From the NCBI RefSeq assembly GCF_001027545.1, contig NZ_CP009498.1:1240001-1304000 (forward strand): a stretch of DNA of 64,000 bases, given 5' to 3'. Source of the DNA: Endomicrobium proavitum. Lineage in GTDB: Bacteria; Elusimicrobiota; Endomicrobiia; Endomicrobiales; Endomicrobiaceae. The position numbers and the translations under genes are program-made. Within the stretch, counting starts at the first letter, position 1. Every line of letters begins with the position of its first letter. The notes beneath the pieces were generated by a model. It did no database searches. It saw nothing but the letters and a program-made list of their open reading frames with translations, and was not told the DNA's origin. Below are positions 1-64,000 of this stretch, piece by piece.

Positions 1-1232
1 CTAAATGTCGCCGTTGACGTATTATACAATGCGCCGCCATAACTGCTTGTGGAATAGTTATTTATAAATTGCGTATTTTTTATGTCTAAAAACGATCCGT
101 ATAAATTCACAATTGCTCCGCCGGAAAGTCCTGAATAGTTGCCTTCAAAAATATAATTTTCAATAAAAACCATTCCGTAAGTTGTGCTTTGCCAACCCGC
201 TGTAGTATTGCGTTGATAAGTATTGTATATAACTCCGGCGGAACCGTTGAAAGCGTAATTATTTATGAAACTTCCGCCTTTTAAGGTTACCTTGCCGCCA
301 CTATTATGAATTACCCCTGAATTTACCAAAGCATTATTACCGTCAAATAAAGCCCCTTCATCAACAACTAAATTTCCATTAACTAAATACGCTACTGCGC
401 CGTTTGCGGAGGCAGCATTTCCACCCGTTGCAAAAGCTTTGTTATTTTCAAAAATTGCGCCCTTGCCAATACTTATTAATGACAACGCGTCCGGTACAGA
501 CCCGCTACCAGTATTAGCAGAACCTATTCTCATCACACCGCCTTGCACAGCAAGGTTTGAAGTAAATCTGGCATCATTGCCTATAAAAATATATGCCCCG
601 CTACTGGCTATAGAGCTTGGACTTCCCCCATTTACACTCGCTGAAAAAGCGCCGCCAATAAAACCGGAATTATACTCAAAAGTAGCATTATTGCCTATTA
701 CAATCTCGCTTTTAGAATTAACAGACGTAAAAGCGCCAACACCGGTAGCAGAAGTATTAGAACTAAAAAGAACTCTCTCGCCAACAGTTAACACAGCGCC
801 GCTATAATGCCTAATAAAACCATCAACAGAGCTTCCATGATTATCTATAAAAGAAACATCATCGCCAATGCTATCATAATCATACTGTCCGGTTTGACCG
901 CTAATAATGGTTCCGTTGGGTATGGTTTGGGCATTGGTTTTTGGCGCTGCCAAAAACAAGGAAAAAGTAGCAAGGAGTAAGGAGAAAGTAACGGCTTTCT
1001 TATTTCCGCTATGCTTCAACGCGGCAAGCTTCCCCGCAATGACGGCAAACAATAACAGCATATCCTGAAGGGCAATTGCCCTCAGGATGACAGAGCTTTT
1101 TGATGATAGACTTTTTTTGTCATTCCGATGAAAATCGGAATCCATTTTTTTATTTAACATGGATACCGTGTCAAGCACGGTATGACAGACGCATACAAAA
1201 AATGCAATAACAGCGCTCAAAAGTTTTTTCAT
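1..1232 (-). CDS. Pmp-like surface adhesin / autotransporter-type protein, 5' part only
   Basis: The minus-strand frame is open from the ATG at 1230-1232 to the left window edge; I checked every codon and found no stop, so the C-terminus is missing. Upstream is a GAGG Shine-Dalgarno followed by seven A's. From about residue 100 the protein consists of imperfect repeats carrying FxxN and GGA[ILV] motifs (FEGNYSGLSGGAIVN, FINNYSTSSYGGALYN). Such motifs mark chlamydial polymorphic membrane proteins and related beta-helical passenger domains, so I infer an exported surface beta-helix. The N-terminus is odd. A first hydrophobic stretch (LLSAVIAFFVCVC) is followed by residues encoded by palindromic DNA repeats, and only then by a second signal-like segment (FSLLLATFSLFLAAPKTNA). 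Repeat DNA seems to have entered the signal region without breaking the frame. A beta-barrel or other anchor cannot be seen. Expression may be phase variable (see the TTGTG tract). Confidence 0.75.
   Translation of the reverse strand, partial: MKKLLSAVIAFFVCVCHTVLDTVSMLNKKMDSDFHRNDKKSLSSKSSVILRAIALQDMLLLFAVIAGKLAALKHSGNKKAVTFSLLLATFSLFLAAPKTNAQTIPNGTIISGQTGQYDYDSIGDDVSFIDNHGSSVDGFIRHYSGAVLTVGERVLFSSNTSATGVGAFTSVNSKSEIVIGNNATFEYNSGFIGGAFSASVNGGSPSSIASSGAYIFIGNDARFTSNLAVQGGVMRIGSANTGSGSVPDALSLISIGKGAIFENNKAFATGGNAASANGAVAYLVNGNLVVDEGALFDGNNALVNSGVIHNSGGKVTLKGGSFINNYAFNGSAGVIYNTYQRNTTAGWQSTTYGMVFIENYIFEGNYSGLSGGAIVNLYGSFLDIKNTQFINNYSTSSYGGALYNTSTATF
970..1190. repeat. Cluster of palindromic and heptamer repeats inside the adhesin signal region
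   Basis: Three different small palindromes lie side by side inside the reading frame. One at about 1064-1092 has AGGGCAATTGCCCT followed by CAGGATGACAG. One at about 1118-1145 has CATTCCGAtgaaaaTCGGAATC. One at about 1158-1188 has GATACCGTGtcaagCACGGTATGACA. A heptamer-type stretch (AAGGAGTAAGGAGAAAG) sits at 973-988. Copies or relatives occur between genes elsewhere, for example CATTCCGGcaaaaGCCGGAATC at 27972-27994. The pattern resembles Rickettsia palindromic elements, which also insert in frame. Confidence 0.6.
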
Positions 1233-1333
1233 TTTTTTCCTCTTTCAAATTGTATTTTTATTTCTTGTTTTATAAATGAAAAAGCCGGATACATTAAAAA
1301 TGCAATCAGCTTTTTAGTGTTGTATAAGAAGAG

Positions 1334-1363
1334 ATTATAGCAGTATTTAAGGGAGTACTGTTG
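1334..1363 (-). promoter_or_regulatory. Adhesin promoter with extended -10, touching the TTGTG tract
   Basis: On the minus strand TGC plus TATAAT (1339-1334) is a perfect extended -10. The -35 position at 17-18 bp spacing (about 1357-1363) falls on the edge of the pentanucleotide tract and has no good TTGACA match. That suggests an activator-dependent or upstream-element-dependent promoter. The start codon is about 100 bp downstream. Confidence 0.55.
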
Positions 1364-1395
1364 TGTTGTGTTGTGTTGTGTTGTGTTGTGTTGTG
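1361..1395. repeat. Pentanucleotide microsatellite (TTGTG)x7 upstream of the adhesin
   Basis: Seven perfect tandem TTGTG units (CACAA on the adhesin strand) lie immediately upstream of the -35/-10 region. Tandem tracts in this position cause promoter phase variation in other bacteria by slipped-strand mispairing (for example Neisseria nadA and Moraxella uspA). One unit is half a helical turn, so gain or loss of one copy would rotate any upstream bound protein to the other face of the DNA. Confidence 0.9.
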
Positions 1396-1439
1396 TAAAT
1401 TTTTGATGTCATTTTATTAACTCTCTATTAAGAACACTA

Positions 1440-1457
1440 TTATACAATATTGTATAA
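1440..1457. promoter_or_regulatory. Perfect 18-bp palindrome, candidate operator
   Basis: TTATACAATATTGTATAA is identical to its own reverse complement. It lies upstream of the adhesin promoter on the far side of the TTGTG tract. Its size and perfection suit a dimeric regulator. No regulator gene is adjacent, so the role is inferred. Confidence 0.4.
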
Positions 1458-1563
1458 AAATTACAACAAGGAGGGTAGGAAGATAGGTTAATAAGAAACG
1501 TCTTTTTAGCTTTTATTTATATTCTTACCATATATTTTTTAATAATTATATTTGGTGAACTAC

Positions 1564-1790
1564 ATACCCCTCACCTTGCCCAAGTAGTCGCAGTTTTGTA
1601 ATGCAACTGGCTACTTCCGGGGCGCTCACATCTCGCGCCCGTTGCAGACTCGTGCTCCTTATTCGTCGCACTGCAACCCCGCAAGGGGCGAGGGAAAAAA
1701 GACAGTTCATAATATTTTGTTCCTTACTCCTTACTCCTTGCTCCTTACTCCTTGCCCCTTCTTACTTATTTACCTTTTACCTATTACTTA
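1564..1790. repeat. Intergenic mosaic repeat (CCCC-hairpin plus CTCCTTA/G heptamers)
   Basis: The 300-bp gap before phoU contains CCCCGCAAGGGGCGAGG and then AAAAGACAGTTCATAATATT, followed by tandem CTCCTTA/CTCCTTG heptamers at 1722-1760. Both parts recur in the same order at about 38848-38965. The region also holds TTTACCTTTTACC and TTATTA-rich filler that recurs near 28005 and 42550. The open frames across it follow the repeats and are not considered genes. Confidence 0.75.
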
Positions 1791-2456
1791 TTATTTGTTA
1801 TTTGCTTCCCGCCTTTTATGTCTGTATATCTTTCCGGATTCCATATAAATTACGTCTTCGCATATGTTTGTTGCAAGGTCGGCAATGCGTTCCAAATTAT
1901 TTACGGCGTTTAAAATTTCAAAGATACACTGCAAAACCCACTCTTGCGACGTTATGTGTTTTTCCAAATCTTTTTTTATTTCTTTTTTATAGTTGTCAAC
2001 TTTATTGTCCATGGACAAAACAAGCTTTGCAATATTTGTATCGTGATTTACTAAAGCCAAGGAAGCTTCCGTAAGCATGAAAATAACAAGCTCTTTCATT
2101 TTAGGCAAATCCACAAACTCTTTTATCTGCGGGTAAGAGTTTAAAATAAGCCCGCTTTGCGCGATATTTACGCAATGATCTCCGATTCTCTCCAAATTTG
2201 AACTCATTTTTATTATAGCTATTATAACGCGTAAGTTTTTTGCCATAGGCTGAAACTTTGCTATGGCGTTAATGCACTCGCTGTCTAAATTCAAATCCGT
2301 TTCGTCGGAAATTTTTTCTTCAACGTCAATAACTTTTTTTAATAAAGCGTTATTTCTGTCAACCAGCCCGGTTGAAGCGTCGGCAAGCATTTTTTGCGTG
2401 TGATTACTGTAGTGCACAATGTTTTTTTTAAGTTCCAAAATAGCTTCGTTTATCAT
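1791..2456 (-). CDS. phoU: Phosphate transport regulator PhoU
   Basis: A 221-residue all-helical protein of normal PhoU length, with the two tandem three-helix PhoU domains (about 10-100 and 115-205). Each has the conserved metal/PhoR-contact pattern: SSNLERIGDHCVNIAQ in the first and VNNLERIADLATNICEDVIY in the second. PhoU acts in the cytoplasm, linking the Pst transporter to PhoR so that the kinase is held off when phosphate is plentiful. It is last in the pst cluster, 23 bp after pstB, as in many bacteria. An AAGGGAA Shine-Dalgarno supports the start. Confidence 0.95.
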   Translation of the reverse strand: MINEAILELKKNIVHYSNHTQKMLADASTGLVDRNNALLKKVIDVEEKISDETDLNLDSECINAIAKFQPMAKNLRVIIAIIKMSSNLERIGDHCVNIAQSGLILNSYPQIKEFVDLPKMKELVIFMLTEASLALVNHDTNIAKLVLSMDNKVDNYKKEIKKDLEKHITSQEWVLQCIFEILNAVNNLERIADLATNICEDVIYMESGKIYRHKRREANNK

Positions 2457-2479
2457 AGTTTTCCCTTTTTACCCGTTTA

Positions 2480-3244
2480 TCAGCCGAAACGTCCGCTTAA
2501 ATATGCTTCGGTTCTTTCATTTTGCGGAACGGTAAAAACACGGTCGGTAAGCCCGAACTCTATCAAATTTCCCAAATACATAAATGCCGTGTAATCTGAA
2601 ATTCTTGACGCCTGCTGCATATTGTGCGTAACAATAATTATAGTGTAGTTTTTCTTAAGTTCTAAAATAAGCTCTTCTATTTTTGACGTTGAAATAGGGT
2701 CAAGGCTTGCGCAGGGTTCGTCAAATAAAATAACTTCCGTTTCAACCGCCAAAGCTCTGGCTATGCACAAACGCTGCTGCTGCCCGCCGGAAAGCGCAAG
2801 AGCGCTGTCGTTAAGTCTGTGTTTAACGTCTTCCCAAAGAGCCGCTTTTTTTAAAGATTCTTCCACTCTGAAACGAATGAAATCTTTATTTTTGTTGCCG
2901 TTAATTTCAAGCCCGTAAGCTATATTTTGAAAAATTGTTTTTGGAAAAGGATTTGGTTTTTGAAAAACCATGCCTACTTTGCACCTTAACTTAACCACGT
3001 CCACCGAAGGCAATAAAATATTTTCATCTCCCAAAAGAATTGTTCCTTCGGCTTTTGTATTAGGCACCAAATCGCACATTCTGTTAAAAATTCTTATAAG
3101 CGTAGATTTTCCACACCCCGACGGGCCTATAAGCGCGGTAACTTTTTTCTCCGCTATATCTATATTAATATCTTTAAGCGCGTGGGTTTTGCCGTAATAA
3201 AAATTCAAATCGTTTACTTTTATTTTCCGGTTTTCAATGGTCAT
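2480..3244 (-). CDS. pstB: Phosphate ABC transporter ATP-binding protein PstB
   Basis: A 254-residue ABC ATPase of standard PstB length. Visible motifs are Walker [10 protein letters not shown] (about 41-49), Q-loop in [10 protein letters not shown] (about 93-102), signature [15 protein letters not shown] (about 151-165), Walker [14 protein letters not shown] (about 171-183) and the switch histidine in VTHNMQQA. The PNPFPK segment and the NRMCDLVPN loop are typical of PstB rather than other importers. It powers high-affinity phosphate import with PstA and PstC. Its start overlaps the end of pstA by 11 bp and has AGGAG in front, so the two are translationally coupled. Confidence 0.97.
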
Positions 3245-4085
3245 AAGAACTCCTATACTTATTTCTGATTATAATCGCAAGAGACGACAGCAATATAACA
3301 ATTACCACAAGAAGAAGCGCGCACCCGTAAGCTATAGCCGTTTGCTTTTCAGGGTTAACTCCTTCCGTCATCAACGCGTATATATGATACGGCAGCGCCA
3401 TCACTTCAGACATTATGCCGTCGGGATATCCTCTTTTAAAAAAAGTTGCGGCCGTAAAAAGAATAGGGGCTGTTTCGCCGGCAGCCCTGCCTATGGCAAG
3501 AATTACTCCCGTAAGAATTCCGGGAAGCGCCGCGGGCAGCACAACTTTTCTTATTGTTTGCCACTGCGTTGCGCCCACAGCCAAAGACGCTTCTCTAAAC
3601 GACGAAGGAACCGCCGTAAGCGCTTCCTGCGACGCGGAGATAATTCCGGGTAACACTAAAATTCCTAAAGTTAAACTGCCCGATAAAATTGAAATGCCGA
3701 AACCGAAAAATTTTACAAATACGGCAAGTCCGAAAAGTCCGAAAATTACCGACGGAACGCCGGCAAGATTGTTTATGCCCATTCTTATAATGTTGACAAT
3801 AAAACCTTTGGGGCTGTATTCGTTAAGATATACGGCGCAGGCAACGCCTAAAGGCAAAGCAAATAAAATTGCTCCGAAAACAAGATAAAAAGTGCCCGCT
3901 ATCGCCGGAGCTACTCCGCCGCCGGTCATGGCGTTGCGCGGGATATCGGTAATAAAACTCCAGCTTAATACGCCGTATCCGTTTCTGAAAATAAAATAAA
4001 TTACGCTAAAAAGAAATAAAACGGTTATAAGCGTGCAAAGCGTTATAATAAAAAATGCAAAGTTTTGGGTAAGTTTATTTTTCAT
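3234..4085 (-). CDS. pstA: Phosphate ABC transporter permease PstA
   Basis: A 283-residue inner-membrane protein with six predicted membrane segments. The permease EAA-type loop reads [23 protein letters not shown] (about 155-177, conserved part [14 protein letters not shown]). It also carries the PstA hallmark [18 protein letters not shown]. With PstC it forms the phosphate channel. Its ATG overlaps the pstC stop by 4 bp (ATGA), and its 3' end overlaps pstB by 11 bp, so pstCAB is one tightly coupled unit. Confidence 0.95.
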
Positions 4086-4966
4086 CTGCCGTGTCCAAGT
4101 TTAAGTCTGTATTTTTTGCTGATTTTCTCGGCTATATAATTTAATATAAGCGTTATAAAAAATAATATAAGTCCTATTTCAAACAGCGCGCTAAAATGCA
4201 AACTGCCGTATGCAGCTTCGCCCATTTCGGCGGCTATTGTTGAAGTCATCGGGCGCGCCGGAGAAAACAGCGACGTAGGAATAGCCGTAGCGCCGCCGGC
4301 AATCATTAAAACTATCATGGTTTCGCCCATAATTCTGCTTATTGCCAAAATAACGGACGTGCTTATGCCGCTTGCCGCCGCGGGAACAATTACTTTAATA
4401 AGCGTTTGCCATCTGTTGCCGCCTAAAGCGTAAGAGGCTTCTCTAAAACTTTTGGGCACAAAACTCAACGCGTCTTCGGCAATGCTTGTTATTACCGGTA
4501 TTGTCATAACGCCTAAAATTATTGCAGCGGTTAAAACGCACAAACCGCTTGGCAGGCGCAACGCGCTGCGCATAAACGGCGCCAAAACCGCCAAACCGAA
4601 AAAACCGAAAACTATTGACGGAATGCCCGACAAAATTTCAATTACCGGTTTTAGTATTTTACGTTGCTTGCTGCCGGCAAGCTCGTATAAATACAGCGCG
4701 GTTCCAAGACCGAGCGGAACACATATCAAGCCGGCAACAAGACTGACAAAAACAGAACTTATAATAAGAGACAATATTCCGTATTCCGCCGGATCGTAAT
4801 AAGGCGCCCAATCGCTGCTAAACAAAAAAGTCAGCTGGTTAATATCCGTAAGAGATAGGCAGCTGCCCTTAAAAAGACTGACGACTATCGCCAACAAAAA
4901 CAGCAGCGACGAAAACCCTATAACGCAAAATATTGCTTTAATAAATTTTTCTTTAAAACTGTTCAT
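4082..4966 (-). CDS. pstC: Phosphate ABC transporter permease PstC
   Basis: About 294 residues starting at MNSFKEKFIK. I chose this ATG because AGAGAGAT precedes it by a few bases. A longer in-frame start at 5032 would add a very basic, non-conserved 22-residue leader (MHRQIRCKRS...). Six membrane segments are visible, with the PstC motif LSGIPSIVFGFFGLAVL and the ATPase-contact loop FVPKSFREASYALGGNRWQT. It pairs with PstA in the phosphate importer. Separation from pstS by about 300 bp of repeat DNA is unusual within a pst operon. Confidence 0.94.
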   Translation of the reverse strand: MNSFKEKFIKAIFCVIGFSSLLFLLAIVVSLFKGSCLSLTDINQLTFLFSSDWAPYYDPAEYGILSLIISSVFVSLVAGLICVPLGLGTALYLYELAGSKQRKILKPVIEILSGIPSIVFGFFGLAVLAPFMRSALRLPSGLCVLTAAIILGVMTIPVITSIAEDALSFVPKSFREASYALGGNRWQTLIKVIVPAAASGISTSVILAISRIMGETMIVLMIAGGATAIPTSLFSPARPMTSTIAAEMGEAAYGSLHFSALFEIGLILFFITLILNYIAEKISKKYRLKLGHGR

Positions 4967-5265
4967 TATCTCTCTTTTACTCTGGTTTACTTTACGACTT
5001 ACGCTTCTTTTGCAGCGTATTTGCCGATGCAAAAAGTTCAGAATACTTTATTTTAATTACGATTTACTAATGACAAATTATGAATCAACATGCAACAACA
5101 AATACCCCGTCAGGCTTCGCCTGCCTCCCCTTTTGCAAAAGGGGAATTAACGACTCGTGCTCCTTACTCCTTTCTACTTTCTACTTTATAACAACTTGCT
5201 CCTTACTCCTTCCTACTTTCTACTTTAACAACTTGCCGTTTCTTATCCTCCTACCATCTTCTTCT
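4967..5265. repeat. Repeat-filled gap between pstS and pstC
   Basis: About 300 bp without a gene. It holds a CCCCTTTTGCAAAAGGGG palindrome preceded by ACCCCGTCAGGCTTCGCCTG (5102-5142), then ACTCGTGCTCCTTACTCCTT and repeated CTTTCTACTTT blocks (5150-5275). The same modules recur at 38515-39060 and 42503-42711. Transcription from pstS must cross it to reach pstC, and the palindrome may attenuate it. Confidence 0.7.
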
Positions 5266-6084
5266 CTACTTTAACGGAACAAAGCCAAGTTCTGCCGCCG
5301 CTTTTTGTCCGTCTTTGCTTACCACGAAATCTATATACTGTTTTACCGCGCCTTTCGCAGGGCCGTTTGTGTACATAAACAAAGGTCTTGAATAAGCGTA
5401 CGTATTGTTTAAAACAGTTTCTACCGAAGGAACTACTCCGGCAACTGAAACGGTTTTTACTTTATCGCCGAGATATCCCAAGCCTACATAACCTATTGCG
5501 CCTTCTGTTGTAGCTATTATATTTGCAACGCCCTGATTTGAAGCCTGCATAAGAGCGTCTTTGCTTACTTTTGCGTTGCCCAGCGCAAGTTCGTTAAACG
5601 CTTCAAACGTTCCGCTGGCGCTGTCGCGCGATACTACTACTATTTTTACGTCCGCGCCGCCGAGCTCTTTCCAATTTTTTATTTTGCCGGTAAAGATATC
5701 TTTTACCTGCTGCTTGCTTAAAGCTTTTACCGAATTTTTGTTGTTTACTATTAAAGCTATTGCGTCCATGGCAACTACGTAAGCTTTAGGACGAATATTT
5801 TTTTGCGCGCCTTTAACAATTTCGCTTTCTTTTATTGAACGCGAAGCGTTAGCCGCATTGCAGCGTCCGGAAAGAAGAGAGTTAATGCCTACTCCCGATC
5901 CGCCGCCTCGGACGCTTATATCTATGGACGGATTGTTATCCATAAAAAGTTCTGCAGTTTTCTGCGCTAACGGAAGAACCGTGGTTGAACCTTCAAGAAT
6001 AACCGAATCTTTTGCAAAAACGCTTGCCGCGCACGCTGCGCTTAATACTAACGATAAAAACAATTTTGAAATTTTATGTTTCAT
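5266..6084 (-). CDS. pstS: Phosphate-binding periplasmic protein PstS
   Basis: About 272 residues, starting at MKHKISKLFLSLVLSAACAASVFA. This is a clear signal peptide ending in AxA, preceded by AAAGGAGAT; a longer start at 6114 adds only an unlikely basic leader. The mature protein shows the type-II phosphate-binding pattern: ILEGSTTVLPLAQ near the N-terminus, the SVRGGGSGVGI loop, and VSRDSASGTFEAFNEL around residue 150, whose Ser/Arg/Asp/Thr residues bind phosphate in the family. It delivers phosphate to PstCA. It follows the porin by 30 bp, so outer- and inner-membrane uptake steps appear co-transcribed. Confidence 0.95.
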   Translation of the reverse strand: MKHKISKLFLSLVLSAACAASVFAKDSVILEGSTTVLPLAQKTAELFMDNNPSIDISVRGGGSGVGINSLLSGRCNAANASRSIKESEIVKGAQKNIRPKAYVVAMDAIALIVNNKNSVKALSKQQVKDIFTGKIKNWKELGGADVKIVVVSRDSASGTFEAFNELALGNAKVSKDALMQASNQGVANIIATTEGAIGYVGLGYLGDKVKTVSVAGVVPSVETVLNNTYAYSRPLFMYTNGPAKGAVKQYIDFVVSKDGQKAAAELGFVPLK

Positions 6085-6114
6085 TTTATATCTCCTTTTA
6101 ATTTGCCGACACAT

Positions 6115-7392
6115 TTAGAATTTGTAATTCAATTCCGCCTGCGCAAGGCTTTGCTCTCTGTTTGCTCCGGTAATTCTGCGGTAGTTAAAATAATTTATTC
6201 CAAGCGACGTATTTTTTGTTAAACCGAAAGCGAAACTTGCTTCATAACCTTTTACGTCGGGCTGTCCTTCGTAAACGTCCGTGTTGCCAAGACCGAAAGG
6301 AATTGCGGTAGCTTTAATAAATCTGCTTGCTACGGAAAGCGTCCAATCGCCGAAATTTGCAACTTTATCGTCCCCTAAACCAAAGCCGTATAATCCGGCT
6401 TCGTTGGCGCCTTTATACACGCTGTCGTTTAAGTTTTTGGAATATTCGCAAAATAAAGAAAAACCGTATTTGCCTACAACTTCTTTAACTTTTATTTCTA
6501 TAGAAGGGTTAAGCAATTGGAAGTTTGTTTCGTTCGTATAAGTTGTAGAGCTTCCCAAATACTTTCCGGTTTCATTTGAAATGTTTGCAAACGCAGTTGC
6601 GGCGTTATTGCTTGGATAACCTATTCTGCCTCTTGTATTAAACTGCTGGTAACCTACGGCCGCTTTTACGCTTACGTTTCCGTTTTTATAAGTTACGCCG
6701 GGCTGCGCAATATAAACGTCCGGCATATCTGCGCCGAATCTTACGTCTCCGTTAAGAGTAAGCCATGCTATATTTCCGAAATAACCGAAACCTGAACCTA
6801 TGTTGCCTTCGGTATTAAACGACGCCCCGTCCGGATTTACGTCGCTTTTCCAGATAAGCTGTCTCAAGTTCCATGTTACCAAACCGGATTTAATTTTACC
6901 GACGTTTATTTGTCCGACTCCGTCTATGTTATATGACAAATAAGCGTGGTCAACAAAAATAGGGGCTTTGTTAAAAGCTCTAACGGTAAAGTTTGCGGAC
7001 GTAGGGTTTAAATCTTCCCCGTTAGCCGTGCTTCCCGTAGCAAGACCGAACGCGGCTTTCATGTTTTCTATAACTCTTGTTTCAACTGCGAAACGCAATC
7101 TTATTCTTTCTCTGTTTCTTGTGCCCGTTGCAGTCCAGTCCATTTGATGTCTAAGTCTTACGTCGCCGCTAAATTTCAGATTTTGCACCCATTGAGGAAC
7201 TCCCGCCTGACTGCCTGCCGCGGTTAAACTTTTTACGTCTTCGTTTGTTTCAGTTATAATCTGCCGACCTTCTCCCGCCGAGATAATGCCTTTTTCTACA
7301 AGCTTGTTTACAAGCCCGTCAATTTCAGACGCGTTAACAGCTTGGGTAAACGCTATAACGCACGCCGCCGCAAGTAAAAACACTTTCTTCAT
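6115..7392 (-). CDS. Outer-membrane porin, probably phosphate-induced
   Basis: About 425 residues starting at MKKVFLLAAACVIAFTQAVNA (signal peptide). GGGAGG precedes the ATG; the start at 7422 lacks this. After the signal comes a short helical segment, IDGLVNKLVEKGIISAGEGRQI. It resembles the N-terminus of the Porin_5-type putative porins, where it may anchor to peptidoglycan. The rest alternates aromatic and polar residues in about 16 beta-strand-like segments and ends in LNYKF, a typical C-terminal barrel signal ending in F. Its position between phoR and pstS suggests a phosphate-entry role like OprP/OprO, though I see no sequence proof of anion selectivity. Confidence 0.8.
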   Translation of the reverse strand: MKKVFLLAAACVIAFTQAVNASEIDGLVNKLVEKGIISAGEGRQIITETNEDVKSLTAAGSQAGVPQWVQNLKFSGDVRLRHQMDWTATGTRNRERIRLRFAVETRVIENMKAAFGLATGSTANGEDLNPTSANFTVRAFNKAPIFVDHAYLSYNIDGVGQINVGKIKSGLVTWNLRQLIWKSDVNPDGASFNTEGNIGSGFGYFGNIAWLTLNGDVRFGADMPDVYIAQPGVTYKNGNVSVKAAVGYQQFNTRGRIGYPSNNAATAFANISNETGKYLGSSTTYTNETNFQLLNPSIEIKVKEVVGKYGFSLFCEYSKNLNDSVYKGANEAGLYGFGLGDDKVANFGDWTLSVASRFIKATAIPFGLGNTDVYEGQPDVKGYEASFAFGLTKNTSLGINYFNYRRITGANREQSLAQAELNYKF

Positions 7393-7479
7393 TTTTTCCT
7401 CCCTTTGTTTTAACTTCGCCAAAAGTATAGAAAAAATGAATTAGGATAAATTGAGATAATTGTTTGTTTTTTGTGAGAT

Positions 7480-9207
7480 TTATTTTGAGGGAAGTTGAGG
7501 GATTTGAATTGTAAAAACTGTTCCTTCGTTTAAACTGCTTTCTACTTTTACGACGCCGCCGTGGAGATCTACTATATGTTTTACTATGGAAAGCCCAAGC
7601 CCCGTGCCGCCCGTTTTGCGCGAACGTGATTTATCTATTACGTAGAAACGTTCAAAAATTTTATCCAAATGTTCTTTTGCCATTCCTATGCCGGTATCTT
7701 TTATTTTAAAAACGGCTATGTTATTTTCAAGCGACGCCCAAACGCTTACGCTTCCTTTCTCGGTATATCTTAACGCATTGTCTATAACGTTAGACAAAAC
7801 CTGACTAAGTCTGAATTTATCGGCCGTTAAAGTTACATTCTGCGCGCATTCAAAAGAAAGTTTTATATTTTTAGCCGCGGCTTTCTCCTGAAATAAAACC
7901 TGCATTTGGGCAAACAAATCTTTTAACCGGAATTTTTCAAGAGTTAGCGCGCGTTTATTTTCCGTTGCGGATAAAGTCATAAGGTCGTTTACTATGTCGG
8001 AAAGACGCTGCGTGTTTTTGCTTATTACGGCAAGATGCCGTTTTAACGTTTCAATATTATTTTCTTCTTCGGAAAGTTCAAGATACAATTTAATGGACGC
8101 AAGCGGAGTTTTAAGTTCGTGGGAAACGTTGCCTACCAAATCTTTTTTAAAACTTTCTATGTTTTTCATATCCGTAATATCGTGAAAAACTATTACAAAA
8201 CCGCTTTCGCTTTTTATGCGGGCTATTGTGCAAGAGTAATATTTATTTTTGCGGTCAAACAAAAACGTTGACGGGCGCTCATAATTTTTTATATGACTGT
8301 CAAAAATTTTTCCGTCAAAAAGCTGCCAATAGTAAACGTCTTTAAAAGCGGCTTGCCAAAACTGCTCCAAAAAAGACTTATTTGCAAGAATTATTTTTCC
8401 GGCGCCGTCTATAACCATAATGGCGTCGGACACGGAACTTATTATTTTATCCAGCTCGTCTCTTGCGTTATCGGTTTGTTTGAAAGTTTCATACATCTGC
8501 TCGGACATAATATTAAAAGTGTTTGAAAGCTCTTCAAGCTCGTCTCCGGATTTAATGTCGGAACGTATATTAAAATTTCCTTTTGATAGCTCTTCAAACG
8601 CATTTTTAAGCTTCATGGTGTTTTTACCTACCGTTCTTGAAAGAAAAAACGACACAATAAGCGAAAACGCAATTATTATAACAAGCATTAAATAGTTTCT
8701 GGAAATAAATTCATATGAAAAAACGGAAATATTTTTCAGCGGCATGCTCATTCTTAAAACGGCTACTTCGTTATTTTTATTGTAAAGCGGCATAGCCACA
8801 TATAACAAATCTTCATTTAAAGTAACGCTTCTTCTTACGGAAACGGAATCTTTGCCGTTAAAAGCCGAGGACACTTCCTCTCTGTTTAAATGGTTTTCCA
8901 TATCTTTCGGGTTTTTTAAAGAGTCGGCTATAACGTTGCCGGAAGCGTTTATTACGGTTATGCGGATGCTTGTCCCTTTGACGTTTCTCTTTACATAATC
9001 GTCAATTTCTTTGTATTTGCCGCCGTTAAAAAGTTCGGCAATATCGGAAGATATTATTTTGCCGTCGGTTGTAAGCATATTTGTAAAAATACGCATATTG
9101 TTTGCTTTTACATTGTAATTAGCGGCAACAACAAATAATACTCCTATAAAAAGAGCTTTTAATAAATATGAAAAAAATAATTTTTTGGACAGGCTGTTAA
9201 TCTTCAA
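7480..9207 (-). CDS. phoR: Phosphate-regulon sensor histidine kinase PhoR
   Basis: 575 residues. TM1 is at about 10-30, followed by a periplasmic domain to about 170, TM2 at about 172-191, HAMP at about 192-245, PAS at about 250-345, HisKA with the phospho-accepting His in VGNVSHELKTPLASIK (about 360), and HATPase with N, G1 (KDTGIGM) and G2 (TGGTGLGLSIV) boxes. The start is TTG at 9205-9207, overlapping the end of phoB by 11 bp with AGGA upstream. PhoR senses phosphate status through the Pst/PhoU complex and phosphorylates PhoB. A full periplasmic domain makes it more like Bacillus PhoR than the short E. coli form. Confidence 0.92.
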   Translation of the reverse strand: MKINSLSKKLFFSYLLKALFIGVLFVVAANYNVKANNMRIFTNMLTTDGKIISSDIAELFNGGKYKEIDDYVKRNVKGTSIRITVINASGNVIADSLKNPKDMENHLNREEVSSAFNGKDSVSVRRSVTLNEDLLYVAMPLYNKNNEVAVLRMSMPLKNISVFSYEFISRNYLMLVIIIAFSLIVSFFLSRTVGKNTMKLKNAFEELSKGNFNIRSDIKSGDELEELSNTFNIMSEQMYETFKQTDNARDELDKIISSVSDAIMVIDGAGKIILANKSFLEQFWQAAFKDVYYWQLFDGKIFDSHIKNYERPSTFLFDRKNKYYSCTIARIKSESGFVIVFHDITDMKNIESFKKDLVGNVSHELKTPLASIKLYLELSEEENNIETLKRHLAVISKNTQRLSDIVNDLMTLSATENKRALTLEKFRLKDLFAQMQVLFQEKAAAKNIKLSFECAQNVTLTADKFRLSQVLSNVIDNALRYTEKGSVSVWASLENNIAVFKIKDTGIGMAKEHLDKIFERFYVIDKSRSRKTGGTGLGLSIVKHIVDLHGGVVKVESSLNEGTVFTIQIPQLPSK

Positions 9208-9877
9208 ATTTATATCCTACGCCTCTGGCGTTTTTAATTTTGTCGCCGTATTTGCCTATTTTTTCTCTGAGATTTTTTATATGAAAATCTACTGTTCTGT
9301 CTGTAACAAGTTTATTGTCTCCCCAAAGATGGTCTAAAATTTCATCTCTGGAAAAAACTTTATTTTTATTGTTAAGCAGCAGCTCAAGTATTTTAAATTC
9401 TGCGAAAGTAAGCTCCGTTTTTTTATTGTCAACAAAAACTTCAAGACCTTCTTTGTTAATCTTTATGCCTTTTACGACTGTTTTATCATTTTTCTGATCA
9501 ACATTTCCAATACGCCTGAAAATGCCTTTAATTCTTGAAGACAATTCTTTAAGAGAAAACGGTTTTGTAATGTAATCGTCCGCGCCCAGCTCAAGGCCTA
9601 CGACTTTATCAACTTCGTCGGATTTTGCGCTTAAAAACATTATTGGCGTATATTCAAAGCGCGCATTTTTGCGCAGTTCTTTATATATATCAAGTCCGTT
9701 TACGCCGGGTATCATAATATCAAGTATAAAAAGATCAGGCGTATTTTTTTTGAGAAAATCCGGCAGCTTTGAAAAAGACGTAAACCCTTTAAAATTATAT
9801 CCTTCTTTTATAAGAGTTATGGACAACGCTTTTAATATATCTTCTTCATCGTCAACGGCAACTATCAGTTTTGGCAT
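9197..9877 (-). CDS. phoB: Phosphate-regulon response regulator PhoB
   Basis: 226 residues. The receiver domain (1-120) has the acidic pair DDEED at 8-12, the phospho-accepting Asp in LFILDIMIPG (about 54), and the switch Thr/Ser and Lys (FLSAKSD, ITKPFS). The winged-helix OmpR-type DNA-binding domain (about 130-226) has RDEILDHLWGD and RTVDFHIKNLREKIG. It activates pst and related genes when phosphate is scarce. AAAGGGGGC precedes the ATG. There is no free intergenic space upstream: the start lies inside a small ORF that follows the CDI immunity genes. Its promoter must therefore lie in that ORF, or it is read from the CDI cassette. Confidence 0.93.
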   Translation of the reverse strand: MPKLIVAVDDEEDILKALSITLIKEGYNFKGFTSFSKLPDFLKKNTPDLFILDIMIPGVNGLDIYKELRKNARFEYTPIMFLSAKSDEVDKVVGLELGADDYITKPFSLKELSSRIKGIFRRIGNVDQKNDKTVVKGIKINKEGLEVFVDNKKTELTFAEFKILELLLNNKNKVFSRDEILDHLWGDNKLVTDRTVDFHIKNLREKIGKYGDKIKNARGVGYKFED

Positions 9878-10070
9878 ATGCGCCCCCTTTGCTTAAACTT
9901 TCATCCACGCTTTCTTCGTAGCTTGTTGATAATTCTATTCCGTGGCCGCCGGAAACTATTTCATAAAAAGCTGTAAACATTGACGGAAAGTAAGAAGAAT
10001 AGCCAAGCATTGCTTGCGCTTGGCTATTCAATATTATTATTGATAGTATAATGGTGATGGATTTTCTCAT
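9852..10070 (-). pseudogene. Chimeric exported remnant: signal peptide joined to a CdiA fragment
   Basis: A 72-residue frame begins with a good signal peptide (MRKSITIILSIIILNSQAQA). It then runs into GIELSTSYEESVDESLSK, nearly identical to GIEASTSYEESVDESTSK in the middle of CdiA (coded near 15000-15050). About 45 bp of DNA are shared at high identity. The tail (GGAYAKTDSCR) overlaps the phoB start. The ATG overlaps the stop of the upstream gene (TAATG), so it could be translated. I read it as recombination debris from the polymorphic toxin locus, not a functional protein. Confidence 0.5.
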
Positions 10071-10405
10071 TATTTAAAGCTGCCTATAAACACATATATA
10101 CTTTCTTTTTCTAATTCTTTTCTTGTTTTATTCTTATAATCCACACTATCTTTTAAAAGACCTGCTCCAAAAGTGCCATCATATCGTTTTTTACCTAATA
10201 TCGTATTGTGCACTAAATCAAACCCGACATGTCTTGAAATAAACAAGAATAAATTGCCTCTATGATTGTCAAATTTTTGTTTTTTAAATGATCTGAAAAT
10301 TAATTCTTTTGGAGAAATCTCATAGATAACTTCTCCTTTCATAACATTATCACCATCTGGACCTGTAAAATCCCAAGGTTCATCAACCGAAATAGTAAAC
10401 TTCAT
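10070..10405 (-). CDS. Candidate immunity protein of the orphan CdiA-CT toxin
   Basis: 111 residues, no signal peptide, rich in charged and aromatic residues. I do not recognise the family. It has a strong GGAGG Shine-Dalgarno 7 bp before the ATG and starts 24 bp after the orphan toxin fragment ends. In CDI and other polymorphic toxin loci this is the slot of the cognate immunity gene. Its first residues (MKFTIS) repeat a stretch in the toxin (RMKFTISNEPKL), which might mean that part of the toxin was duplicated into it or that both share a fold. A cytoplasmic immunity protein fits a cytoplasm-acting toxin. Confidence 0.45.
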   Translation of the reverse strand: MKFTISVDEPWDFTGPDGDNVMKGEVIYEISPKELIFRSFKKQKFDNHRGNLFLFISRHVGFDLVHNTILGKKRYDGTFGAGLLKDSVDYKNKTRKELEKESIYVFIGSFK

Positions 10406-10429
10406 TTTTCAACCTCCACATTTTATCTC

Positions 10430-11635
10430 TTATTTCAATGGTGAAATATCAATAATTTCTACACCAACTTTATCATACGTCATAAATTCAATCCCGCCTC
10501 CCTTGCCTCCATATGCAGGTTCAGCAAAAGTTCCATTTTTTATAAGTTTTGGTTCGTTAGAAATAGTAAACTTCATCCTAACTTCCGGCGTAAACTCAAG
10601 CGCTAATTTACTTTTTGCACTTTCAGCGCTTGAAAACAAGTTTGTTGTATAATATGTTTTTCCTTCTCTTAATCCCCTTAACATTCCTGTTTCAGTAACA
10701 GCTTGAGCTTCAGATACTGTCATATATCTGTAATATGTTGGGCTTGTTAAAACTTCTTTAATACTTCCTTTTGCTACATTCTTCACTGCCGTTTTCCCTG
10801 CAACGCTTCCAAGTCCGTCTATTAATACTTTCTTGAGCTCATCAGGCGTCAAGTTTGTTAACCCATTTATTTCTTTTTGGGCTTCATCTAAAACAATGCC
10901 TGTTTTTTATCTATTCCGGCATATAGTTTTGCTGCTTCAAATACATCCAAATCATTATTTTCATTTAGAGCTGCTTTTATTGATTGTACAACTATATTGT
11001 TTTTTGTTAGATTTTCTCCTATTTGCTCTATGTTGTTATCTAAATCTTTAAAATCTTTGATTATTGACGCTCGCCCTTCGCTTGTTGCCATTCTTAAATC
11101 TATGCTTAGCTCTGCTTTCAGTTGGTTTGTTATTACGTCTTTCGTTATTTCTTGCCCTGCGCTTAAATCCCTGTTTATTGCTTGCATTGCTTCGCTTTGC
11201 GATAGCCCTTCCTCGGCTCCTTCTGTTTTTATTGCTCCTTTCCCTATTGTCGCTCTGTTTATTTGCTCTTTTTCTTTCCCATCATTTAACAGCGTTATCT
11301 TTACGTTTTTTCCGCTTGCATTTTTGCTGTCTATATATTTCCCATCTTCGCTAAACTGTCCTGCCGATACGCTTATTCCTATATCATAACTTCTGCTTTT
11401 ATCATGGTCTTTTATATCTTCTACCGTCAACGTTTTTGTTTCTAATTCCGTTTTTCCTTCTTCGCTTCCCAGCAGCGCTCCTGTTATTTCTGTGTTGTTT
11501 CCTACTTTTATATTTGCTTCTTTTTCCGCAATTATTCCGCTTTGCTCGCTTACCCAGGCTTTATCCGTTACGCTTTCTCCATAGTGTCCGCCTAAGCTGT
11601 AGTAGGTGTCTTGCAGGCTTTCTACTGTTAATCGG
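10430..11635 (-). pseudogene. Orphan CdiA C-terminal cassette with toxin domain, frameshifted
   Basis: Read leftward, this stretch resembles the last third of CdiA before its toxin: LTVESLQDTYY, then IGENLTKNNIVVQSIKAAL (CdiA has QIGENLTKNNIVVQAIKTAL), then DLDVFEAAKLYAGIDKK. The frame then ends in QALF-stop at 10888. Adding one A to the A6 run near 10904 restores DKKTGIVLDEAQKEINGLTNLTPDELKK, matching CdiA DKKTKETLAKAADIING...SPEELQKAL. It also joins the downstream 140-residue toxin frame (10430-10852). The toxin part (YYRYMTVSEAQAV, GMLRGLREGKTYYTTNLF, GGGIEFMTYDKVGVEIIDISPL) resembles the TreTu-type toxins, thought to be ADP-ribosyltransferases. No start or TPS domain is present, so it is a silent donor cassette. 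Confidence 0.65.
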
Positions 11636-11677
11636 ATATATTTCCGGCAGCTGTATAAAATAAGTAATTGGACTGAT
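11636..11677 (-). pseudogene. C-terminal remnant of another CdiA toxin
   Basis: The minus-strand reading ISPITYFIQLPEIY parallels the extreme C-terminus of CdiA (ISPVPNTYFMQLQQMY). The DNA is also similar (CAGCTG(T/C)ATAAAATAAGTA in both, at 11648 and 12217). It is fused directly to the orphan cassette. So an earlier toxin end sat here before the cassette was joined to it. Confidence 0.45.
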
Positions 11678-11691
11678 ACTTAATTTAATTT

Positions 11692-12168
11692 TTATACATT
11701 TTTGGAAGAAGTAATTACGTGCACAGAACGATACCTTATCCCATATTTTAGATCGCCCTCGCTCCGCCCATAAAAGAACTTAAGTTTAGTTAGATCAATA
11801 TTTTCATCTTCTACAAAAATATTAATTGCAACTTCTACCTTAAACTCTCTCCTTGTTTCTACATCTGCATAAATCCATTCCGGAATTACTGAGGCTATGG
11901 AATCTACATAAACCGGACTATTTTTATCTGCATAACTTACATAAAAATTATTATTTGCAATTGACGGACTGAAAAAACAGTAATATAACACCCCCCTAAC
12001 TATAAACAATTTTTTTTCATTTACATATGTTTGTTCTATACCGTTGAAATCAATCCTTGCTTTTACAACGCTATTTTCAAAAGTAGAACTTCCAATAATA
12101 GTTTTTTCAGAGCAACCAATAAATGTCATAAAGAAACTTAAACAATAAATAGCGATTTTATTTTTCAT
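11692..12168 (-). CDS. Lipoprotein, candidate immunity protein for CdiA
   Basis: 158 residues with a lipoprotein signal (MKNKIAIYCLSFFMTFIGC; lipobox FIGC, Cys19, followed by S-E). The remainder is a mixed alpha/beta domain that I do not recognise. It begins 21 bp after the cdiA stop on the same strand, the position of cdiI in CDI operons. If it is the immunity protein, its membrane anchoring implies that the toxin is neutralised outside the cytoplasm. That agrees with the peptidase/amidase-like toxin end of CdiA. An unrelated surface lipoprotein cannot be excluded. Confidence 0.5.
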   Translation of the reverse strand: MKNKIAIYCLSFFMTFIGCSEKTIIGSSTFENSVVKARIDFNGIEQTYVNEKKLFIVRGVLYYCFFSPSIANNNFYVSYADKNSPVYVDSIASVIPEWIYADVETRREFKVEVAINIFVEDENIDLTKLKFFYGRSEGDLKYGIRYRSVHVITSSKNV

Positions 12169-12188
12169 ATTATTTTTGTTTCCATTAT

Positions 12189-15100
12189 TTATTTTGATAG
12201 ATACATTTGTTGTAGCTGCATAAAATAAGTATTGGGTACCGGAGATATATCCGGCGGCAGTTTTACGCCGCCCGCTTTAAAGATATCTCTTATAGCATCA
12301 ACACAATTATTTGTAATGACTCTATAACCTCCCGGATCTAATTGGTTTATACGAGCTTGCTGAGCTATTTTTTTATCTTGTTCTATAGTTGTTTCTATAT
12401 ACACCACATTAGGATTATTTCTTAATTCACCTTCAAGATCTCCATATTTATGAATCACATTTATTCCGGCAGGTACCATCCCTGTTATACTTTGAATTAG
12501 TTTCCCTGGCGCGGTTTCAACAAAAAAAAGCTCTAACAATGAATAGCTTCCATTTGCCCCTTGATCATAGTTATACCAACTACCATTTCCATCTTGAAAA
12601 TATCCGGTCATATGACCTTTATTCCCAACTCTATCAGGATAAATTTCAAATGCAACATCAGCGTCAGCATGTCCTGCTCCTAAATTTGAATTCATCATAC
12701 TATTCACCATATTCACACTGCCAAGCGACAGCGTACTGTTTCCATCGTATGTTGCAAGCCACTCGTCTGTTGTCATTTTGTTTGTGTTTGCATTCCCATA
12801 GTTGTTCATATCCATTATTGCGCTTGCCATTGACCCTCTGCTATCGGCATTTCCCTCTTTGGCATGGTGGCTTGCTATGTCGGTTGTTTCATGCGCAATT
12901 ACTTCCGCTATTGCATTTGGGTTTGTTATATCTACATTCCTAAAATCTATTGTTACCGTCTGCCTTGTTCCGCTTTCATCAACATACGATAATCCCGCTA
13001 TGTTCCCTTCTACATTTGCTATTTCTAACCCCTGCAGTTTTTCTCCATTTTCATTATATATATTGGCTATATCATTTAATGCTTTTTGTAATTCTTCCGG
13101 ACTTGCATTTGTAGCCCCGTTTATTATATCCGCAGCTTTTGCAAGCGTTTCTTTTGTCTTTTTATCTAAATTTACATACTGTTTTGCCGCGTCAATTAAA
13201 TCTAAATCATTTTGATTATCCAATGCTGTTTTTATGGCTTGCACCACTATGTTATTTTTTGTTAGATTTTCTCCTATCTGTGCTAAATTTGTATCCAAAT
13301 TTGCAAAATCGTTGGCTATGCTTTGGTAGCCGGTTGTTGTTTTTGCTATTGCTTCCCCGTTGGCGTTTGTTTTTATTGAGCCGTCTTCGTTTTGTTCATA
13401 GACTGTGTTTCCGTCTTTGTCTTTTACTTCTGTTTTTATGAAGCCTAATAAAGCTCGGTTGTCTATTGTTGCGCTTGCGTCTAATGCGCCGGTTATTATA
13501 TCTTTGGTTGTTTCTTGGGTGTTGGTTACGTTGCGGTTTAGACCTTGCAGGTCATTTTCTGTTTGTTCCACGCCGCCTATTATTATTGTGCCGTTTCCTA
13601 TTGTGGCTTTTGTTGTTTGCTCTTTTTCTTCGCCGGTGTTTTTTAATGTTAGCGTTGTGCTTCCGTTGGGGGCTACGTTGGTTTTTCCTTTGTCGCTTTG
13701 TGATGTGCCTATGCTTGTTGATAACCCAAAGCCTTTGCTTTCTGTTATGTTTCTGTCTTCTATGTCATTGTGTTCTAACTCTTTGGTTGTTAGCGTTAGG
13801 TTGTCGCTTGCGCTTGCTATTACTGCTCCTGTTAGCGTTGTTTTGTTGCCTACGCTTATTGTTACGTTATTTCCGCCGGTTAGACTTGTCTGTTCGGTTA
13901 CCCATGCGCTGTCGGTGTAGTCGTTGCCTGTGTTGAAGCCTGCTCCTACGCTGTTGTTGCCCGCGTTGCTTTTCTCGCCGCCTAACAAGCTTCCCATGCT
14001 TTTGGTTCCTATTCCTACGCTTACGTTGGCGTCCCAGCTGTTTGCTTTGCTGTAATATGTGTCTTGCAGACTTTCTACTGTTAAATTATTTCCTACTGTT
14101 ACATCTAAATTATTTTTTGCCGTTACGTTGGCTCCGCTTAATGTTGCGTTGTTGCCTACGTTTATTTCTATATTATTTGCTACGCTTTCGCTGTTGTTGT
14201 ATGTTGTTGCTTTTATTTTACTGCTTGACTCGCCTGCGCCGGCGTGGACTTGCACTGCGTTGTTTCCTACGCTTACCCCTGCGCTTGCATGTTCGCTTTT
14301 GTCTTCTTGCGCATACGTGTCTTTGCTTGCTTGTATTATTAAATTATTGCCCACGTTGTAACTTAGCGTTCCGTTTGTTGCATAGGCGTTTGTTCCTTCT
14401 TGTATCATGTCGTTTGCGGATTTGAAATTTATATTTCCGTTACTTGCTATGTTTCCTTGCACACCTAATATACTTTCGCTTTTGCTTTGTTGGCTCATTG
14501 TGTCGTAATTTGCAAACGCGGAAGCATACATTCCCGTTCCAAAACTGCTGCTTGCCGCCGATGCTGCTCCTGCTATGCTTGCCGCTAACCCTACCGTTGC
14601 GTTTGCTAAATTCAAACTTGCCATTGCTACGTTTGCCGTTGCGTCGTCCACCGCTTCTTGGCTGGCTTTGCCTTGCTCTTGCAGCTCTTGTATTCGCTTT
14701 AGCTCGCTTGCCGCTTTTTCTACCGCTTGCTCCGCTTCCACTACCGCCGCGGCCGCATAGCCGGCGTCCACGTATGCGTTGCCTATTTTCACCCCTACCG
14801 TTACCGTTGTTTCGTCGTGGCGGCTTTCGCTGCTTTGACTGTTTTGCGCCGACGCTAATATTATTTTCCCGTCCGCCGTTACATTTATATCCCCGTTGGC
14901 TTCTATTTGGCTTCCTGCGCTTATTACATCTTTTGTTGATTCTATGTTTACTTTCCCCGCTGCTTTTATTTCGTTTACTTGCGCTACTCCTATTTTGCTT
15001 GTGCTTTCATCCACGCTTTCTTCGTAGCTTGTTGATGCTTCTATTCCACGCCCGCTTATATCTATTTTTATGTTTGCAGGGTTGATCATATCCAACAGTC

Positions 15101-18100
15101 CGCCGCTCTTTTTATGATAGCTGTAGCTGTTTTCATAATCCTGCGCTGCCAATAAATTTATTTTTCCTTCTACATTATTCCCCTTTTCATCTTTTGCTCG
15201 TTCCAATTCCCCTTGGCTGTTTATTACGTATCCGCTTATTAAATCTACATCTTCCCCAGCTTCGTATTTTCCGGATATGCTCGTTATTGCTTTTGCCGAT
15301 ATTAACCTTATATTTTTACCAGACAATATGCTTGTTGATTTGTTGCTTCCCGTTTCTTTTGCTTTTATATCCGTTTCTGTTCCCGTCAACTTATTTCCGC
15401 TTTCTTTTTTATTATACGCGCTTTGCGTTTCTAACGCCGTTAGTATATTTATTGCCCCTTGCTGCGCTACTACATCTATTTCCTTTGCCGCTATTTCGCT
15501 GCCTGTTATTGTTATATCTTTTGTTTCCGATTTTATTAACAACGCTCCTGCTATATTTATACTGCTGCCGCGCTCTTTTGTTGTTTCTACATTTTTTTCT
15601 TCGCTATCTTTATTCTTAAATGCATTCCCTGCTACTATTCCCCCCACAAGTCCGCCAAACATCGTTCCTGCTAATGCTCCTAACGCATTGAAACTTTCTT
15701 TTTCATGGTGATAATAACTTTTCTCGCTTTCTTCAAAGCTTAATATGTTTATGTTGTTTTTGGCTTCTATCCTACTATCGGCTCCTCCTTCTATGTCGCT
15801 TCCTATTATGTTTACTTCGTTTCCTGCTTTTATCTTTACGCCTTTTGCTCCGCTTATTTTACTTGCGGCGGCTGTTGTTTTTTCGTTTCTTGTTTCTTCT
15901 TTCTCGTAGCTCAGTCCGAACGTGCCGTTTTCTATCTTTATTCTTTCGGCGCTTTCGTAGTTTGCTCCCGCAAGAATATTTACGTCCATTCCTGCTGTTA
16001 ATTCCATTATTCCGTTCAAACTTTCTAACGTGCTTGACAGTATATTTATGTTATTTCCCGTCAATATTTCCACATTTCCCGCTACGCTTACTACGCTTCC
16101 TACGTTCCATTCTTTGTACTCGTGCTCCCTGTGTTCTTCCCTTCTGCCCCACCCTTTGTTTTGTTTCTCTATTACTTCATACTCGCTTCTTCCCATCATG
16201 CTTAATATATCCAAACTTCCATTAGGCAAATGCCAATACAGATTTCCTCCTACGCCTATCATGTATCCTTTCAAGCTCATATTCGCTTTCTCGCCTTGGA
16301 TGTACATGTCACCTCCGCTTCTTAACACCCCTAACAGCGGTCTTGTTACATCTTCGCCGAACTCGTAATGGTACTTTATGTAATATTTGTCCCTCTTTTC
16401 TATTCCTTCTAATTTTATATCACCTTCGCTTTCCAGCCTTACTTCCCCTGCTCCGTATATGCTTAGGTATTTTGCGTTTATTTTTCCGCCGCTATATATG
16501 CTTAAATTCCCTCCGCTGTATATTTGCCCGCCTTCGTTTATGTGTGTTTTTCCGTATTCTATTATATAGCTCGGTATCCCAAAAAACGCCCATTTCCCTC
16601 CGTTGTATCTGCCTCCCGTTTCCTGCTTTGTTGCTGCTCCTTCAAAATTATTTCCCGCTTTTATTTCTACTTCTTTTAACCCGCTTATTTCCCCGTCGTT
16701 GTTTGTTATGTTATTTATTGCTTCTATTGCTGTTTTCCCGCCCGCGCTTAATCTTGCGCTGTTATTTATATTATTCGCCGTTATTGTTAAATTATTTTCC
16801 GCTTCTATACCGCTCATTATTAGCTTGCCGTCTTCGCCCGCGGTTCTGACTATTGCTCCGCTAAACAGCTCTTGTTCCAAATCACCTTGCAGATTTATTT
16901 CTATTTCCCCGCCTACTATTTTCCCCAGCACGTCGCTTGTGTATATATACTTGCTCCATATATCGCCTGTTACTGTTCCATCCTTCATATACTCATCGCC
17001 GAAAAATCCGTTTGCCGCCCACTGATTATACGAGCTCCATCTTGATTTTAATAAATACTCAAACTTCCTTGCTCCGTTTATTAAATTATTTCCCGTTATA
17101 CTTAATTTGTTTTTTCCCTCTATCGTTGCGCTTTCGTTTACTATATTCCCCGCTTCTATTTCTACCTCGTTTGCTCCTATATAACTTCCTTTATCTTTCC
17201 CCGCGCTTTTTCCTGCGTATTCTTGCCAATACTCATACTGTATCACATGTCTCTTCCACTGCTCTAATGTTTTGTTTACATACATCGTCCCTATCCCTTC
17301 TATCTTATCCAACCCCGCCGTTTTTATCGCCTCATTCTTTATTTCTTCCGCTTTTATCGTTAACTTGTTTTCTGCTTTTATTTCGCTGCCTATATTATTT
17401 ACTTCTTTTGCTTTTTCTTGCGTTAGTCCTTCTATATTTATATTCCCGCCTTTTATTTCCCCGCTTTTCCATCCTTCGTCGTTTATCTTATTTATTAGCC
17501 CTTCTACCCCGTATATCCCGTTGTTTATTTTGTCCGCTTTTATATTAACTTCGCTCCCTTCTATTACTCCGCTTACATTATTTAATTCTTTTACCCCTAT
17601 TTTTACTTCCCCCTCGCTTCCTATATATCCTGCTGCTAATACGTTTTCTGCTTTGTCCGCTCTTATTTCCACTTGCTCTTTGGCGTATATTTCTCCGCCT
17701 TCGTTTTTTACCTCTTTGGCTTCTATCTTTATTTTTTCTTCGCTGTTTACTTTTCCTTTTATTTCTACTTTTCCGTCTGCTTTTATTTCTATATCTTCTA
17801 CGCTGCTTATTAAGTTGCTGTTTGCAGATGTTTTTACCCCAAACCCTTCTTCCGTTGCCACTATCTTTATTTTATTCCCATACATACTTCCAAATCCGCT
17901 TGCTTCTACTGCGTATTTGTTTTCTGCGTTGTCTTGCGCTTCTTCTCTTATTATTTCTTCGCTTTCATTATCGTATTTCCCGTATCCCGCTTTTATTTCT
18001 ATTTCTTTTGCTTTCAACGCTCCGCTTATTTTTGTGTACCGGCTTACCAGCTTTACTGCGTCCTCATGCTCTAACCCTTCTTCCCCTATTTCTATTCTCC

Positions 18101-18650
18101 CAGCTTTCCCCAAATTAAAAAAAAGCCCATCGGAATTTTCTTCCGATGAGCCCGTTATCAATTTTATTTGCCCTGTGTTTATAAAATTACTGCCGTTTAC
18201 TGCTATCCCCCACGGGTTGGCTATTATTATATCCGCTTTTTTTCCTGCTATTTCTATCGCCCCAAAGATTGTGCTTCCTGCGTTTCCGCTTATTACTTCG
18301 TTTATTATTACTTCCGCTTCTTGCTGCGTTAAATTTACATTGCCTTCTATTTCTACGTCTTCACCGGCGGCGCCTTGTCCTTTAAATAGTTCCGGCTTTA
18401 TACTGTTTTTTGAATTGTTCAATATTAAATTGTTTTCATCTACGTTGAACTTATCATACTTATTATGCGATATTCCTTTTTCATTCGGCGCTGCTACATT
18501 CACCACCGGCGTTCTTTTTGCTCCCACTTCTTCATACCTTACGTTTGCTCCTGCTCCTGCAGATACTTCTATATTATTTGCGCTGAAGGCATAGTTTATT
18601 TGACCTGCTACTATTGCCGTTGTTATTAGCAGGCTTACTAACTTTTTCAT
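12189..18650 (-). CDS. cdiA: CdiA-type two-partner-secreted toxin / filamentous hemagglutinin
   Basis: 2153 residues from MKKLVSLLITTAIVAGQINYAFS (signal peptide; AAGGA precedes the ATG at 18650, and a longer start at 18710 is unlikely). The TPS secretion domain spans about 30-180 (NKYDKFNV, ILNNS, SGNAGSTIFGAIEI, ANPWGIAVNGSNF; the usual NPNGI is NPWGI here). Long FHA/hemagglutinin beta-helix repeats with NNxI/GxV periodicity follow to about 1700, with an Ala/Glu-rich coiled segment near 1230-1300. A pre-toxin region has IGENLTKNNIVVQAIKTAL. The last 270 residues have GHADADVAFEIYP and NNCVDAIRDIFKAGGVKLPPD, an H...NC arrangement like permuted NlpC/P60 or papain-like cysteine hydrolases. The partner transporter CdiB is not in the window. 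A lipoprotein follows as putative immunity. Confidence 0.85.
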   Translation of the reverse strand: MKKLVSLLITTAIVAGQINYAFSANNIEVSAGAGANVRYEEVGAKRTPVVNVAAPNEKGISHNKYDKFNVDENNLILNNSKNSIKPELFKGQGAAGEDVEIEGNVNLTQQEAEVIINEVISGNAGSTIFGAIEIAGKKADIIIANPWGIAVNGSNFINTGQIKLITGSSEENSDGLFFNLGKAGRIEIGEEGLEHEDAVKLVSRYTKISGALKAKEIEIKAGYGKYDNESEEIIREEAQDNAENKYAVEASGFGSMYGNKIKIVATEEGFGVKTSANSNLISSVEDIEIKADGKVEIKGKVNSEEKIKIEAKEVKNEGGEIYAKEQVEIRADKAENVLAAGYIGSEGEVKIGVKELNNVSGVIEGSEVNIKADKINNGIYGVEGLINKINDEGWKSGEIKGGNINIEGLTQEKAKEVNNIGSEIKAENKLTIKAEEIKNEAIKTAGLDKIEGIGTMYVNKTLEQWKRHVIQYEYWQEYAGKSAGKDKGSYIGANEVEIEAGNIVNESATIEGKNKLSITGNNLINGARKFEYLLKSRWSSYNQWAANGFFGDEYMKDGTVTGDIWSKYIYTSDVLGKIVGGEIEINLQGDLEQELFSGAIVRTAGEDGKLIMSGIEAENNLTITANNINNSARLSAGGKTAIEAINNITNNDGEISGLKEVEIKAGNNFEGAATKQETGGRYNGGKWAFFGIPSYIIEYGKTHINEGGQIYSGGNLSIYSGGKINAKYLSIYGAGEVRLESEGDIKLEGIEKRDKYYIKYHYEFGEDVTRPLLGVLRSGGDMYIQGEKANMSLKGYMIGVGGNLYWHLPNGSLDILSMMGRSEYEVIEKQNKGWGRREEHREHEYKEWNVGSVVSVAGNVEILTGNNINILSSTLESLNGIMELTAGMDVNILAGANYESAERIKIENGTFGLSYEKEETRNEKTTAAASKISGAKGVKIKAGNEVNIIGSDIEGGADSRIEAKNNINILSFEESEKSYYHHEKESFNALGALAGTMFGGLVGGIVAGNAFKNKDSEEKNVETTKERGSSINIAGALLIKSETKDITITGSEIAAKEIDVVAQQGAINILTALETQSAYNKKESGNKLTGTETDIKAKETGSNKSTSILSGKNIRLISAKAITSISGKYEAGEDVDLISGYVINSQGELERAKDEKGNNVEGKINLLAAQDYENSYSYHKKSGGLLDMINPANIKIDISGRGIEASTSYEESVDESTSKIGVAQVNEIKAAGKVNIESTKDVISAGSQIEANGDINVTADGKIILASAQNSQSSESRHDETTVTVGVKIGNAYVDAGYAAAAVVEAEQAVEKAASELKRIQELQEQGKASQEAVDDATANVAMASLNLANATVGLAASIAGAASAASSSFGTGMYASAFANYDTMSQQSKSESILGVQGNIASNGNINFKSANDMIQEGTNAYATNGTLSYNVGNNLIIQASKDTYAQEDKSEHASAGVSVGNNAVQVHAGAGESSSKIKATTYNNSESVANNIEINVGNNATLSGANVTAKNNLDVTVGNNLTVESLQDTYYSKANSWDANVSVGIGTKSMGSLLGGEKSNAGNNSVGAGFNTGNDYTDSAWVTEQTSLTGGNNVTISVGNKTTLTGAVIASASDNLTLTTKELEHNDIEDRNITESKGFGLSTSIGTSQSDKGKTNVAPNGSTTLTLKNTGEEKEQTTKATIGNGTIIIGGVEQTENDLQGLNRNVTNTQETTKDIITGALDASATIDNRALLGFIKTEVKDKDGNTVYEQNEDGSIKTNANGEAIAKTTTGYQSIANDFANLDTNLAQIGENLTKNNIVVQAIKTALDNQNDLDLIDAAKQYVNLDKKTKETLAKAADIINGATNASPEELQKALNDIANIYNENGEKLQGLEIANVEGNIAGLSYVDESGTRQTVTIDFRNVDITNPNAIAEVIAHETTDIASHHAKEGNADSRGSMASAIMDMNNYGNANTNKMTTDEWLATYDGNSTLSLGSVNMVNSMMNSNLGAGHADADVAFEIYPDRVGNKGHMTGYFQDGNGSWYNYDQGANGSYSLLELFFVETAPGKLIQSITGMVPAGINVIHKYGDLEGELRNNPNVVYIETTIEQDKKIAQQARINQLDPGGYRVITNNCVDAIRDIFKAGGVKLPPDISPVPNTYFMQLQQMYLSK

Positions 18651-18701
18651 TCGTTTCTTTTCCTTTTTATGGTTGTTAATATTATAAAATTTAAAATAAA
18701 G

Positions 18702-18775
18702 CGCCGCCAACGGGATTTGAACCCGTGATCTCCGCCTTGAGAGGGCGATGTCCTAAACCGCTAGACGATGGCGGC
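18702..18775 (-). tRNA. tRNA-Glu (anticodon CTC)
   Basis: Folding the minus strand gives a perfect 7-bp acceptor (GCCGCCA/TGGCGGC), D arm GTC...GAC, anticodon arm TCGCC-CTCTCAA-GGCGG with anticodon CTC, and T arm ACGGG-TTCAAAT-CCCGT. The CCA end is not encoded. Its 3' end is 51 bp upstream of the cdiA start on the same strand, a common insertion neighbourhood for genomic islands. Confidence 0.95.
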
Positions 18776-18802
18776 AATGCGCAAGTAAAAACAACGATAA
18801 GT

Positions 18803-18811
18803 ATTATAACA
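18803..18811 (-). promoter_or_regulatory. tRNA-Glu promoter, extended -10
   Basis: The minus strand reads TTTGTTATAAT about 28 bp before the tRNA 5' end: TG-N-TATAAT with no clear -35. The same 11 bases form the 3' end of the type II-C CRISPR repeats in this window. That supports both as working promoters in this organism. Confidence 0.6.
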
Positions 18812-18878
18812 AATTTTGAGGCGTTATTACTTTGACTGCGAGAACGTTTTAACTTTATTTATGTCATTACAAAATTTT

Positions 18879-21800
18879 CTATTTATTATTTTGATGGGCT
18901 ACCGACATCATTAATTTTATTCTGTTTATTTGGTTTACTTCGCTGGCGCCGGGGTCGTAATCAACGGCGGAAATGTTTACGTTATTGTAGCGGCGTTTTA
19001 ATTCTTTCATAACGCCTTTGCCGGTTATGTGGTTTGGCAAACACCCGAACGGCTGCACGCAGACAATATTATTAATGCCGTCTTCAATAAGCTCTAACAT
19101 TTCCGCGGTAAGAAGCCAGCCTTCTCCGGTTTGGTTGCAGACGGAAATAATTTCAGACGCTTTATCGGCAAGCTCTTTTGTTGTGTGGTAAGACGCAAAA
19201 TTTTTACTTTTTTTAAGCTGCTTTCTTATGGAGTAACGCAGTTTTTCAACGTAATGTATTGCAATCCACGATATCGCTCTGTTTTTAAAACTGCCGGCAA
19301 GATATTTATGTTTATAAACATCGTCAAGCATGCAATAAAGAAGAAAGTCGGTCATGTCCGGCACCACGACTTGCGCGCCTTCTTTTTCTAAAACCGAAAC
19401 TAAATTATTGTTTGCGTCAGGATGAAACTTTACAAGAATTTCGCCCACCACGCCAACGCGCGGTTTTTTAATTTTTTTCACCGGTATGGCGTCAAAATCG
19501 CGGACGATTTTTTTTACCGTATTTTTAAATTCAAAAAGATAAGTTTTTTTAATTGTTTCAGACAGCCTCATAAGCCACTCTTCGGTAAGCGCGTCCGTCT
19601 GACCCGCGTGCAATTCGTAAGGGCGCATGCGGTTTGAAAGACGCATTAACAAATCTCCGTAAAGCAGCACAAGCAGCGCGTCTTTTAAAAGCCCGAACGT
19701 TACGCCGAGCGTTTTATTGAGCGTTGAATTTGTTGTAGATAAAGAAATTACGGGAATATTTTTAAAGCCCGCTTTTTCCGCCGCTTTTCTTAAAAAACCA
19801 GCGTAGTTTGTAGCTCTGCACCCTCCGCCGGTTTGCGAAATTATCATTGCGGTTTTATTTATATCGTATTTTCCGGATTTTAACGCGTTGATTAATTGCC
19901 CCACAACGACTATTGTAGGATAACACGCGTCGTTGTTAACGTATCTTAAACCTTCTTCAATATCCGCTTTTGTTACTTTAGGAAGCACTTCAAGTTTTAT
20001 TCCACGCGCTCGCATAACGGCACCGGCAAGTCTGAAATGAACGGGCGACATCTGCGGACACAAAATTGTGTAAGAATCTTTCATGTCTCTTGTAAACTCC
20101 GAAAACTTTGTGCCTTCAAAAACGTCTTCGCTGAACTTTAAGCCTTTTCTTTCTTTTATAGCGGCAAGCAAAGAACGTATGCGTATTTTTACCGCGCCCA
20201 AATTTGAGCCTTCGTCTATTTTTAAAACCGTATAAATTTTGCCGGACTTGGAAAGAATATCTTCAACTTGTTCCGTGGTTATTGCGTCCAACCCGCAGCC
20301 GAAAGAGTTAAGCTGGATAAGTTCCAAACTGTCAATTTTTGTGGCTAAATTTGCCGCGCGGTAAAGGCGCGAATGATACATCCACTGATCTACAAAATTT
20401 ATTTTAGGAAGCGCGCCGGACAAATGCGCCACGGAATCTTCGCTTAAAACAGCCATGCCGTGCGAAGCAATTAAATCCGCAACGCCGTGATTTATAGCAG
20501 GGTCTATATGGTAAGGACGCCCCGCCAAAATTACCGCCGGTTTTCCCATTTCTTTAATTTCTTTTATAAGTTTTGCGCCCTGTTTTCTTATATCTTTTTT
20601 AAATAAATTCAGCGACGCGCGCGCCCTAAGCACGGCAAGCGCAATTTCTTTTTTTGTAAGTTTATAATCTTTCAACTCTTCGTGAAGCCTGTATATAAGT
20701 TTTTTAACGTTATCAAACGGCAAAAACGGCTGCAAAAATTTTATTTGTTTTTCTTCAAGCGCGCCCATGTTTAAACGCACAACTTCCGGATAACTTCCCA
20801 CAACCGGACAGTTGTAATGATTGTCCGCGTCTTTAAACTCTTTTACCTCAAACGGAATGCACGGATAAAATATTGTTTTAACGCCTTTTTCTATTAAATT
20901 TTCAATATGACCGTGCACCATTTTTGCGGGAAAACACACCGTTTGCGACGGAATGCTTTCCAAACCGCTATTAAAAAGTTCATTGGAAGAAGCGTCGGAC
21001 AAAACCACGCTAAAACCGAGACGGCTGAAAAATTCAAACCAAAACGGATAATTTTCATACATATTTAAAGCGCGCGCAATGCCTATTTCTCCGCGGCGCG
21101 CTTTTTCTTTGGGCAGCGGTTTGTAGTAATCAAACAGGCGTTTATATTTGTAGTCAAACATGTTGAATTCAAAACTCTGCACTTTTTTATTTTGCAAAAC
21201 GTTTTCGCATCTGTTTCCGGAAATAAAAGTTTTGCCGTCGGGGAAAACGGTAATGTTTAACAAACATTTATTGGCGCAGCCTTTGCAGCGCGTGTCTCTT
21301 GTTTTACATGAAAATTCTTTTAATTTTTCTTTGCTTATAAGCGAAGACGAGGTTTTTTTATTTTGCAAAGCTATAAGCGCCGCGCCGAACGCGCCCATAA
21401 GCCCCGCAATGTCGGGGCGCGTAACTTTTGTTTCAAGCAAAATTTCTGCGGCGCGCAAAACGCCGTTGTTAAAAAACGTTCCGCCCTGCACTACAATATT
21501 TTCGCCAAGCTCTTTGGGATTGGAAATTTTTATAACTTTATAAAGCGCGTTTTTTATTACGGAATAATCAAGCCCCGCGGAAATATCGGCGGCGCTTGAA
21601 CCTTCTTTTTGCGCCTGCTTAATTTTAGAATTCATAAACACGGTGCAGCGAGAACCTAAATCTACGGGCTTTTTTGCGCGCAATGCGAGTTTTGCAAAAT
21701 CTTCAACGCCGTAACCTAACGACTGCGCAAAATTTTGTATAAACGAACCGCACCCCGAAGAGCACGCTTCGTTTAAAATTATTTTATCTATAAGCCCTTT

Positions 21801-23126
21801 TTTAACGTAAATGCATTTCATATCCTGCCCGCCGATATCTAAAATAAAAGATACGTGCGGGTTAAAATGTCTTGCGGCTTTATAGTGGGCTATTGTTTCC
21901 ACTTCTCCTTCGTCAAAACCAAGCGCGGCTTTTATTAACGCTTCGCCGTAACCGGTAACGCACGCGCCCGCAATTTCCGCATGCGCCGGAAGCTTTTTAT
22001 AAACGTCTTTTAAAACGTCAACTACAGACTGCAGAGGGTTGCCGTTATTTGGTCCGTAATATGAATACGCTATTTTTTTATCTTTGGTAATAAGCGCGGC
22101 TTTTGTGGTTGTTGAGCCGGCGTCAACGCCTAAAAATAAATTTCCTTCAACGTTTTTTAATTCCGTTTTTGTTGCGGCGGTTTTTGCGTGGCGAAGCTCA
22201 AAATCGGCAAACTCTTTTTCGTCCGCAAAAAGAGGCGCTAAATTTTCGCCGTCATTATTTAAATTTTCCGACTTTAAATTTTCAAACTGAACGCGCAAAG
22301 CGGACAACTCCGTTTTAATTCCTTTGCCCAAAAGCGCCGCGCCGAACGAAACAAAAAAGTGCGCATTTTGAGGAAACAAAATATTTTCGGGTTTTAGTTT
22401 TAAAGATTTAATGAAAAGTTCGCGAAGTTCCGACAAGAAAAAAAGAGGACCGCCAAGAAAACACACGTTTCCTTTTATGGTTCGCCCTCTGGCAAGGCCG
22501 CCTATTGTTTGATTAACAACCGCCTGCAGAACGCTTGCGGCTATATCTTCTTTTGCCGCGCCTTCGTTAAGCAGCGGCATAATATCCGTTTTTGCAAAAA
22601 CGCCGCAACGGGCGGCTATGGGGTAAATTGTTTTATGTTTTTTGGCAAGTTCGTTAACGCCGGCGGAGTCTGTAGTTAAAACTTGCGCCATTTGGTCTAT
22701 AAACGCTCCCGTTCCGCCGGCGCAGGTTTCGTTCATGCGCTGGTCTATGGAAGAGTCGTCGAAAAAAGTTATCTTTGCGTCTTCGCCGCCAAGCTCTATG
22801 GCAACGTCGGCTTTGGGCAAAAAAGTTTTTATGGCTTTTGTGCAGGCGATAACTTCCTGCTCAAAACCTATTCCTGTTTTTTGCGACAAAGTTATAGCGC
22901 CCGAGCCCGTGGCGCAAACGGTCATGGAAGTATTTTTTAATTCCTGCGGCGCTTCGTCTATCAAACTTATTATTGTGTTTAAAAGGTCAAGCTGATGTCT
23001 TTTGTAATTGCAATAGACGGGTTCGTTTTTTGCATTTAATATTGAAAGCTTTACCGTTGTAGAACCTATGTCCAAACCGGCTTTAAAGACTTCGTCTTTT
23101 TTATAATCTATAACTTTATTTACCAT
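18879..23126 (-). CDS. Giant acyl-CoA dehydratase activase-related protein (BadF/BadG/HgdC type)
   Basis: 1415 residues. Two tandem ASKHA ATPase domains: the first at about 14-280 with GLDIGSTTVKLSI and the [4Fe-4S] bridge region MNETCAGGTGAFIDQMA; the second at about 327-590 with GVDAGSTTTKAALI, ILDIGGQDMK and LNEACSSGCGSFIQ. A cysteine cluster at about 615-655 (RCKGCANKC, GNRC) follows, then a DUF2229-type domain (IGIARALNMYENYPFW) and a C-terminal domain related to HgdB dehydratase subunits (QTGGGCRATNYAGFLRKA). The family uses ATP to inject a low-potential electron into iron-sulfur enzymes, such as 2-hydroxyacyl-CoA dehydratases. The substrate enzyme is not adjacent. It is divergent from the MetH-activation gene with only 35 bp between them. 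Confidence 0.85.
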   Translation of the reverse strand: MVNKVIDYKKDEVFKAGLDIGSTTVKLSILNAKNEPVYCNYKRHQLDLLNTIISLIDEAPQELKNTSMTVCATGSGAITLSQKTGIGFEQEVIACTKAIKTFLPKADVAIELGGEDAKITFFDDSSIDQRMNETCAGGTGAFIDQMAQVLTTDSAGVNELAKKHKTIYPIAARCGVFAKTDIMPLLNEGAAKEDIAASVLQAVVNQTIGGLARGRTIKGNVCFLGGPLFFLSELRELFIKSLKLKPENILFPQNAHFFVSFGAALLGKGIKTELSALRVQFENLKSENLNNDGENLAPLFADEKEFADFELRHAKTAATKTELKNVEGNLFLGVDAGSTTTKAALITKDKKIAYSYYGPNNGNPLQSVVDVLKDVYKKLPAHAEIAGACVTGYGEALIKAALGFDEGEVETIAHYKAARHFNPHVSFILDIGGQDMKCIYVKKGLIDKIILNEACSSGCGSFIQNFAQSLGYGVEDFAKLALRAKKPVDLGSRCTVFMNSKIKQAQKEGSSAADISAGLDYSVIKNALYKVIKISNPKELGENIVVQGGTFFNNGVLRAAEILLETKVTRPDIAGLMGAFGAALIALQNKKTSSSLISKEKLKEFSCKTRDTRCKGCANKCLLNITVFPDGKTFISGNRCENVLQNKKVQSFEFNMFDYKYKRLFDYYKPLPKEKARRGEIGIARALNMYENYPFWFEFFSRLGFSVVLSDASSNELFNSGLESIPSQTVCFPAKMVHGHIENLIEKGVKTIFYPCIPFEVKEFKDADNHYNCPVVGSYPEVVRLNMGALEEKQIKFLQPFLPFDNVKKLIYRLHEELKDYKLTKKEIALAVLRARASLNLFKKDIRKQGAKLIKEIKEMGKPAVILAGRPYHIDPAINHGVADLIASHGMAVLSEDSVAHLSGALPKINFVDQWMYHSRLYRAANLATKIDSLELIQLNSFGCGLDAITTEQVEDILSKSGKIYTVLKIDEGSNLGAVKIRIRSLLAAIKERKGLKFSEDVFEGTKFSEFTRDMKDSYTILCPQMSPVHFRLAGAVMRARGIKLEVLPKVTKADIEEGLRYVNNDACYPTIVVVGQLINALKSGKYDINKTAMIISQTGGGCRATNYAGFLRKAAEKAGFKNIPVISLSTTNSTLNKTLGVTFGLLKDALLVLLYGDLLMRLSNRMRPYELHAGQTDALTEEWLMRLSETIKKTYLFEFKNTVKKIVRDFDAIPVKKIKKPRVGVVGEILVKFHPDANNNLVSVLEKEGAQVVVPDMTDFLLYCMLDDVYKHKYLAGSFKNRAISWIAIHYVEKLRYSIRKQLKKSKNFASYHTTKELADKASEIISVCNQTGEGWLLTAEMLELIEDGINNIVCVQPFGCLPNHITGKGVMKELKRRYNNVNISAVDYDPGASEVNQINRIKLMMSVAHQNNK

Positions 23127-23161
23127 AATACCTATTATACCAAATATGCTAAACTATACGC

Positions 23162-23770
23162 ATGATAAACGTTTCAACAATAAAAATACCATACGAAAAA
23201 CTTCTTGCGCGCCTTGGCTACCTTAAAGCCAAAACAAAACTTGACGCCAAAACGGAAATTTTAATTAAAGAAAATTTGGCTTTGGCGCAAAAACTTATAT
23301 CGCCGAAAGCCGTTATTGCGTTTAGCAAAATACATATAACGGAAGATATTATCTCTCTTAGCGGCAAATTTAAAATAACCGGCAAAGATATTGCAAAACT
23401 TTTGGACGGCTGTTTTAAAGCTTACGGCATTGCGGTAACTATAGGCAAGGCTTTAGAGCAGAAAAGAAATTTTTTTATAGAAAACAAAGAAACTTTCAAC
23501 GCGCTTGTTTTAGATTCGGCAGGCTCTGTTGCGGCGGAAGAAGCCATAACCCTTGCCAACAGCCAGATAAAAGATTTTGAAACCTCCGCCGGCAACGCTT
23601 TAACAAAACGCTACTCTCCCGGATACGGCGACTGGCAACTTTCATCGCAAAAAGATTTTTTAAACTGGCTTGGCGCACAAAAAATAGGAATCTCTCTTAC
23701 GCAGCACTACCTGATGACGCCGGAAAAATCAGTGTCGGCAATTATAGGCGTTAAAACTTACCTGTCGTAA
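23162..23770 (+). CDS. Stand-alone cobalamin-dependent methionine synthase activation protein
   Basis: 202 residues resembling the C-terminal AdoMet-binding activation domain of MetH. The signature RYSPGYGDWQLSSQ (about 155-168) and the closing MTPEKSVSAIIGV match that fold. In E. coli the domain is fused to MetH. Here MetH (25244-27661) lacks it, and this protein presumably supplies reductive methylation of oxidised cob(II)alamin. It is the only plus-strand gene in this block, separated by 35 bp from the divergent activase gene and convergent with the exporter. A direct ATG start follows a weak leader. Confidence 0.85.
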   Translation: MINVSTIKIPYEKLLARLGYLKAKTKLDAKTEILIKENLALAQKLISPKAVIAFSKIHITEDIISLSGKFKITGKDIAKLLDGCFKAYGIAVTIGKALEQKRNFFIENKETFNALVLDSAGSVAAEEAITLANSQIKDFETSAGNALTKRYSPGYGDWQLSSQKDFLNWLGAQKIGISLTQHYLMTPEKSVSAIIGVKTYLS

Positions 23771-23775
23771 ATTTA

Positions 23776-25194
23776 TTAAATATTATTATTTTCTATTGAA
23801 GCAATTTTTGTTCCGGCGGATTTAGGAATGAAAATAAAAAGCGCTGCGCCTATTACGGAAATTGCGCTTACTATTATATAGGTTAAATGAAACGCCTCCA
23901 GAAGCACGTTTTGTTTTGCGGCTACAAAACCTATGCCGCCGGTTTTGGCAAGCAAAAGCGCGGCGATTGCAACGCCCAAAGAAATTGATATTTGAAAAGA
24001 CACGGAAAGCAAATTGTTTGCTCTGCTCATTAATTTATCGGGCACGTCTATAAGCGCTAAAGTATTTATTGCCGTAAACTGCAAAGAGTTTGCCATACCT
24101 ATAAAAGAATACAAAACTACAATTACCCACAACGGGGTTGAAAACCCGATAAAACCCGCCGCAAGTATAAACGTGCTTAAAAATAATGTGTTGCCGATAA
24201 GAAATTTTTTGTATCCCGCTTTAAGTATTAGCGGCGCGGCAAAAGTTTTTGCAAACAAAGCCGCTATGCCCATGGGAATCATCATCATTCCCGATTTTGA
24301 CGGCGTCCAGCCTAACGCGGTTTGAAAAAATAAAGGCGCTAAAAACGGAAACGCTCCGCCGACAATTCTTATAAAAATATTTCCGGCAATACCTATTGCA
24401 AAACTTGGAATTTTAAACATCGCAATATTAAAAATTGCGTTTTTACGATTGCGCGCGTAAAAATAATAAAAAGCGGCAAACGCTAAAGCAATCAGCGCGA
24501 AATTCCAATTTGAGAAATTTCCAATTATATTTTCTGAAAAACTTACCGCCGAAAGAAAAAGAATAGCGGCGTCAATAAGTAAAAAACCTTTAAAATCAAA
24601 CTTTGCGGGAACGCCCAAAGAATCTATTTTAGGCATTAAATAAATTGTTGCAAAAAAACACAAAAAACCGACGGGAATATTTATTAAAAAAATCCAATGC
24701 CAGCTTGCGTATTGCACCAAAAAACCGCCAAGCGTAGGGCCTATTAACGGACCTATTAACGCCGGCAAAACCATAAAACTTAAAACGTTTGCGTATTGAT
24801 CTCTGGGAGAAACTCTTAAAACCGCAAGACGCGCTACCGGCACCAAAAATGCGCCGCCAGCGCCTTGTAAAATTCTTGACAATGAAAGCGTCAGCAAACT
24901 TCCCGACATTGCGCAGCAAAACGAACCTAAAGTAAAAACGGAAATTGCAAACAAAAAAGCTTTTTTTATGCCGAACTTATCCGAAAACCAACCCGACACC
25001 GGAAGAAAAATTGCAACAGCCAGCAAGTAAGAAATTACCGAAGACTGCATCTGCAAAGGGTTTTCGCCCAAGCTGTCAGCAATAGCGGGCAGAGCTGTGT
25101 TTAAAACAGACCCGTCTAACATCTGCATAAATAACGCCGTGGCGGCAAGCCACGGCATAAGTTTAATTTTAAATTCCTGAGAATATGTTTTCAT
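23776..25194 (-). CDS. MFS drug exporter, DHA2 (EmrB/QacA-like) family
   Basis: 472 residues with about 13-14 membrane segments. Motif A is GWFSDKFGIKKAF (about 66-78). Motif C lies in the fifth helix (LPALIGPLIGPTLGGFL), and D1 is LDGSVLNTALPAIADSL at about 25-41, all typical of proton-driven 14-TMS multidrug exporters. It ends 5 bp past the convergent MetH-activation gene and lies 49 bp after metH on the same strand. Substrate unknown; no regulator is adjacent. Confidence 0.88.
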   Translation of the reverse strand: MKTYSQEFKIKLMPWLAATALFMQMLDGSVLNTALPAIADSLGENPLQMQSSVISYLLAVAIFLPVSGWFSDKFGIKKAFLFAISVFTLGSFCCAMSGSLLTLSLSRILQGAGGAFLVPVARLAVLRVSPRDQYANVLSFMVLPALIGPLIGPTLGGFLVQYASWHWIFLINIPVGFLCFFATIYLMPKIDSLGVPAKFDFKGFLLIDAAILFLSAVSFSENIIGNFSNWNFALIALAFAAFYYFYARNRKNAIFNIAMFKIPSFAIGIAGNIFIRIVGGAFPFLAPLFFQTALGWTPSKSGMMMIPMGIAALFAKTFAAPLILKAGYKKFLIGNTLFLSTFILAAGFIGFSTPLWVIVVLYSFIGMANSLQFTAINTLALIDVPDKLMSRANNLLSVSFQISISLGVAIAALLLAKTGGIGFVAAKQNVLLEAFHLTYIIVSAISVIGAALFIFIPKSAGTKIASIENNNI

Positions 25195-25243
25195 GATTTT
25201 TAAAACCGTAGAAAATTTTTTATTAAGCGCGCAACAAAGCCAG

Positions 25244-27661
25244 TTACTTTTTTTCTGTTTTTTTGCTTAAAGACTGCACAAAGTGAGCTGTTTCCATAGC
25301 GTCTTTTGCGTAAAAATCCGCGCCTATTTCGTCGGCGTATTTTTTTGTTACCGCGGCGCCGCCTATAACTATAGGCGTTTCTATATGCGCGGCGTTTCTT
25401 AAATTAACAGCGCGTTCCATTTCAGGCATTGTTGTTGTCATAAGCGCGGACAAGCCTATAGCAAGAGGTTTTATTTCGCGCGCTTTATCTATTATTATTT
25501 GAGAGTCAACGTTTACGCCCATATCTACAACGTCAAAACCGTAACTTTCCAAAACGGCGCAAACAATATTTTTTCCGATATCGTGCATGTCGCCTTTGAC
25601 CGTGGACATTATAACTTTACCCGCCGCGTTTACCGTATCTTTTTTCAAAGTTTTTTTAATTATCGCAAAAGCGCTTTGAGCGGCTTGCGCCGATAGAATT
25701 ATCTGCGGCAAAAAATATTCCTTTGCGGCAAACTTATCGCCGACTAAATTTAGCGCCGCTAAAACGTTATCGTTTACGATTTTAAACGGATTTTTATCCT
25801 CGGCTATTATTTTATGAACAATATCCGCAACAGACTCTTTATTTCCGTGAAGCACTTCGTTATAAAGCTGTTTTTCCAAAGATAAACTTTCTGTTTCTTT
25901 TGCGGCGGGCTTTTTATAAGAAGCAAACGCCTCCATATAATTTGCCGCGCCTTTATCTTTATTTTCAAGCAAACCTTTTGCATACTTATCCGAAATATTC
26001 CAATTTTCGCCCGGGTTTATAATTGCAAAATCAAGACCCGCGCTCAACGCCATTTTTAAAAATGAGGAGTTTATAGTTTGTCTTGACGGAAGCCCGAAAG
26101 ATATATTTGAAACGCCCAAAACCGTTAAACACTGCGGATAAAGTTTTTTAGATTCTTTTATGGCTTTAAGAGTTTCGCCCGCCTGCTCGGGCGACGCGCT
26201 TACCGACAAAACCAAATAATCAAAAATTATATTTTTTCTTTCAACGCCTGCGGCGTCCGCGGCTTTTAAAATTTTTGCCGCTATTTTTAAACGATCTTCG
26301 GCAGTTTTAGGAATTCCGTTGTCGTCGGTAGTAAGCGCAATTACCGCCGCGCCGTAACGTTTTACAATAGGCAAAATTTGCGCAAGTCTTTCATCTTCGC
26401 CGTTGACGGAATTTATTAACGGCTTTCCGGCGCAATTTTTAACCGCCTGCGCCAGCGCGTTAATATTGCTTGAATCTATGCACAACGGCGTTGAAACAAT
26501 TTCTTGTATTTGCTCCACTGCGTCGGTTAAAAGTTTAACTTCGTCGGCTTGAGGCACGCCCATATTTACGTCAAGCAAATGCGCTCCTGCCGTTTCCTGC
26601 GCGCGCGCTTCGTCTTTTACCGCGGCAAAATTTTCTTTCAACAAATCTTCCTGAAACTTTTTTCTGCCCGTAGGGTTTATTCTTTCGCCTATAATTACGG
26701 GGCGTTTAATTTCATTTATATCCAACGCTTTTGTTCTTGCGGAAAAGAAAAATTTATTTACGCTTTGGCGCAAACGCGGACTTTTATTTTTGAGTTCCCC
26801 CGCAAGCGTTTTTATAAATTCGGGGCGCGTTCCGCAGCAGCCGCCAAACATATTGACGCCGTCGGCGTAAGCGCGTAAGCTTGCTTCTATAAACTGTTCT
26901 TTTTTTTCGGGGAAAATTGTTTCGTGATTTATCAAAACCGGAACGCCGGCGTTAGGTTTGAAAGAAATAGGCAGATTTGTATTTTTGGTTAACTTTTTTG
27001 CAAGCGCCGCCAAATCTTTAGAACCTATGGAACAATTAAGCCCAAGCGCGTCAACGCCCAAACTTTCAGCCATGGCGACAAAACTTTGCAAGTCTGTTCC
27101 GGTAACGGTTGTGCCGTCTTTAGAAAAAGTCATCTGCGAAATTATTGCGCCTTTAAAGTTGTCGCGCACGGCAAGAATTGCGGCTTTAAGCTCTTTAATT
27201 TCCGTCATTGTTTCTATAACTACAATGTCCGCTCCGTGACGCGCAAGAAGTTTTGCCTGAAACGCAAACGCTTCGTAAACTTCGTCAAAAGAAAGCCTGC
27301 CTAAAGGCTGGGCGTATTCTCCTATTGAAGAAATATCGCCGGCGGCAATAATTTCTTTGCCGCCCGCGGCTTTGCGAATTAAATCTATTCCGTTTTTAAT
27401 TATTTCGTCGGCGCTGTCTAAAAGCCCGTGATGCTTTAAGCGCACGGGATTTGCCCCGAAAGTATTTGCCAAAATTATGTCGGAACCCGCTTCAATATAA
27501 GAAGAATAAACGTCTGAAATTCTGCCCGGATATTTAATATTGAGCTCTTCGGGAATTACAACGTCGTCAAGGTATTTTTTTCTCTGAAGCTCCGTTCCCG
27601 TAGCCCCGTCCATTATCAAAACCCGCGATTTTAGAATATCTAAAAATTTCTCTCTGTTCAT
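25244..27661 (-). CDS. metH: Cobalamin-dependent methionine synthase, without activation domain
   Basis: 805 residues against about 1200 in E. coli. The homocysteine-binding barrel (about 1-290) has MDGATGTELQ and zinc ligands in GLNCS and GGCCGTRPEF. The methyltetrahydrofolate-binding barrel (about 315-570) has GERINPTGRKKF and LDVNMGVPQ. The cap and B12-binding module (about 590-800) carries the lower-ligand motif MHDIGKNIV (D-x-H-x-x-G type: GDMHDIGKN) and a Rossmann fold ending GGAAVT. The reactivation domain is absent and is encoded separately at 23162. It makes methionine from homocysteine. I see no SAM or cobalamin riboswitch in the upstream gap. Confidence 0.94.
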   Translation of the reverse strand: MNREKFLDILKSRVLIMDGATGTELQRKKYLDDVVIPEELNIKYPGRISDVYSSYIEAGSDIILANTFGANPVRLKHHGLLDSADEIIKNGIDLIRKAAGGKEIIAAGDISSIGEYAQPLGRLSFDEVYEAFAFQAKLLARHGADIVVIETMTEIKELKAAILAVRDNFKGAIISQMTFSKDGTTVTGTDLQSFVAMAESLGVDALGLNCSIGSKDLAALAKKLTKNTNLPISFKPNAGVPVLINHETIFPEKKEQFIEASLRAYADGVNMFGGCCGTRPEFIKTLAGELKNKSPRLRQSVNKFFFSARTKALDINEIKRPVIIGERINPTGRKKFQEDLLKENFAAVKDEARAQETAGAHLLDVNMGVPQADEVKLLTDAVEQIQEIVSTPLCIDSSNINALAQAVKNCAGKPLINSVNGEDERLAQILPIVKRYGAAVIALTTDDNGIPKTAEDRLKIAAKILKAADAAGVERKNIIFDYLVLSVSASPEQAGETLKAIKESKKLYPQCLTVLGVSNISFGLPSRQTINSSFLKMALSAGLDFAIINPGENWNISDKYAKGLLENKDKGAANYMEAFASYKKPAAKETESLSLEKQLYNEVLHGNKESVADIVHKIIAEDKNPFKIVNDNVLAALNLVGDKFAAKEYFLPQIILSAQAAQSAFAIIKKTLKKDTVNAAGKVIMSTVKGDMHDIGKNIVCAVLESYGFDVVDMGVNVDSQIIIDKAREIKPLAIGLSALMTTTMPEMERAVNLRNAAHIETPIVIGGAAVTKKYADEIGADFYAKDAMETAHFVQSLSKKTEKK

Positions 27662-27663
27662 TT

Positions 27664-28020
27664 AAAGTTGCCTTTATGTTTTAATTAAAAATTTAAATTT
27701 GCCGATATTACGATATATACCTGCCAACACCTTGGGCGCTGCGCCCCAACCCCCGCCTCACTTTTTGCAGACGATCAAAAAGTAAGCAAAAACTCTGCCG
27801 CCGGCAAGCATTCGTTACAAGTTTTTATCGCAATTGCCGAACTCGCACGATAACGACTTTAAGGTTTGTGCTCAAACATGCGGCAATTTTTAGTGCGATA
27901 AAAACTTTCCACTCATAAGACGCTTGAGGGCGGCAACGTCTAACGGCTTAACGACAAACACACGCAGAACGCCATTCCGGCAAAAGCCGGAATCTATTCT
28001 TATTTATTACTTTTTACCTT
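27664..28020. repeat. 357-bp intergenic repeat region upstream of metH
   Basis: No gene. It holds GGGCGCTGCGCCCC (27737-27750), an element at about 27878-27935 (TTTTTAGTGCGATAAAAAC, then CTCATAAGACGCTTGAGGGCGGCAA) that recurs at 38738-38794, and the palindrome CATTCCGGcaaaaGCCGGAATC at 27972-27994. It ends in TTTACCTTTTACC filler also seen at 1770 and 42550. metH transcription must start in this DNA. Confidence 0.65.
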
Positions 28021-29910
28021 TTACCTGCCGTTAAGCCATTCTTCTGCCGAGGCTTCGCTGGGCATTCGCCAGTCTCCTCTGGGAGAAAGGGCAATAGTTC
28101 CTACTTTCACTCCGTCGGGAACGCAGTTGCGTTTAAACTGATTTGCAAAAAAACGTTTTATAAAAACGTTAAGCCATTTTTTTATTTCATCTTTTTTGTA
28201 TTTGCCGGCAAACGCCTGCGCGGCTTCAAATAAAATTTTATCCGGCGTTTGTCCGAAGCGAACGGTATAATATAAAAAGAAATCGTGAAGTTCGTAAGGG
28301 CCTATAAGCTTTTCGGTTTTTTGCGAAATTTTGCCGTTTTTATGCGGTAAAAGTTCCGGACTTATTTCCGTGTTTAAAATATCGTTAAGCGCGTTTTTGT
28401 AAAAAGCAACTTTGCCGCTTTCGTAAGCCACAAGATATTTTACAAGAGTTTTCGGCACGCCGCAATTAACGCCATACATTGACATGTGGTCGCCGTTATA
28501 CGTATTCCACCCGAGCGCAATTTCAGACAAGTCGCCGGTGCCTACAACCAAACCTTTTTCGGCGTTGGCAATGTCCATTAAAATTTGCGTGCGTTCGCGC
28601 GCCTGCGCGTTTTCATAAGCAATATCTTTTGAGCCTTTATGATTTATATCCGCAAGATGATTTTCAACGGATTTTAAAATAGGAATTTTGCGGATTTTAA
28701 TGCCGCAAGCACGCCCGAGTTTTTCAACATTTGCAAGAGTTTTTGCGCTTGTGCCGGGCCCGGGCATAGTTACGGCAATAATATTTTCTTTGTCTCGGTT
28801 TAAAATTTTATAACTTCTTAAAATTACAAGCAGCGCAAGGCAAGAATCTAACCCGCCGGACACGCCTATAACCGCGTCGGAATTTGTAAGTTTTAGTCTT
28901 TGGGCAAGCGCGCGCGACTGTATTTGCAATATAAGTTCCGCGCGTGAAGAAATTATTTTATTGTCTTTAGGAACAAACGGGGTTTGAGAAAATTGTCTTA
29001 CCGGTTTAGCGGTTTTTTTTTTATTAAATTTAAATTCTACGTTTATATAATTTGAACTTTCATTTTCAAAAACATTAAGTTTGCGGCGTTCAAAAGCAAG
29101 TTTTTCAACGTCTATTTCGCTGACGGTTAAACCGCTTTCAAAAAGTTCGCTGTCTGCCAATATTTCGCCGTTTTCGGCAATAATGCGATGCCCTGAAAAA
29201 ATTATATCGCTGACGGATTCGCCTTCTCCGGCGGAAGCGTAAACGTATCCGGCGGAAAGTCTTCCGCTTTGCGCTTTTATTAAAGTTTTTCTGTAGTCGC
29301 TTTTTCCCACGAGTTCGTTTGAAGCGGAAAGGTTTACAATAATTGTCGCTCCCGCCTGCGCGTGGCGTATTGACGGCGGCGACGCTATAAACATATCTTC
29401 GCAAATTTCCGCGGACACTTTAACGTTGTCGCTACCCGCCGCGCTAAATATAATGTTTGCGCTAAAAGGCACTTTTGCGCCGCAAATATTAATTGTATCG
29501 TTAATATTTTTTCCGCAAGAAAAATGGCGCAGCTCGTAAAATTCCGAGTAAGAAGGCAGCGCAGTTTTTGGCACAACGCCTAAAACTTTTCCGCTTTGTA
29601 TTGCTACGGCTGCGGAATAAAGTTTGCTTTTATGCCACAAAGGCGCGCCCACAAAAATTAACGCCTTGCTTTTTTTGGAGGCGGCGACTATTTTTTCTAA
29701 CGCTTTTTCGCTTGCGTTTTTAAGAACGTCAGACAAAAACAAATCTCCGCAGGTGTAACCCGTAACGCAAAGTTCAGGGAAAACCAAAAGTTCGGCGCCA
29801 AGGGCGCTGCTCTTTTTTATAAATGCCGAAATCTCCGCGGCGTTTGCCGAGGGATTGGCTATGGTTATTTTGGGCGTTGCCGCCGCTGCTTTTACAAATC
29901 CGTATTTCAT
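28021..29910 (-). CDS. nadE: Glutamine-dependent NAD+ synthetase
   Basis: About 629 residues. The N-terminal nitrilase-type glutaminase (1-280) has the Glu-Lys-Cys triad (FPELCVTGYT, VPKTALP, SAEICEDMF). The C-terminal ATP-pyrophosphatase NAD synthetase (about 330-629) has the P-loop GVSGGLDSCLALL and GTGDLSEIALGWNTYNGDHMS. It converts nicotinate adenine dinucleotide to NAD with glutamine as nitrogen donor. The start at MKYGFVKAAA is fixed by an ATGA overlap with the stop of the upstream lipoprotein gene, indicating translational coupling. Confidence 0.95.
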   Translation of the reverse strand: MKYGFVKAAAATPKITIANPSANAAEISAFIKKSSALGAELLVFPELCVTGYTCGDLFLSDVLKNASEKALEKIVAASKKSKALIFVGAPLWHKSKLYSAAVAIQSGKVLGVVPKTALPSYSEFYELRHFSCGKNINDTINICGAKVPFSANIIFSAAGSDNVKVSAEICEDMFIASPPSIRHAQAGATIIVNLSASNELVGKSDYRKTLIKAQSGRLSAGYVYASAGEGESVSDIIFSGHRIIAENGEILADSELFESGLTVSEIDVEKLAFERRKLNVFENESSNYINVEFKFNKKKTAKPVRQFSQTPFVPKDNKIISSRAELILQIQSRALAQRLKLTNSDAVIGVSGGLDSCLALLVILRSYKILNRDKENIIAVTMPGPGTSAKTLANVEKLGRACGIKIRKIPILKSVENHLADINHKGSKDIAYENAQARERTQILMDIANAEKGLVVGTGDLSEIALGWNTYNGDHMSMYGVNCGVPKTLVKYLVAYESGKVAFYKNALNDILNTEISPELLPHKNGKISQKTEKLIGPYELHDFFLYYTVRFGQTPDKILFEAAQAFAGKYKKDEIKKWLNVFIKRFFANQFKRNCVPDGVKVGTIALSPRGDWRMPSEASAEEWLNGR

Positions 29911-30332
29911 ATTTCTTTTATCCACAAAACGGCGTTGCCTGCGTTATCGTAATAGTAAGTTCTGCCGTTAACATTTTTTATATCGTTTTTACTGTCGGCG
30001 CAAAAATATTCCTGAAAGAAAACTTCAAACTCTTCAATTGTATTTTTCGGCATAAGCGACGCTATAAAATAATAATCCGCGCCGGAAGATTTTGACACTT
30101 TCATATCTTGCAGCTTCGCGCCTAAATCGTTGGTTATAACAACCCTATAGCCGTCCGTTTCATTTACGGCTATCGCGCGAAAGCGCAAATCGTTACGATA
30201 TAAACCGTAAAAAATAGTTCTGCCGGAATTGTCCGGCAAACCGCTTTGCGTTGTTGCGAAGTTTGTTGCGCAGCCCGCAAAAAATAATATTGCAAAAATA
30301 GCGGTTAAAATAAAGTTTCTTATCATTTCCAT
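29907..30332 (-). CDS. Putative lipoprotein of unknown function
   Basis: 141 residues with a lipoprotein signal (MIRNFILTAIFAILFFAGC; lipobox FAGC, Cys at about 21). The mature part has the pattern GRTIFYGLYRNDLRF and YRVVITNDLGAKLQDMK, mostly beta. I do not recognise the family. Either ATG (30332 or 30326) could be used, with no clear Shine-Dalgarno for the choice. It overlaps nadE by 4 bp, so expression is linked, but a functional link to NAD synthesis is not evident. Confidence 0.6.
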   Translation of the reverse strand: MEMIRNFILTAIFAILFFAGCATNFATTQSGLPDNSGRTIFYGLYRNDLRFRAIAVNETDGYRVVITNDLGAKLQDMKVSKSSGADYYFIASLMPKNTIEEFEVFFQEYFCADSKNDIKNVNGRTYYYDNAGNAVLWIKEI

Positions 30333-30476
30333 AATTCTACAAAATTATTTGACAGTTGCGTAGTGTTAACGATAGAGTTTAAAGTGGAATAAGGAAGTAA
30401 GACAAAGCGGTAATCGCGAAGTATTTTTAGATTAACAAGGCGCGCAACGACGCCCAAACTCAAAAGATAAAGCGAT

Positions 30477-31430
30477 TTACCTGTGAGGGTCTATTTCTAA
30501 ATCCAAATCCTTTATCATCTGCTTGTCTGCAGCCGCATCTCTGCCCCATGTTGTAAGGTATCCGCCGCTCATTGTGCCGCTGGCTCCGGCAAAAAAAATC
30601 ATTGATTGTAAATCTCTTAAATTTATTTCTCTGCCGCCGCAAATCATAATGTCGGGAGTTTGTAAAACCATTCTAAACACGGCGATAGTTTTTAAAATTT
30701 CTGTCGGCGAAATGGGTTTTGCGCCTTCAAAAGCAGTGCCTTTAACGGGCATTAAAAAATTCATAGGCACGCTGTTGACGCCAAGTTCTTTTAAAGTGAA
30801 AGCAAGTTCAACTCTGTCTTTTAACTTTTCGCCAATGCCGAAAAGTCCGCCGGAGCAAATTTCATAACCGAGAGCCTTCGCTCTTATTATAGTGTCTTTC
30901 CTTTGCGCGTATGTGTGGGTTGTGCAAATATTTTTAAAATAACTTTCGGAAGTTTCAAGATTGTGATGCAGTTTTTTTAAACCTGCCGCTTTTAATTTTT
31001 TCAAAGATACGTCCGAAAGATGCCCTATTGACGCGCCGAAATGGTCGGATTTCTTATGTTTTTTAAGAACTTCGCAAAGCCTGTCTATTTCCTCGTCGGT
31101 CAAATTGTTTCCGCTTGAAACAATTCCAAAACACCCCGCGTTTTCCAACGCTTTGTTTGAAACTTCCTCTATTTTTTCATTTGAAACAAGCGGGTAAACA
31201 TTAACGGCGGTTTTATGATGAACCGACTGCGCGCAAAACTTGCAATCCTCGCTGCACTGTCCGGATTTAGCATTTATTATCGAACAAATTTTTACTTTAT
31301 TGCCTTTAAATTTTTTACGTATTTTTGTAGCCGCAAAAAATAAATCTTCAATATCAAAATCAAAAAGACTTAAAGCTTCCTCTTGAGAAATTTGTTTTCC
31401 GGCAACAGTATCCAAAATTAATTTTTCCAC
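30477..31430 (-). CDS. bioB: Biotin synthase
   Basis: About 317 residues, radical-SAM enzyme inserting sulfur into dethiobiotin. The CxxxCxxC cluster is in KSGQCSEDCKFCAQS, with the second-cluster and substrate residues in GNNLTDEEID, HHNLETSESYF and GGREINLRDLQ. I favour the GTG at 31430 because GCGAGG precedes it by five bases. A TTG at 31472 would extend the protein by 14 residues (MKVESEINEK...) but lacks a Shine-Dalgarno. No other bio gene is near. A BirA-like operator and promoter lie directly upstream. Confidence 0.93.
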   Translation of the reverse strand: MEKLILDTVAGKQISQEEALSLFDFDIEDLFFAATKIRKKFKGNKVKICSIINAKSGQCSEDCKFCAQSVHHKTAVNVYPLVSNEKIEEVSNKALENAGCFGIVSSGNNLTDEEIDRLCEVLKKHKKSDHFGASIGHLSDVSLKKLKAAGLKKLHHNLETSESYFKNICTTHTYAQRKDTIIRAKALGYEICSGGLFGIGEKLKDRVELAFTLKELGVNSVPMNFLMPVKGTAFEGAKPISPTEILKTIAVFRMVLQTPDIMICGGREINLRDLQSMIFFAGASGTMSGGYLTTWGRDAAADKQMIKDLDLEIDPHR

Positions 31431-31495
31431 AAAAACCTCGCTTTTTTCGTTAATTTCACTTTCAACTTTCAACTTTTCACTTTGTCGTTATTGAT

Positions 31496-31551
31496 ATTTT
31501 ACAATATACAAAACAAAGGGTCAACCATATGCAAAATATACGTGGTTGACC
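31496..31551 (-). promoter_or_regulatory. bioB promoter with BirA-like operator
   Basis: On the minus strand TTGACC (31524-31519), 17 bp, then TAAAAT (31501-31496) form a promoter about 60 bp before the GTG start. The -35 lies in one arm of a perfect inverted repeat: GGTCAACC (31519-31526) and GGTTGACC (31544-31551), the GTCAACC and GGTTGAC halves separated by 17 bp. This resembles BirA boxes (TTGTAAACC...GGTTTACAA type). Bound repressor would block the -35. Confidence 0.6.
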
Positions 31552-31552
31552 A

Positions 31553-31591
31553 AATAAAAACCTCCGGCGCGGTTTTACAATGCGCCGAAGG
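31553..31591 (-). terminator. Terminator downstream of hom
   Basis: The minus strand forms CCTTCGGCGC-loop-GCGCCGGAGG followed by TTTTTATTT. It is a GC-rich 10-bp stem 20 bp after the hom stop, just before the bioB operator. Confidence 0.75.
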
Positions 31592-31610
31592 TTTGAGTTT
31601 ACGTTTTATA

Positions 31611-32897
31611 TTAAAGTTCTATTTTAATTTTTACGGTTTTTGTTTTTACTATAGATTTTGAAGCGTCTATTTGTTTAAGCGCTTTTTCTAAATTTTCTCT
31701 TTTTGTTTCGTGGGTAATAATTATTATCTGCACGCTGTCGGAACCGGAAACGTCCGGCTGGGCAAGCGAGGCTATGGAAACTTTATTGTTTCCGAGAATT
31801 CCTGAAATTTTTGAAAGCACGCCGGGCTTATCTACCACATTAAGCCTTAAATAATACGGAGCTTTGCTTTTTCCCGACGGCAAAATTTTAATTTTTGTTT
31901 TTTTATCGTAAACAACGTCCGGCACAATTCCCGCCGTGTTTGTAACTATAAATTCGGACATGTTTATAATGTCCGAAACAACCGCGCTTGCCGCAGGACC
32001 CTGCCCCGCGCCTTTACCGTAAAATAAAACGTCGCCGGAATCTTTTCCGGTAATCATAACGGCGTTATACTCGTTTTCAACGGTGGCAAAAGCGTGGTCG
32101 TGCTTTACAAGACAAGGCTGCACGGACAAATCTATGCCGTCTTTTGTTTTGTTTGCGGAACCGATAAGTTTTATATCGTAACCGAACTCCTGCGTAATTA
32201 AAACGTCCTGAATATCTAAATCCGCAATGCCTTTAACGGCGATATCTTTAACTTTTATCCAGCCGCCCCACGCAAGAGAAGCAAGTATTGCAAGTTTGTT
32301 TGCGGTATCTATTCCGTCAACGTCAAAACTCGGGTTAGCTTCGGCAAAACCGGCTTGCTGCGCGCTTTTTAAAGCTTCTCCGTAAGAAACGCCGCGTTTT
32401 GTCATTTCGCTTAAAATAAAATTTGTGGTGCCGTTAAGAATGCCTTTTATTTCTAAAATTTCTTCGGACGCCAAACCTTCGCTTAAGCCCTGCACAACGG
32501 GAATTACTCCGCCGACGGACGCTTCGTAATAAATAGACTGCTGGCAATTTTGCGCCGTGGTAAAAATTTCGTCCCAGTATTTTGCCAAAACGGCTTTGTT
32601 TGCGGTAACTACGTTTTTGCCGGCTTTAAGCGCTTCCAAAATTATTGTCCGCGCGGGTTCGTATCCGCCGATAAGTTCAACTATTAAATCTATTTCAGGG
32701 TCGTTAATTATATCGCGAAAATTTTTAACGTATAAATCTTTTCTGTCTATGGGTTTTAAATCGCATATCGCTTTAACTTTTATAGGCACGCCCGCCTTGC
32801 GAAGCGCAATTTTTTTGTTAGCTTCCAAAATTCTAACAACGCCTTTCCCGACGGTACCATAACCTATAAGCCCTACGTTTATTTGTTGTTTGGACAT
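31611..32897 (-). CDS. hom: Homoserine dehydrogenase
   Basis: 428 residues. The NAD(P)-binding domain has GLIGYGTVGKGVVRIL (9-24). The catalytic domain has GILNGTTNFILSEM (about 171-184) and the substrate loop AEANPSFDVDGIDTANKLAILASLAWG with the catalytic Asp/Lys. A C-terminal ACT domain (about 345-428) has YYLRLNVVDKPGVLSKISGILG for threonine feedback. It reduces aspartate semialdehyde to homoserine, the branch to threonine and methionine. It starts one base after the aminotransferase stop, so they form an operon; metH elsewhere in the window uses the downstream product homocysteine. Confidence 0.95.
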   Translation of the reverse strand: MSKQQINVGLIGYGTVGKGVVRILEANKKIALRKAGVPIKVKAICDLKPIDRKDLYVKNFRDIINDPEIDLIVELIGGYEPARTIILEALKAGKNVVTANKAVLAKYWDEIFTTAQNCQQSIYYEASVGGVIPVVQGLSEGLASEEILEIKGILNGTTNFILSEMTKRGVSYGEALKSAQQAGFAEANPSFDVDGIDTANKLAILASLAWGGWIKVKDIAVKGIADLDIQDVLITQEFGYDIKLIGSANKTKDGIDLSVQPCLVKHDHAFATVENEYNAVMITGKDSGDVLFYGKGAGQGPAASAVVSDIINMSEFIVTNTAGIVPDVVYDKKTKIKILPSGKSKAPYYLRLNVVDKPGVLSKISGILGNNKVSIASLAQPDVSGSDSVQIIIITHETKRENLEKALKQIDASKSIVKTKTVKIKIEL

Positions 32898-32898
32898 A

Positions 32899-34101
32899 TT
32901 ATTTGCATTCCTTTGCGTTCTTTGTAAACTTGTTTATTCTTAACAGCGCGTCGTGGAAGCGGCTGTCATGGGTTACTAAAGACATTCTTGCGTAGCCTTC
33001 GCCGTGTTTGCCGAAACCCGCTCCGGGGGAAATTACCACGCCGGTTTCTTTAAGTAAATCTTCGGCAACTTTTAGCGAACCCTGTTTTTTTAGACAGTCC
33101 GGAAGACCCGCCCACACGTACATTGTGGCTTTTGTTTCTTTAACGCGCCAGCCTATTTTTGACAAACCCGCGACCATTTTTTTCATTCTTCTTTCGTAAA
33201 CTGCGGCAAGCTCTCTAACGCAGTCTTGCGGACCGTTAAGCGCGGCAACAGCGGCAAGCTGCATAAACGTGGGCGAACCGTAATCTAAAAAAGATTTAAA
33301 TTTTTCAAGCGGATACAAAAGTTTTTTTGCGCCGCAAACCCAGCCTAAGCGCCAGCCCGCCATATTGAAAGTTTTTGAAAAAGAGTGAAATTCCAAAGCA
33401 ACGTCTTTTGCTCCCGCAAATTCAAAAATTGACGGCGCGCAGTAGTCGCCGAAAGTAAGCTCCGAATAAGCGTTGTCCGAAACTAAAAGAATATTATATT
33501 TTTTGCAAAACTTTATGGCTTCTTTCCAAAAATTGTTATCGTCAACAACGGCCGCCGTCGGGTTGTTCGGATAATTTAAAAACATTATTTTTGCTTTTTG
33601 CGCGGTTTTTTCCGGAATTTTCGTAAAGTCCGGCAAAAAATTATTTTTTTCAAGCAACGGCATAGAATATATTTTTGCGCCCGCCAAAGCCACGCCGTTA
33701 AAATGCACGGGGTAAGCAGGGTCGCAAACTAAAACGTAATCGCCGGGGTTTAAATATGCAAAGCACAAATGCGCTATGCCTTCTTTAGAGCCTATTAAAG
33801 ATAAAATTTCGTTGGCGGGGTCAAGCTCAACGCCGAAACGCCTTGCCATCCATTCCGAAACTGCGCGGCGAAATTTCGGCATGCCTTTTGCCTGCGGGTA
33901 TCTGTGCGTGTTTTTGTGATGTTTTACCGTGTCGCAAAGTCTGTCAACAATATGCGTCGGCGTGGGTAAATCGGGATTTCCCATGCCCAAATCTATAACG
34001 TCAAGATTTTTGGCGTAGGCTTCCGCTTTCAAAATATTAATTTTTGTAAACAGGTATGGCGGCAGCTTGTTGAGTTTTTTTGAAGGTTCTATTTCTATCA
34101 T
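32899..34101 (-). CDS. Class I aminotransferase, AlaC / LL-DAP-aminotransferase-like
   Basis: 400 residues, fold-type I PLP enzyme. The N-terminal INILKAEAYAKNLDVIDLGMGNPDLPTP segment, MFLNYPNNPTAAV (substrate Asn/Pro), VSDNAYSELTF (PLP Asp/Tyr) and the PLP-lysine motif FHSFSKTFNMAGWRLGW (about 238) are clear. The sequence is closest in style to AlaC/YfdZ aminotransferases. In genomes lacking a full lysine acylase pathway, related proteins serve as LL-diaminopimelate aminotransferase. Coupling to hom points to aspartate-family amino acids. The exact substrate cannot be read from sequence. Confidence 0.85.
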   Translation of the reverse strand: MIEIEPSKKLNKLPPYLFTKINILKAEAYAKNLDVIDLGMGNPDLPTPTHIVDRLCDTVKHHKNTHRYPQAKGMPKFRRAVSEWMARRFGVELDPANEILSLIGSKEGIAHLCFAYLNPGDYVLVCDPAYPVHFNGVALAGAKIYSMPLLEKNNFLPDFTKIPEKTAQKAKIMFLNYPNNPTAAVVDDNNFWKEAIKFCKKYNILLVSDNAYSELTFGDYCAPSIFEFAGAKDVALEFHSFSKTFNMAGWRLGWVCGAKKLLYPLEKFKSFLDYGSPTFMQLAAVAALNGPQDCVRELAAVYERRMKKMVAGLSKIGWRVKETKATMYVWAGLPDCLKKQGSLKVAEDLLKETGVVISPGAGFGKHGEGYARMSLVTHDSRFHDALLRINKFTKNAKECK

Positions 34102-34104
34102 ATA

Positions 34105-34180
34105 AGATGTTTGGAAGTTTGGAGGTTTTGAAGTTTAGCAACTGCAACTACGCTTCAAAACTTCCAAACTTCTATCCCTC
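34105..34180. terminator. Long imperfect hairpin between hup and the aminotransferase gene
   Basis: GGAAGTTTGG and GGTTTTGAAGTTT are mirrored by CTTCAAAACTTCCAAACTTC about 30 bp further on. The stem could end hup transcription. A related hairpin with the same GAAGTTTGGAAGTT core lies at 36141-36205, so it is also a dispersed repeat. Confidence 0.5.
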
Positions 34181-34185
34181 TATAA

Positions 34186-34458
34186 TTATTGGATTATTTT
34201 TCTTAATGTTGTAGTAGGTTTAAAAGAAACTTTTTTTCCCGGCGGCACAGGAATAACCTCTCCGGTTTTTGGGTTTCTGCCCTGTCTTGCTTTTCGCGCT
34301 TTAGCTCGGAAAGAGCCAAGGCCCGATAAAGAAACCACTTCGCCGCTTTTTAAGCTGTCTTGAATAACTTTTACCAAAGCTTTAATAGCTCTGTTAGAAT
34401 CTCCCTGCGTTAAACCTGAAACATCCGCTACTCGTTTTACCACATCCGGTTTTTTCAT
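34186..34458 (-). CDS. HU-family nucleoid DNA-binding protein
   Basis: 90 residues, the standard HU/IHF length. It has the conserved FRAKARKARQGRNPKTGEVIPVPPGKKVSFKP arm region (conserved core GRNPKTGEVI), which inserts its proline into the minor groove, and the helical dimerisation half MKKPDVVKRVADVSG. It bends and compacts DNA as a dimer. GGAGG precedes the ATG. It is monocistronic, with an AT-rich upstream region shared with the divergent trpB2 gene. Confidence 0.95.
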   Translation of the reverse strand: MKKPDVVKRVADVSGLTQGDSNRAIKALVKVIQDSLKSGEVVSLSGLGSFRAKARKARQGRNPKTGEVIPVPPGKKVSFKPTTTLRKIIQ

Positions 34459-34764
34459 CTATTCCTCCGCGGACGGCTTTTATGCCGCCAACTTCGATAC
34501 AGCGTAAATTTTCATAAATTCATTTATTTTATAATAAAATTTGATAAAAATGTCAATATTTTTGTAAAAACAATAATGGTTTTATTTTACAATCATTTTT
34601 TTAATTTTGCGCTTTTTGCGTTTTCCGCGCCAAAATTTGACTTTTACTATTAATATTGTATATAATACCGATAATTTTTAATTTCGGGACGTTTCACTCT
34701 CCCGCGGTTCAATGGCGGCAACGGCATTCCATTGAAAAACCATTGAAAATTTAAGGAGAACATA
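34459..34764. promoter_or_regulatory. Divergent control region hup/trpB2 with alternative hairpin before trpB2
   Basis: 306 bp without a gene, very AT-rich to 34680. On the plus strand TTCAATGG (34708-34715) can pair with either of two identical CCATTGAA copies (34729-34736 and 34740-34747). The second lies 5 bp before the AAGGAG Shine-Dalgarno (34753-34758) of trpB2. Two mutually exclusive hairpins could therefore form in the leader. No leader peptide with Trp codons is evident. Confidence 0.45.
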
Positions 34765-36132
34765 ATGGCTGTAAAATCCAAAAAAATATTTTTAGACGAA
34801 AAAGATATTCCGCGCCAGTGGTATAATATTCAGGCGGATTTGCCCGAACCGCTTGACCCTCCATACAACGTTCAGGCGGGCAGACCGGCAACGGCCGAAG
34901 ATTTTTCCGCTATTTTCCCGCCGGAAATAATTAAGCAGGAATTAAGCGCCGAAAGATTTATAGATATTCCCGACGAAGTTATAGACGCATACAAAATTTG
35001 GAGACCTTCTCCGCTGGTACGCGCGACAAATCTTGAAAAATTTTTAGATACGCCGGCAAAAATTTATTTTAAAAACGAAGGCGTAAGCCCGTCGGGCAGC
35101 CATAAATCCAACTCCGCAATAGCGCAGGCTTACTACAATAAAAAAGCAGGCGTTAAAAGACTTGCCACCGAAACGGGCGCCGGTCAGTGGGGGTCGGCTC
35201 TTTCAATGGCATGCCAAATGTTCGGGCTGGAATGCGTAGTTTATATGGTGAAAGTTTCTTATGAGCAAAAACCGTATAGAAAATCTTTAATGCAGGTTTA
35301 CGGCGCGCAGGTTTTTGCAAGCCCGTCTAATCAAACCGAAGTAGGCAGAAAAGTTTTAGCGGAAAACCCCAACAGCGAAGGTTCTTTGGGCATTGCAATC
35401 AGCGAAGCTATTGAAGACGTTGTAACGCACAAAGATGCAAAATATTCTTTGGGAAGCGTTTTAAACCACGTGGCAATGCACCAAACGGTTATTGGACTTG
35501 AAGCAAAAAAACAGCTTGAAATTGCCGGCGATTATCCCGACATTGTTATAGCATGCCTTGGCGGCGGTTCTAATTTTTCGGGCACGGCATTTCCTTTCTT
35601 ATACGACAAACTTTCCGGAAAAGTAAAAAATCTTAAAGCAATAGCGGTGGAGCCGTCGGCATGCCCGAAACTTTCTAAAGGCGTTTTAGCTTACGACTAC
35701 GGCGACAGTTCCGGTTTTACGCCCGCGTTAAAAATGTACACTTTAGGGCACACGTTTATGCCCGGAGGAATTCACGCCGGAGGGTTAAGATATCACGGCG
35801 CGTCTCCGCTTGTATCTGCTCTTGTTAAACATAATTTGGTTGACCCCGTAACGGTTCGCCAGAAAGAAGTTTTTGAAGCCGCGGTAACTTTCGCAAGAAC
35901 CGAAGGAATTTTGCCGGCTCCGGAATCTGCCCATGCAATACGCGTGGCGATAACCGAAGCTCTTAAAGCAAAAGAAGAAGGAAAATCTAAAACTATATTG
36001 TTTAACTTGTCCGGACACGGACATTTTGATTTGTCCGCTTACGATAACTACCTTTCCGGCAAAATGCAGGATTACGATTATCCGTCGGAATTAGTTTGCG
36101 AGTCGCTGAAACATTTACCGAAAACAAAATAA
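34765..36132 (+). CDS. Tryptophan synthase beta-like protein, TrpB2 type
   Basis: 455 residues, longer than TrpB1 (about 400). TrpB2-type features are the N-terminal IPRQWYNIQADLPEPLDPP, RPSPLVRA, the PLP-lysine in GVSPSGSHKSNSAIAQAYY (about 110), ETGAGQWGSALS with catalytic Glu, and the phosphate loop CLGGGSNFSG. It uses PLP to join indole and serine. TrpB2 proteins often work without a TrpA partner, and neither trpA nor other trp genes are adjacent, so indole salvage or serine deamination are both possible. Start by clear AAGGAG. Confidence 0.9.
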   Translation: MAVKSKKIFLDEKDIPRQWYNIQADLPEPLDPPYNVQAGRPATAEDFSAIFPPEIIKQELSAERFIDIPDEVIDAYKIWRPSPLVRATNLEKFLDTPAKIYFKNEGVSPSGSHKSNSAIAQAYYNKKAGVKRLATETGAGQWGSALSMACQMFGLECVVYMVKVSYEQKPYRKSLMQVYGAQVFASPSNQTEVGRKVLAENPNSEGSLGIAISEAIEDVVTHKDAKYSLGSVLNHVAMHQTVIGLEAKKQLEIAGDYPDIVIACLGGGSNFSGTAFPFLYDKLSGKVKNLKAIAVEPSACPKLSKGVLAYDYGDSSGFTPALKMYTLGHTFMPGGIHAGGLRYHGASPLVSALVKHNLVDPVTVRQKEVFEAAVTFARTEGILPAPESAHAIRVAITEALKAKEEGKSKTILFNLSGHGHFDLSAYDNYLSGKMQDYDYPSELVCESLKHLPKTK

Positions 36133-36140
36133 TACAAGCG

Positions 36141-36212
36141 GCTAAGAAGTTTGGAAGTTAGGCAACAGATTTTAATCCTCTAAACTTCCAACTTCTTAGC
36201 TTCTAAACAGGA
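36141..36212. repeat. Inverted repeat between trpB2 and pyk
   Basis: GCTAAGAAGTTTGGAAGTT (about 36141-36159) is mirrored by AACTTCCAACTTCTTAGC (about 36184-36201), a stem of 18 bp with one bulge. Its core matches the hairpin at 34105-34180. It may terminate trpB2 transcription or be a small dispersed hairpin. Confidence 0.5.
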
Positions 36213-36219
36213 GTTTACA

Positions 36220-37245
36220 GTGTCTAAAACAGGAATTATTTGCACATTAGGGCCGGCAACGCGTTCATTACCGCTGCTTAAAAAATTGGCGGATTCCGGA
36301 ATGACCGTGGTAAGACTTAATTTTTCCCACGGAACTTACGAAGAGTACGAAAAAGATTTCGCAATGATAAAAGCTCTTAACAAAAAATACAGAAAGAACG
36401 TAAAAATTCTTGCGGATCTTGAAGGTCACAGAATAAGAGTAGGCGAACTTGCAAACAACGGGAAAGTAGATCTTAAAAAAGGTCAAAAACTTATTTTAAC
36501 AAACAAAGATATTATCGGCGACGATAAAAAAATAAACATAGACTATTCAGGGTCTTTAACGGACATAAAAAAGGGAATGGAAGTTTTTATTGACGACGGA
36601 AACTTAAGACTTACCGTTCTGTCTTCCAAAGCTTCCGAAATTATTGCGGAAGTTCACATGGATTATACGCTTAAAAAACATAAAGGCGTAAACATTCCCG
36701 CGGCAAAACTTAAATTTCCGCTTATTGAAGAAAAAGATTATCAGGACATGCTTTTTGCGTTAAAACACAACGTAGATTTTGTTGCAAACTCTTTTGTTAG
36801 AAACGCGCAGGACATGAAACCTCTTATAGACGTTTTGCGTTCTTTAAAAAACACTCATTGCAAACTTGTGGCAAAAATTGAAGACCGCGACGGAATAAAC
36901 AATCTTCCGTCAATTCTTGACGTTTGCGACGGCATAATGGTTGCCCGCGGCGACATGGGAATTTCCATTCCGCTTTACACCGTGCCGGTTGTTCAAAAAT
37001 ATATAATTAAAAAATGCAAAGTCCGCAAAAAATTTGTTATAACCGCAACGCAAATGCTTGAAAGCATGGTTGAAAACCCCATACCCACAAGAGCCGAAGT
37101 TTCCGACGTTGCAAACGCAATTATTGACGGAAGCGACTATGTTATGCTTTCTGCGGAAACCGCCGTAGGCGCCTTTCCCGCAAACGCCGTTAAAATTATG
37201 GGCGACATTATTAAATTTACGGAAAAAAACAGCTACAGACTTTAA
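36220..37245 (+). CDS. pyk: Pyruvate kinase lacking the C-terminal domain
   Basis: 341 residues against about 470 for classic enzymes. The start is GTG with AGGAG 7 bp upstream. The A and B domains are complete: ICTLGPATRS, VRLNFSHGTYEEY, the B-domain lid with DLEGHRIRVG, Lys in KIEDRDGINNL, metal ligands in GIMVARGDMGI, and ITATQMLESM with the PTRAEVSDVANAI signature. The C domain, which holds allosteric sites in most pyruvate kinases, is absent; the frame ends cleanly and overlaps the next ATG (TAATG), so this is not a frameshift. Such short forms are known. Regulation by sugar phosphates is therefore not expected. Confidence 0.92.
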   Translation: MSKTGIICTLGPATRSLPLLKKLADSGMTVVRLNFSHGTYEEYEKDFAMIKALNKKYRKNVKILADLEGHRIRVGELANNGKVDLKKGQKLILTNKDIIGDDKKINIDYSGSLTDIKKGMEVFIDDGNLRLTVLSSKASEIIAEVHMDYTLKKHKGVNIPAAKLKFPLIEEKDYQDMLFALKHNVDFVANSFVRNAQDMKPLIDVLRSLKNTHCKLVAKIEDRDGINNLPSILDVCDGIMVARGDMGISIPLYTVPVVQKYIIKKCKVRKKFVITATQMLESMVENPIPTRAEVSDVANAIIDGSDYVMLSAETAVGAFPANAVKIMGDIIKFTEKNSYRL

Positions 37246-37793
37246 TGAATAAAAAATATTTATTGCCTGCCGTTTTGGTTTTGAGTTTAGTTTTAACGCT
37301 CACCGCCGCGGCAGGCTCTTATTTTGCGCGCAGCTTTTCTCTTTTTGCAAGCGCGTCAATAATTTTTACCGCCGGGCTTTATGCGTTTATGAAATTTGCC
37401 GCGCATTTTAAAACCGGCGACAGAGAATTTGCAAAAGCTTTGGCGCGGTTAGTAATTTTTATTGTTCCCGCGCTGTTTTTTATTTCTGTTCTTATAGCGG
37501 TAAAATCTGCCGCAAGTTTTTCAAAACCTTTTGGCGCCGATGCAGGTTTAACTTATTTATTTTCGGGCATATCTTGCGCAGGACTGTTAATTTGTTTTAA
37601 AATATCAGTTAACAATTATAAAAACACGGCTTTAACTTTTTTAGCTGCAGCGTTCTGCATGGCGCTTGTTATTTTGCAGATCGCATTGCAAAGTTTTGAG
37701 TTTTATTTAAGTTTATTTTTTGCGGTTGTTGCCGCAGCGGGCTGCGTAATGCTTGCGGCAAAATCTTTAAAACGGATAAAGGCGGGAAACTAA
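37245..37793 (+). CDS. Unknown integral membrane protein
   Basis: 182 residues with about five or six hydrophobic segments and short basic loops (for example AHFKTGDREFAKALAR). No family is recognised. Its ATG overlaps the pyk stop (TAATG) and the ZIP transporter starts 4 bp after it, so it sits in a pyk-orf-zip operon. It could be an accessory of the transporter, but nothing in the sequence shows this. Confidence 0.65.
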   Translation: MNKKYLLPAVLVLSLVLTLTAAAGSYFARSFSLFASASIIFTAGLYAFMKFAAHFKTGDREFAKALARLVIFIVPALFFISVLIAVKSAASFSKPFGADAGLTYLFSGISCAGLLICFKISVNNYKNTALTFLAAAFCMALVILQIALQSFEFYLSLFFAVVAAAGCVMLAAKSLKRIKAGN

Positions 37794-37797
37794 CATT

Positions 37798-38505
37798 ATG
37801 GAAATTATTTATTCTTTAATTGCCGCATCGTCGGCTCTTTTAGGAACTGCTATTGTTTTAAAATTTCATAAGTGGGCGGAAAAAAATTCAATACTTCTTA
37901 TAAACTTTGCGGCAGGCGTAATGCTTGCAATAGCTTTTGCGCATTTAATGCCGGAAGGGCTTGCCGCAAATCCTAAAGGTTTGCTTTTTGTTTTAGGCGG
38001 GTTTTTAGCGATGTTTTTTTTACAGTTTGTGGTTTTATTTCACCCGTGCCACGACGGCGAATGTCACAAACATATGGGGACGACTTCGGTTATAGGTTTG
38101 TCGCTGCATTCTTTAATAGACGGTTTAATTATTGCCGTTGGTTTTGAAGCAAACTCGGGGCTTGGAATACTTACAACTCTTGCCGTGTTGCTGCACAAAC
38201 TTCCCGACGGCATAACAATATCCGCAATTCTTTTGCATACGGGAGTCAAAAAAAATAAAATTTTTCGGTTTTCGCTTGCTACGGCTTTATTTACGCCGGT
38301 AGGCACAATTATAGGAATGTTTTTATTTACAAATCTAACGCAAGATTTTCTCGGCGCGCTGCTTTCGGTTACGGCGGGTTCGTTTATTTTTCTTGCGGCT
38401 TCGGACTTAATTCCCGAAACGCACAAAATTACAAACCGCATTGCGCCTCTGACAATTTTTTTAGGCGCAGCAGTGGTGTTTTTGCTGGAGTATTTTGTAG
38501 GGTAG
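37798..38505 (+). CDS. ZIP-family metal transporter (ZupT-like)
   Basis: 235 residues, eight membrane segments. ZIP hallmarks are HLMPEGL in TM2, HSLIDGL in TM4 and HKLPDGI in TM5, the H-x-x-x-D/E metal-binding sites. The variable loop has a His/Cys-rich metal stretch HPCHDGECHKH (about 81-91). It imports Zn2+ or another divalent cation across the inner membrane; the direction and metal are inferred from family. Last gene of the pyk operon. Confidence 0.9.
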   Translation: MEIIYSLIAASSALLGTAIVLKFHKWAEKNSILLINFAAGVMLAIAFAHLMPEGLAANPKGLLFVLGGFLAMFFLQFVVLFHPCHDGECHKHMGTTSVIGLSLHSLIDGLIIAVGFEANSGLGILTTLAVLLHKLPDGITISAILLHTGVKKNKIFRFSLATALFTPVGTIIGMFLFTNLTQDFLGALLSVTAGSFIFLAASDLIPETHKITNRIAPLTIFLGAAVVFLLEYFVG

Positions 38506-39060
38506 GTTAACGGCAAGTTGTTAAAGTAGAAAGTAGGAAGGAGTAAGGAGCAGGTGTTGTCAATTCCCCTGATAAAGATGATAAGAGAGTAGGATGGTAG
38601 GAAGATAAGTAACGGCAAGTAATAAAGAATAAGTAAAAAGTAACAAACAGCGGAGTCGTTAATTCCCCTTTTATAAAGGGGTGCCCGATAGGGCGGGGTA
38701 TTTTTCTTTGACGTTAATTCGCAATTAAAATAAACTATCGGGGAATTTTTAGTGTGATAAAAATACTCCACTCATAAACCGCTTGAGGGCGGCAAAGACT
38801 AATGACAAAGACAACAACTTGGTTAACGGCATACCCCTCACCCTACCCTCTCCCGCAAGGGGCGAGGAAGAAAAGACAGTTCATAATATTTTACTCCTTA
38901 CTCCTTGCTCCTTGCTCCTTGCTCCTTGCTCCTTGCTCCTTGCTCCTTGCTCCTTACTCCTTCTTACTTATTACTTGTTACCTATTATTTATTACTTGCC
39001 GTTACTTACCTTCCTACCATCCTACCCTCTTATCATCTATATCAATAGTTTGAAATATTT
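38506..39060. repeat. Large intergenic repeat mosaic downstream of the ZIP gene
   Basis: Over 550 bp without a gene. In order: GTAGAAAGTAGGAAGGAGTAAGGAGCAGG (38524-38552, split motif AAGGAGTAAGGAGCAG), ATTCCCCTTTTATAAAGGGG followed by CCCGATAGGGCGGGG (38661-38699), the TAGTGTGATAAAAATAC...CTTGAGGGCGGCAA element (38738-38794), the CCCGCAAGGGGCGAGG plus GACAGTTCATAATATTTT module (38848-38892), and about ten CTCCTTA/G heptamers (38894-38963). The two heptamer blocks are in opposite orientation. The open frames here follow the heptamer period and are not genes. Confidence 0.8.
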
Positions 39061-39071
39061 TTCAAAATGCG

Positions 39072-39109
39072 AAAAGAGTCCGGCGGTAGCTGCGCCGGAC
39101 TCTTTTTTT
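39072..39109 (+). terminator. Strong intrinsic terminator
   Basis: A 13-bp perfect stem AAAGAGTCCGGCG / CGCCGGACTCTTT with a 7-nt loop, ending in seven T's on the plus strand and four on the minus strand. It separates the pyk-zip operon from the convergent small-protein gene and may serve both. Confidence 0.85.
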
Positions 39110-39138
39110 ATTGTTGGATTGTTAGCGCGAATTTTATT

Positions 39139-39441
39139 TTAGTTGATAACTGCGGCGGCAATTAATGCTACAAGCCCCACGCCTACAAGAGCTGCGGATG
39201 TGTCGCTTAACGGTTTAGGGTTTGCGTGTTTTTTTACCGCAACTGCTTTTTTCGGCTGATGGCGGACTTCTTTTACGATTATAATTTTATCGTGTCTGTG
39301 ATTGTCATACCTCTGCGAGTAAACGTTGTGATTGCGGGTATCTTTGTAATTTGCCATGTATCCCGAACGGTTTGCCGCAAACGCGCTTGCGCTGAAAGTT
39401 AAGCTTAACACAACCGCCAACATCATTGTTATTTTCTTCAT
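39139..39441 (-). CDS. Small exported protein of unknown function
   Basis: About 100 residues, start MKKITMMLAVVLSLTFSASAFA with GAGG upstream. It has a clean signal peptide with an ASAFA cleavage site. The mature part is basic and His/Lys/Arg-rich (NVYSQRYDNHRHDKIIIV, RHQPKKAVAVKKH) and ends in a hydrophobic segment (AALVGVGLVALIAAAVI) that could anchor or insert in a membrane. No family recognised. Monocistronic, with a terminator 30 bp beyond the stop. Confidence 0.65.
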   Translation of the reverse strand: MKKITMMLAVVLSLTFSASAFAANRSGYMANYKDTRNHNVYSQRYDNHRHDKIIIVKEVRHQPKKAVAVKKHANPKPLSDTSAALVGVGLVALIAAAVIN

Positions 39442-39611
39442 TTTGCGCCTCCTCAAATTTATCTGCTTGATAAATTAACGAAAGCGCTTTTTATTTTATT
39501 GCAACAATATTTTATTAAACTCCCGCCGGAAGTTTATTTTTCATTACTTAAAGTTTGCACGCAAGCTACTTTTTACAGCGTATTTTCAAGTTAGATTATG
39601 TAACATTTATA

Positions 39612-39620
39612 TGCTAAAAT
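39612..39620 (+). promoter_or_regulatory. Extended -10 promoter of the hydrogenase gene; likely leaderless mRNA
   Basis: TGC-TAAAAT ends at 39620, only nine bases before the ATG at 39630, and there is no Shine-Dalgarno. Transcription from this element would begin within about 0-3 bases of the start codon. Confidence 0.45.
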
Positions 39621-39629
39621 ATTTGCATT

Positions 39630-41090
39630 ATGAACTTAAATAAAAATTATTCCGAACATTTTAAAACCGAAGTTTTAGAAGAAATAGCCCGCGCGTTTTA
39701 CGCCGGAACTCTTGAAAAAGACGCTAACCGCATACCGTTTAATATTATTCCAAAAGGGCAGGAAGCAACTTTCAGATGCTGCGAATATAAAGAGCGCGCA
39801 ATTTTGCGTCTTCGCGCTTTGGCGGCGTTTGGTTATTCCGTAAACGAAATTGACGAAGCGCTTCCTCTTACGGATTACGTTGCGCAAAACAACCCGAATT
39901 TTGACCACTCCAGCAACAAGCTTCTTACAATTTTGCGTTCTGCGTGCAAATCTTGCGTAAAAAGCAGATATATGGTTTCTGAAATTTGCCAAGGGTGTTT
40001 GTCGCGCCAATGCGTTAGAAGCTGTCCTTTTACTTCCGTGTCCGTAAACAATCACCGCGCGCAAATAAATCAGGATACCTGCAAAAATTGCGGCAAATGC
40101 AAAGACGCGTGTCCTTACGGCGCAATTTTGAAAATTACCGTTCCGTGCGAAGAATCTTGTCCGGTATCCGCAATAAAAAAAGCCGACAAAGGCGCCGATA
40201 AAGATACCGCGGTTATTGACCACTCGCTGTGCATAAGCTGCGGCAAGTGCGTAAAAGCCTGCCCGTTTGGCGCGGTTATTGAAAGAACGCAATTTTTAAG
40301 CGTGTTAAAATTAACTAAAAGCAACAAAAAACTTATTGCCCTGATGGCGCCTTCAATAGCCGGACAGTTCGGCGTAAGCATGGGCAAATTAAAAACCGCA
40401 ATAAAAGAGCTGGGGTTTTCTGAAGTTATAGAAGTTGCGCTTGGCGCGGATGTTACCGCCGAAAACGAAGCCGCGGAATTTAACGAACGCGTTTTGCAAA
40501 AAGGCGAACGTTTTATGACAACGTCGTGCTGCCACGCTTATGTGCGTTTAGTTCAAAAACATATTCCGGAACTTGTGCCTTTTGTTTCGCACACTGCTAC
40601 CCCAATGCATTACGCGGCAGAAATTGCGCGCAAAAAAAATCCGCATGCGGCGACGGTTTTTATTTCGCCGTGTTTGTCAAAACGCAAGGAAGCGCAAAAG
40701 GATAATTTGGTAGATTTTGTTTTAAGCTTTGAAGAGCTTGAAGCCATGATGAAAGGTAAAAATATAAATCTTAAAGATTGCATAAACGAACAGTTTAAAC
40801 TTGCCATAACAAAAGAAGCGCTTACGTTCGGCACTTTCGGCGGAGTGTTAAACGCGGTTAAAAGATATTTAAGCGCAGCCGCGCGGCAAAAAGTTAGAGA
40901 AGAACATGTGGCGGGTTTTGATAAAAAAACAATTTTAAAACTTAAATCTTACGCGAAAGGTCACGCTAAGGCAAACCTTATAGAAGTTATGTGCTGCCTC
41001 GGCGGATGCGTTGGCGGATGTAACACCGTTAACAATATTTTAAACGCCACAAACGCAATTAACGATTACGCGCAAAAATACGGGAAGTGA
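39630..41090 (+). CDS. Monomeric [FeFe] hydrogenase, group B-like
   Basis: 486 residues. The N-terminal 100 residues have a CxxCxxxxC-like cluster (CKSC...CQGCLSRQC). Two [4Fe-4S] ferredoxin motifs follow: [15 protein letters not shown] (about 151-165) and [15 protein letters not shown] (about 191-205). The H-cluster domain has variant signatures: L1 [11 protein letters not shown]2 [13 protein letters not shown]3 [13 protein letters not shown]. Cysteines for the H-cluster are present, but L1 has His where Pro is usual and L3 has CCLGG instead of ACPGG. These variants suggest a group B or related enzyme. It would produce or take up H2 with ferredoxin during fermentation. No maturation genes are nearby. 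Confidence 0.85.
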
Positions 41091-41419
41091 AATATTTTCT
41101 TTTAAAAATATGGATACAAAATAAATGAACCGGCAATCTTCCGAAATTACAAGCAACTATAAGCTTCAAAATATTTTGTCATCTATGTTTTAAAACTTTT
41201 TTGGGTTTTTTAGCAACTTTTTTTATATATTATGCCACAAATACCCTGCTGCTACGCAGACTCCGAGGCGCTAACCCTGTATTACAACCTTATTTATAGG
41301 GCAGGCTTGTTTTAGGATTAACATCTTACTTACAAGCGCCAGATTGTTTGTTTTAATTACAAATTAAGAATCAACAGCAACAACAAATACCCCGCCCTAT
41401 CGGGCACCCCTTTTTATAA
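41091..41419. repeat. Intergenic DNA left of the IS, with half of a host repeat
   Basis: About 330 bp without a gene. Only the right end is recognisable: AACAAATACCCCGCCCTATC then GGGCACCCCTTTTTATAA (41384-41419). This is the same CCCGATAGGGCGGGG + CCCCTTTTATAAAGGGG repeat seen at 38661-38699, here interrupted by the IS. TTTATAA at 41413-41419 is the target duplication. Confidence 0.6.
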
Positions 41420-42502
41420 GGGTTAATGTTCAAAAAGTGTGGTTTTTTTGGGGTTTTTAAAGAAAAAAAACCATTTAACAAAAGCGATTTTATGTTTTTT
41501 AGTAAGCCCATTATGACGGCGTATATTTTCTTTTAATGTCTTAAATAGATTTTCTAAATAATTCGTATTGCTTGCTATTTGACGATCTTTTAAAAAATAG
41601 AAAATATCTTTTAACGAGTCTTTTAAAAAAGTATTTGCTTTGTTTATTTCTTTGTATTCATAGCTTTCATTTGGCAAAGATTTTATAAAAGGTTCATATT
41701 TCAAACGCCAGTTTGTGTAAGCATTTTCAAATTCTTCTTTATTCTTTTGGCTTTTAATTCTTGAGCAGGCAATGGCAATGCTTTTTAAGTCTTGCGCCGC
41801 TTTTGTCTTAGAGTTTTTATGCAAAAACCTGATTGTTTGGAAACTGGCATGGATCAAACATCTTTGCATTATGGCATTAGCCCAAACATCTTGAAAGACT
41901 TTCAATATTGTTTGATTCGCGTCGGAAATTAAAACTTTTGGTCTTAATCCAAATGCTTTTAATCTGTCAAAATAGTTTCTTGCTTGCTGATAGTTTTCGC
42001 TTCTAACAAATTCGCAGAAAAATATCTTTTTTGTTTTGTTATCAGCCAAAACCAAAAAGCAATTGCCTCTGTGAAAATATGTTGCATCATAAAGAACATG
42101 TGTGATTTTTGACAGCTCTTTTTCATCACAAAGATTAGGCTCTTTTGAAAGCCAGTATTTAAGTGTCCTTCTAATTGTAGATTGCGAATGCTCTGACAAT
42201 TTTGATAATTGTTTTACAGTGTAGCCTTGTGTAATCCACAATTTAAACCAAACTTTCTGTTTCTTGAGTTTGTTGCTACGGTTCTTCCAAATAAATGTTC
42301 TTAAGCATTTAAGACACTTAAATCTTGTTTTGTTTTGCTTTGTTTTTCCATGAATTCTTACGGCATTGCTTTTACAATACTTACAGCGTTTTTAACACGT
42401 TTATTAAACCCTTTTGATAATCATTGTATCAATATTTCTTTTTGTCGTCGTAATCTGGTTAGAAAAATACCTCTTTTAACCACACTTTTTGAACATTAAC
42501 CC
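41420..42502 (-). mobile_element. Complete insertion sequence with 25-bp TIRs and 7-bp target duplication
   Basis: The left end GGGTTAATGTTCAAAAAGTG + TGGTT (41420-41444) is the exact reverse complement of the right end (42478-42502). TTTATAA flanks both sides (41413-41419 and 42503-42509). Removing the IS and one copy restores a CCCCTTTTTATAAAAGGGG palindrome that belongs to a dispersed host repeat. The element encodes one MULE/IS256-like transposase. Confidence 0.9.
41423..42241 (-). CDS. IS transposase (MULE-type DDE, IS256/IS1249-like), possibly missing its start
   Basis: 272 residues from a TTG at 42241, with a helix-turn-helix (VKQLSKLSEHSQSTIRRTLKYWL) and DDE catalytic residues in VLYDATYF, LISDANQ and NTNYLENLFK. 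The C-H pair MQRCLIHA is typical of mutator-like enzymes. The frame stays open 50 codons further upstream to 42391 and encodes a zinc ribbon (KRCKYCKSNAVRIHGKTK...FKCLKC), which such transposases need for DNA binding. That stretch begins right after a TAA and has no ATG, GTG or TTG. Either an A-rich frameshift site or an unusual start produces the full protein, or the gene is newly inactivated. Confidence 0.75.
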   Translation of the reverse strand: MWITQGYTVKQLSKLSEHSQSTIRRTLKYWLSKEPNLCDEKELSKITHVLYDATYFHRGNCFLVLADNKTKKIFFCEFVRSENYQQARNYFDRLKAFGLRPKVLISDANQTILKVFQDVWANAIMQRCLIHASFQTIRFLHKNSKTKAAQDLKSIAIACSRIKSQKNKEEFENAYTNWRLKYEPFIKSLPNESYEYKEINKANTFLKDSLKDIFYFLKDRQIASNTNYLENLFKTLKENIRRHNGLTKKHKIAFVKWFFFFKNPKKTTLFEH

Positions 42503-42711
42503 TTTATAAAAGGGGAATAACAGCATCCTGTCAGCCATGTCGTTGTCTTTACCTTTTACTTATTCTTTATTACTTGCCGTTACTTATCTTCCTACCATCC
42601 TACCCTCTTATCATCTTTGTCAGGGGAATTAACAACACTTGCTCCTTACTCCTTCCTACTTTCTACTTTAACAACTTGCCGTTACTTACCTTCTTATCCT
42701 CTTCCTTGTTT
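42503..42711. repeat. Repeat mosaic right of the IS
   Basis: Continuation of the interrupted host repeat (TTTATAAAAGGGGAAT), then TTTACCTTTTACTTATTC, CTTCCTACCATCCTACCC, a heptamer-type CTCCTTACTCCTTCC and CTTTCTACTTTAACAAC. All these modules recur at 5150-5275 and 38510-39050. No gene. Confidence 0.7.
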
Positions 42712-44568
42712 TCACCTGCCGTTTAAAAACTCAATAATTGTTTTTACAAAAATGTCGCCGTATTTTTCAAGTTTTTGGGAGCCTACGCCCGATATTTGTG
42801 AAAACTCTTCTTTAGTTTTTGGAAGTTTACCGCACATATCTATTAAAGCCGTGTTTGGAAAAATTATATACGCCGGCACATTTTGTTGCGCGGCTATTGT
42901 TTGTCTTAACCGTTTTAACGCTTCAAACAACTCTTTGTTTATTACAATATTTTTATCGGGTTTATCTTTATATTTAGATACTATATCAGCCGCTTCAACT
43001 TTTTGAGCTGTTGATACTTTCATTTCTACTTTAATTTTATCTTTTAAAATTTCCGCTGCGCGGGCGCCTAATTTTAAAACGGGAAATTCCGTATTTGTTG
43101 TGGCTAAAAATTTATTTATTGTAAGAAAATTAATTACGTCTTTTAGTTTTTCTTTGCTTTCAGCGCAAATGCCGTAAGTAGAAAGTTTATTAAACCCAAA
43201 ACTTATAATTTTTTCGGCTTTACTGCCTCTTAATACGTCCATAACAAAATTTTTGCCGAAATTTCCCTGCATTCGGACAACGCACGACAATATTTTTTGC
43301 GATAAAATTGTTATATCTTCCATTTTAGATTCCGCGTTGCAGTTGCCGCAATTTGCGCATTCGTTCCAAGATGGAATTTCGCCGAAATATTTTAGAATAT
43401 AATGGCGAAGGCATTCGTTTGTGTTGCAGTATTGATCCATTTCTTTTAAGCGTTCGCGTTCCAGCGATTTTAAATATAATTCGTCTTCCGGCGTTTCGTA
43501 TTCTCTGCCGTCGCTGTTATTTATTAAAAAAAGATTTGTCATTATGTCTTGACCGCTGTATAAAACAATGCAGTCTGCGGGCGAGCCGTCGCGGCCTGCT
43601 CTGCCGGCTTCCTGATAGTAACTTTCTATATCTTTTGGCATGTTGTAATGGATAACAAACGAAACATTGGATTTATCTATTCCCATGCCGAACGCATTTG
43701 TGGCAACTATTATGTTTACGCGGTCAAAAATAAAATCGTCCTGATTTGCGTGGCGCTGTTTTGTGGTAAGCCCCGCGTGATAACTTGCCGCGTTAAAACC
43801 CGCGGCTTTTAATTTTTCGGTAAGGTCGTCAACCGTTTTTCTTGTTAAACAATAAATTATTCCGGACTTATCTTTTTTATCTTTTAATATTTCTATTAAC
43901 TCGTTAAATTTTTTTACGGGATGACGAACGTCAAATTTTAAATTTGCCCTGTCAAAACTTGCAACGGAAATTTGCGGCGCGTTTAATTCTAAAATATCAA
44001 CAATATCTTTTCTAACGCGCGGGGTGGCTGTGGCGGTAAACGCAGAAACTATAGGGCGCGGATTAATTCCGCTGACAAAACCCGCTATTTTTGTGTAACT
44101 TGGACGAAAATCCTGACCCCACTGAGACACGCAGTGAGCTTCGTCTATTGTTACCATAGAAATTTTAATTTTTCTTGTAAAATTTAAAAACCCGTCGTAA
44201 TCTAACCGCTCGGGAGCAATATAAATAAGTTTATATTCGCCGGCAAGCGCGTTATCAAGAATTTTTTTGGTTTGGGCTGGCGTGAGGGAACTGTTGATAT
44301 ATGCGGATTTTATACCGTTTTGCGTAAGCGACGCGGTTTGATCTTTCATAAGAGAAATAAGCGGAGAAATTACAATTGTTATGCCGTCAAACAAAACGGC
44401 CGGCACCTGAAAACAAACGGATTTGCCCGCGCCGGTAGGCATAATGCCCAGCGCATCGCGGCCGGCAAGCGTTGCGTCAATAAGTTCTTCCTGCACGCTG
44501 CGAAAAGATTGATGCCCGAAATATTCTTTAAGAACTTGTAATTTTTGTTCTGCGAAATTCGTTGTCAA
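42712..44568 (-). CDS. recQ: ATP-dependent DNA helicase RecQ
   Basis: 618 residues. The superfamily-2 helicase core (1-340) has Walker A MPTGAGKSVCFQVPA, the DEAH box (TIDEAHCVSQWGQDFRP, which includes the RecQ aromatic loop) and motif VI YYQEAGRAGRDG. The zinc-binding RQC part has C-x(n)-CxxC (TNECLRHYILKYFGE, ECANCGNC). An HRDC domain lies at about 535-618 (LFEALKRLRQTIAAQQNVPAYIIF). It unwinds DNA in recombination and fork repair. The start is a TTG with AAAAGGA upstream, 14 bp after the HD gene, so the two are co-transcribed. Confidence 0.95.
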   Translation of the reverse strand: MTTNFAEQKLQVLKEYFGHQSFRSVQEELIDATLAGRDALGIMPTGAGKSVCFQVPAVLFDGITIVISPLISLMKDQTASLTQNGIKSAYINSSLTPAQTKKILDNALAGEYKLIYIAPERLDYDGFLNFTRKIKISMVTIDEAHCVSQWGQDFRPSYTKIAGFVSGINPRPIVSAFTATATPRVRKDIVDILELNAPQISVASFDRANLKFDVRHPVKKFNELIEILKDKKDKSGIIYCLTRKTVDDLTEKLKAAGFNAASYHAGLTTKQRHANQDDFIFDRVNIIVATNAFGMGIDKSNVSFVIHYNMPKDIESYYQEAGRAGRDGSPADCIVLYSGQDIMTNLFLINNSDGREYETPEDELYLKSLERERLKEMDQYCNTNECLRHYILKYFGEIPSWNECANCGNCNAESKMEDITILSQKILSCVVRMQGNFGKNFVMDVLRGSKAEKIISFGFNKLSTYGICAESKEKLKDVINFLTINKFLATTNTEFPVLKLGARAAEILKDKIKVEMKVSTAQKVEAADIVSKYKDKPDKNIVINKELFEALKRLRQTIAAQQNVPAYIIFPNTALIDMCGKLPKTKEEFSQISGVGSQKLEKYGDIFVKTIIEFLNGR

Positions 44569-44582
44569 AATAAAAAATCCTT

Positions 44583-45152
44583 TTACACGCCCAAGGCTGC
44601 AGACTGGCTGCGCATTGCTAAAATTGTTTTTTCTATAATTTCATTTAAATCCATGTTGAGCATTTTTGCGCCGTTAGAAATTACATCTCTGCTGCAGTTG
44701 GCGGCAAACGCGGGATTTTTAAATTTTTTCATAACGGATTTAACTTCTAAATCAGACACGCTTTTTGACGGGCGCACCATGGCGCAGGCAAAAATAAGTC
44801 CGGTAAGTTCATCTATTGCGTATAAAACTTTTTCCATTTGCGAAATTGGTTCTACATTATTTGTAAGATTATATCCGTGGCTTAATACCGCGTGAATTAT
44901 TTCGTCGGTAAGCTGCGGAAAATTTGCTTTTTCCGTTTCAAGAATTTCTTTAGCTTTTATACAATGCTCGTTTGGGTAAAGTTCAAAATCAATATCGTGT
45001 AAATACCCGACGCTTTTGTAAAACTCAGGATTTATTTCGCCGAATTCTTTCGCAAAATATTCCATTACCACCGCAACCGTTAAACTATGCCGCAAAAGCG
45101 TTTCGCCTTTAACATACTTATTAAGTAAATCCTGCGCATCTGAAAATTTCAT
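44583..45152 (-). CDS. HD-domain phosphohydrolase family protein
   Basis: About 189 residues, start at MKFSDAQDLL. The frame extends to 45215 but would read through a hairpin and the promoter. HD-superfamily motifs are LLRHSLTVAVVMEYFA (first His), GYLHDIDFELYPNEH (HD pair and later His) and AVLSHGY / IDELTGLIFA (Asp). This subgroup (often annotated as HDIG or YedJ-like hydrolase) has unknown substrate, possibly nucleotides. A TATAAT promoter and hairpin lie just upstream. It is probably co-transcribed with recQ. Confidence 0.8.
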   Translation of the reverse strand: MKFSDAQDLLNKYVKGETLLRHSLTVAVVMEYFAKEFGEINPEFYKSVGYLHDIDFELYPNEHCIKAKEILETEKANFPQLTDEIIHAVLSHGYNLTNNVEPISQMEKVLYAIDELTGLIFACAMVRPSKSVSDLEVKSVMKKFKNPAFAANCSRDVISNGAKMLNMDLNEIIEKTILAMRSQSAALGV

Positions 45153-45186
45153 AAACTTTTTCTCCGGAATTGTTGATGTATAGTGT

Positions 45187-45234
45187 ATTATAGCTAAAAC
45201 AAAAGAGAGGGGCAATTTGTTCCCCTCTCTTTTG
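45187..45234 (-). terminator. Hairpin terminator and adjacent promoter upstream of the HD gene
   Basis: AAAAGAGAGGGG (45201-45212) pairs perfectly with CCCCTCTCTTTT (45222-45233) across a 9-nt loop. On the minus strand it is followed by TTTTGTTTTAG, so it would stop leftward transcripts from the CRISPR side. Directly beyond it TATAAT (45192-45187, minus strand) can serve as the -10 of the HD-recQ operon. Confidence 0.65.
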
Positions 45235-45378
45235 CAATAACAAATCGTTCTTTATATATTGTGTAAATTTTAGCGGCATATTAGCATGCGTTAGTATGCT
45301 TTGTCAAGATACTAAATTAAACAAACACGATATAAAAAACTCCATCCATTCTTTACACTGATTTAACTTTTTAGAATT

Positions 45379-45387
45379 TGCTAATAT
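45379..45387 (+). promoter_or_regulatory. Promoter just upstream of the first II-C repeat
   Basis: TGC-TAATAT (45379-45387) is an extended -10 placed nine bases before the first repeat on the plus strand. That is the direction in which the repeats pair with the tracrRNA. It could start a long pre-crRNA in addition to repeat-internal promoters. Confidence 0.4.
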
Positions 45388-45395
45388 GTATTAAA

Positions 45396-48204
45396 ATTCT
45401 GACGGGACTAAAAAAATGGATTTGTTATAATATCGGCGCTCTGAACCCATTTAACATCCGGGTTCTGACGGGACTAAAAAAATGGATTTGTTATAATAAA
45501 GCAAAACTACAAAGAATAAAAGCAAAAGTTCTGACGGGACTAAAAAAATGGATTTGTTATAATAATTAAGGTGCATTTATTTAACGCTCAATTGTTCTGA
45601 CGGGACTAAAAAAATGGATTTGTTATAATTGGGAAAGGGAAAAATTTAACACTGCCGCAGTTCTGACGGGACTAAAAAAATGGATTTGTTATAATGACGC
45701 AGCGGAATACGTTTGCACAGCGCGTGTTCTGACGGGACTAAAAAAATGGATTTGTTATAATAAATATGAACTCAATAAACAGCTTCCTACAGTTCTGGCG
45801 GGACTAAAAAAATGGATTTGTTATAATCCAGCGCATTTGCAATTTCCGGATGATTCAGTTCTGACGGGACTAAAAAAATGGATTTGTTATAATTACAACC
45901 CAAAATTAGCGCACTTAGGCGAAGTTCTGACGGGACTAAAAAAATGGATTTGTTATAATACTTTTAAGGGATTATGTAATTAGCGAGGAGTTCTGACGGG
46001 ACTAAAAAAATGGATTTGTTATAATCCGATACAGGAAGCATCGCAAACTACGGCGGTTCTGACGGGACTAAAAAAATGGATTTGTTATAATCGTATCAGG
46101 TTAAAAGTTCAATGCTTCGTAGTTCTGACGGGACTAAAAAAATGGATTTGTTATAATTTTAAGAGCTACTAATAAAATGATAGGGGGGTTCTGACGGGAC
46201 TAAAAAAATGGATTTGTTATAATTCAATTAATAAATTAGGCGTTGCCGCGCATGTTCTGACGGGACTAAAAAAATGGATTTGTTATAATGGTTGGCGATG
46301 GGAAGATTATCTCAAAGTGGTTCTGACGGGACTAAAAAAATGGATTTGTTATAATCCCTGTTACACTGTAATCAGCAATGCCTTCGTTCTGACGGGACTA
46401 AAAAAATGGATTTGTTATAATAAATCTTTTATCACGTCAATACCTTTATTAGTTCTGACGGGACTAAAAAAATGGATTTGTTATAATAAGGTGAGAGAGC
46501 AATATCACCCTGAATATGTTCTGACGGGACTAAAAAAATGGATTTGTTATAATACATATTGTAGCACAATGTATTTGTCTTGTGTTCTGACGGGACTAAA
46601 AAAATGGATTTGTTATAATCCAACCAAACACCAAACACCGCCGCAAAAAGTTCTGACGGGACTAAAAAAATGGATTTGTTATAATAAAGAATTGGGATTG
46701 GACAAAGCTGAATATGTTCTGACGGGACTAAAAAAATGGATTTGTTATAATAAACAGATGGGCGAAATTGTGAACTTACTTGTTCTGACGGGACTAAAAA
46801 AATGGATTTGTTATAATACAAAAGAAGCGGTTAAAGCAGGCATACTAGTTCTGACGGGACTAAAAAAATGGATTTGTTATAATCGACAATGAATATATAT
46901 CTGTAGATAATGCGGTTCTGACGGGACTAAAAAAATGGATTTGTTATAATGCCCAATTCAATGATTACGTTGAGGTTGAGGTTCTGACGGGACTAAAAAA
47001 ATGGATTTGTTATAATACATATTGTAGCACAATGTATTTTTTTTGTGTTCTGACGGGACTAAAAAAATGGATTTGTTATAATCCATATTGTAGCACAATG
47101 TATTTTTCTTGTGTTCTGACGGGACTAAAAAAATGGATTTGTTATAATAAATCGGCAAATATATTTTTGAAGAGGTGGGTTCTGACGGGACTAAAAAAAT
47201 GGATTTGTTATAATAAAGAATTGGGATTGGACAAATCTGAATATGTTCTGACGGGACTAAAAAAATGGATTTGTTATAATTGAAATTTTGGCGGATACGC
47301 TCTACATTAAGTTCTGACGGGACTAAAAAAATGGATTTGTTATAATAAAGAAGTTGTATTTATATCTTCCGCCTGCGTTCTGACGGGACTAAAAAAATGG
47401 ATTTGTTATAATATTGTGCTATAATATGTCTACAGCAGATAGGTTCTGACGGGACTAAAAAAATGGATTTGTTATAATCGCCAAGTGTTTTGTCCGTTGG
47501 TTGAAATAGTTCTGACGGGACTAAAAAAATGGATTTGTTATAATAGCTGAAACAAACATGCTTGGAAGAGGTGTGTTCTGACGGGACTAAAAAAATGGAT
47601 TTGTTATAATATTTGGCGATTGTAGGTTACGCGCCAAGCAGTTCTGACGGGACTAAAAAAATGGATTTGTTATAATCACGATAAAGCCCGCTGTAATTCA
47701 TCATATGTTCTGACGGGACTAAAAAAATGGATTTGTTATAATGTGCGCTTGGGCGAGCCGCGACGACGAGAAGTTCTGACGGGACTAAAAAAATGGATTT
47801 GTTATAATACGGCGCATTGAGGCGGCTGTTGCCGAATAGTTCTGACGGGACTAAAAAAATGGATTTGTTATAATTTGCCACGAAAAAGAACTGGAAGAGC
47901 GTAGGTTCTGACGGGACTAAAAAAATGGATTTGTTATAATCAGACAAACCCGTTGTAGCGCCCAACGGAGGTTCTGACGGGACTAAAAAAATGGATTTGT
48001 TATAATTTAACTCAATACGTATAACAAATTGCCTATGTTCTGACGGGACTAAAAAAATGGATTTGTTATAATACCATATTGTAACACAATGTATTTTTTT
48101 GTGTTCTGACGGGACTAAAAAAATGGATTTGTTATAATAATATTATTGACAACCCTGCAGCCTACTCGGTTCTGACGGGACTAAAAAAATGGATTTGTTA
48201 TAAT
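45396..48204 (+). CRISPR. Type II-C CRISPR array, 43 repeats, 36-bp repeat, about 30-bp spacers
   Basis: The repeat is GTTCTGACGGGACTAAAAAA followed by ATGGATTTGTTATAAT, with a strict 66-bp period. First repeat 45396-45431 (begins A instead of G), last 48169-48204; one internal copy reads TTCTGGCGGG. By spacing there are 42 spacers. The strand is fixed by the tracrRNA anti-repeat at 48258, which complements this orientation. The repeat 3' end is an extended -10 (TGTTATAAT) in every unit, as in Neisseria II-C arrays, so each spacer may have its own promoter. Several spacers are related (see findings). Apparent proteins across the array (repeated VLTGLKKWICYN) are artefacts. Confidence 0.98.
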
Positions 48205-48256
48205 AGGATTCACTCTTAAAGTTTGTAATTTTTTTGGTTTTTATGTATACTTTTGG

Positions 48257-48335
48257 AAGTCCATTTTTTTAGTCCCGCCTCAACTAAAATTAAAACTGTC
48301 TTGCCTCTACTTAAAGGTACGCAAGACAGCTTTTA
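48257..48335 (+). ncRNA. tracrRNA of the type II-C system
   Basis: The anti-repeat at 48258-48285 (AGTCCATTTTTTTAGTCCCG + CCTCAAC) is complementary to the repeat over an uninterrupted 18 bases (CGGGACTAAAAAAATGGA). After a short linker comes the hairpin CTGTCTTGC (48296-48304) / GCAAGACAG (48321-48329), with an inner TAC/GTA pair, and a CTTTT tail. A candidate promoter lies upstream (TTTGTA, 18 bp, TATACT ending at 48251), which would start RNA at the anti-repeat. It is convergent with cas2, and the hairpin may terminate both. Confidence 0.88.
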
Positions 48336-48348
48336 ATTTATCAAACTA

Positions 48349-48702
48349 TTACCAGAACTGCAGTTGGTCGCTTATTTTATCTTCAAATTCAAGCTGCCGG
48401 AGTCCTTTGTCTTTATTTTTTGTTATAGTAATACATTCTTCCCATTGGATATCGGTAATAAAATAACATTGAACATTGCCTGTGGTAGGAGCGATTTTTT
48501 TTATGTCGTTTAAAAACCCTTTCTTCTTGTCTAATGTTACCGCACATCTCGCATAAACAGAATACTGCAACATTAGATAACCCAAATCTAAAAGTCCGTT
48601 TCTAAACTTGGTTGCCTGATGTCTTTCTGCCTTTGTATCTGTAGGCAAATCAAATAAAACAATAAGCCAGCCCATGCGATACCTGCTGTTATTATTTTTC
48701 AT
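48349..48702 (-). CDS. cas2: CRISPR adaptation protein Cas2 (type II-C)
   Basis: 117 residues with the ferredoxin-like Cas2 fold. WLIVLFDLPTDTKAER has the conserved Asp at the end of beta-1 (DLPT), QYSVYARCA is the strand-2 region, and NVQCYFITDIQWEE the next strand. It forms the Cas1-Cas2 integrase that inserts new spacers into the 36-bp array. It overlaps cas1 by 11 bp and is last in the cas9-cas1-cas2 operon, ending 14 bp from the tracrRNA hairpin. No csn2 or cas4 is linked, which defines subtype II-C. Confidence 0.95.
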   Translation of the reverse strand: MKNNNSRYRMGWLIVLFDLPTDTKAERHQATKFRNGLLDLGYLMLQYSVYARCAVTLDKKKGFLNDIKKIAPTTGNVQCYFITDIQWEECITITKNKDKGLRQLEFEDKISDQLQFW

Positions 48703-49606
48703 TGAAAGTAATATCTTTAAGCAATGGTATATAAAGATTGTTTAATGTTTTTGCTCTAAAGCAAGAAGAGAAAGAAGTTATATATTTATCTATGGCAAGG
48801 TTAAAGCTGATATTTTTTGCGCCAAACATATTTATTTTTGAGAAAACTATATCTTTGGCAGCGAATTTTGCCCATTCGTCAATTTGTTTACGCATATTTG
48901 ATTGTCTGAACCTTAACAACATAAAATCACAAAATGGTCTTAAGGGTTCCATAATATCATACACGAGCGGATCTGAACGAAATCTGTACTTGTGGTAAAC
49001 ACCTATCGCCGGATTAAACCCGTGAGCAAGCAGCAATCTGTGAACCATTGCCGCTATTACCGCATATCCGTAATTTAACATTCCGTTTACAGGATCTTGC
49101 GCGCCTTTTGTAGTTCTGCCGCCTGGCGAAGAATGTCCGAATTTTTTGAAATAATATTTCCAATAATGACGCGCGGCATTGCCTTCATCTAAATTACCGG
49201 CTTTGATATATTCCCACAATTTATGCTTGGCATTAATGCCGTCTAAAACACATGCTTGGTTTGAAATTTTTGCTTTAATAATTTCGTCCCAAATTTGGCG
49301 CATATAAAATAAATCTTGAAAAACTTGAATATCTAAAACTTCATTATGAACAACCCTGTGAAGTCCTACGGTTTTTCCAATAGGTTTATAATTGTGGTCA
49401 CAGTGGAGAACAATGCTGTTGTTACGTAATAATGCAGATAAACTTTCTGCAGAAAAACTGACGCCTTTTGCGGCAACTATAACTGCAAGAATATCCTCAA
49501 GCGGAACTCTTCGTTGAGGTTTATCAGGTATGTCGCAGACTAAGCAGCCTCGGTCAACAGAAAGCCTGCTTGCATGATTTAAAATATGAATTATATGGTA
49601 GCTCAT
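48692..49606 (-). CDS. cas1: CRISPR integrase Cas1 (type II-C)
   Basis: 304 residues. Catalytic metal ligands are visible as Glu in NLDEGNAARHYW (about 150), His in GVYHKYRFRSDPL (about 208) and Glu in YDIMEPLRPFCD (about 222), the usual E-H-E set. The sequence style (HIIHILNHASRLSVDRGCLV, PLEDILAVIV) is that of type II Cas1. It catalyses spacer integration with Cas2. Its ATG overlaps the cas9 stop (TAATG), showing translational coupling. Confidence 0.95.
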   Translation of the reverse strand: MSYHIIHILNHASRLSVDRGCLVCDIPDKPQRRVPLEDILAVIVAAKGVSFSAESLSALLRNNSIVLHCDHNYKPIGKTVGLHRVVHNEVLDIQVFQDLFYMRQIWDEIIKAKISNQACVLDGINAKHKLWEYIKAGNLDEGNAARHYWKYYFKKFGHSSPGGRTTKGAQDPVNGMLNYGYAVIAAMVHRLLLAHGFNPAIGVYHKYRFRSDPLVYDIMEPLRPFCDFMLLRFRQSNMRKQIDEWAKFAAKDIVFSKINMFGAKNISFNLAIDKYITSFSSCFRAKTLNNLYIPLLKDITFNEK

Positions 49607-52600
49607 TATTTTTTCTCATAACTTCTCATTCCGCATTGTTCTATTAAAACATTTACGGATTTATCTATTTCTTCCTGCGTGTTTATATCTTCTAATTTAC
49701 AACTGCCATTACTTTTCAATGTCCTCAAAATATAAATCCCGGCTTTTATGTTTTCATAATCTTTTTTTAGTTCAACCAACTGACCTGATTTTAAAAACCT
49801 AACGTCTTTATATTTATTTTCATACAATTTTTTCTTGTTATATATAGACTCAAAAACATAAACAGGCTCAACCCGCCATTTGCCTTTCTCATCTTTATAA
49901 ACAATTTGCCCTTGATGACCTTCTTTGCCTTTTATCCATTGCCCTTTAACACCGTTACTGCCATATTCCCCTATAACATTTTTTATTATTCCGTTAGAAT
50001 TAAAAGTTTCTTCTTTTTTAAATGCTTTAGAGTCCGTCATTGCAATTTGCTTAATTCTTTTGCCGTTATTTGTATATTTATTTAAAAATTCTATCCATTT
50101 TTCTTGTGTTAAACCTTTTTCTTCTAATTTTACTTTCCAATCATTTTTAATTTTCAAATCAAAAATATTAGTTATCTCTTTTTTTGCATCTTCCATTTTT
50201 TCAAATAAAGTAAGATTGCTGTTAAAACGAGAAATAAAATAATAGTATGGTTTGCCGTTTTCATATCTGCTTCTTAAAGCATAAATGGTCGCTCTTAATT
50301 TCGGCTTAATTTGTTTTATTGTTTGAGGAATAATACTTTTTAACTGTTTTACGCAGTAATCTTTATGGAAATAATCAGGCTTTTCTATTATCTCTCTTTT
50401 AGATACTTTAATTTCAGGCAGCATGCTTAAAACAAGCGCATCCAAAGCGTGATGTTTTTTATTTTTTCTGTTCTTTTCTTTTAAACCGGCTTTTTGAGCT
50501 TTTTCAAATTCTTCATCATTTTTATATAACACTCTGTTTAAATCTAATTTAGAGCGAACTGTTGCAGTTTCCCCGCCGGTAAAAAAGAGAATTCTTTTTT
50601 TATCGTCTTTTGTGTTAATTCCAAAACCAAAATATAAGCCTGCTATTGTTTGAGCTAACTTTTCCAAGTAAGAAGTTGCCTGCAAATCTGTTTTTCTCTT
50701 TTCTATATTTTCTGCTTTATCGGAAGTTAAAAGCTCTATTTTTTTACTGTTGGCAGATTTTGAAAAATCAGCGATATTCGCAAGATATGCTTGCCACTTG
50801 CTATTGTCAGAACTTAACCATTCATATGGAGTTCTATCTTTTTTTGTTTGATTTAAAGCGTTTTTAGTTAAAATGAAATTTACAAAAGAATCAGAACCGC
50901 CTTTGCTTGAGGTTCTTGGAACTATATGATCTATTTCATATTGACCTATATTTTCAGGTATTAAATTACGCTTATCACTTGTATCATAAATATCTTTCCA
51001 CTTCTGTTCATTGCCCAATTTTATTTTTATGATATTGGGATCAGAGACAGGCAACCCCATATCTTTTAGCTTTTTAACTGCATCGTCATTGTTTTTCTTT
51101 CCATCTTTTGCTTTTTTTAAATATTCGTCTTTCTTCTTCTTACCCATAAAATCTTCTCTGGCTATTTCAAAAACTACTTTGTCCGGCACACCATACTCTT
51201 TGTTAAATTGATCATCTAATTTTTGCAAAACTTGTTTTAGCATTAGTAATCTGTGGCAAACAATTCTGTTGTTAACCCCTGCAATAATTTCATCTATTTT
51301 TCGCAATGCTTCTTGTTGAGATAATTTTTTATCTTCCTCTCTTGTATCTTGAATACTTATTGAATTCCAATCGTTTGGCATATTAAGTAAAAATCTATAG
51401 TCATCTTTTATAAGTCCTTTTTGCAAATCAGTGTTTTTTGTTTGTTCTACAAGTTCCGCATAATAATTATGCGGGGTTTTGCCTGATAAAATTAAGCTGT
51501 GCAAAATATTTAATGCGGGTTTGCAAAAACTGCTTCTGCCGCCTTCTTTTGGTTTAGCAATTTCTTGTTGCCCGGGATTTACTTCACCGCCAAGAGCATG
51601 AACATAATTTTTCCAGAACGTTTTTGTACAAGGGTTTTGTTTTTTAGCTACTGCTGTTTCTTTTTGTTTTTCATATTCACAAAATTCCGCATATGTTTTA
51701 AAAATTTCATTTATTTGTGCACAGTTTAAACTTTGCGTGGTTGTATTATCTAATGTAAACCTCATATTTTTTAGAGCAAGTAAAAAAGATACTTCTTTAT
51801 TTATTTGCTTTTTTGCATTACAAACATTAAATCTCGGTATTAAACGACATTTTGCAATAATTCTATTATCAAATCTTGGGACTTTTTGCCCTAATAATCC
51901 TTGCCAATCCCAAGAAGTTCCTCTATGGCTTATGTAATTTTCTTTATCTATATCTTTTTTATATTCATATGAAGCATATGCTCTTTGAGCTTGCCCGTAA
52001 AGGACATAATTCTCTTTATCTTTTAGTTTGGGAAATAATTTCGCAGCAGCAGAAAGCAAATCTTTTAATTCCTTTTCTACCAAATCTCTTGACGGAAAAC
52101 ATTTGTCCTCTTGCGGTTTGTTATCTTTATTTCTTGCAGGGCTTGGGTTTTCTGACAATCTGCCGCTTAAGTCTTTTGGATTACTTGGCGACCAAATACT
52201 TTGAATATAAGCTTCGTAATAACATGGATAGTAATATTCTTCTTTATCTGCAAAAAACTCTTTTAGTTTTTCTTCGTATCTTGTTGCGGCATCAGAGTTT
52301 GCTTTTGTGTCAGAATCATAATCTGTAGCCCATGGCAAATTAGCATCATAACCTCTGCGTTGAATTGCAGATCTTATTGCTTTATATATTTGCCAACTTT
52401 CAAGCTTTATACCTTGAAGCAAAGCAATTCTTAAGAGATGTGAAGAATATATTGTTTTATCTTTTGAATTCTTTGGGAGGAATTCTATCAACATTCTGCT
52501 ATCAGGTTTAAGATTGGGATTTTCTTTTGTAGGTTGTGCGGTTTGTAATACTTCTATTCCTGCTTTTTTAGCTTGCTCATTCCACCATTTTTCTCGTTCT

Positions 52601-52776
52601 TTGTGAGCTATTCGTGTGCGGATTTGTCTTCTTTGTGCAGCTGCTTCTTTAACAGATGCAAACTCATTATCTAATAGAAGAGAATTTAAATGTAAAATAT
52701 TTTTACCGCTTCGCACACAAACACCAATACTTCCTGAACCTAAATCAAACGAATATACAAGTTCTTGTTTTGGCAT
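49606..52776 (-). CDS. cas9: Cas9 endonuclease, compact type II-C
   Basis: 1056 residues, within the usual II-C size. RuvC-I has YSFDLGSGSIGV (catalytic Asp about 11). An Arg-rich bridge helix follows (AAAQRRQIRTRIAHKEREKWW). RuvC-II has KVVFEIARED, HNH has YEIDHIVPRTS and later LTKNALNQTKKDRTPYEW, and RuvC-III has NKKHHALDALVLSMLP; all catalytic residues are present. The C-terminal third should recognise the PAM, which cannot be read from sequence. GGAGG precedes the ATG. With cas1 and cas2 it forms a three-gene operon, convergent with array and tracrRNA. The protein should cut DNA matched by the 42 spacers. Confidence 0.98.
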   Translation of the reverse strand: MPKQELVYSFDLGSGSIGVCVRSGKNILHLNSLLLDNEFASVKEAAAQRRQIRTRIAHKEREKWWNEQAKKAGIEVLQTAQPTKENPNLKPDSRMLIEFLPKNSKDKTIYSSHLLRIALLQGIKLESWQIYKAIRSAIQRRGYDANLPWATDYDSDTKANSDAATRYEEKLKEFFADKEEYYYPCYYEAYIQSIWSPSNPKDLSGRLSENPSPARNKDNKPQEDKCFPSRDLVEKELKDLLSAAAKLFPKLKDKENYVLYGQAQRAYASYEYKKDIDKENYISHRGTSWDWQGLLGQKVPRFDNRIIAKCRLIPRFNVCNAKKQINKEVSFLLALKNMRFTLDNTTTQSLNCAQINEIFKTYAEFCEYEKQKETAVAKKQNPCTKTFWKNYVHALGGEVNPGQQEIAKPKEGGRSSFCKPALNILHSLILSGKTPHNYYAELVEQTKNTDLQKGLIKDDYRFLLNMPNDWNSISIQDTREEDKKLSQQEALRKIDEIIAGVNNRIVCHRLLMLKQVLQKLDDQFNKEYGVPDKVVFEIAREDFMGKKKKDEYLKKAKDGKKNNDDAVKKLKDMGLPVSDPNIIKIKLGNEQKWKDIYDTSDKRNLIPENIGQYEIDHIVPRTSSKGGSDSFVNFILTKNALNQTKKDRTPYEWLSSDNSKWQAYLANIADFSKSANSKKIELLTSDKAENIEKRKTDLQATSYLEKLAQTIAGLYFGFGINTKDDKKRILFFTGGETATVRSKLDLNRVLYKNDEEFEKAQKAGLKEKNRKNKKHHALDALVLSMLPEIKVSKREIIEKPDYFHKDYCVKQLKSIIPQTIKQIKPKLRATIYALRSRYENGKPYYYFISRFNSNLTLFEKMEDAKKEITNIFDLKIKNDWKVKLEEKGLTQEKWIEFLNKYTNNGKRIKQIAMTDSKAFKKEETFNSNGIIKNVIGEYGSNGVKGQWIKGKEGHQGQIVYKDEKGKWRVEPVYVFESIYNKKKLYENKYKDVRFLKSGQLVELKKDYENIKAGIYILRTLKSNGSCKLEDINTQEEIDKSVNVLIEQCGMRSYEKK

Positions 52777-52862
52777 ATAACCTCCAAATGTAGATGGTTA
52801 TATTAAACAAAAATATATAGTTTTTTGCAATGTAAAAATGCAGAGTTATTAATGATTAATAT

Positions 52863-52964
52863 TCAAGTTACACTATAAAAATTGGGCGTCGTTTGAATGA
52901 GTTTTATAATTACATAGTAAGGATTTTTGTTCTAATCGCCCTAAAAATTGGGCGTCGTTTGAAT
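52863..52964 (+). CRISPR. Relic of a second type II-C array: two diverged repeats, one spacer
   Basis: The intact repeat at 52929-52964 (GTTCTAATCGCCCTAAAAAT + TGGGCGTCGTTTGAAT) is 36 bp and matches the active repeat at 23 of 36 positions, including GTTCT at the start and AAT at the end. A second copy ends at 52898, identical over its last 23 bases but degenerate in its outer half. The two are 66 bp apart, leaving one 30-bp spacer (52899-52928), the same geometry as the active array. The repeat lacks the TATAAT end and has a CGCCC/GGGCG palindrome. No matching anti-repeat was seen. Confidence 0.65.
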
Positions 52965-52994
52965 AATTGCCAACCAAATACATACCGGTTAAAA

Positions 52995-55900
52995 ATTTCA
53001 ATTCACGCTCCCGTGAAGGGAGCGACCTGACAAACAGGCTGCGGAAGAATTCTGCGCGCGCAATTTCAATTCACGCTCCCGTGAAGGGAGCGACAGAATG
53101 CTAAATAGGGTTCTTGGAATGCCAACTCATTTCAATTCACGCTCCCGTGAAGGGAGCGACCAACCCAATCCGAATGTTATAGCGCCGAGCACAAAATTTC
53201 AATTCACGCTCCCGTGAAGGGAGCGACAGCCTCATTTCGGTTTCCGCGTCTTCCCTTTTTTTATTTCAATTCACGCTCCCGTGAAGGGAGCGACTAACCC
53301 AGCCAAAGAATATCTTGCATTTGGTCGTAATTTCAATTCACGCTCCCGTGAAGGGAGCGACCCTGCCCGAGCGTAGTTATTAGTAAGCTTCGGCATTTCA
53401 ATTCACGCTCCCGTGAAGGGAGCGACAATTGCAGAAGCAAAAGAAGATATGCTTGACGCTATTTCAATTCACGCTCCCGTGAAGGGAGCGACAAAATAAA
53501 CGCTATCATTGATCGTTCTACAATAATTTCAATTCACGCTCCCGTGAAGGGAGCGACTTAAAGATAGGGATGGAGTGGAATGCTTAAACATATTTCAATT
53601 CACGCTCCCGTGAAGGGAGCGACGCCTTCTTCTATCTGCCCTTTCGCCCAAGATTGGTTATTTCAATTCACGCTCCCGTGAAGGGAGCGACTGGATAAGC
53701 AAGGTCTTCAGCACGACCCGATTATTATTTCAATTCACGCTCCCGTGAAGGGAGCGACTAGAAGAGTGTTTAATCCTGAAAACGGCGATGTATTTCAATT
53801 CACGCTCCCGTGAAGGGAGCGACTTGCCGAAGCTTTTAAAAACAGAGATTTAACGCTGCATTTCAATTCACGCTCCCGTGAAGGGAGCGACGGACTAAAA
53901 AATATCTCGCCGGAGATGTAAAGGCATTTCAATTCACGCTCCCGTGAAGGGAGCGACAATTACAGAAAAGTGAGGATGAGTTGATTAGCCACATTTCAAT
54001 TCACGCTCCCGTGAAGGGAGCGACTAAGAGCCCGCGTGCGACGCGTTGCGAATGATTTATTTCAATTCACGCTCCCGTGAAGGGAGCGACTCTATAGTTT
54101 TCGTTGTAGACTCTTGCGTATGCTCATTTCAATTCACGCTCCCGTGAAGGGAGCGACCATCAAAAAAATTTCAAGCAAAACAAAAATTTCAATTTCAATT
54201 CACGCTCCCGTGAAGGGAGCGACAATTCGTAAATGTTATACCGCAGCTAATTGTTGCATTTCAATTCACGCTCCCGTGAAGGGAGCGACAAATATGGTTT
54301 ACCGCTCTGGTCAACCCAATCAAATTTCAATTCACGCTCCCGTGAAGGGAGCGACGACAGCACAGGCACAATGGGATATGCAACATCGCCCATTTCAATT
54401 CACGCTCCCGTGAAGGGAGCGACGAATCTTGCCGGCAAGCCCTGCGATAACCTTTTCAATTTCAATTCACGCTCCCGTGAAGGGAGCGACCTCTCGCAGA
54501 GAAAAATGAAATTATGGAATTGGCATTTCAATTCACGCTCCCGTGAAGGGAGCGACCTTGCTCCTCGTAGTTTTTAAAATATTTTTATAAATTTCAATTC
54601 ACGCTCCCGTGAAGGGAGCGACAAGCCGGTTTTTTTGACGGAGGCGGCGCTAAGGCATTTCAATTCACGCTCCCGTGAAGGGAGCGACGATTTCAAATAA
54701 ATCAATTAGCTGCAAGTCAATTTATTTCAATTCACGCTCCCGTGAAGGGAGCGACTGCCCCCGATATGAGTCCACTTAATAGGTTTCCCAATTTCAATTC
54801 ACGCTCCCGTGAAGGGAGCGACGGTAATTTTCATTATAGACTCTCGCATATGCGCGATTTCAATTCACGCTCCCGTGAAGGGAGCGACCTCTCGCAGAGA
54901 AAAATGAAATTATGGAATTGGCATTTCAATTCACGCTCCCGTGAAGGGAGCGACCTTGCTCCTCGTAGTTTTTAAAATATTTTTATAAATTTCAATTCAC
55001 GCTCCCGTGAAGGGAGCGACAAGCCGGTTTTTTTGACGGAGGCGGCGCTAAGGCATTTCAATTCACGCTCCCGTGAAGGGAGCGACGATTTCAAATAAAT
55101 CAATTAGCTGCAAGTCAATTTATTTCAATTCACGCTCCCGTGAAGGGAGCGACTGCCCCCGATATGAGTCCACTTAATAGGTTTCCCAATTTCAATTCAC
55201 GCTCCCGTGAAGGGAGCGACGGTAATTTTCATTATAGACTCTCGCATATGCGCGATTTCAATTCACGCTCCCGTGAAGGGAGCGACCTCTCGCAGAGAAA
55301 AATGAAATTATGGAATTGGCATTTCAATTCACGCTCCCGTGAAGGGAGCGACCTTGCTCCTCGTAGTTTTTAAAATATTTTTATAAATTTCAATTCACGC
55401 TCCCGTGAAGGGAGCGACAAGCCGGTTTTTTTGACGGAGGCGGCGCTAAGGCATTTCAATTCACGCTCCCGTGAAGGGAGCGACGATTTCAAATAAATCA
55501 ATTAGCTGCAAGTCAATTTATTTCAATTCACGCTCCCGTGAAGGGAGCGACTGCCCCCGATATGAGTCCACTTAATAGGTTTCCCAATTTCAATTCACGC
55601 TCCCGTGAAGGGAGCGACGGTAATTTTCATTATAGACTCTCGCATATGCGCGATTTCAATTCACGCTCCCGTGAAGGGAGCGACCTCTCGCAGAGAAAAA
55701 TGAAATTATGGAATTGGCATTTCAATTCACGCTCCCGTGAAGGGAGCGACCTTGCTCCTCGTAGTTTTTAAAATATTTTTATAAATTTCAATTCACGCTC
55801 CCGTGAAGGGAGCGACAAGCCGGTTTTTTTGACGGAGGCGGCGCTAAGGCATTTCAATTCACGCTCCCGTGAAGGGAGCGACGATTTCAAATAAATCAAT

Positions 55901-58676
55901 TAGCTGCAAGTCAATTTATTTCAATTCACGCTCCCGTGAAGGGAGCGACCGGTAACTCATAATCCTCATAACTTCTCTTGACCATTTCAATTCACGCTCC
56001 CGTGAAGGGAGCGACAATTATCAACTACTTTCAGGAGCGGCAACAAATAATTTCAATTCACGCTCCCGTGAAGGGAGCGACAACGGCACCGACGATAACC
56101 CGGGAATAAAAACGAATTTCAATTCACGCTCCCGTGAAGGGAGCGACCGGACGAGAAATAGCATAAAAATAAAGATAGAGGAATTTCAATTCACGCTCCC
56201 GTGAAGGGAGCGACATCATATTGATGGTTTATGTTTACGTTGTGAGTTATTTCAATTCACGCTCCCGTGAAGGGAGCGACAAGCAAATAATTGCTGACGA
56301 CTTGGAAATACGTTTTATTTCAATTCACGCTCCCGTGAAGGGAGCGACACCAACAGGGCAAAAGATAATGTTTCGTGGATTGATTTCAATTCACGCTCCC
56401 GTGAAGGGAGCGACCGCCAAAGCGACCGTGAAATGATGCGGGGAAGGTTGCATTTCAATTCACGCTCCCGTGAAGGGAGCGACTAAGAACAGAGTAAAAT
56501 ATAATGGTAAAAAATACATTTCAATTCACGCTCCCGTGAAGGGAGCGACAGGTGATAATGTTTTAGCGCGAGTAAATTCTGGTATTTCAATTCACGCTCC
56601 CGTGAAGGGAGCGACTTCCCTTTCTTTTAGCACCGCCCGCCGCCTTTTTATTTCAATTCACGCTCCCGTGAAGGGAGCGACTACCTTACAAAATTAATAA
56701 AAGCGATTGGTATTTTATTTCAATTCACGCTCCCGTGAAGGGAGCGACCAAAACGGATAGTCCGCGGAAATGCTTACAGACGATTTCAATTCACGCTCCC
56801 GTGAAGGGAGCGACTTAATCATACCGCTCTAAAATCTTGTTGTCGTCGATTTCAATTCACGCTCCCGTGAAGGGAGCGACAATAAGGGATTGAGCGTAGA
56901 TCACCTGATACAGGATTTCAATTCACGCTCCCGTGAAGGGAGCGACGCCACCGGCGGACTTGCTCAAGCGTTAGCGCAGAATTTCAATTCACGCTCCCGT
57001 GAAGGGAGCGACCTTTGAGCCCCTCGGCATGCTCTAAAATATATATTATTTCAATTCACGCTCCCGTGAAGGGAGCGACAAGGTAACGGATGCGTTTGCG
57101 GAAAAATATGGGCATTTCAATTCACGCTCCCGTGAAGGGAGCGACCAGCGGATTTTATTTCAGCTTCACTGAATAGATATTTCAATTCACGCTCCCGTGA
57201 AGGGAGCGACGAGAATATTAGCGATATCAGCATCTACTCCGCCATATTTCAATTCACGCTCCCGTGAAGGGAGCGACTTGATAACAACTGCGCACTCCTG
57301 ATAACTTTAAATATTTCAATTCACGCTCCCGTGAAGGGAGCGACTTGATTTTTCTTTTGCTTTAAGCCATACATTGTATATTTCAATTCACGCTCCCGTG
57401 AAGGGAGCGACTTAATTTTAACCTTTTACCTTACTTAAACATTCAATTTCAATTCACGCTCCCGTGAAGGGAGCGACTTTTAATCCTTAATCAATAAAAT
57501 AAGACCAGCTATTTCAATTCACGCTCCCGTGAAGGGAGCGACCAAAGTTTACGACGGGAAAACATACAATGACCCTAAATTTCAATTCACGCTCCCGTGA
57601 AGGGAGCGACTATCACGGCTTCTATTTTTCCACGTTCTGACAAATTTCAATTCACGCTCCCGTGAAGGGAGCGACTTGCGCAGCAGGAGCAATATCAGCA
57701 GACATTAGATATTTCAATTCACGCTCCCGTGAAGGGAGCGACAACGACGCCGTGAGAGCGGGCGAAACATTATTGTTATTTCAATTCACGCTCCCGTGAA
57801 GGGAGCGACGTCCGCCTCAACAGCCTCGGAACGCAATAATAAAATATTTCAATTCACGCTCCCGTGAAGGGAGCGACAAATGATTGAATTGCCGCTTAAA
57901 GCAATGAGCGTATTTCAATTCACGCTCCCGTGAAGGGAGCGACAAAATGATTGAATTGCCGCTTAAAGCAATGAGCGTATTTCAATTCACGCTCCCGTGA
58001 AGGGAGCGACGGGTATAACGTGCTTAACCCCGCAAATATCAACGCATTTCAATTCACGCTCCCGTGAAGGGAGCGACTTAACATTTAATGTATTATCAGC
58101 ATTAATTGCCGATTTCAATTCACGCTCCCGTGAAGGGAGCGACAAAGTTTTATGTATAAAAAATATGGCACTCTTGAAATTTCAATTCACGCTCCCGTGA
58201 AGGGAGCGACTGGGCTGCGGATATTCTTTCTTTTTCATTAATTCAATTTCAATTCACGCTCCCGTGAAGGGAGCGACTAAATAACGCCCGCAATGCTATA
58301 CCGGCAGTTATATTTCAATTCACGCTCCCGTGAAGGGAGCGACGTTGTCCCAAGCGACGATGCGTAGCTGCCCAACGATTTCAATTCACGCTCCCGTGAA
58401 GGGAGCGACCTAATTACATAGTCCCTTAAAAGCCCGTATAAAAGATTTCAATTCACGCTCCCGTGAAGGGAGCGACCTTTTAAATTTTATAATGAAAAGA
58501 TAAGGAGTAATATTTCAATTCACGCTCCCGTGAAGGGAGCGACCAAGCCTCACTTCCTTTCGCTCCTTTCACGCTTTTATTTCAATTCACGCTCCCGTGA
58601 AGGGAGCGACCGCCGTGCTCGCTATTACTTCCAACCGCCCACCCATTTCAATTCACGCTCCCGTGAAGGGAGCGAC
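52995..58676 (-). CRISPR. Type I-C CRISPR array, 86 repeats, 32-bp repeat, 34-36-bp spacers
   Basis: On the plus strand each repeat reads ATTTCAATTCACGCTC + CCGTGAAGGGAGCGAC. The reverse complement (GTCGCTCCCTTCACGGGAGC + GTGAATTGAAAT) is a classic I-C repeat with a CGCTCCC/GGGAGCG hairpin and the ATTGAAA(T) handle. So the array is transcribed leftward from the cas2 side. I counted 86 repeats and 85 spacers, of which about 69 are distinct because of an internal 398-bp amplification. Repeats are essentially invariant at both ends. Apparent proteins (FNSRSREGSD, ISIHAPVKGAT) are artefacts of the repeat. Confidence 0.98.
54491..55949. repeat. 398-bp tandem amplification of six spacer-repeat units inside the I-C array
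   Basis: The spacer beginning CTCTCGCAGAG occurs at 54491, 54889, 55287 and 55685, exactly 398 bp apart. The five spacers after it (CTTGCTCC, AAGCCGG, GATTTCAAAT, TGCCCCC, GGTAATTTTC) repeat in the same order. Three copies are complete and the fourth has four spacers before new sequence starts at 55950. The copies appear identical, so the event is recent. Confidence 0.93.
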
Positions 58677-58875
58677 AGTACTGCAAAAACTTATTGTAAA
58701 TTCAACTTATTTTTTTATAATTATGCGAACCCTCCATATTCGCTCAAGTTCTATTTTATGATTTTGAATTCTCATTCATTTTTCAATATGCGATGTCAAT
58801 GAACAAAACTAAACCACCTAATGTTCGCACTAATAAAAAATTGTCAAAAAAATAATATGCCTGTTAATCAAAAAA
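58677..58875 (-). promoter_or_regulatory. Leader of the I-C array
   Basis: 199 bp of AT-rich DNA between cas2 and the first (newest-side) repeat, with no gene on either strand that I can support. By position it is the leader that holds the array promoter and the integration site for new spacers. Confidence 0.6.
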
Positions 58876-59166
58876 TCATATTATCAAACTGCCATGATAA
58901 TCCACAGCTTCTTTTGCGCCATAATGTTCTATTTTTCTTTCCCAATTTGAACCTAACATATAAAACCTTAAACTGTCTTTTTTTAAATCTATTATTTTCA
59001 GCAATTTATTTTTTAAAAATACCCATTGCGTAGGATCAACTTCACATTCAAAAACAGAAAATTGAACCCTTTGCCCGTAATCTAAACATGCTTTAGATAC
59101 ATTTCTCAAGCGTTTTGCTCCGCCCGATTCTGTTGTGTTTATATCGTAGCTTATGAGAACTAACAT
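58876..59166 (-). CDS. cas2: CRISPR adaptation protein Cas2 (type I-C)
   Basis: 96 residues, normal length for subtype I-C. MLVLISYDINTTESGGAKRLRNVSKACLDYGQRVQFSVFECEVD shows the conserved Asp-8 (YDI), the RLR-x-V-x-K-x-C helix and the QxSVFEC strand (key parts YDINT, GQRVQFSVFEC). It pairs with the neighbouring Cas1. It is separated from cas1 by 45 bp that contain a piece of dispersed repeat, whereas cas1 and cas2 are usually fused by overlap in this subtype. Confidence 0.96.
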   Translation of the reverse strand: MLVLISYDINTTESGGAKRLRNVSKACLDYGQRVQFSVFECEVDPTQWVFLKNKLLKIIDLKKDSLRFYMLGSNWERKIEHYGAKEAVDYHGSLII

Positions 59167-59208
59167 TACACCTCACCATGCCCTCTCCCCCTTGGAGCGA
59201 GGGAATTA
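59167..59208. repeat. Dispersed repeat fragment between I-C cas1 and cas2
   Basis: CCTCACCATGCCCTCTCCCC then CTTGGAGCGAGGGAATTAA. It resembles the CCCTCACC...CCTCTCCCGCAAGGGGCGAGG module at 1570 and 38828. A CCCTC/GAGGG hairpin can form between the two coding regions. Confidence 0.5.
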
Positions 59209-59211
59209 AGC

Positions 59212-60246
59212 TTATTTCCAAATGAAAGGAGGATATGCGTCAATATCTCCCCTTACATATCTTGCAAAAAGTAAGGCTTGGGCATGAAACAAAAGCCCTA
59301 TGTGAATATTTTCTTTAAAAAACGGATGAAAAACTTCTTCTTCTTTTCTTTTTCTGTATTCATCTAACACAATTTTTCTATTTTCATCGTTCATTATTAC
59401 GCCGCCGCTTGAAGATTGCTGAAAACCTTTCTCATCAAGTTGGGATAAATTTATTAATGTAAGAACTAATCTGTCTGCAATAACAGAGCGGAATTCTTCC
59501 ATTAAATCTAAAGCTAAACTTGGCCTGCCGGGGCGGTCTTTATGAAAGAATCCTACTTGCGGATCAAGACCAACGCCTTCCAATGCAGAAGCAACATCGT
59601 GCGCTAAAAGAGTGTATATGAAAGATAACAAACAATTAACATTATCTTGCGGCGGGCGGCGGGTTCTTTCTTTCATAAAAAAGTTTTCTTTATTGTTTAA
59701 TATCAATTCATCAAAGACGCTGAAATATGAGTTTGCAGCATCGCCTTCCATTCCCCGCAATATGTCAATATTTTCTGCGCTTAATACTTTTGACATTGAC
59801 CTGCTTAAGCTTTCAGATACTTGTTTCAATTTTTCGCAATCTTTCATTTTATCGCTGTGATCTCTTAAAGCTCTGTTGATAACAGTTTTTGAATTGTTCA
59901 ATTTGCCTATTAAAATTGATTTTGCCGTATCAAGACAAAATTTTTCATCATCGGAATATTTATATTGCTGCTTTCTCAACAAAACATTTCCTGAAACAGG
60001 CGACTGAACTTTTGCAATAAACTTGCCGTATTGCGTGAAGAAACTTACCTGAACATTATTTTCTGCGCACAGTCCAAAGAAAAAAGGAGAGCACAAAACA
60101 TTGCCAAAACAAACCACTGAATTTATAAGATGTATTGGCGCGCGAAATATTTCTTTACCGTGCAAGCTGACAACTAAATTTTCTCGCTCTTTTGAAATAT
60201 ATGATTCTTGCGTTGTGATGTAAAGATTATTAAATAGTTTTTTCAT
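59212..60246 (-). CDS. cas1: CRISPR integrase Cas1 (type I-C)
   Basis: 344 residues, typical I-C Cas1. The catalytic Glu lies in RGMEGDAANSYF (about 165), His in GFFHKDRPGRPSLALDL (about 235) and Glu in LMEEFRSVIADRL (about 249). The N-terminal beta-sandwich has LVVSLHGKEIFRAPIHLI. It works with Cas2, and with Cas4 for PAM-side trimming in this subtype. Its ATG follows immediately after the rhuM stop codon (TAA-ATG), so its translation probably depends on ribosomes finishing rhuM. Confidence 0.96.
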   Translation of the reverse strand: MKKLFNNLYITTQESYISKERENLVVSLHGKEIFRAPIHLINSVVCFGNVLCSPFFFGLCAENNVQVSFFTQYGKFIAKVQSPVSGNVLLRKQQYKYSDDEKFCLDTAKSILIGKLNNSKTVINRALRDHSDKMKDCEKLKQVSESLSRSMSKVLSAENIDILRGMEGDAANSYFSVFDELILNNKENFFMKERTRRPPQDNVNCLLSFIYTLLAHDVASALEGVGLDPQVGFFHKDRPGRPSLALDLMEEFRSVIADRLVLTLINLSQLDEKGFQQSSSGGVIMNDENRKIVLDEYRKRKEEEVFHPFFKENIHIGLLFHAQALLFARYVRGDIDAYPPFIWK

Positions 60247-61290
60247 TTATTTTTTTACGCGCTTTATTTTATTTTCAATCTTTAAAAATCTATCATAATC
60301 GCTTTCAAACAATCTGTCTTGCACTATACGATATTTTTCAAATTCGCCTTCCGCAAAAGATTTGGCTATTTCATGCGTAACTTTGCCATTATTCTGTAAA
60401 ACTTCACGCTCATTAAATTTCAAAAAAGAATTTAATTTTTCTGCCCAATCTTTCATATACATCACTTTGCGGCGTTTTGCTTGGTCTTCTGCATAATCTA
60501 AATACATTGCAACAATCCTATTTAAACCATCCAATTCTTCATGATTTAGATAATTTTTTGCAATACTGACATCGTTTTTTCTTATTCTGCCCTGCGGTGC
60601 ATTTTTCCATGAAGTAAGTCCCATACTTGGCTTTTTATGGCCAGCGCGATTATAAATTATTTCAGCGGCGGTTTCCTTTGTAATCGCCCAATGGAGTTTG
60701 TTTTGGACATTTGCAAAAAAGAGTTGTGTAGTTTCGCTATTCACATTATAGTCAGCGCTACACTGCGCATAAATATCGGTGATTTTCTGATAAAAACGAC
60801 GCTCACTTGAACGAATATCTCGTATTCTTTCAAGTGTTTCATCAAAATAATCCTGCCCAAAAATATATTCCGGTTTTTTTAATCGCTCCGCATCAAGCAC
60901 GGAACCTTTCTGTATATATTCCTTAAGAATTTTACTTGCCCAATTACGAAACATTATTGCTCGCTCTGAATTTACACGATAGCCAACTGCAATAACAGCT
61001 TCAAGATTGTAAAACTCAATATTTCTTTTTACTTGACGCGCACCCTCATTTTGAAGTGTTTCCAAAATGGAAACAGTTGAAGTTTTTTCCAATTCACCCG
61101 ATAAGTAAATATTTGACAAATGTTTTGAAATAGCTGCTTTTTGAATATCAAAAAGTTGCGCCATACTATTTTGCGTAAGCCATAAATTTTGCTGTTGGAA
61201 CAACACTTCAACTTTTGGCGCATTACAACCATCGCGATAAATAATAATTTCGCGCCTCTCACCTTCGTGCATTATCAAATCTTTTCTCAT
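60247..61290 (-). CDS. RhuM-family protein inserted in the I-C cas operon
   Basis: 347 residues of the virulence-RhuM family. The N-terminal part has EVLFQQQNLWLTQNSMAQLF and the helix-turn-helix IQKAAISKHLSNIYLSGEL (about 55-75). The conserved middle has FYNLEAVIAVGYRVNS and ERAIMFRNWASKIL (about 92-125). The C-terminal half is helical (HWAITKETAAEIIYNRAG, LNRIVAMYLDYAEDQAKRR). RhuM proteins have no settled biochemical role; they recur on mobile elements and beside type I restriction systems. Here the gene lies between cas4 and cas1, an uninterrupted pair in ordinary I-C loci, and abuts cas1 with no gap. A regulatory or accessory role in adaptation is inference. AAGGAAT precedes the ATG. Confidence 0.85.
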   Translation of the reverse strand: MRKDLIMHEGERREIIIYRDGCNAPKVEVLFQQQNLWLTQNSMAQLFDIQKAAISKHLSNIYLSGELEKTSTVSILETLQNEGARQVKRNIEFYNLEAVIAVGYRVNSERAIMFRNWASKILKEYIQKGSVLDAERLKKPEYIFGQDYFDETLERIRDIRSSERRFYQKITDIYAQCSADYNVNSETTQLFFANVQNKLHWAITKETAAEIIYNRAGHKKPSMGLTSWKNAPQGRIRKNDVSIAKNYLNHEELDGLNRIVAMYLDYAEDQAKRRKVMYMKDWAEKLNSFLKFNEREVLQNNGKVTHEIAKSFAEGEFEKYRIVQDRLFESDYDRFLKIENKIKRVKK

Positions 61291-61301
61291 GATTATTCCT
61301 T

Positions 61302-61332
61302 TTCAGTTATTAGAAATTTCCTAATAACTGAA
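61302..61332. promoter_or_regulatory. 12-bp perfect inverted repeat between cas4 and rhuM
   Basis: TTCAGTTATTAG (61302-61313) and CTAATAACTGAA (61321-61332) are perfect complements separated by 7 bp. The pair lies within the 49-bp gap between the cas4 stop and the rhuM start. It can be an operator for a DNA-binding RhuM, an mRNA hairpin, or a junction left by insertion. The run of T's needed for a terminator is absent. Confidence 0.6.
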
Positions 61333-61339
61333 CACTCTT

Positions 61340-61981
61340 TCAATTCTCCGTATTATTCTCTGTTACTATACTTTGCAAATACTTCTTCGCCGATTTTTTG
61401 CCGGAAGTGAGTTCCGGCAAACACAATTCCTTAAATGAACAATTGTTGCATTTTGTTGATGCTTGCGCTTTGGGCGTAATGCCGCTTTCAATTAAATTAT
61501 GAAAATCTTTGGCAAGATTTATTGTTTCTTCTCGCAAAGCATTGTCAAATTCAACATTTAAACGATTCTTTGTTTTACCGTAAAAAATAGCGCCGCTTGG
61601 AATTTCTATCTTTAGCATTTCTTCAAGACACAAAGCCTGCGCGCATAACTGAACTTTATCTGTGTTATCATTTTTTGCTTTCCCGCTTTTATATTCCACA
61701 GGGAAAGGAATGAGCTGCGCGCCGGATTTATGGAATTCAACGATATCGCTTTTGCCGACCAAACCCAAAGCATAAGATTTAATGTAAATATCACGCTCTA
61801 TTACAACCCCGTTTTTAACTTCTCTTTTATCGCTGTGGGCTTTATCGTGCATAAGAATACCTTTGGCGGTGAAGAAGTTGTCTGCCCACTGCAATTCCAT
61901 GTATGCCAAAGCACACTGTCTTGAGCAATATAATAAATGCTGCAACCCTGATAATTGAAGCAAATCATCTTCTAAATACAT
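61340..61981 (-). CDS. cas4: CRISPR adaptation nuclease Cas4 (type I-C)
   Basis: 213 residues, RecB-like nuclease with an iron-sulfur cluster. Cys ligands are in HLLYCSRQCALAYME (about 19) and the C-terminal TKCNNCSFKELCLPE (about 182-192). The nuclease core has His in MHDKAHS, Asp in GKSDIVEFH, and the E-x-K motif FPVEYKSGK, plus the QLCAQALCLEEM helix. It helps choose PAM-bearing prespacers and sets their orientation. Its start follows the cas7 stop with no gap; downstream is rhuM instead of the usual cas1. Confidence 0.95.
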   Translation of the reverse strand: MYLEDDLLQLSGLQHLLYCSRQCALAYMELQWADNFFTAKGILMHDKAHSDKREVKNGVVIERDIYIKSYALGLVGKSDIVEFHKSGAQLIPFPVEYKSGKAKNDNTDKVQLCAQALCLEEMLKIEIPSGAIFYGKTKNRLNVEFDNALREETINLAKDFHNLIESGITPKAQASTKCNNCSFKELCLPELTSGKKSAKKYLQSIVTENNTEN

Positions 61982-62812
61982 TTAGTATCCTTCTATTATT
62001 TCAGGCTTTAAATCTTTTAATTCTGAAATTTTAATTTCTCCGTTATTATCAACTTCTAATGATTTATGAACTTTCGCTGATGAATATTGCCCTAATTTAG
62101 AATTATGCTGCCACCAAATAACTTTTAAGATTTCCATGCTGCCGGCTGGTCTGGCAGAAGATTCGTCATTTTCAAAAAGTCTTGGCAAAACTGCTTTTAT
62201 TTTTTGAGCATCATCATCGCTAAAACTTGTTTTTTCAGCAAGCTGCGGGTTCATTGCGCCATAGAAAACATAAACTGCATGTTTAACACGATGCTTTGTT
62301 CCCATCGTATCTGATGATTTTTTACCAGTCTCAGTACTTTCTGCATTAACGCTTTTTGTTATTTGTGTGCTTATAATCTCAACCGGCTCTTTGCTAAAAG
62401 CAGTTTGTATTGATACAGGACCTCTTATACCTATAGATACTCCTGAACCCGAGTCTTCTTTTTTACCTTTAAAAGCAAAAATCTGCCCGAAAGCGCGAAC
62501 ATCAAACCAAGTTTTACAAGCAATAGATGCATATTTTTCTTTATCTTTTTCTTTTTTTAAAGCTTCAACTTTATCCGCTCTATCTTTTAAACTTTTTGCA
62601 TCGTCATTTTTATAATCATCTGATTGAACAAAAATAGATTCTCCTGAATCTAACAATCTGTTTCTTATTTTTCTTTTTAAACACACATCAGATACTTCAC
62701 CAAGCTCTTCAAAATCAGCTCTTGGTCTGTTGCCGCCAAGAGGATCGCCATTGGGATTAGCATTTTCTACCTTAAATACAACTGCAAAATCAATTTTCTT
62801 TTGTAATGACAT
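61982..62812 (-). CDS. cas7: Cascade backbone protein Cas7 (Csd2, type I-C)
   Basis: 276 residues of the Csd2/Csh2 family. It starts KIDFAVVFKVENANPNGDPLGGNRPR (key part NANPNGDPL), and has CLKRKIRNRLLD, WFDVRAFGQIFAFKG, GIRGPVSIQTAFS, and MGTKHRVKHAVYVFYGAMNP. Several copies coat the crRNA in the interference complex. Two bases separate it from cas8c and none from cas4, so the genes form one operon. Confidence 0.96.
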   Translation of the reverse strand: MSLQKKIDFAVVFKVENANPNGDPLGGNRPRADFEELGEVSDVCLKRKIRNRLLDSGESIFVQSDDYKNDDAKSLKDRADKVEALKKEKDKEKYASIACKTWFDVRAFGQIFAFKGKKEDSGSGVSIGIRGPVSIQTAFSKEPVEIISTQITKSVNAESTETGKKSSDTMGTKHRVKHAVYVFYGAMNPQLAEKTSFSDDDAQKIKAVLPRLFENDESSARPAGSMEILKVIWWQHNSKLGQYSSAKVHKSLEVDNNGEIKISELKDLKPEIIEGY

Positions 62813-62814
62813 TG

Positions 62815-64000
62815 TTATTCTCCTTTTTGAGTATCAGAATTATTTTCATCTTTTTCATCATCTTTATTTTTTAAATCTGCAAGTTGACAATAGTATGCCA
62901 ATAAATAATCGCCATTAAGTTTTGAATTATCTTTATAATCAATAGTATTGAATTTAGAATGTATTTCTTCTAATTCATCCTCAACATTTTTTAAGAACAG
63001 CGCTCTGTTTGCCTTTAGGCGATGTCTTGCACCGCTATTAAACATAGAATGCAGCCTTTCCCAAGTTGTATATGGTTTATTTCTAAATTCTGTCATATAC
63101 TTTCTTGCATTTGTCTCCCTATTTTCTTTAGCCACAAACAGCGCTATTTGCTCGGCATAATCAATTATGGCAAGAAGCCTTCCATAAAGATAATTTCTGT
63201 CAGAGTTCCCTTTTTCAAGACTCATTTCGTAATCCTCCTTTTTATTATTTCCTTTATATAAACCACAAGCTATTCCTAAAGTCTTTTGCCATTGCCAATA
63301 TTCTAATGTTATTGGATTTGAAGCTTGCCTGATACAGCTTTCAACTATATCGTTAGGAATATCTTTATTTTCTATTATAAGCGGCAATAGTCTATCTACA
63401 GTTTTTTTGATTATTTTATCATCTGCTTGATTACCATAAGCAGCTTTTGCAATATCGCGCGGAGAAGCAGCACCATAAAACTGTTTGTCTTTATTATAAT
63501 ATTGCAACCAAGAATATTTTTTATGCCATTTTTCTATTCTATCAAGAAAATCGGAACCTTTTAATTCTTTATAGTATATAACAGAAATTCGCCCCGGTGT
63601 AGCAGAATCAAGTCCAATAATTATTATATTGTCAGCATTTCCCAAAGTTTGAGAGTAACCATGCAGTTTTTTCTTTAATTTATCGCTAAAAACTTGAGCG
63701 ATATTTCCTGTTGCTTCACTGTTATTTTTTTCTCCTTCACCAAATAAATCATAAGAATCGTCATAAAATTTTGGAATCTCTTTTATGCTTTGAGCCCAAG
63801 CGACATAAACTTGCGCGCCGTTTTGATAAGCCATATTTAATTCGTTTGACAACAGAAATTTTAGTACTGCATGAGCTTTTTGACTTACGTCAAAACTAAT
63901 TCCAACTGCTTCGTCTGATTCTTCAAAACGCCCGCGAAAAGTAAAACCGCTTGTATCATTTGCAGAAATTATTTTTGCACCGCTTGAGCCGCTATATATA
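62815..64000 (-). CDS. cas8c: Cascade large subunit Cas8c (Csd1, type I-C), 5' part beyond window
   Basis: The minus-strand frame is open from the stop at 62815 to the right edge (about 394 residues); a TTG at 63852 is not the real start. The visible part includes GFTFRGRFEESDEAVGISF and VSQKAHAVLKFLLSNEL, standard Csd1 sequence, then VAWAQSIKEIPKF and LDSATPGRISVIYYKEL. Cas8c recognises the PAM; in this subtype the transcript also yields the small subunit Cas11c from an internal start near the C-terminus. cas5 and cas3 are expected just right of the window. Confidence 0.93.
   Translation of the reverse strand, partial: IYSGSSGAKIISANDTSGFTFRGRFEESDEAVGISFDVSQKAHAVLKFLLSNELNMAYQNGAQVYVAWAQSIKEIPKFYDDSYDLFGEGEKNNSEATGNIAQVFSDKLKKKLHGYSQTLGNADNIIIIGLDSATPGRISVIYYKELKGSDFLDRIEKWHKKYSWLQYYNKDKQFYGAASPRDIAKAAYGNQADDKIIKKTVDRLLPLIIENKDIPNDIVESCIRQASNPITLEYWQWQKTLGIACGLYKGNNKKEDYEMSLEKGNSDRNYLYGRLLAIIDYAEQIALFVAKENRETNARKYMTEFRNKPYTTWERLHSMFNSGARHRLKANRALFLKNVEDELEEIHSKFNTIDYKDNSKLNGDYLLAYYCQLADLKNKDDEKDENNSDTQKGE

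What the first reader, a model, noticed from the sequence alone, without database searches (positions are those of the whole stretch)
46554..48102. Five II-C spacers target variants of one promoter-like element
Spacers at 46554, 47017, 47083 and 48073 share CATATTGTAGCACAATGTAT with one to a few differences. The spacer at 47413 contains ATTGTGCTATAATATGT, the same element on the other strand. The reverse strand reads TGCTACAAT or TGCTATAAT, an extended -10. About one spacer in eight thus hits a repeated promoter family, probably multicopy in one invader or shared by a family of invaders. This is unusual concentration on non-coding DNA.
Basis: seen in the sequence. Interest (0 to 1): 0.65.

Follow-up and report, generated by a model that had tools for sequence, protein, structure and literature searches.

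The report
CRISPR spacers repeatedly target one promoter
A bacterium's CRISPR array (probably from a termite gut) stored four, probably five, separate memories of one short promoter-like DNA element carried by unidentified invaders, which is a strongly non-random concentration but works within ordinary CRISPR immunity.

Summary
The II-C array (45396-48204, 42 spacers) has four spacers (18, 25, 26, 41) that are variants of one 30-nt sequence. Spacer 31 overlaps the same element on the other strand (0 of 300 shuffles reach its score). Independent acquisition explains the copies better than mutation of one copied spacer: all four end at the same base on the PAM side, and the one with an internal 1-nt deletion is still 30 nt because it reaches one base further at the far end. 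On the minus strand the element has an extended -10 (TGYTACAAT), with the ACA of a presumed -35 TTGACA 16-17 nt upstream. Unrelated sites with the same core carry a -35 at that spacing more often than chance (p about 0.001). No protospacer was found in the own genome, about 300 Elusimicrobiota genomes, IMG/VR, GTDB, phages or plasmids, so 'multicopy in one invader' versus 'shared by a family of invaders' stays open. The neighbouring I-C array shows a similar habit: two spacers hit the homologous capsid-gene site of divergent pequenovirus-like microviruses. Best reading: recurrent Cas9 immunity against a conserved invader promoter. The kind is ordinary; the concentration is unusual.

The parts
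45396..48204 (+). type II-C CRISPR array, 43 repeats of 36 nt, 42 spacers; repeats end in an extended -10 (TGTTATAAT)
46554..46583 (+). spacer 18, family member ACATATTGTAGCACAATGTATTTGTCTTGT
47017..47046 (+). spacer 25, family member
47083..47112 (+). spacer 26, family member
48073..48102 (+). spacer 41, family member with 1-nt internal deletion and one extra base at the 5' end
47413..47442 (+). spacer 31, overlaps the element on the opposite strand (probable member)
46686..46715 (+). spacer 20, second recurrent site; with spacer 28 differs by one base
47215..47244 (+). spacer 28, partner of spacer 20
48257..48340 (+). tracrRNA: anti-repeat 48257-48284 and terminator-like hairpin; sets crRNA orientation
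48349..48702 (-). cas2 (II-C)
48692..49606 (-). cas1 (II-C)
49606..52776 (-). cas9, 1056 aa, HNH and RuvC
52995..58676 (-). type I-C array, 86 repeats; crRNA strand taken from the repeat's canonical ATTGAAAT end (from knowledge); used as comparison

Best explanation
The four main spacers are anchored at a PAM just 3' of ...TTGT on the spacer strand, so these guides end inside the -35 hexamer. Shown: the spacer family, the fixed PAM-side end, crRNA orientation from the tracrRNA, and the -10 with an ACA at the right distance. Inferred: that the target is an invader promoter, that its -35 is TTGACA with the first three bases in the PAM flank, and that related invaders rather than one supplied the copies. 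The likely reason for the concentration is site re-use (a favoured acquisition site, or cleavage-primed re-acquisition after an imperfect match) plus retention of guides against a sequence the invader cannot easily change.
For: Four variants share one fixed 3' end, and the deletion in spacer 41 is compensated at the 5' end so the length stays 30, as expected when length is measured from the PAM on different targets. In the adjacent I-C array a six-unit block repeated up to four times shows no substitution, and only 2 of 43 II-C repeats carry a mutation. crRNA orientation: anti-repeat at 48257-48284 that covaries with the repeat in a congener. All five TGNTAYAAT matches in the 42 spacers are in the five family members; the four main members begin, on the promoter strand, with ACA 16-17 nt before the -10. 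Of 11 distinct sites elsewhere with core ACATTGTGYTAYAATAT, 6 have a -35 of 4 or more matches at 16-18 nt (p 0.0015) and one is a perfect TTGACA-17-TACAAT. Not self: no site with 2 or fewer mismatches in the own genome outside the array. Similar habit in the I-C array: spacers C17 and C28 are homologous stretches of a microvirus capsid gene with differences at third codon positions.
Against: No protospacer found. The outer half of the -35 is unseen. The core holds a short palindrome (ATTGT-GCT-ACAAT), so an operator or replication element is possible. Promoter-like words are common in AT-rich DNA. Repeats may stay uniform for other reasons, so their low mutation rate is an imperfect yardstick for spacers.
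Confidence: 0.66

Rival explanations
1. Acquisition hot spot: the site lies at a DNA end, replication nick or a previous Cas9 cut in the invader, so spacers come from it again and again; its promoter-like look is incidental.
For: Spacers from both strands overlap at one place; four hits in 42 exceed random site re-use (expected 3e-4 for a pool of 700 sites). Preferential acquisition from DNA ends and next to Cas9 cuts is described for II-A (PMC7105378, PMC8616872).
Against: A hot spot does not predict TGNTAYAAT in exactly the five family members, nor ACA at the -35 distance. End-driven acquisition usually spreads over hundreds of bases, here it is one PAM site. This may act together with the best explanation.
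Confidence: 0.2
2. Array-internal origin: one spacer was copied by recombination and the copies mutated.
For: Block duplication does occur in the neighbouring I-C array.
Against: Those copies are identical. Spacers between the family members are not duplicated. Spacer 41's deletion is offset by an added base at the other end. Spacer 31 is on the other strand with a different flank.
Confidence: 0.06
3. The target is a non-promoter repeat of a plasmid or phage, such as an iteron or repressor operator with palindrome ATTGT-N3-ACAAT.
For: Perfect 5-bp arms in three members; near-identical repeats with slight variation.
Against: Spacer 31 breaks the palindrome with the change that makes TATAAT; the flanks show no second copy within 30 nt. 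An operator overlapping a promoter would be compatible with both readings.
Confidence: 0.12
4. Regulatory crRNAs aimed at the host's own promoters.
For: Promoter-shaped target; some CRISPR systems regulate host genes (established knowledge).
Against: Only one own-genome site within 3 mismatches outside the array, and its PAM-side flank does not match.
Confidence: 0.02

Closest known systems
Type II-C CRISPR-Cas with promoters inside repeats (Neisseria meningitidis; Zhang et al. 2013, described in PMC5052741)
   Same: Cas9, Cas1 and Cas2; 36-nt repeats whose 3' end is an extended -10 (TGTTATAAT); tracrRNA beside the array
   Different: Different phylum; transcription from the repeats was not tested here
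Cleavage-primed acquisition by Cas9 (Nussenzweig et al. 2019, described in PMC7105378)
   Same: Would place later spacers near the target of an earlier one
   Different: Shown for II-A; here later spacers hit the same 30 nt, not merely the neighbourhood
Endomicrobiaceae CRISPR loci (PMC11257099)
   Same: The survey lists 11 II-C and 3 I-C systems in 15 MAGs of the family
   Different: The passages read do not report spacer targets or recurrent spacers

Membership tests
Type II-C CRISPR-Cas | Cas9 with HNH and RuvC, plus Cas1 and Cas2 | tested here: met
Type II-C CRISPR-Cas | No csn2 or cas4 in the operon | tested here: inconclusive
   No room for another gene between cas9, cas1 and cas2; short ORFs between cas9 and the I-C array were not examined (one search used a 110 aa cut-off)
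Type II-C CRISPR-Cas | tracrRNA whose anti-repeat pairs with the repeat | tested here: met
   repeat and anti-repeat covary between G000 and G003
Sigma-70-type promoter (the target element) | -10 hexamer, here extended TGNTAYAAT | tested here: met
   all five members
Sigma-70-type promoter (the target element) | -35 TTGACA at 16-18 nt | tested here: inconclusive
   Only ACA lies inside the spacers, at the right distance; unrelated sites with the same core support it
Sigma-70-type promoter (the target element) | Transcription start just downstream | not testable with these tools
   No target genome known
Multicopy invader promoter family | Several copies within one phage or plasmid genome | tested here: inconclusive
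   No fetched IMG/VR stretch held more than one exact core match, but none is a demonstrated target

The most novel reading that the evidence does not exclude
The array records selection for guides against a functionally constrained, non-coding invader promoter, giving the host broad and hard-to-escape immunity to a whole family of invaders, with each new variant re-acquired at the same PAM-anchored position.
Probability: 0.2. Interest if true: 0.6.

Novelty: new member of a known kind. Interest (0 to 1): 0.4.

Why it matters
If the target is a promoter shared by many invaders, the array is a natural example of immunity focused on a conserved regulatory site rather than on genes, and it gives a sequence handle (TTGACA-16/17-TGYTAYAATATG) and a predicted PAM flank (CAA next to ...TTGT) for finding the otherwise unknown viruses or plasmids of Endomicrobium. 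It also shows how variant spacers with a fixed PAM-side end can separate re-acquisition from copying within an array.

Tried and rejected
Protospacer searches that found nothing convincing: own genome, 60 relatives and 60 family members with up to 3 mismatches (about the level of the reversed-pattern control apart from the own array), all II-C spacers against 295 genomes of the phylum (best matches low-complexity or with 3 or more mismatches), IMG/VR with the core, with the spacer 31 flank and with codon-degenerate patterns for spacers 20/28, 14 and 17, GTDB (one unrelated Shiella site), phages and plasmids. The core in IMG/VR contigs is a chance or convergent promoter core: flanks differ from the spacers. 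Microviruses as source of the promoter: best match to the 21-mer core in those read has 5 or more mismatches, so rejected for these genomes. The element as a CRISPR repeat of another II-C array (repeats there also end in TGCTACAAT, from memory): rejected because ATATG after the -10 is conserved in all five. Rfam hit in the array is far below its cut-off.

Full report
What is there. The window lies in a complete 1,588,979-bp genome; the size fits Endomicrobium proavitum, which is from memory and not tested. The II-C locus has cas9, cas1 and cas2 on the minus strand and a 43-repeat array at 45396-48204. Next to it a tracrRNA lies on the plus strand: its anti-repeat (48257-48284) matches the repeat, and the two differences in the repeat of a congener (G003) are matched by changes in that genome's own anti-repeat. 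It is followed by a stable hairpin (z -3.1). So the crRNAs read along the plus strand and, by the rule for type II systems, the PAM is on the 3' side of each spacer.

The spacer family. Spacers 18, 25, 26 and 41 differ from one another by two to about four positions; the window holds no other match with up to three mismatches and shuffles give none. Spacer 31 carries 17 nt of the same element on the other strand; its score is not reached in 300 shuffles, though a looser all-pairs test reaches it in 2 of 15. The membership of spacer 31 is therefore probable rather than certain.

Independent acquisition. All four main spacers end at the same base (...TTGT). Spacer 41 lacks one base inside its T run, yet it is 30 nt long because it reaches one base further at the 5' end. 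Copying followed by mutation would have left 29 nt. In the neighbouring I-C array a block of six units is repeated up to four times without a single change. I conclude that the variants come from different target copies. The order in time is inferred only: the left-most repeat is the degenerate one and the right flank AGGATTCACTCTTAAA is conserved in G003, so the right end is probably the young one.

Promoter geometry. On the minus strand the family reads ACAARANAAATACATTGTGYTACAATATGK. TGYTACAAT is an extended -10. No other of the 42 spacers has TGNTAYAAT on either strand. The first three bases, ACA, sit 17 nt (16 in spacer 41) before the -10, where the second half of TTGACA belongs. Differences among members are mostly where promoters tolerate them: the N of TGN, the A-rich stretch, the edges, and C/T inside TAYAAT in spacer 31. 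Eleven distinct viral or genomic sites share the core; six have a -35 of 4 or more matches at 16-18 nt, three of 5 or more, against random positions p 0.0015 and 0.0008; one (L071) is TTGACA-17-TACAAT. These sites are not the targets; they show that this core tends to sit in promoters. Two of these sites share no promoter features, so the core alone is not proof.

How concentrated. If spacers were drawn at random from about 700 sites, a pool suggested by the one other repeated site (20/28), the expected number of sites hit four times by 42 draws is 3e-4; for an ordinary four hits the element would have to make up about 3% of all sites. Multicopy alone is thus unlikely to suffice unless the invader is small or rich in copies; favoured acquisition, priming and retention are likely contributors. 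This is an inference: type II priming is documented for II-A, not for this system.

The invaders. The II-C targets were not found. The I-C array gives a clue: spacer C17 matches the capsid gene of Eel River basin pequenovirus (KP087956) at 32 of 35 nt, and C17 and C28 both encode (R)AYARVYNENY(R), scoring 56 against a shuffled maximum of 39. They differ mainly at third codon positions and start one base apart. A TTC PAM would account for that offset if the phenylalanine codon is TTT followed by CGA in one target and TTC in the other; this is inference. II-C spacer 9 and I-C spacer C82 overlap over 23 nt with one difference, so both systems sample the same invader. Re-acquisition at homologous sites of divergent relatives is therefore a habit of this host's CRISPR loci, and the promoter family is its strongest case. 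Whether the promoter belongs to microviruses is not known; those read here lack it.

Verdict. A real, non-random spacer family against a promoter-like element; independent acquisitions very likely, promoter identity likely, multicopy untested.

Noticed in passing
window 54091-54125 and 54823-54856 (two further identical copies of the latter): Type I-C spacers C17 and C28 match the conserved AYARVYNENYR motif of the major capsid protein of pequenovirus-like Microviridae (32/35 nt to KP087956 for C17), which makes this bacterium a likely host of such ssDNA phages.
   Followed up: partly
window 54459-55917: A block of six repeat-spacer units in the I-C array (C23-C28) is repeated in tandem almost four times without substitutions.
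   Followed up: no
window 45960-45989 and 58410-58444: II-C spacer 9 and I-C spacer C82 overlap over 23 nt with one difference: two CRISPR types sampled the same invader region.
   Followed up: partly
window 46554-46715 and 47083-47244: The two recurrent families keep the same order and distance (family, one unrelated spacer, KELGLDK spacer) in 18-19-20 and 26-27-28, which may mean two episodes with related invaders.
   Followed up: no
window 60247-61290: A RhuM-family gene (PF13310) sits between cas1 and cas4 of the I-C operon.
   Followed up: no
L086 about 3978-8126 (G017:C103): A gokushovirus-like prophage in another Endomicrobiaceae genome, flanked by near-identical dif-like sequences (ACTTAACATWATATATCTTATCGGACA).
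   Followed up: partly
window 41423-42241: IS256/Mutator-type transposase about 3 kb upstream of the II-C array.
   Followed up: no
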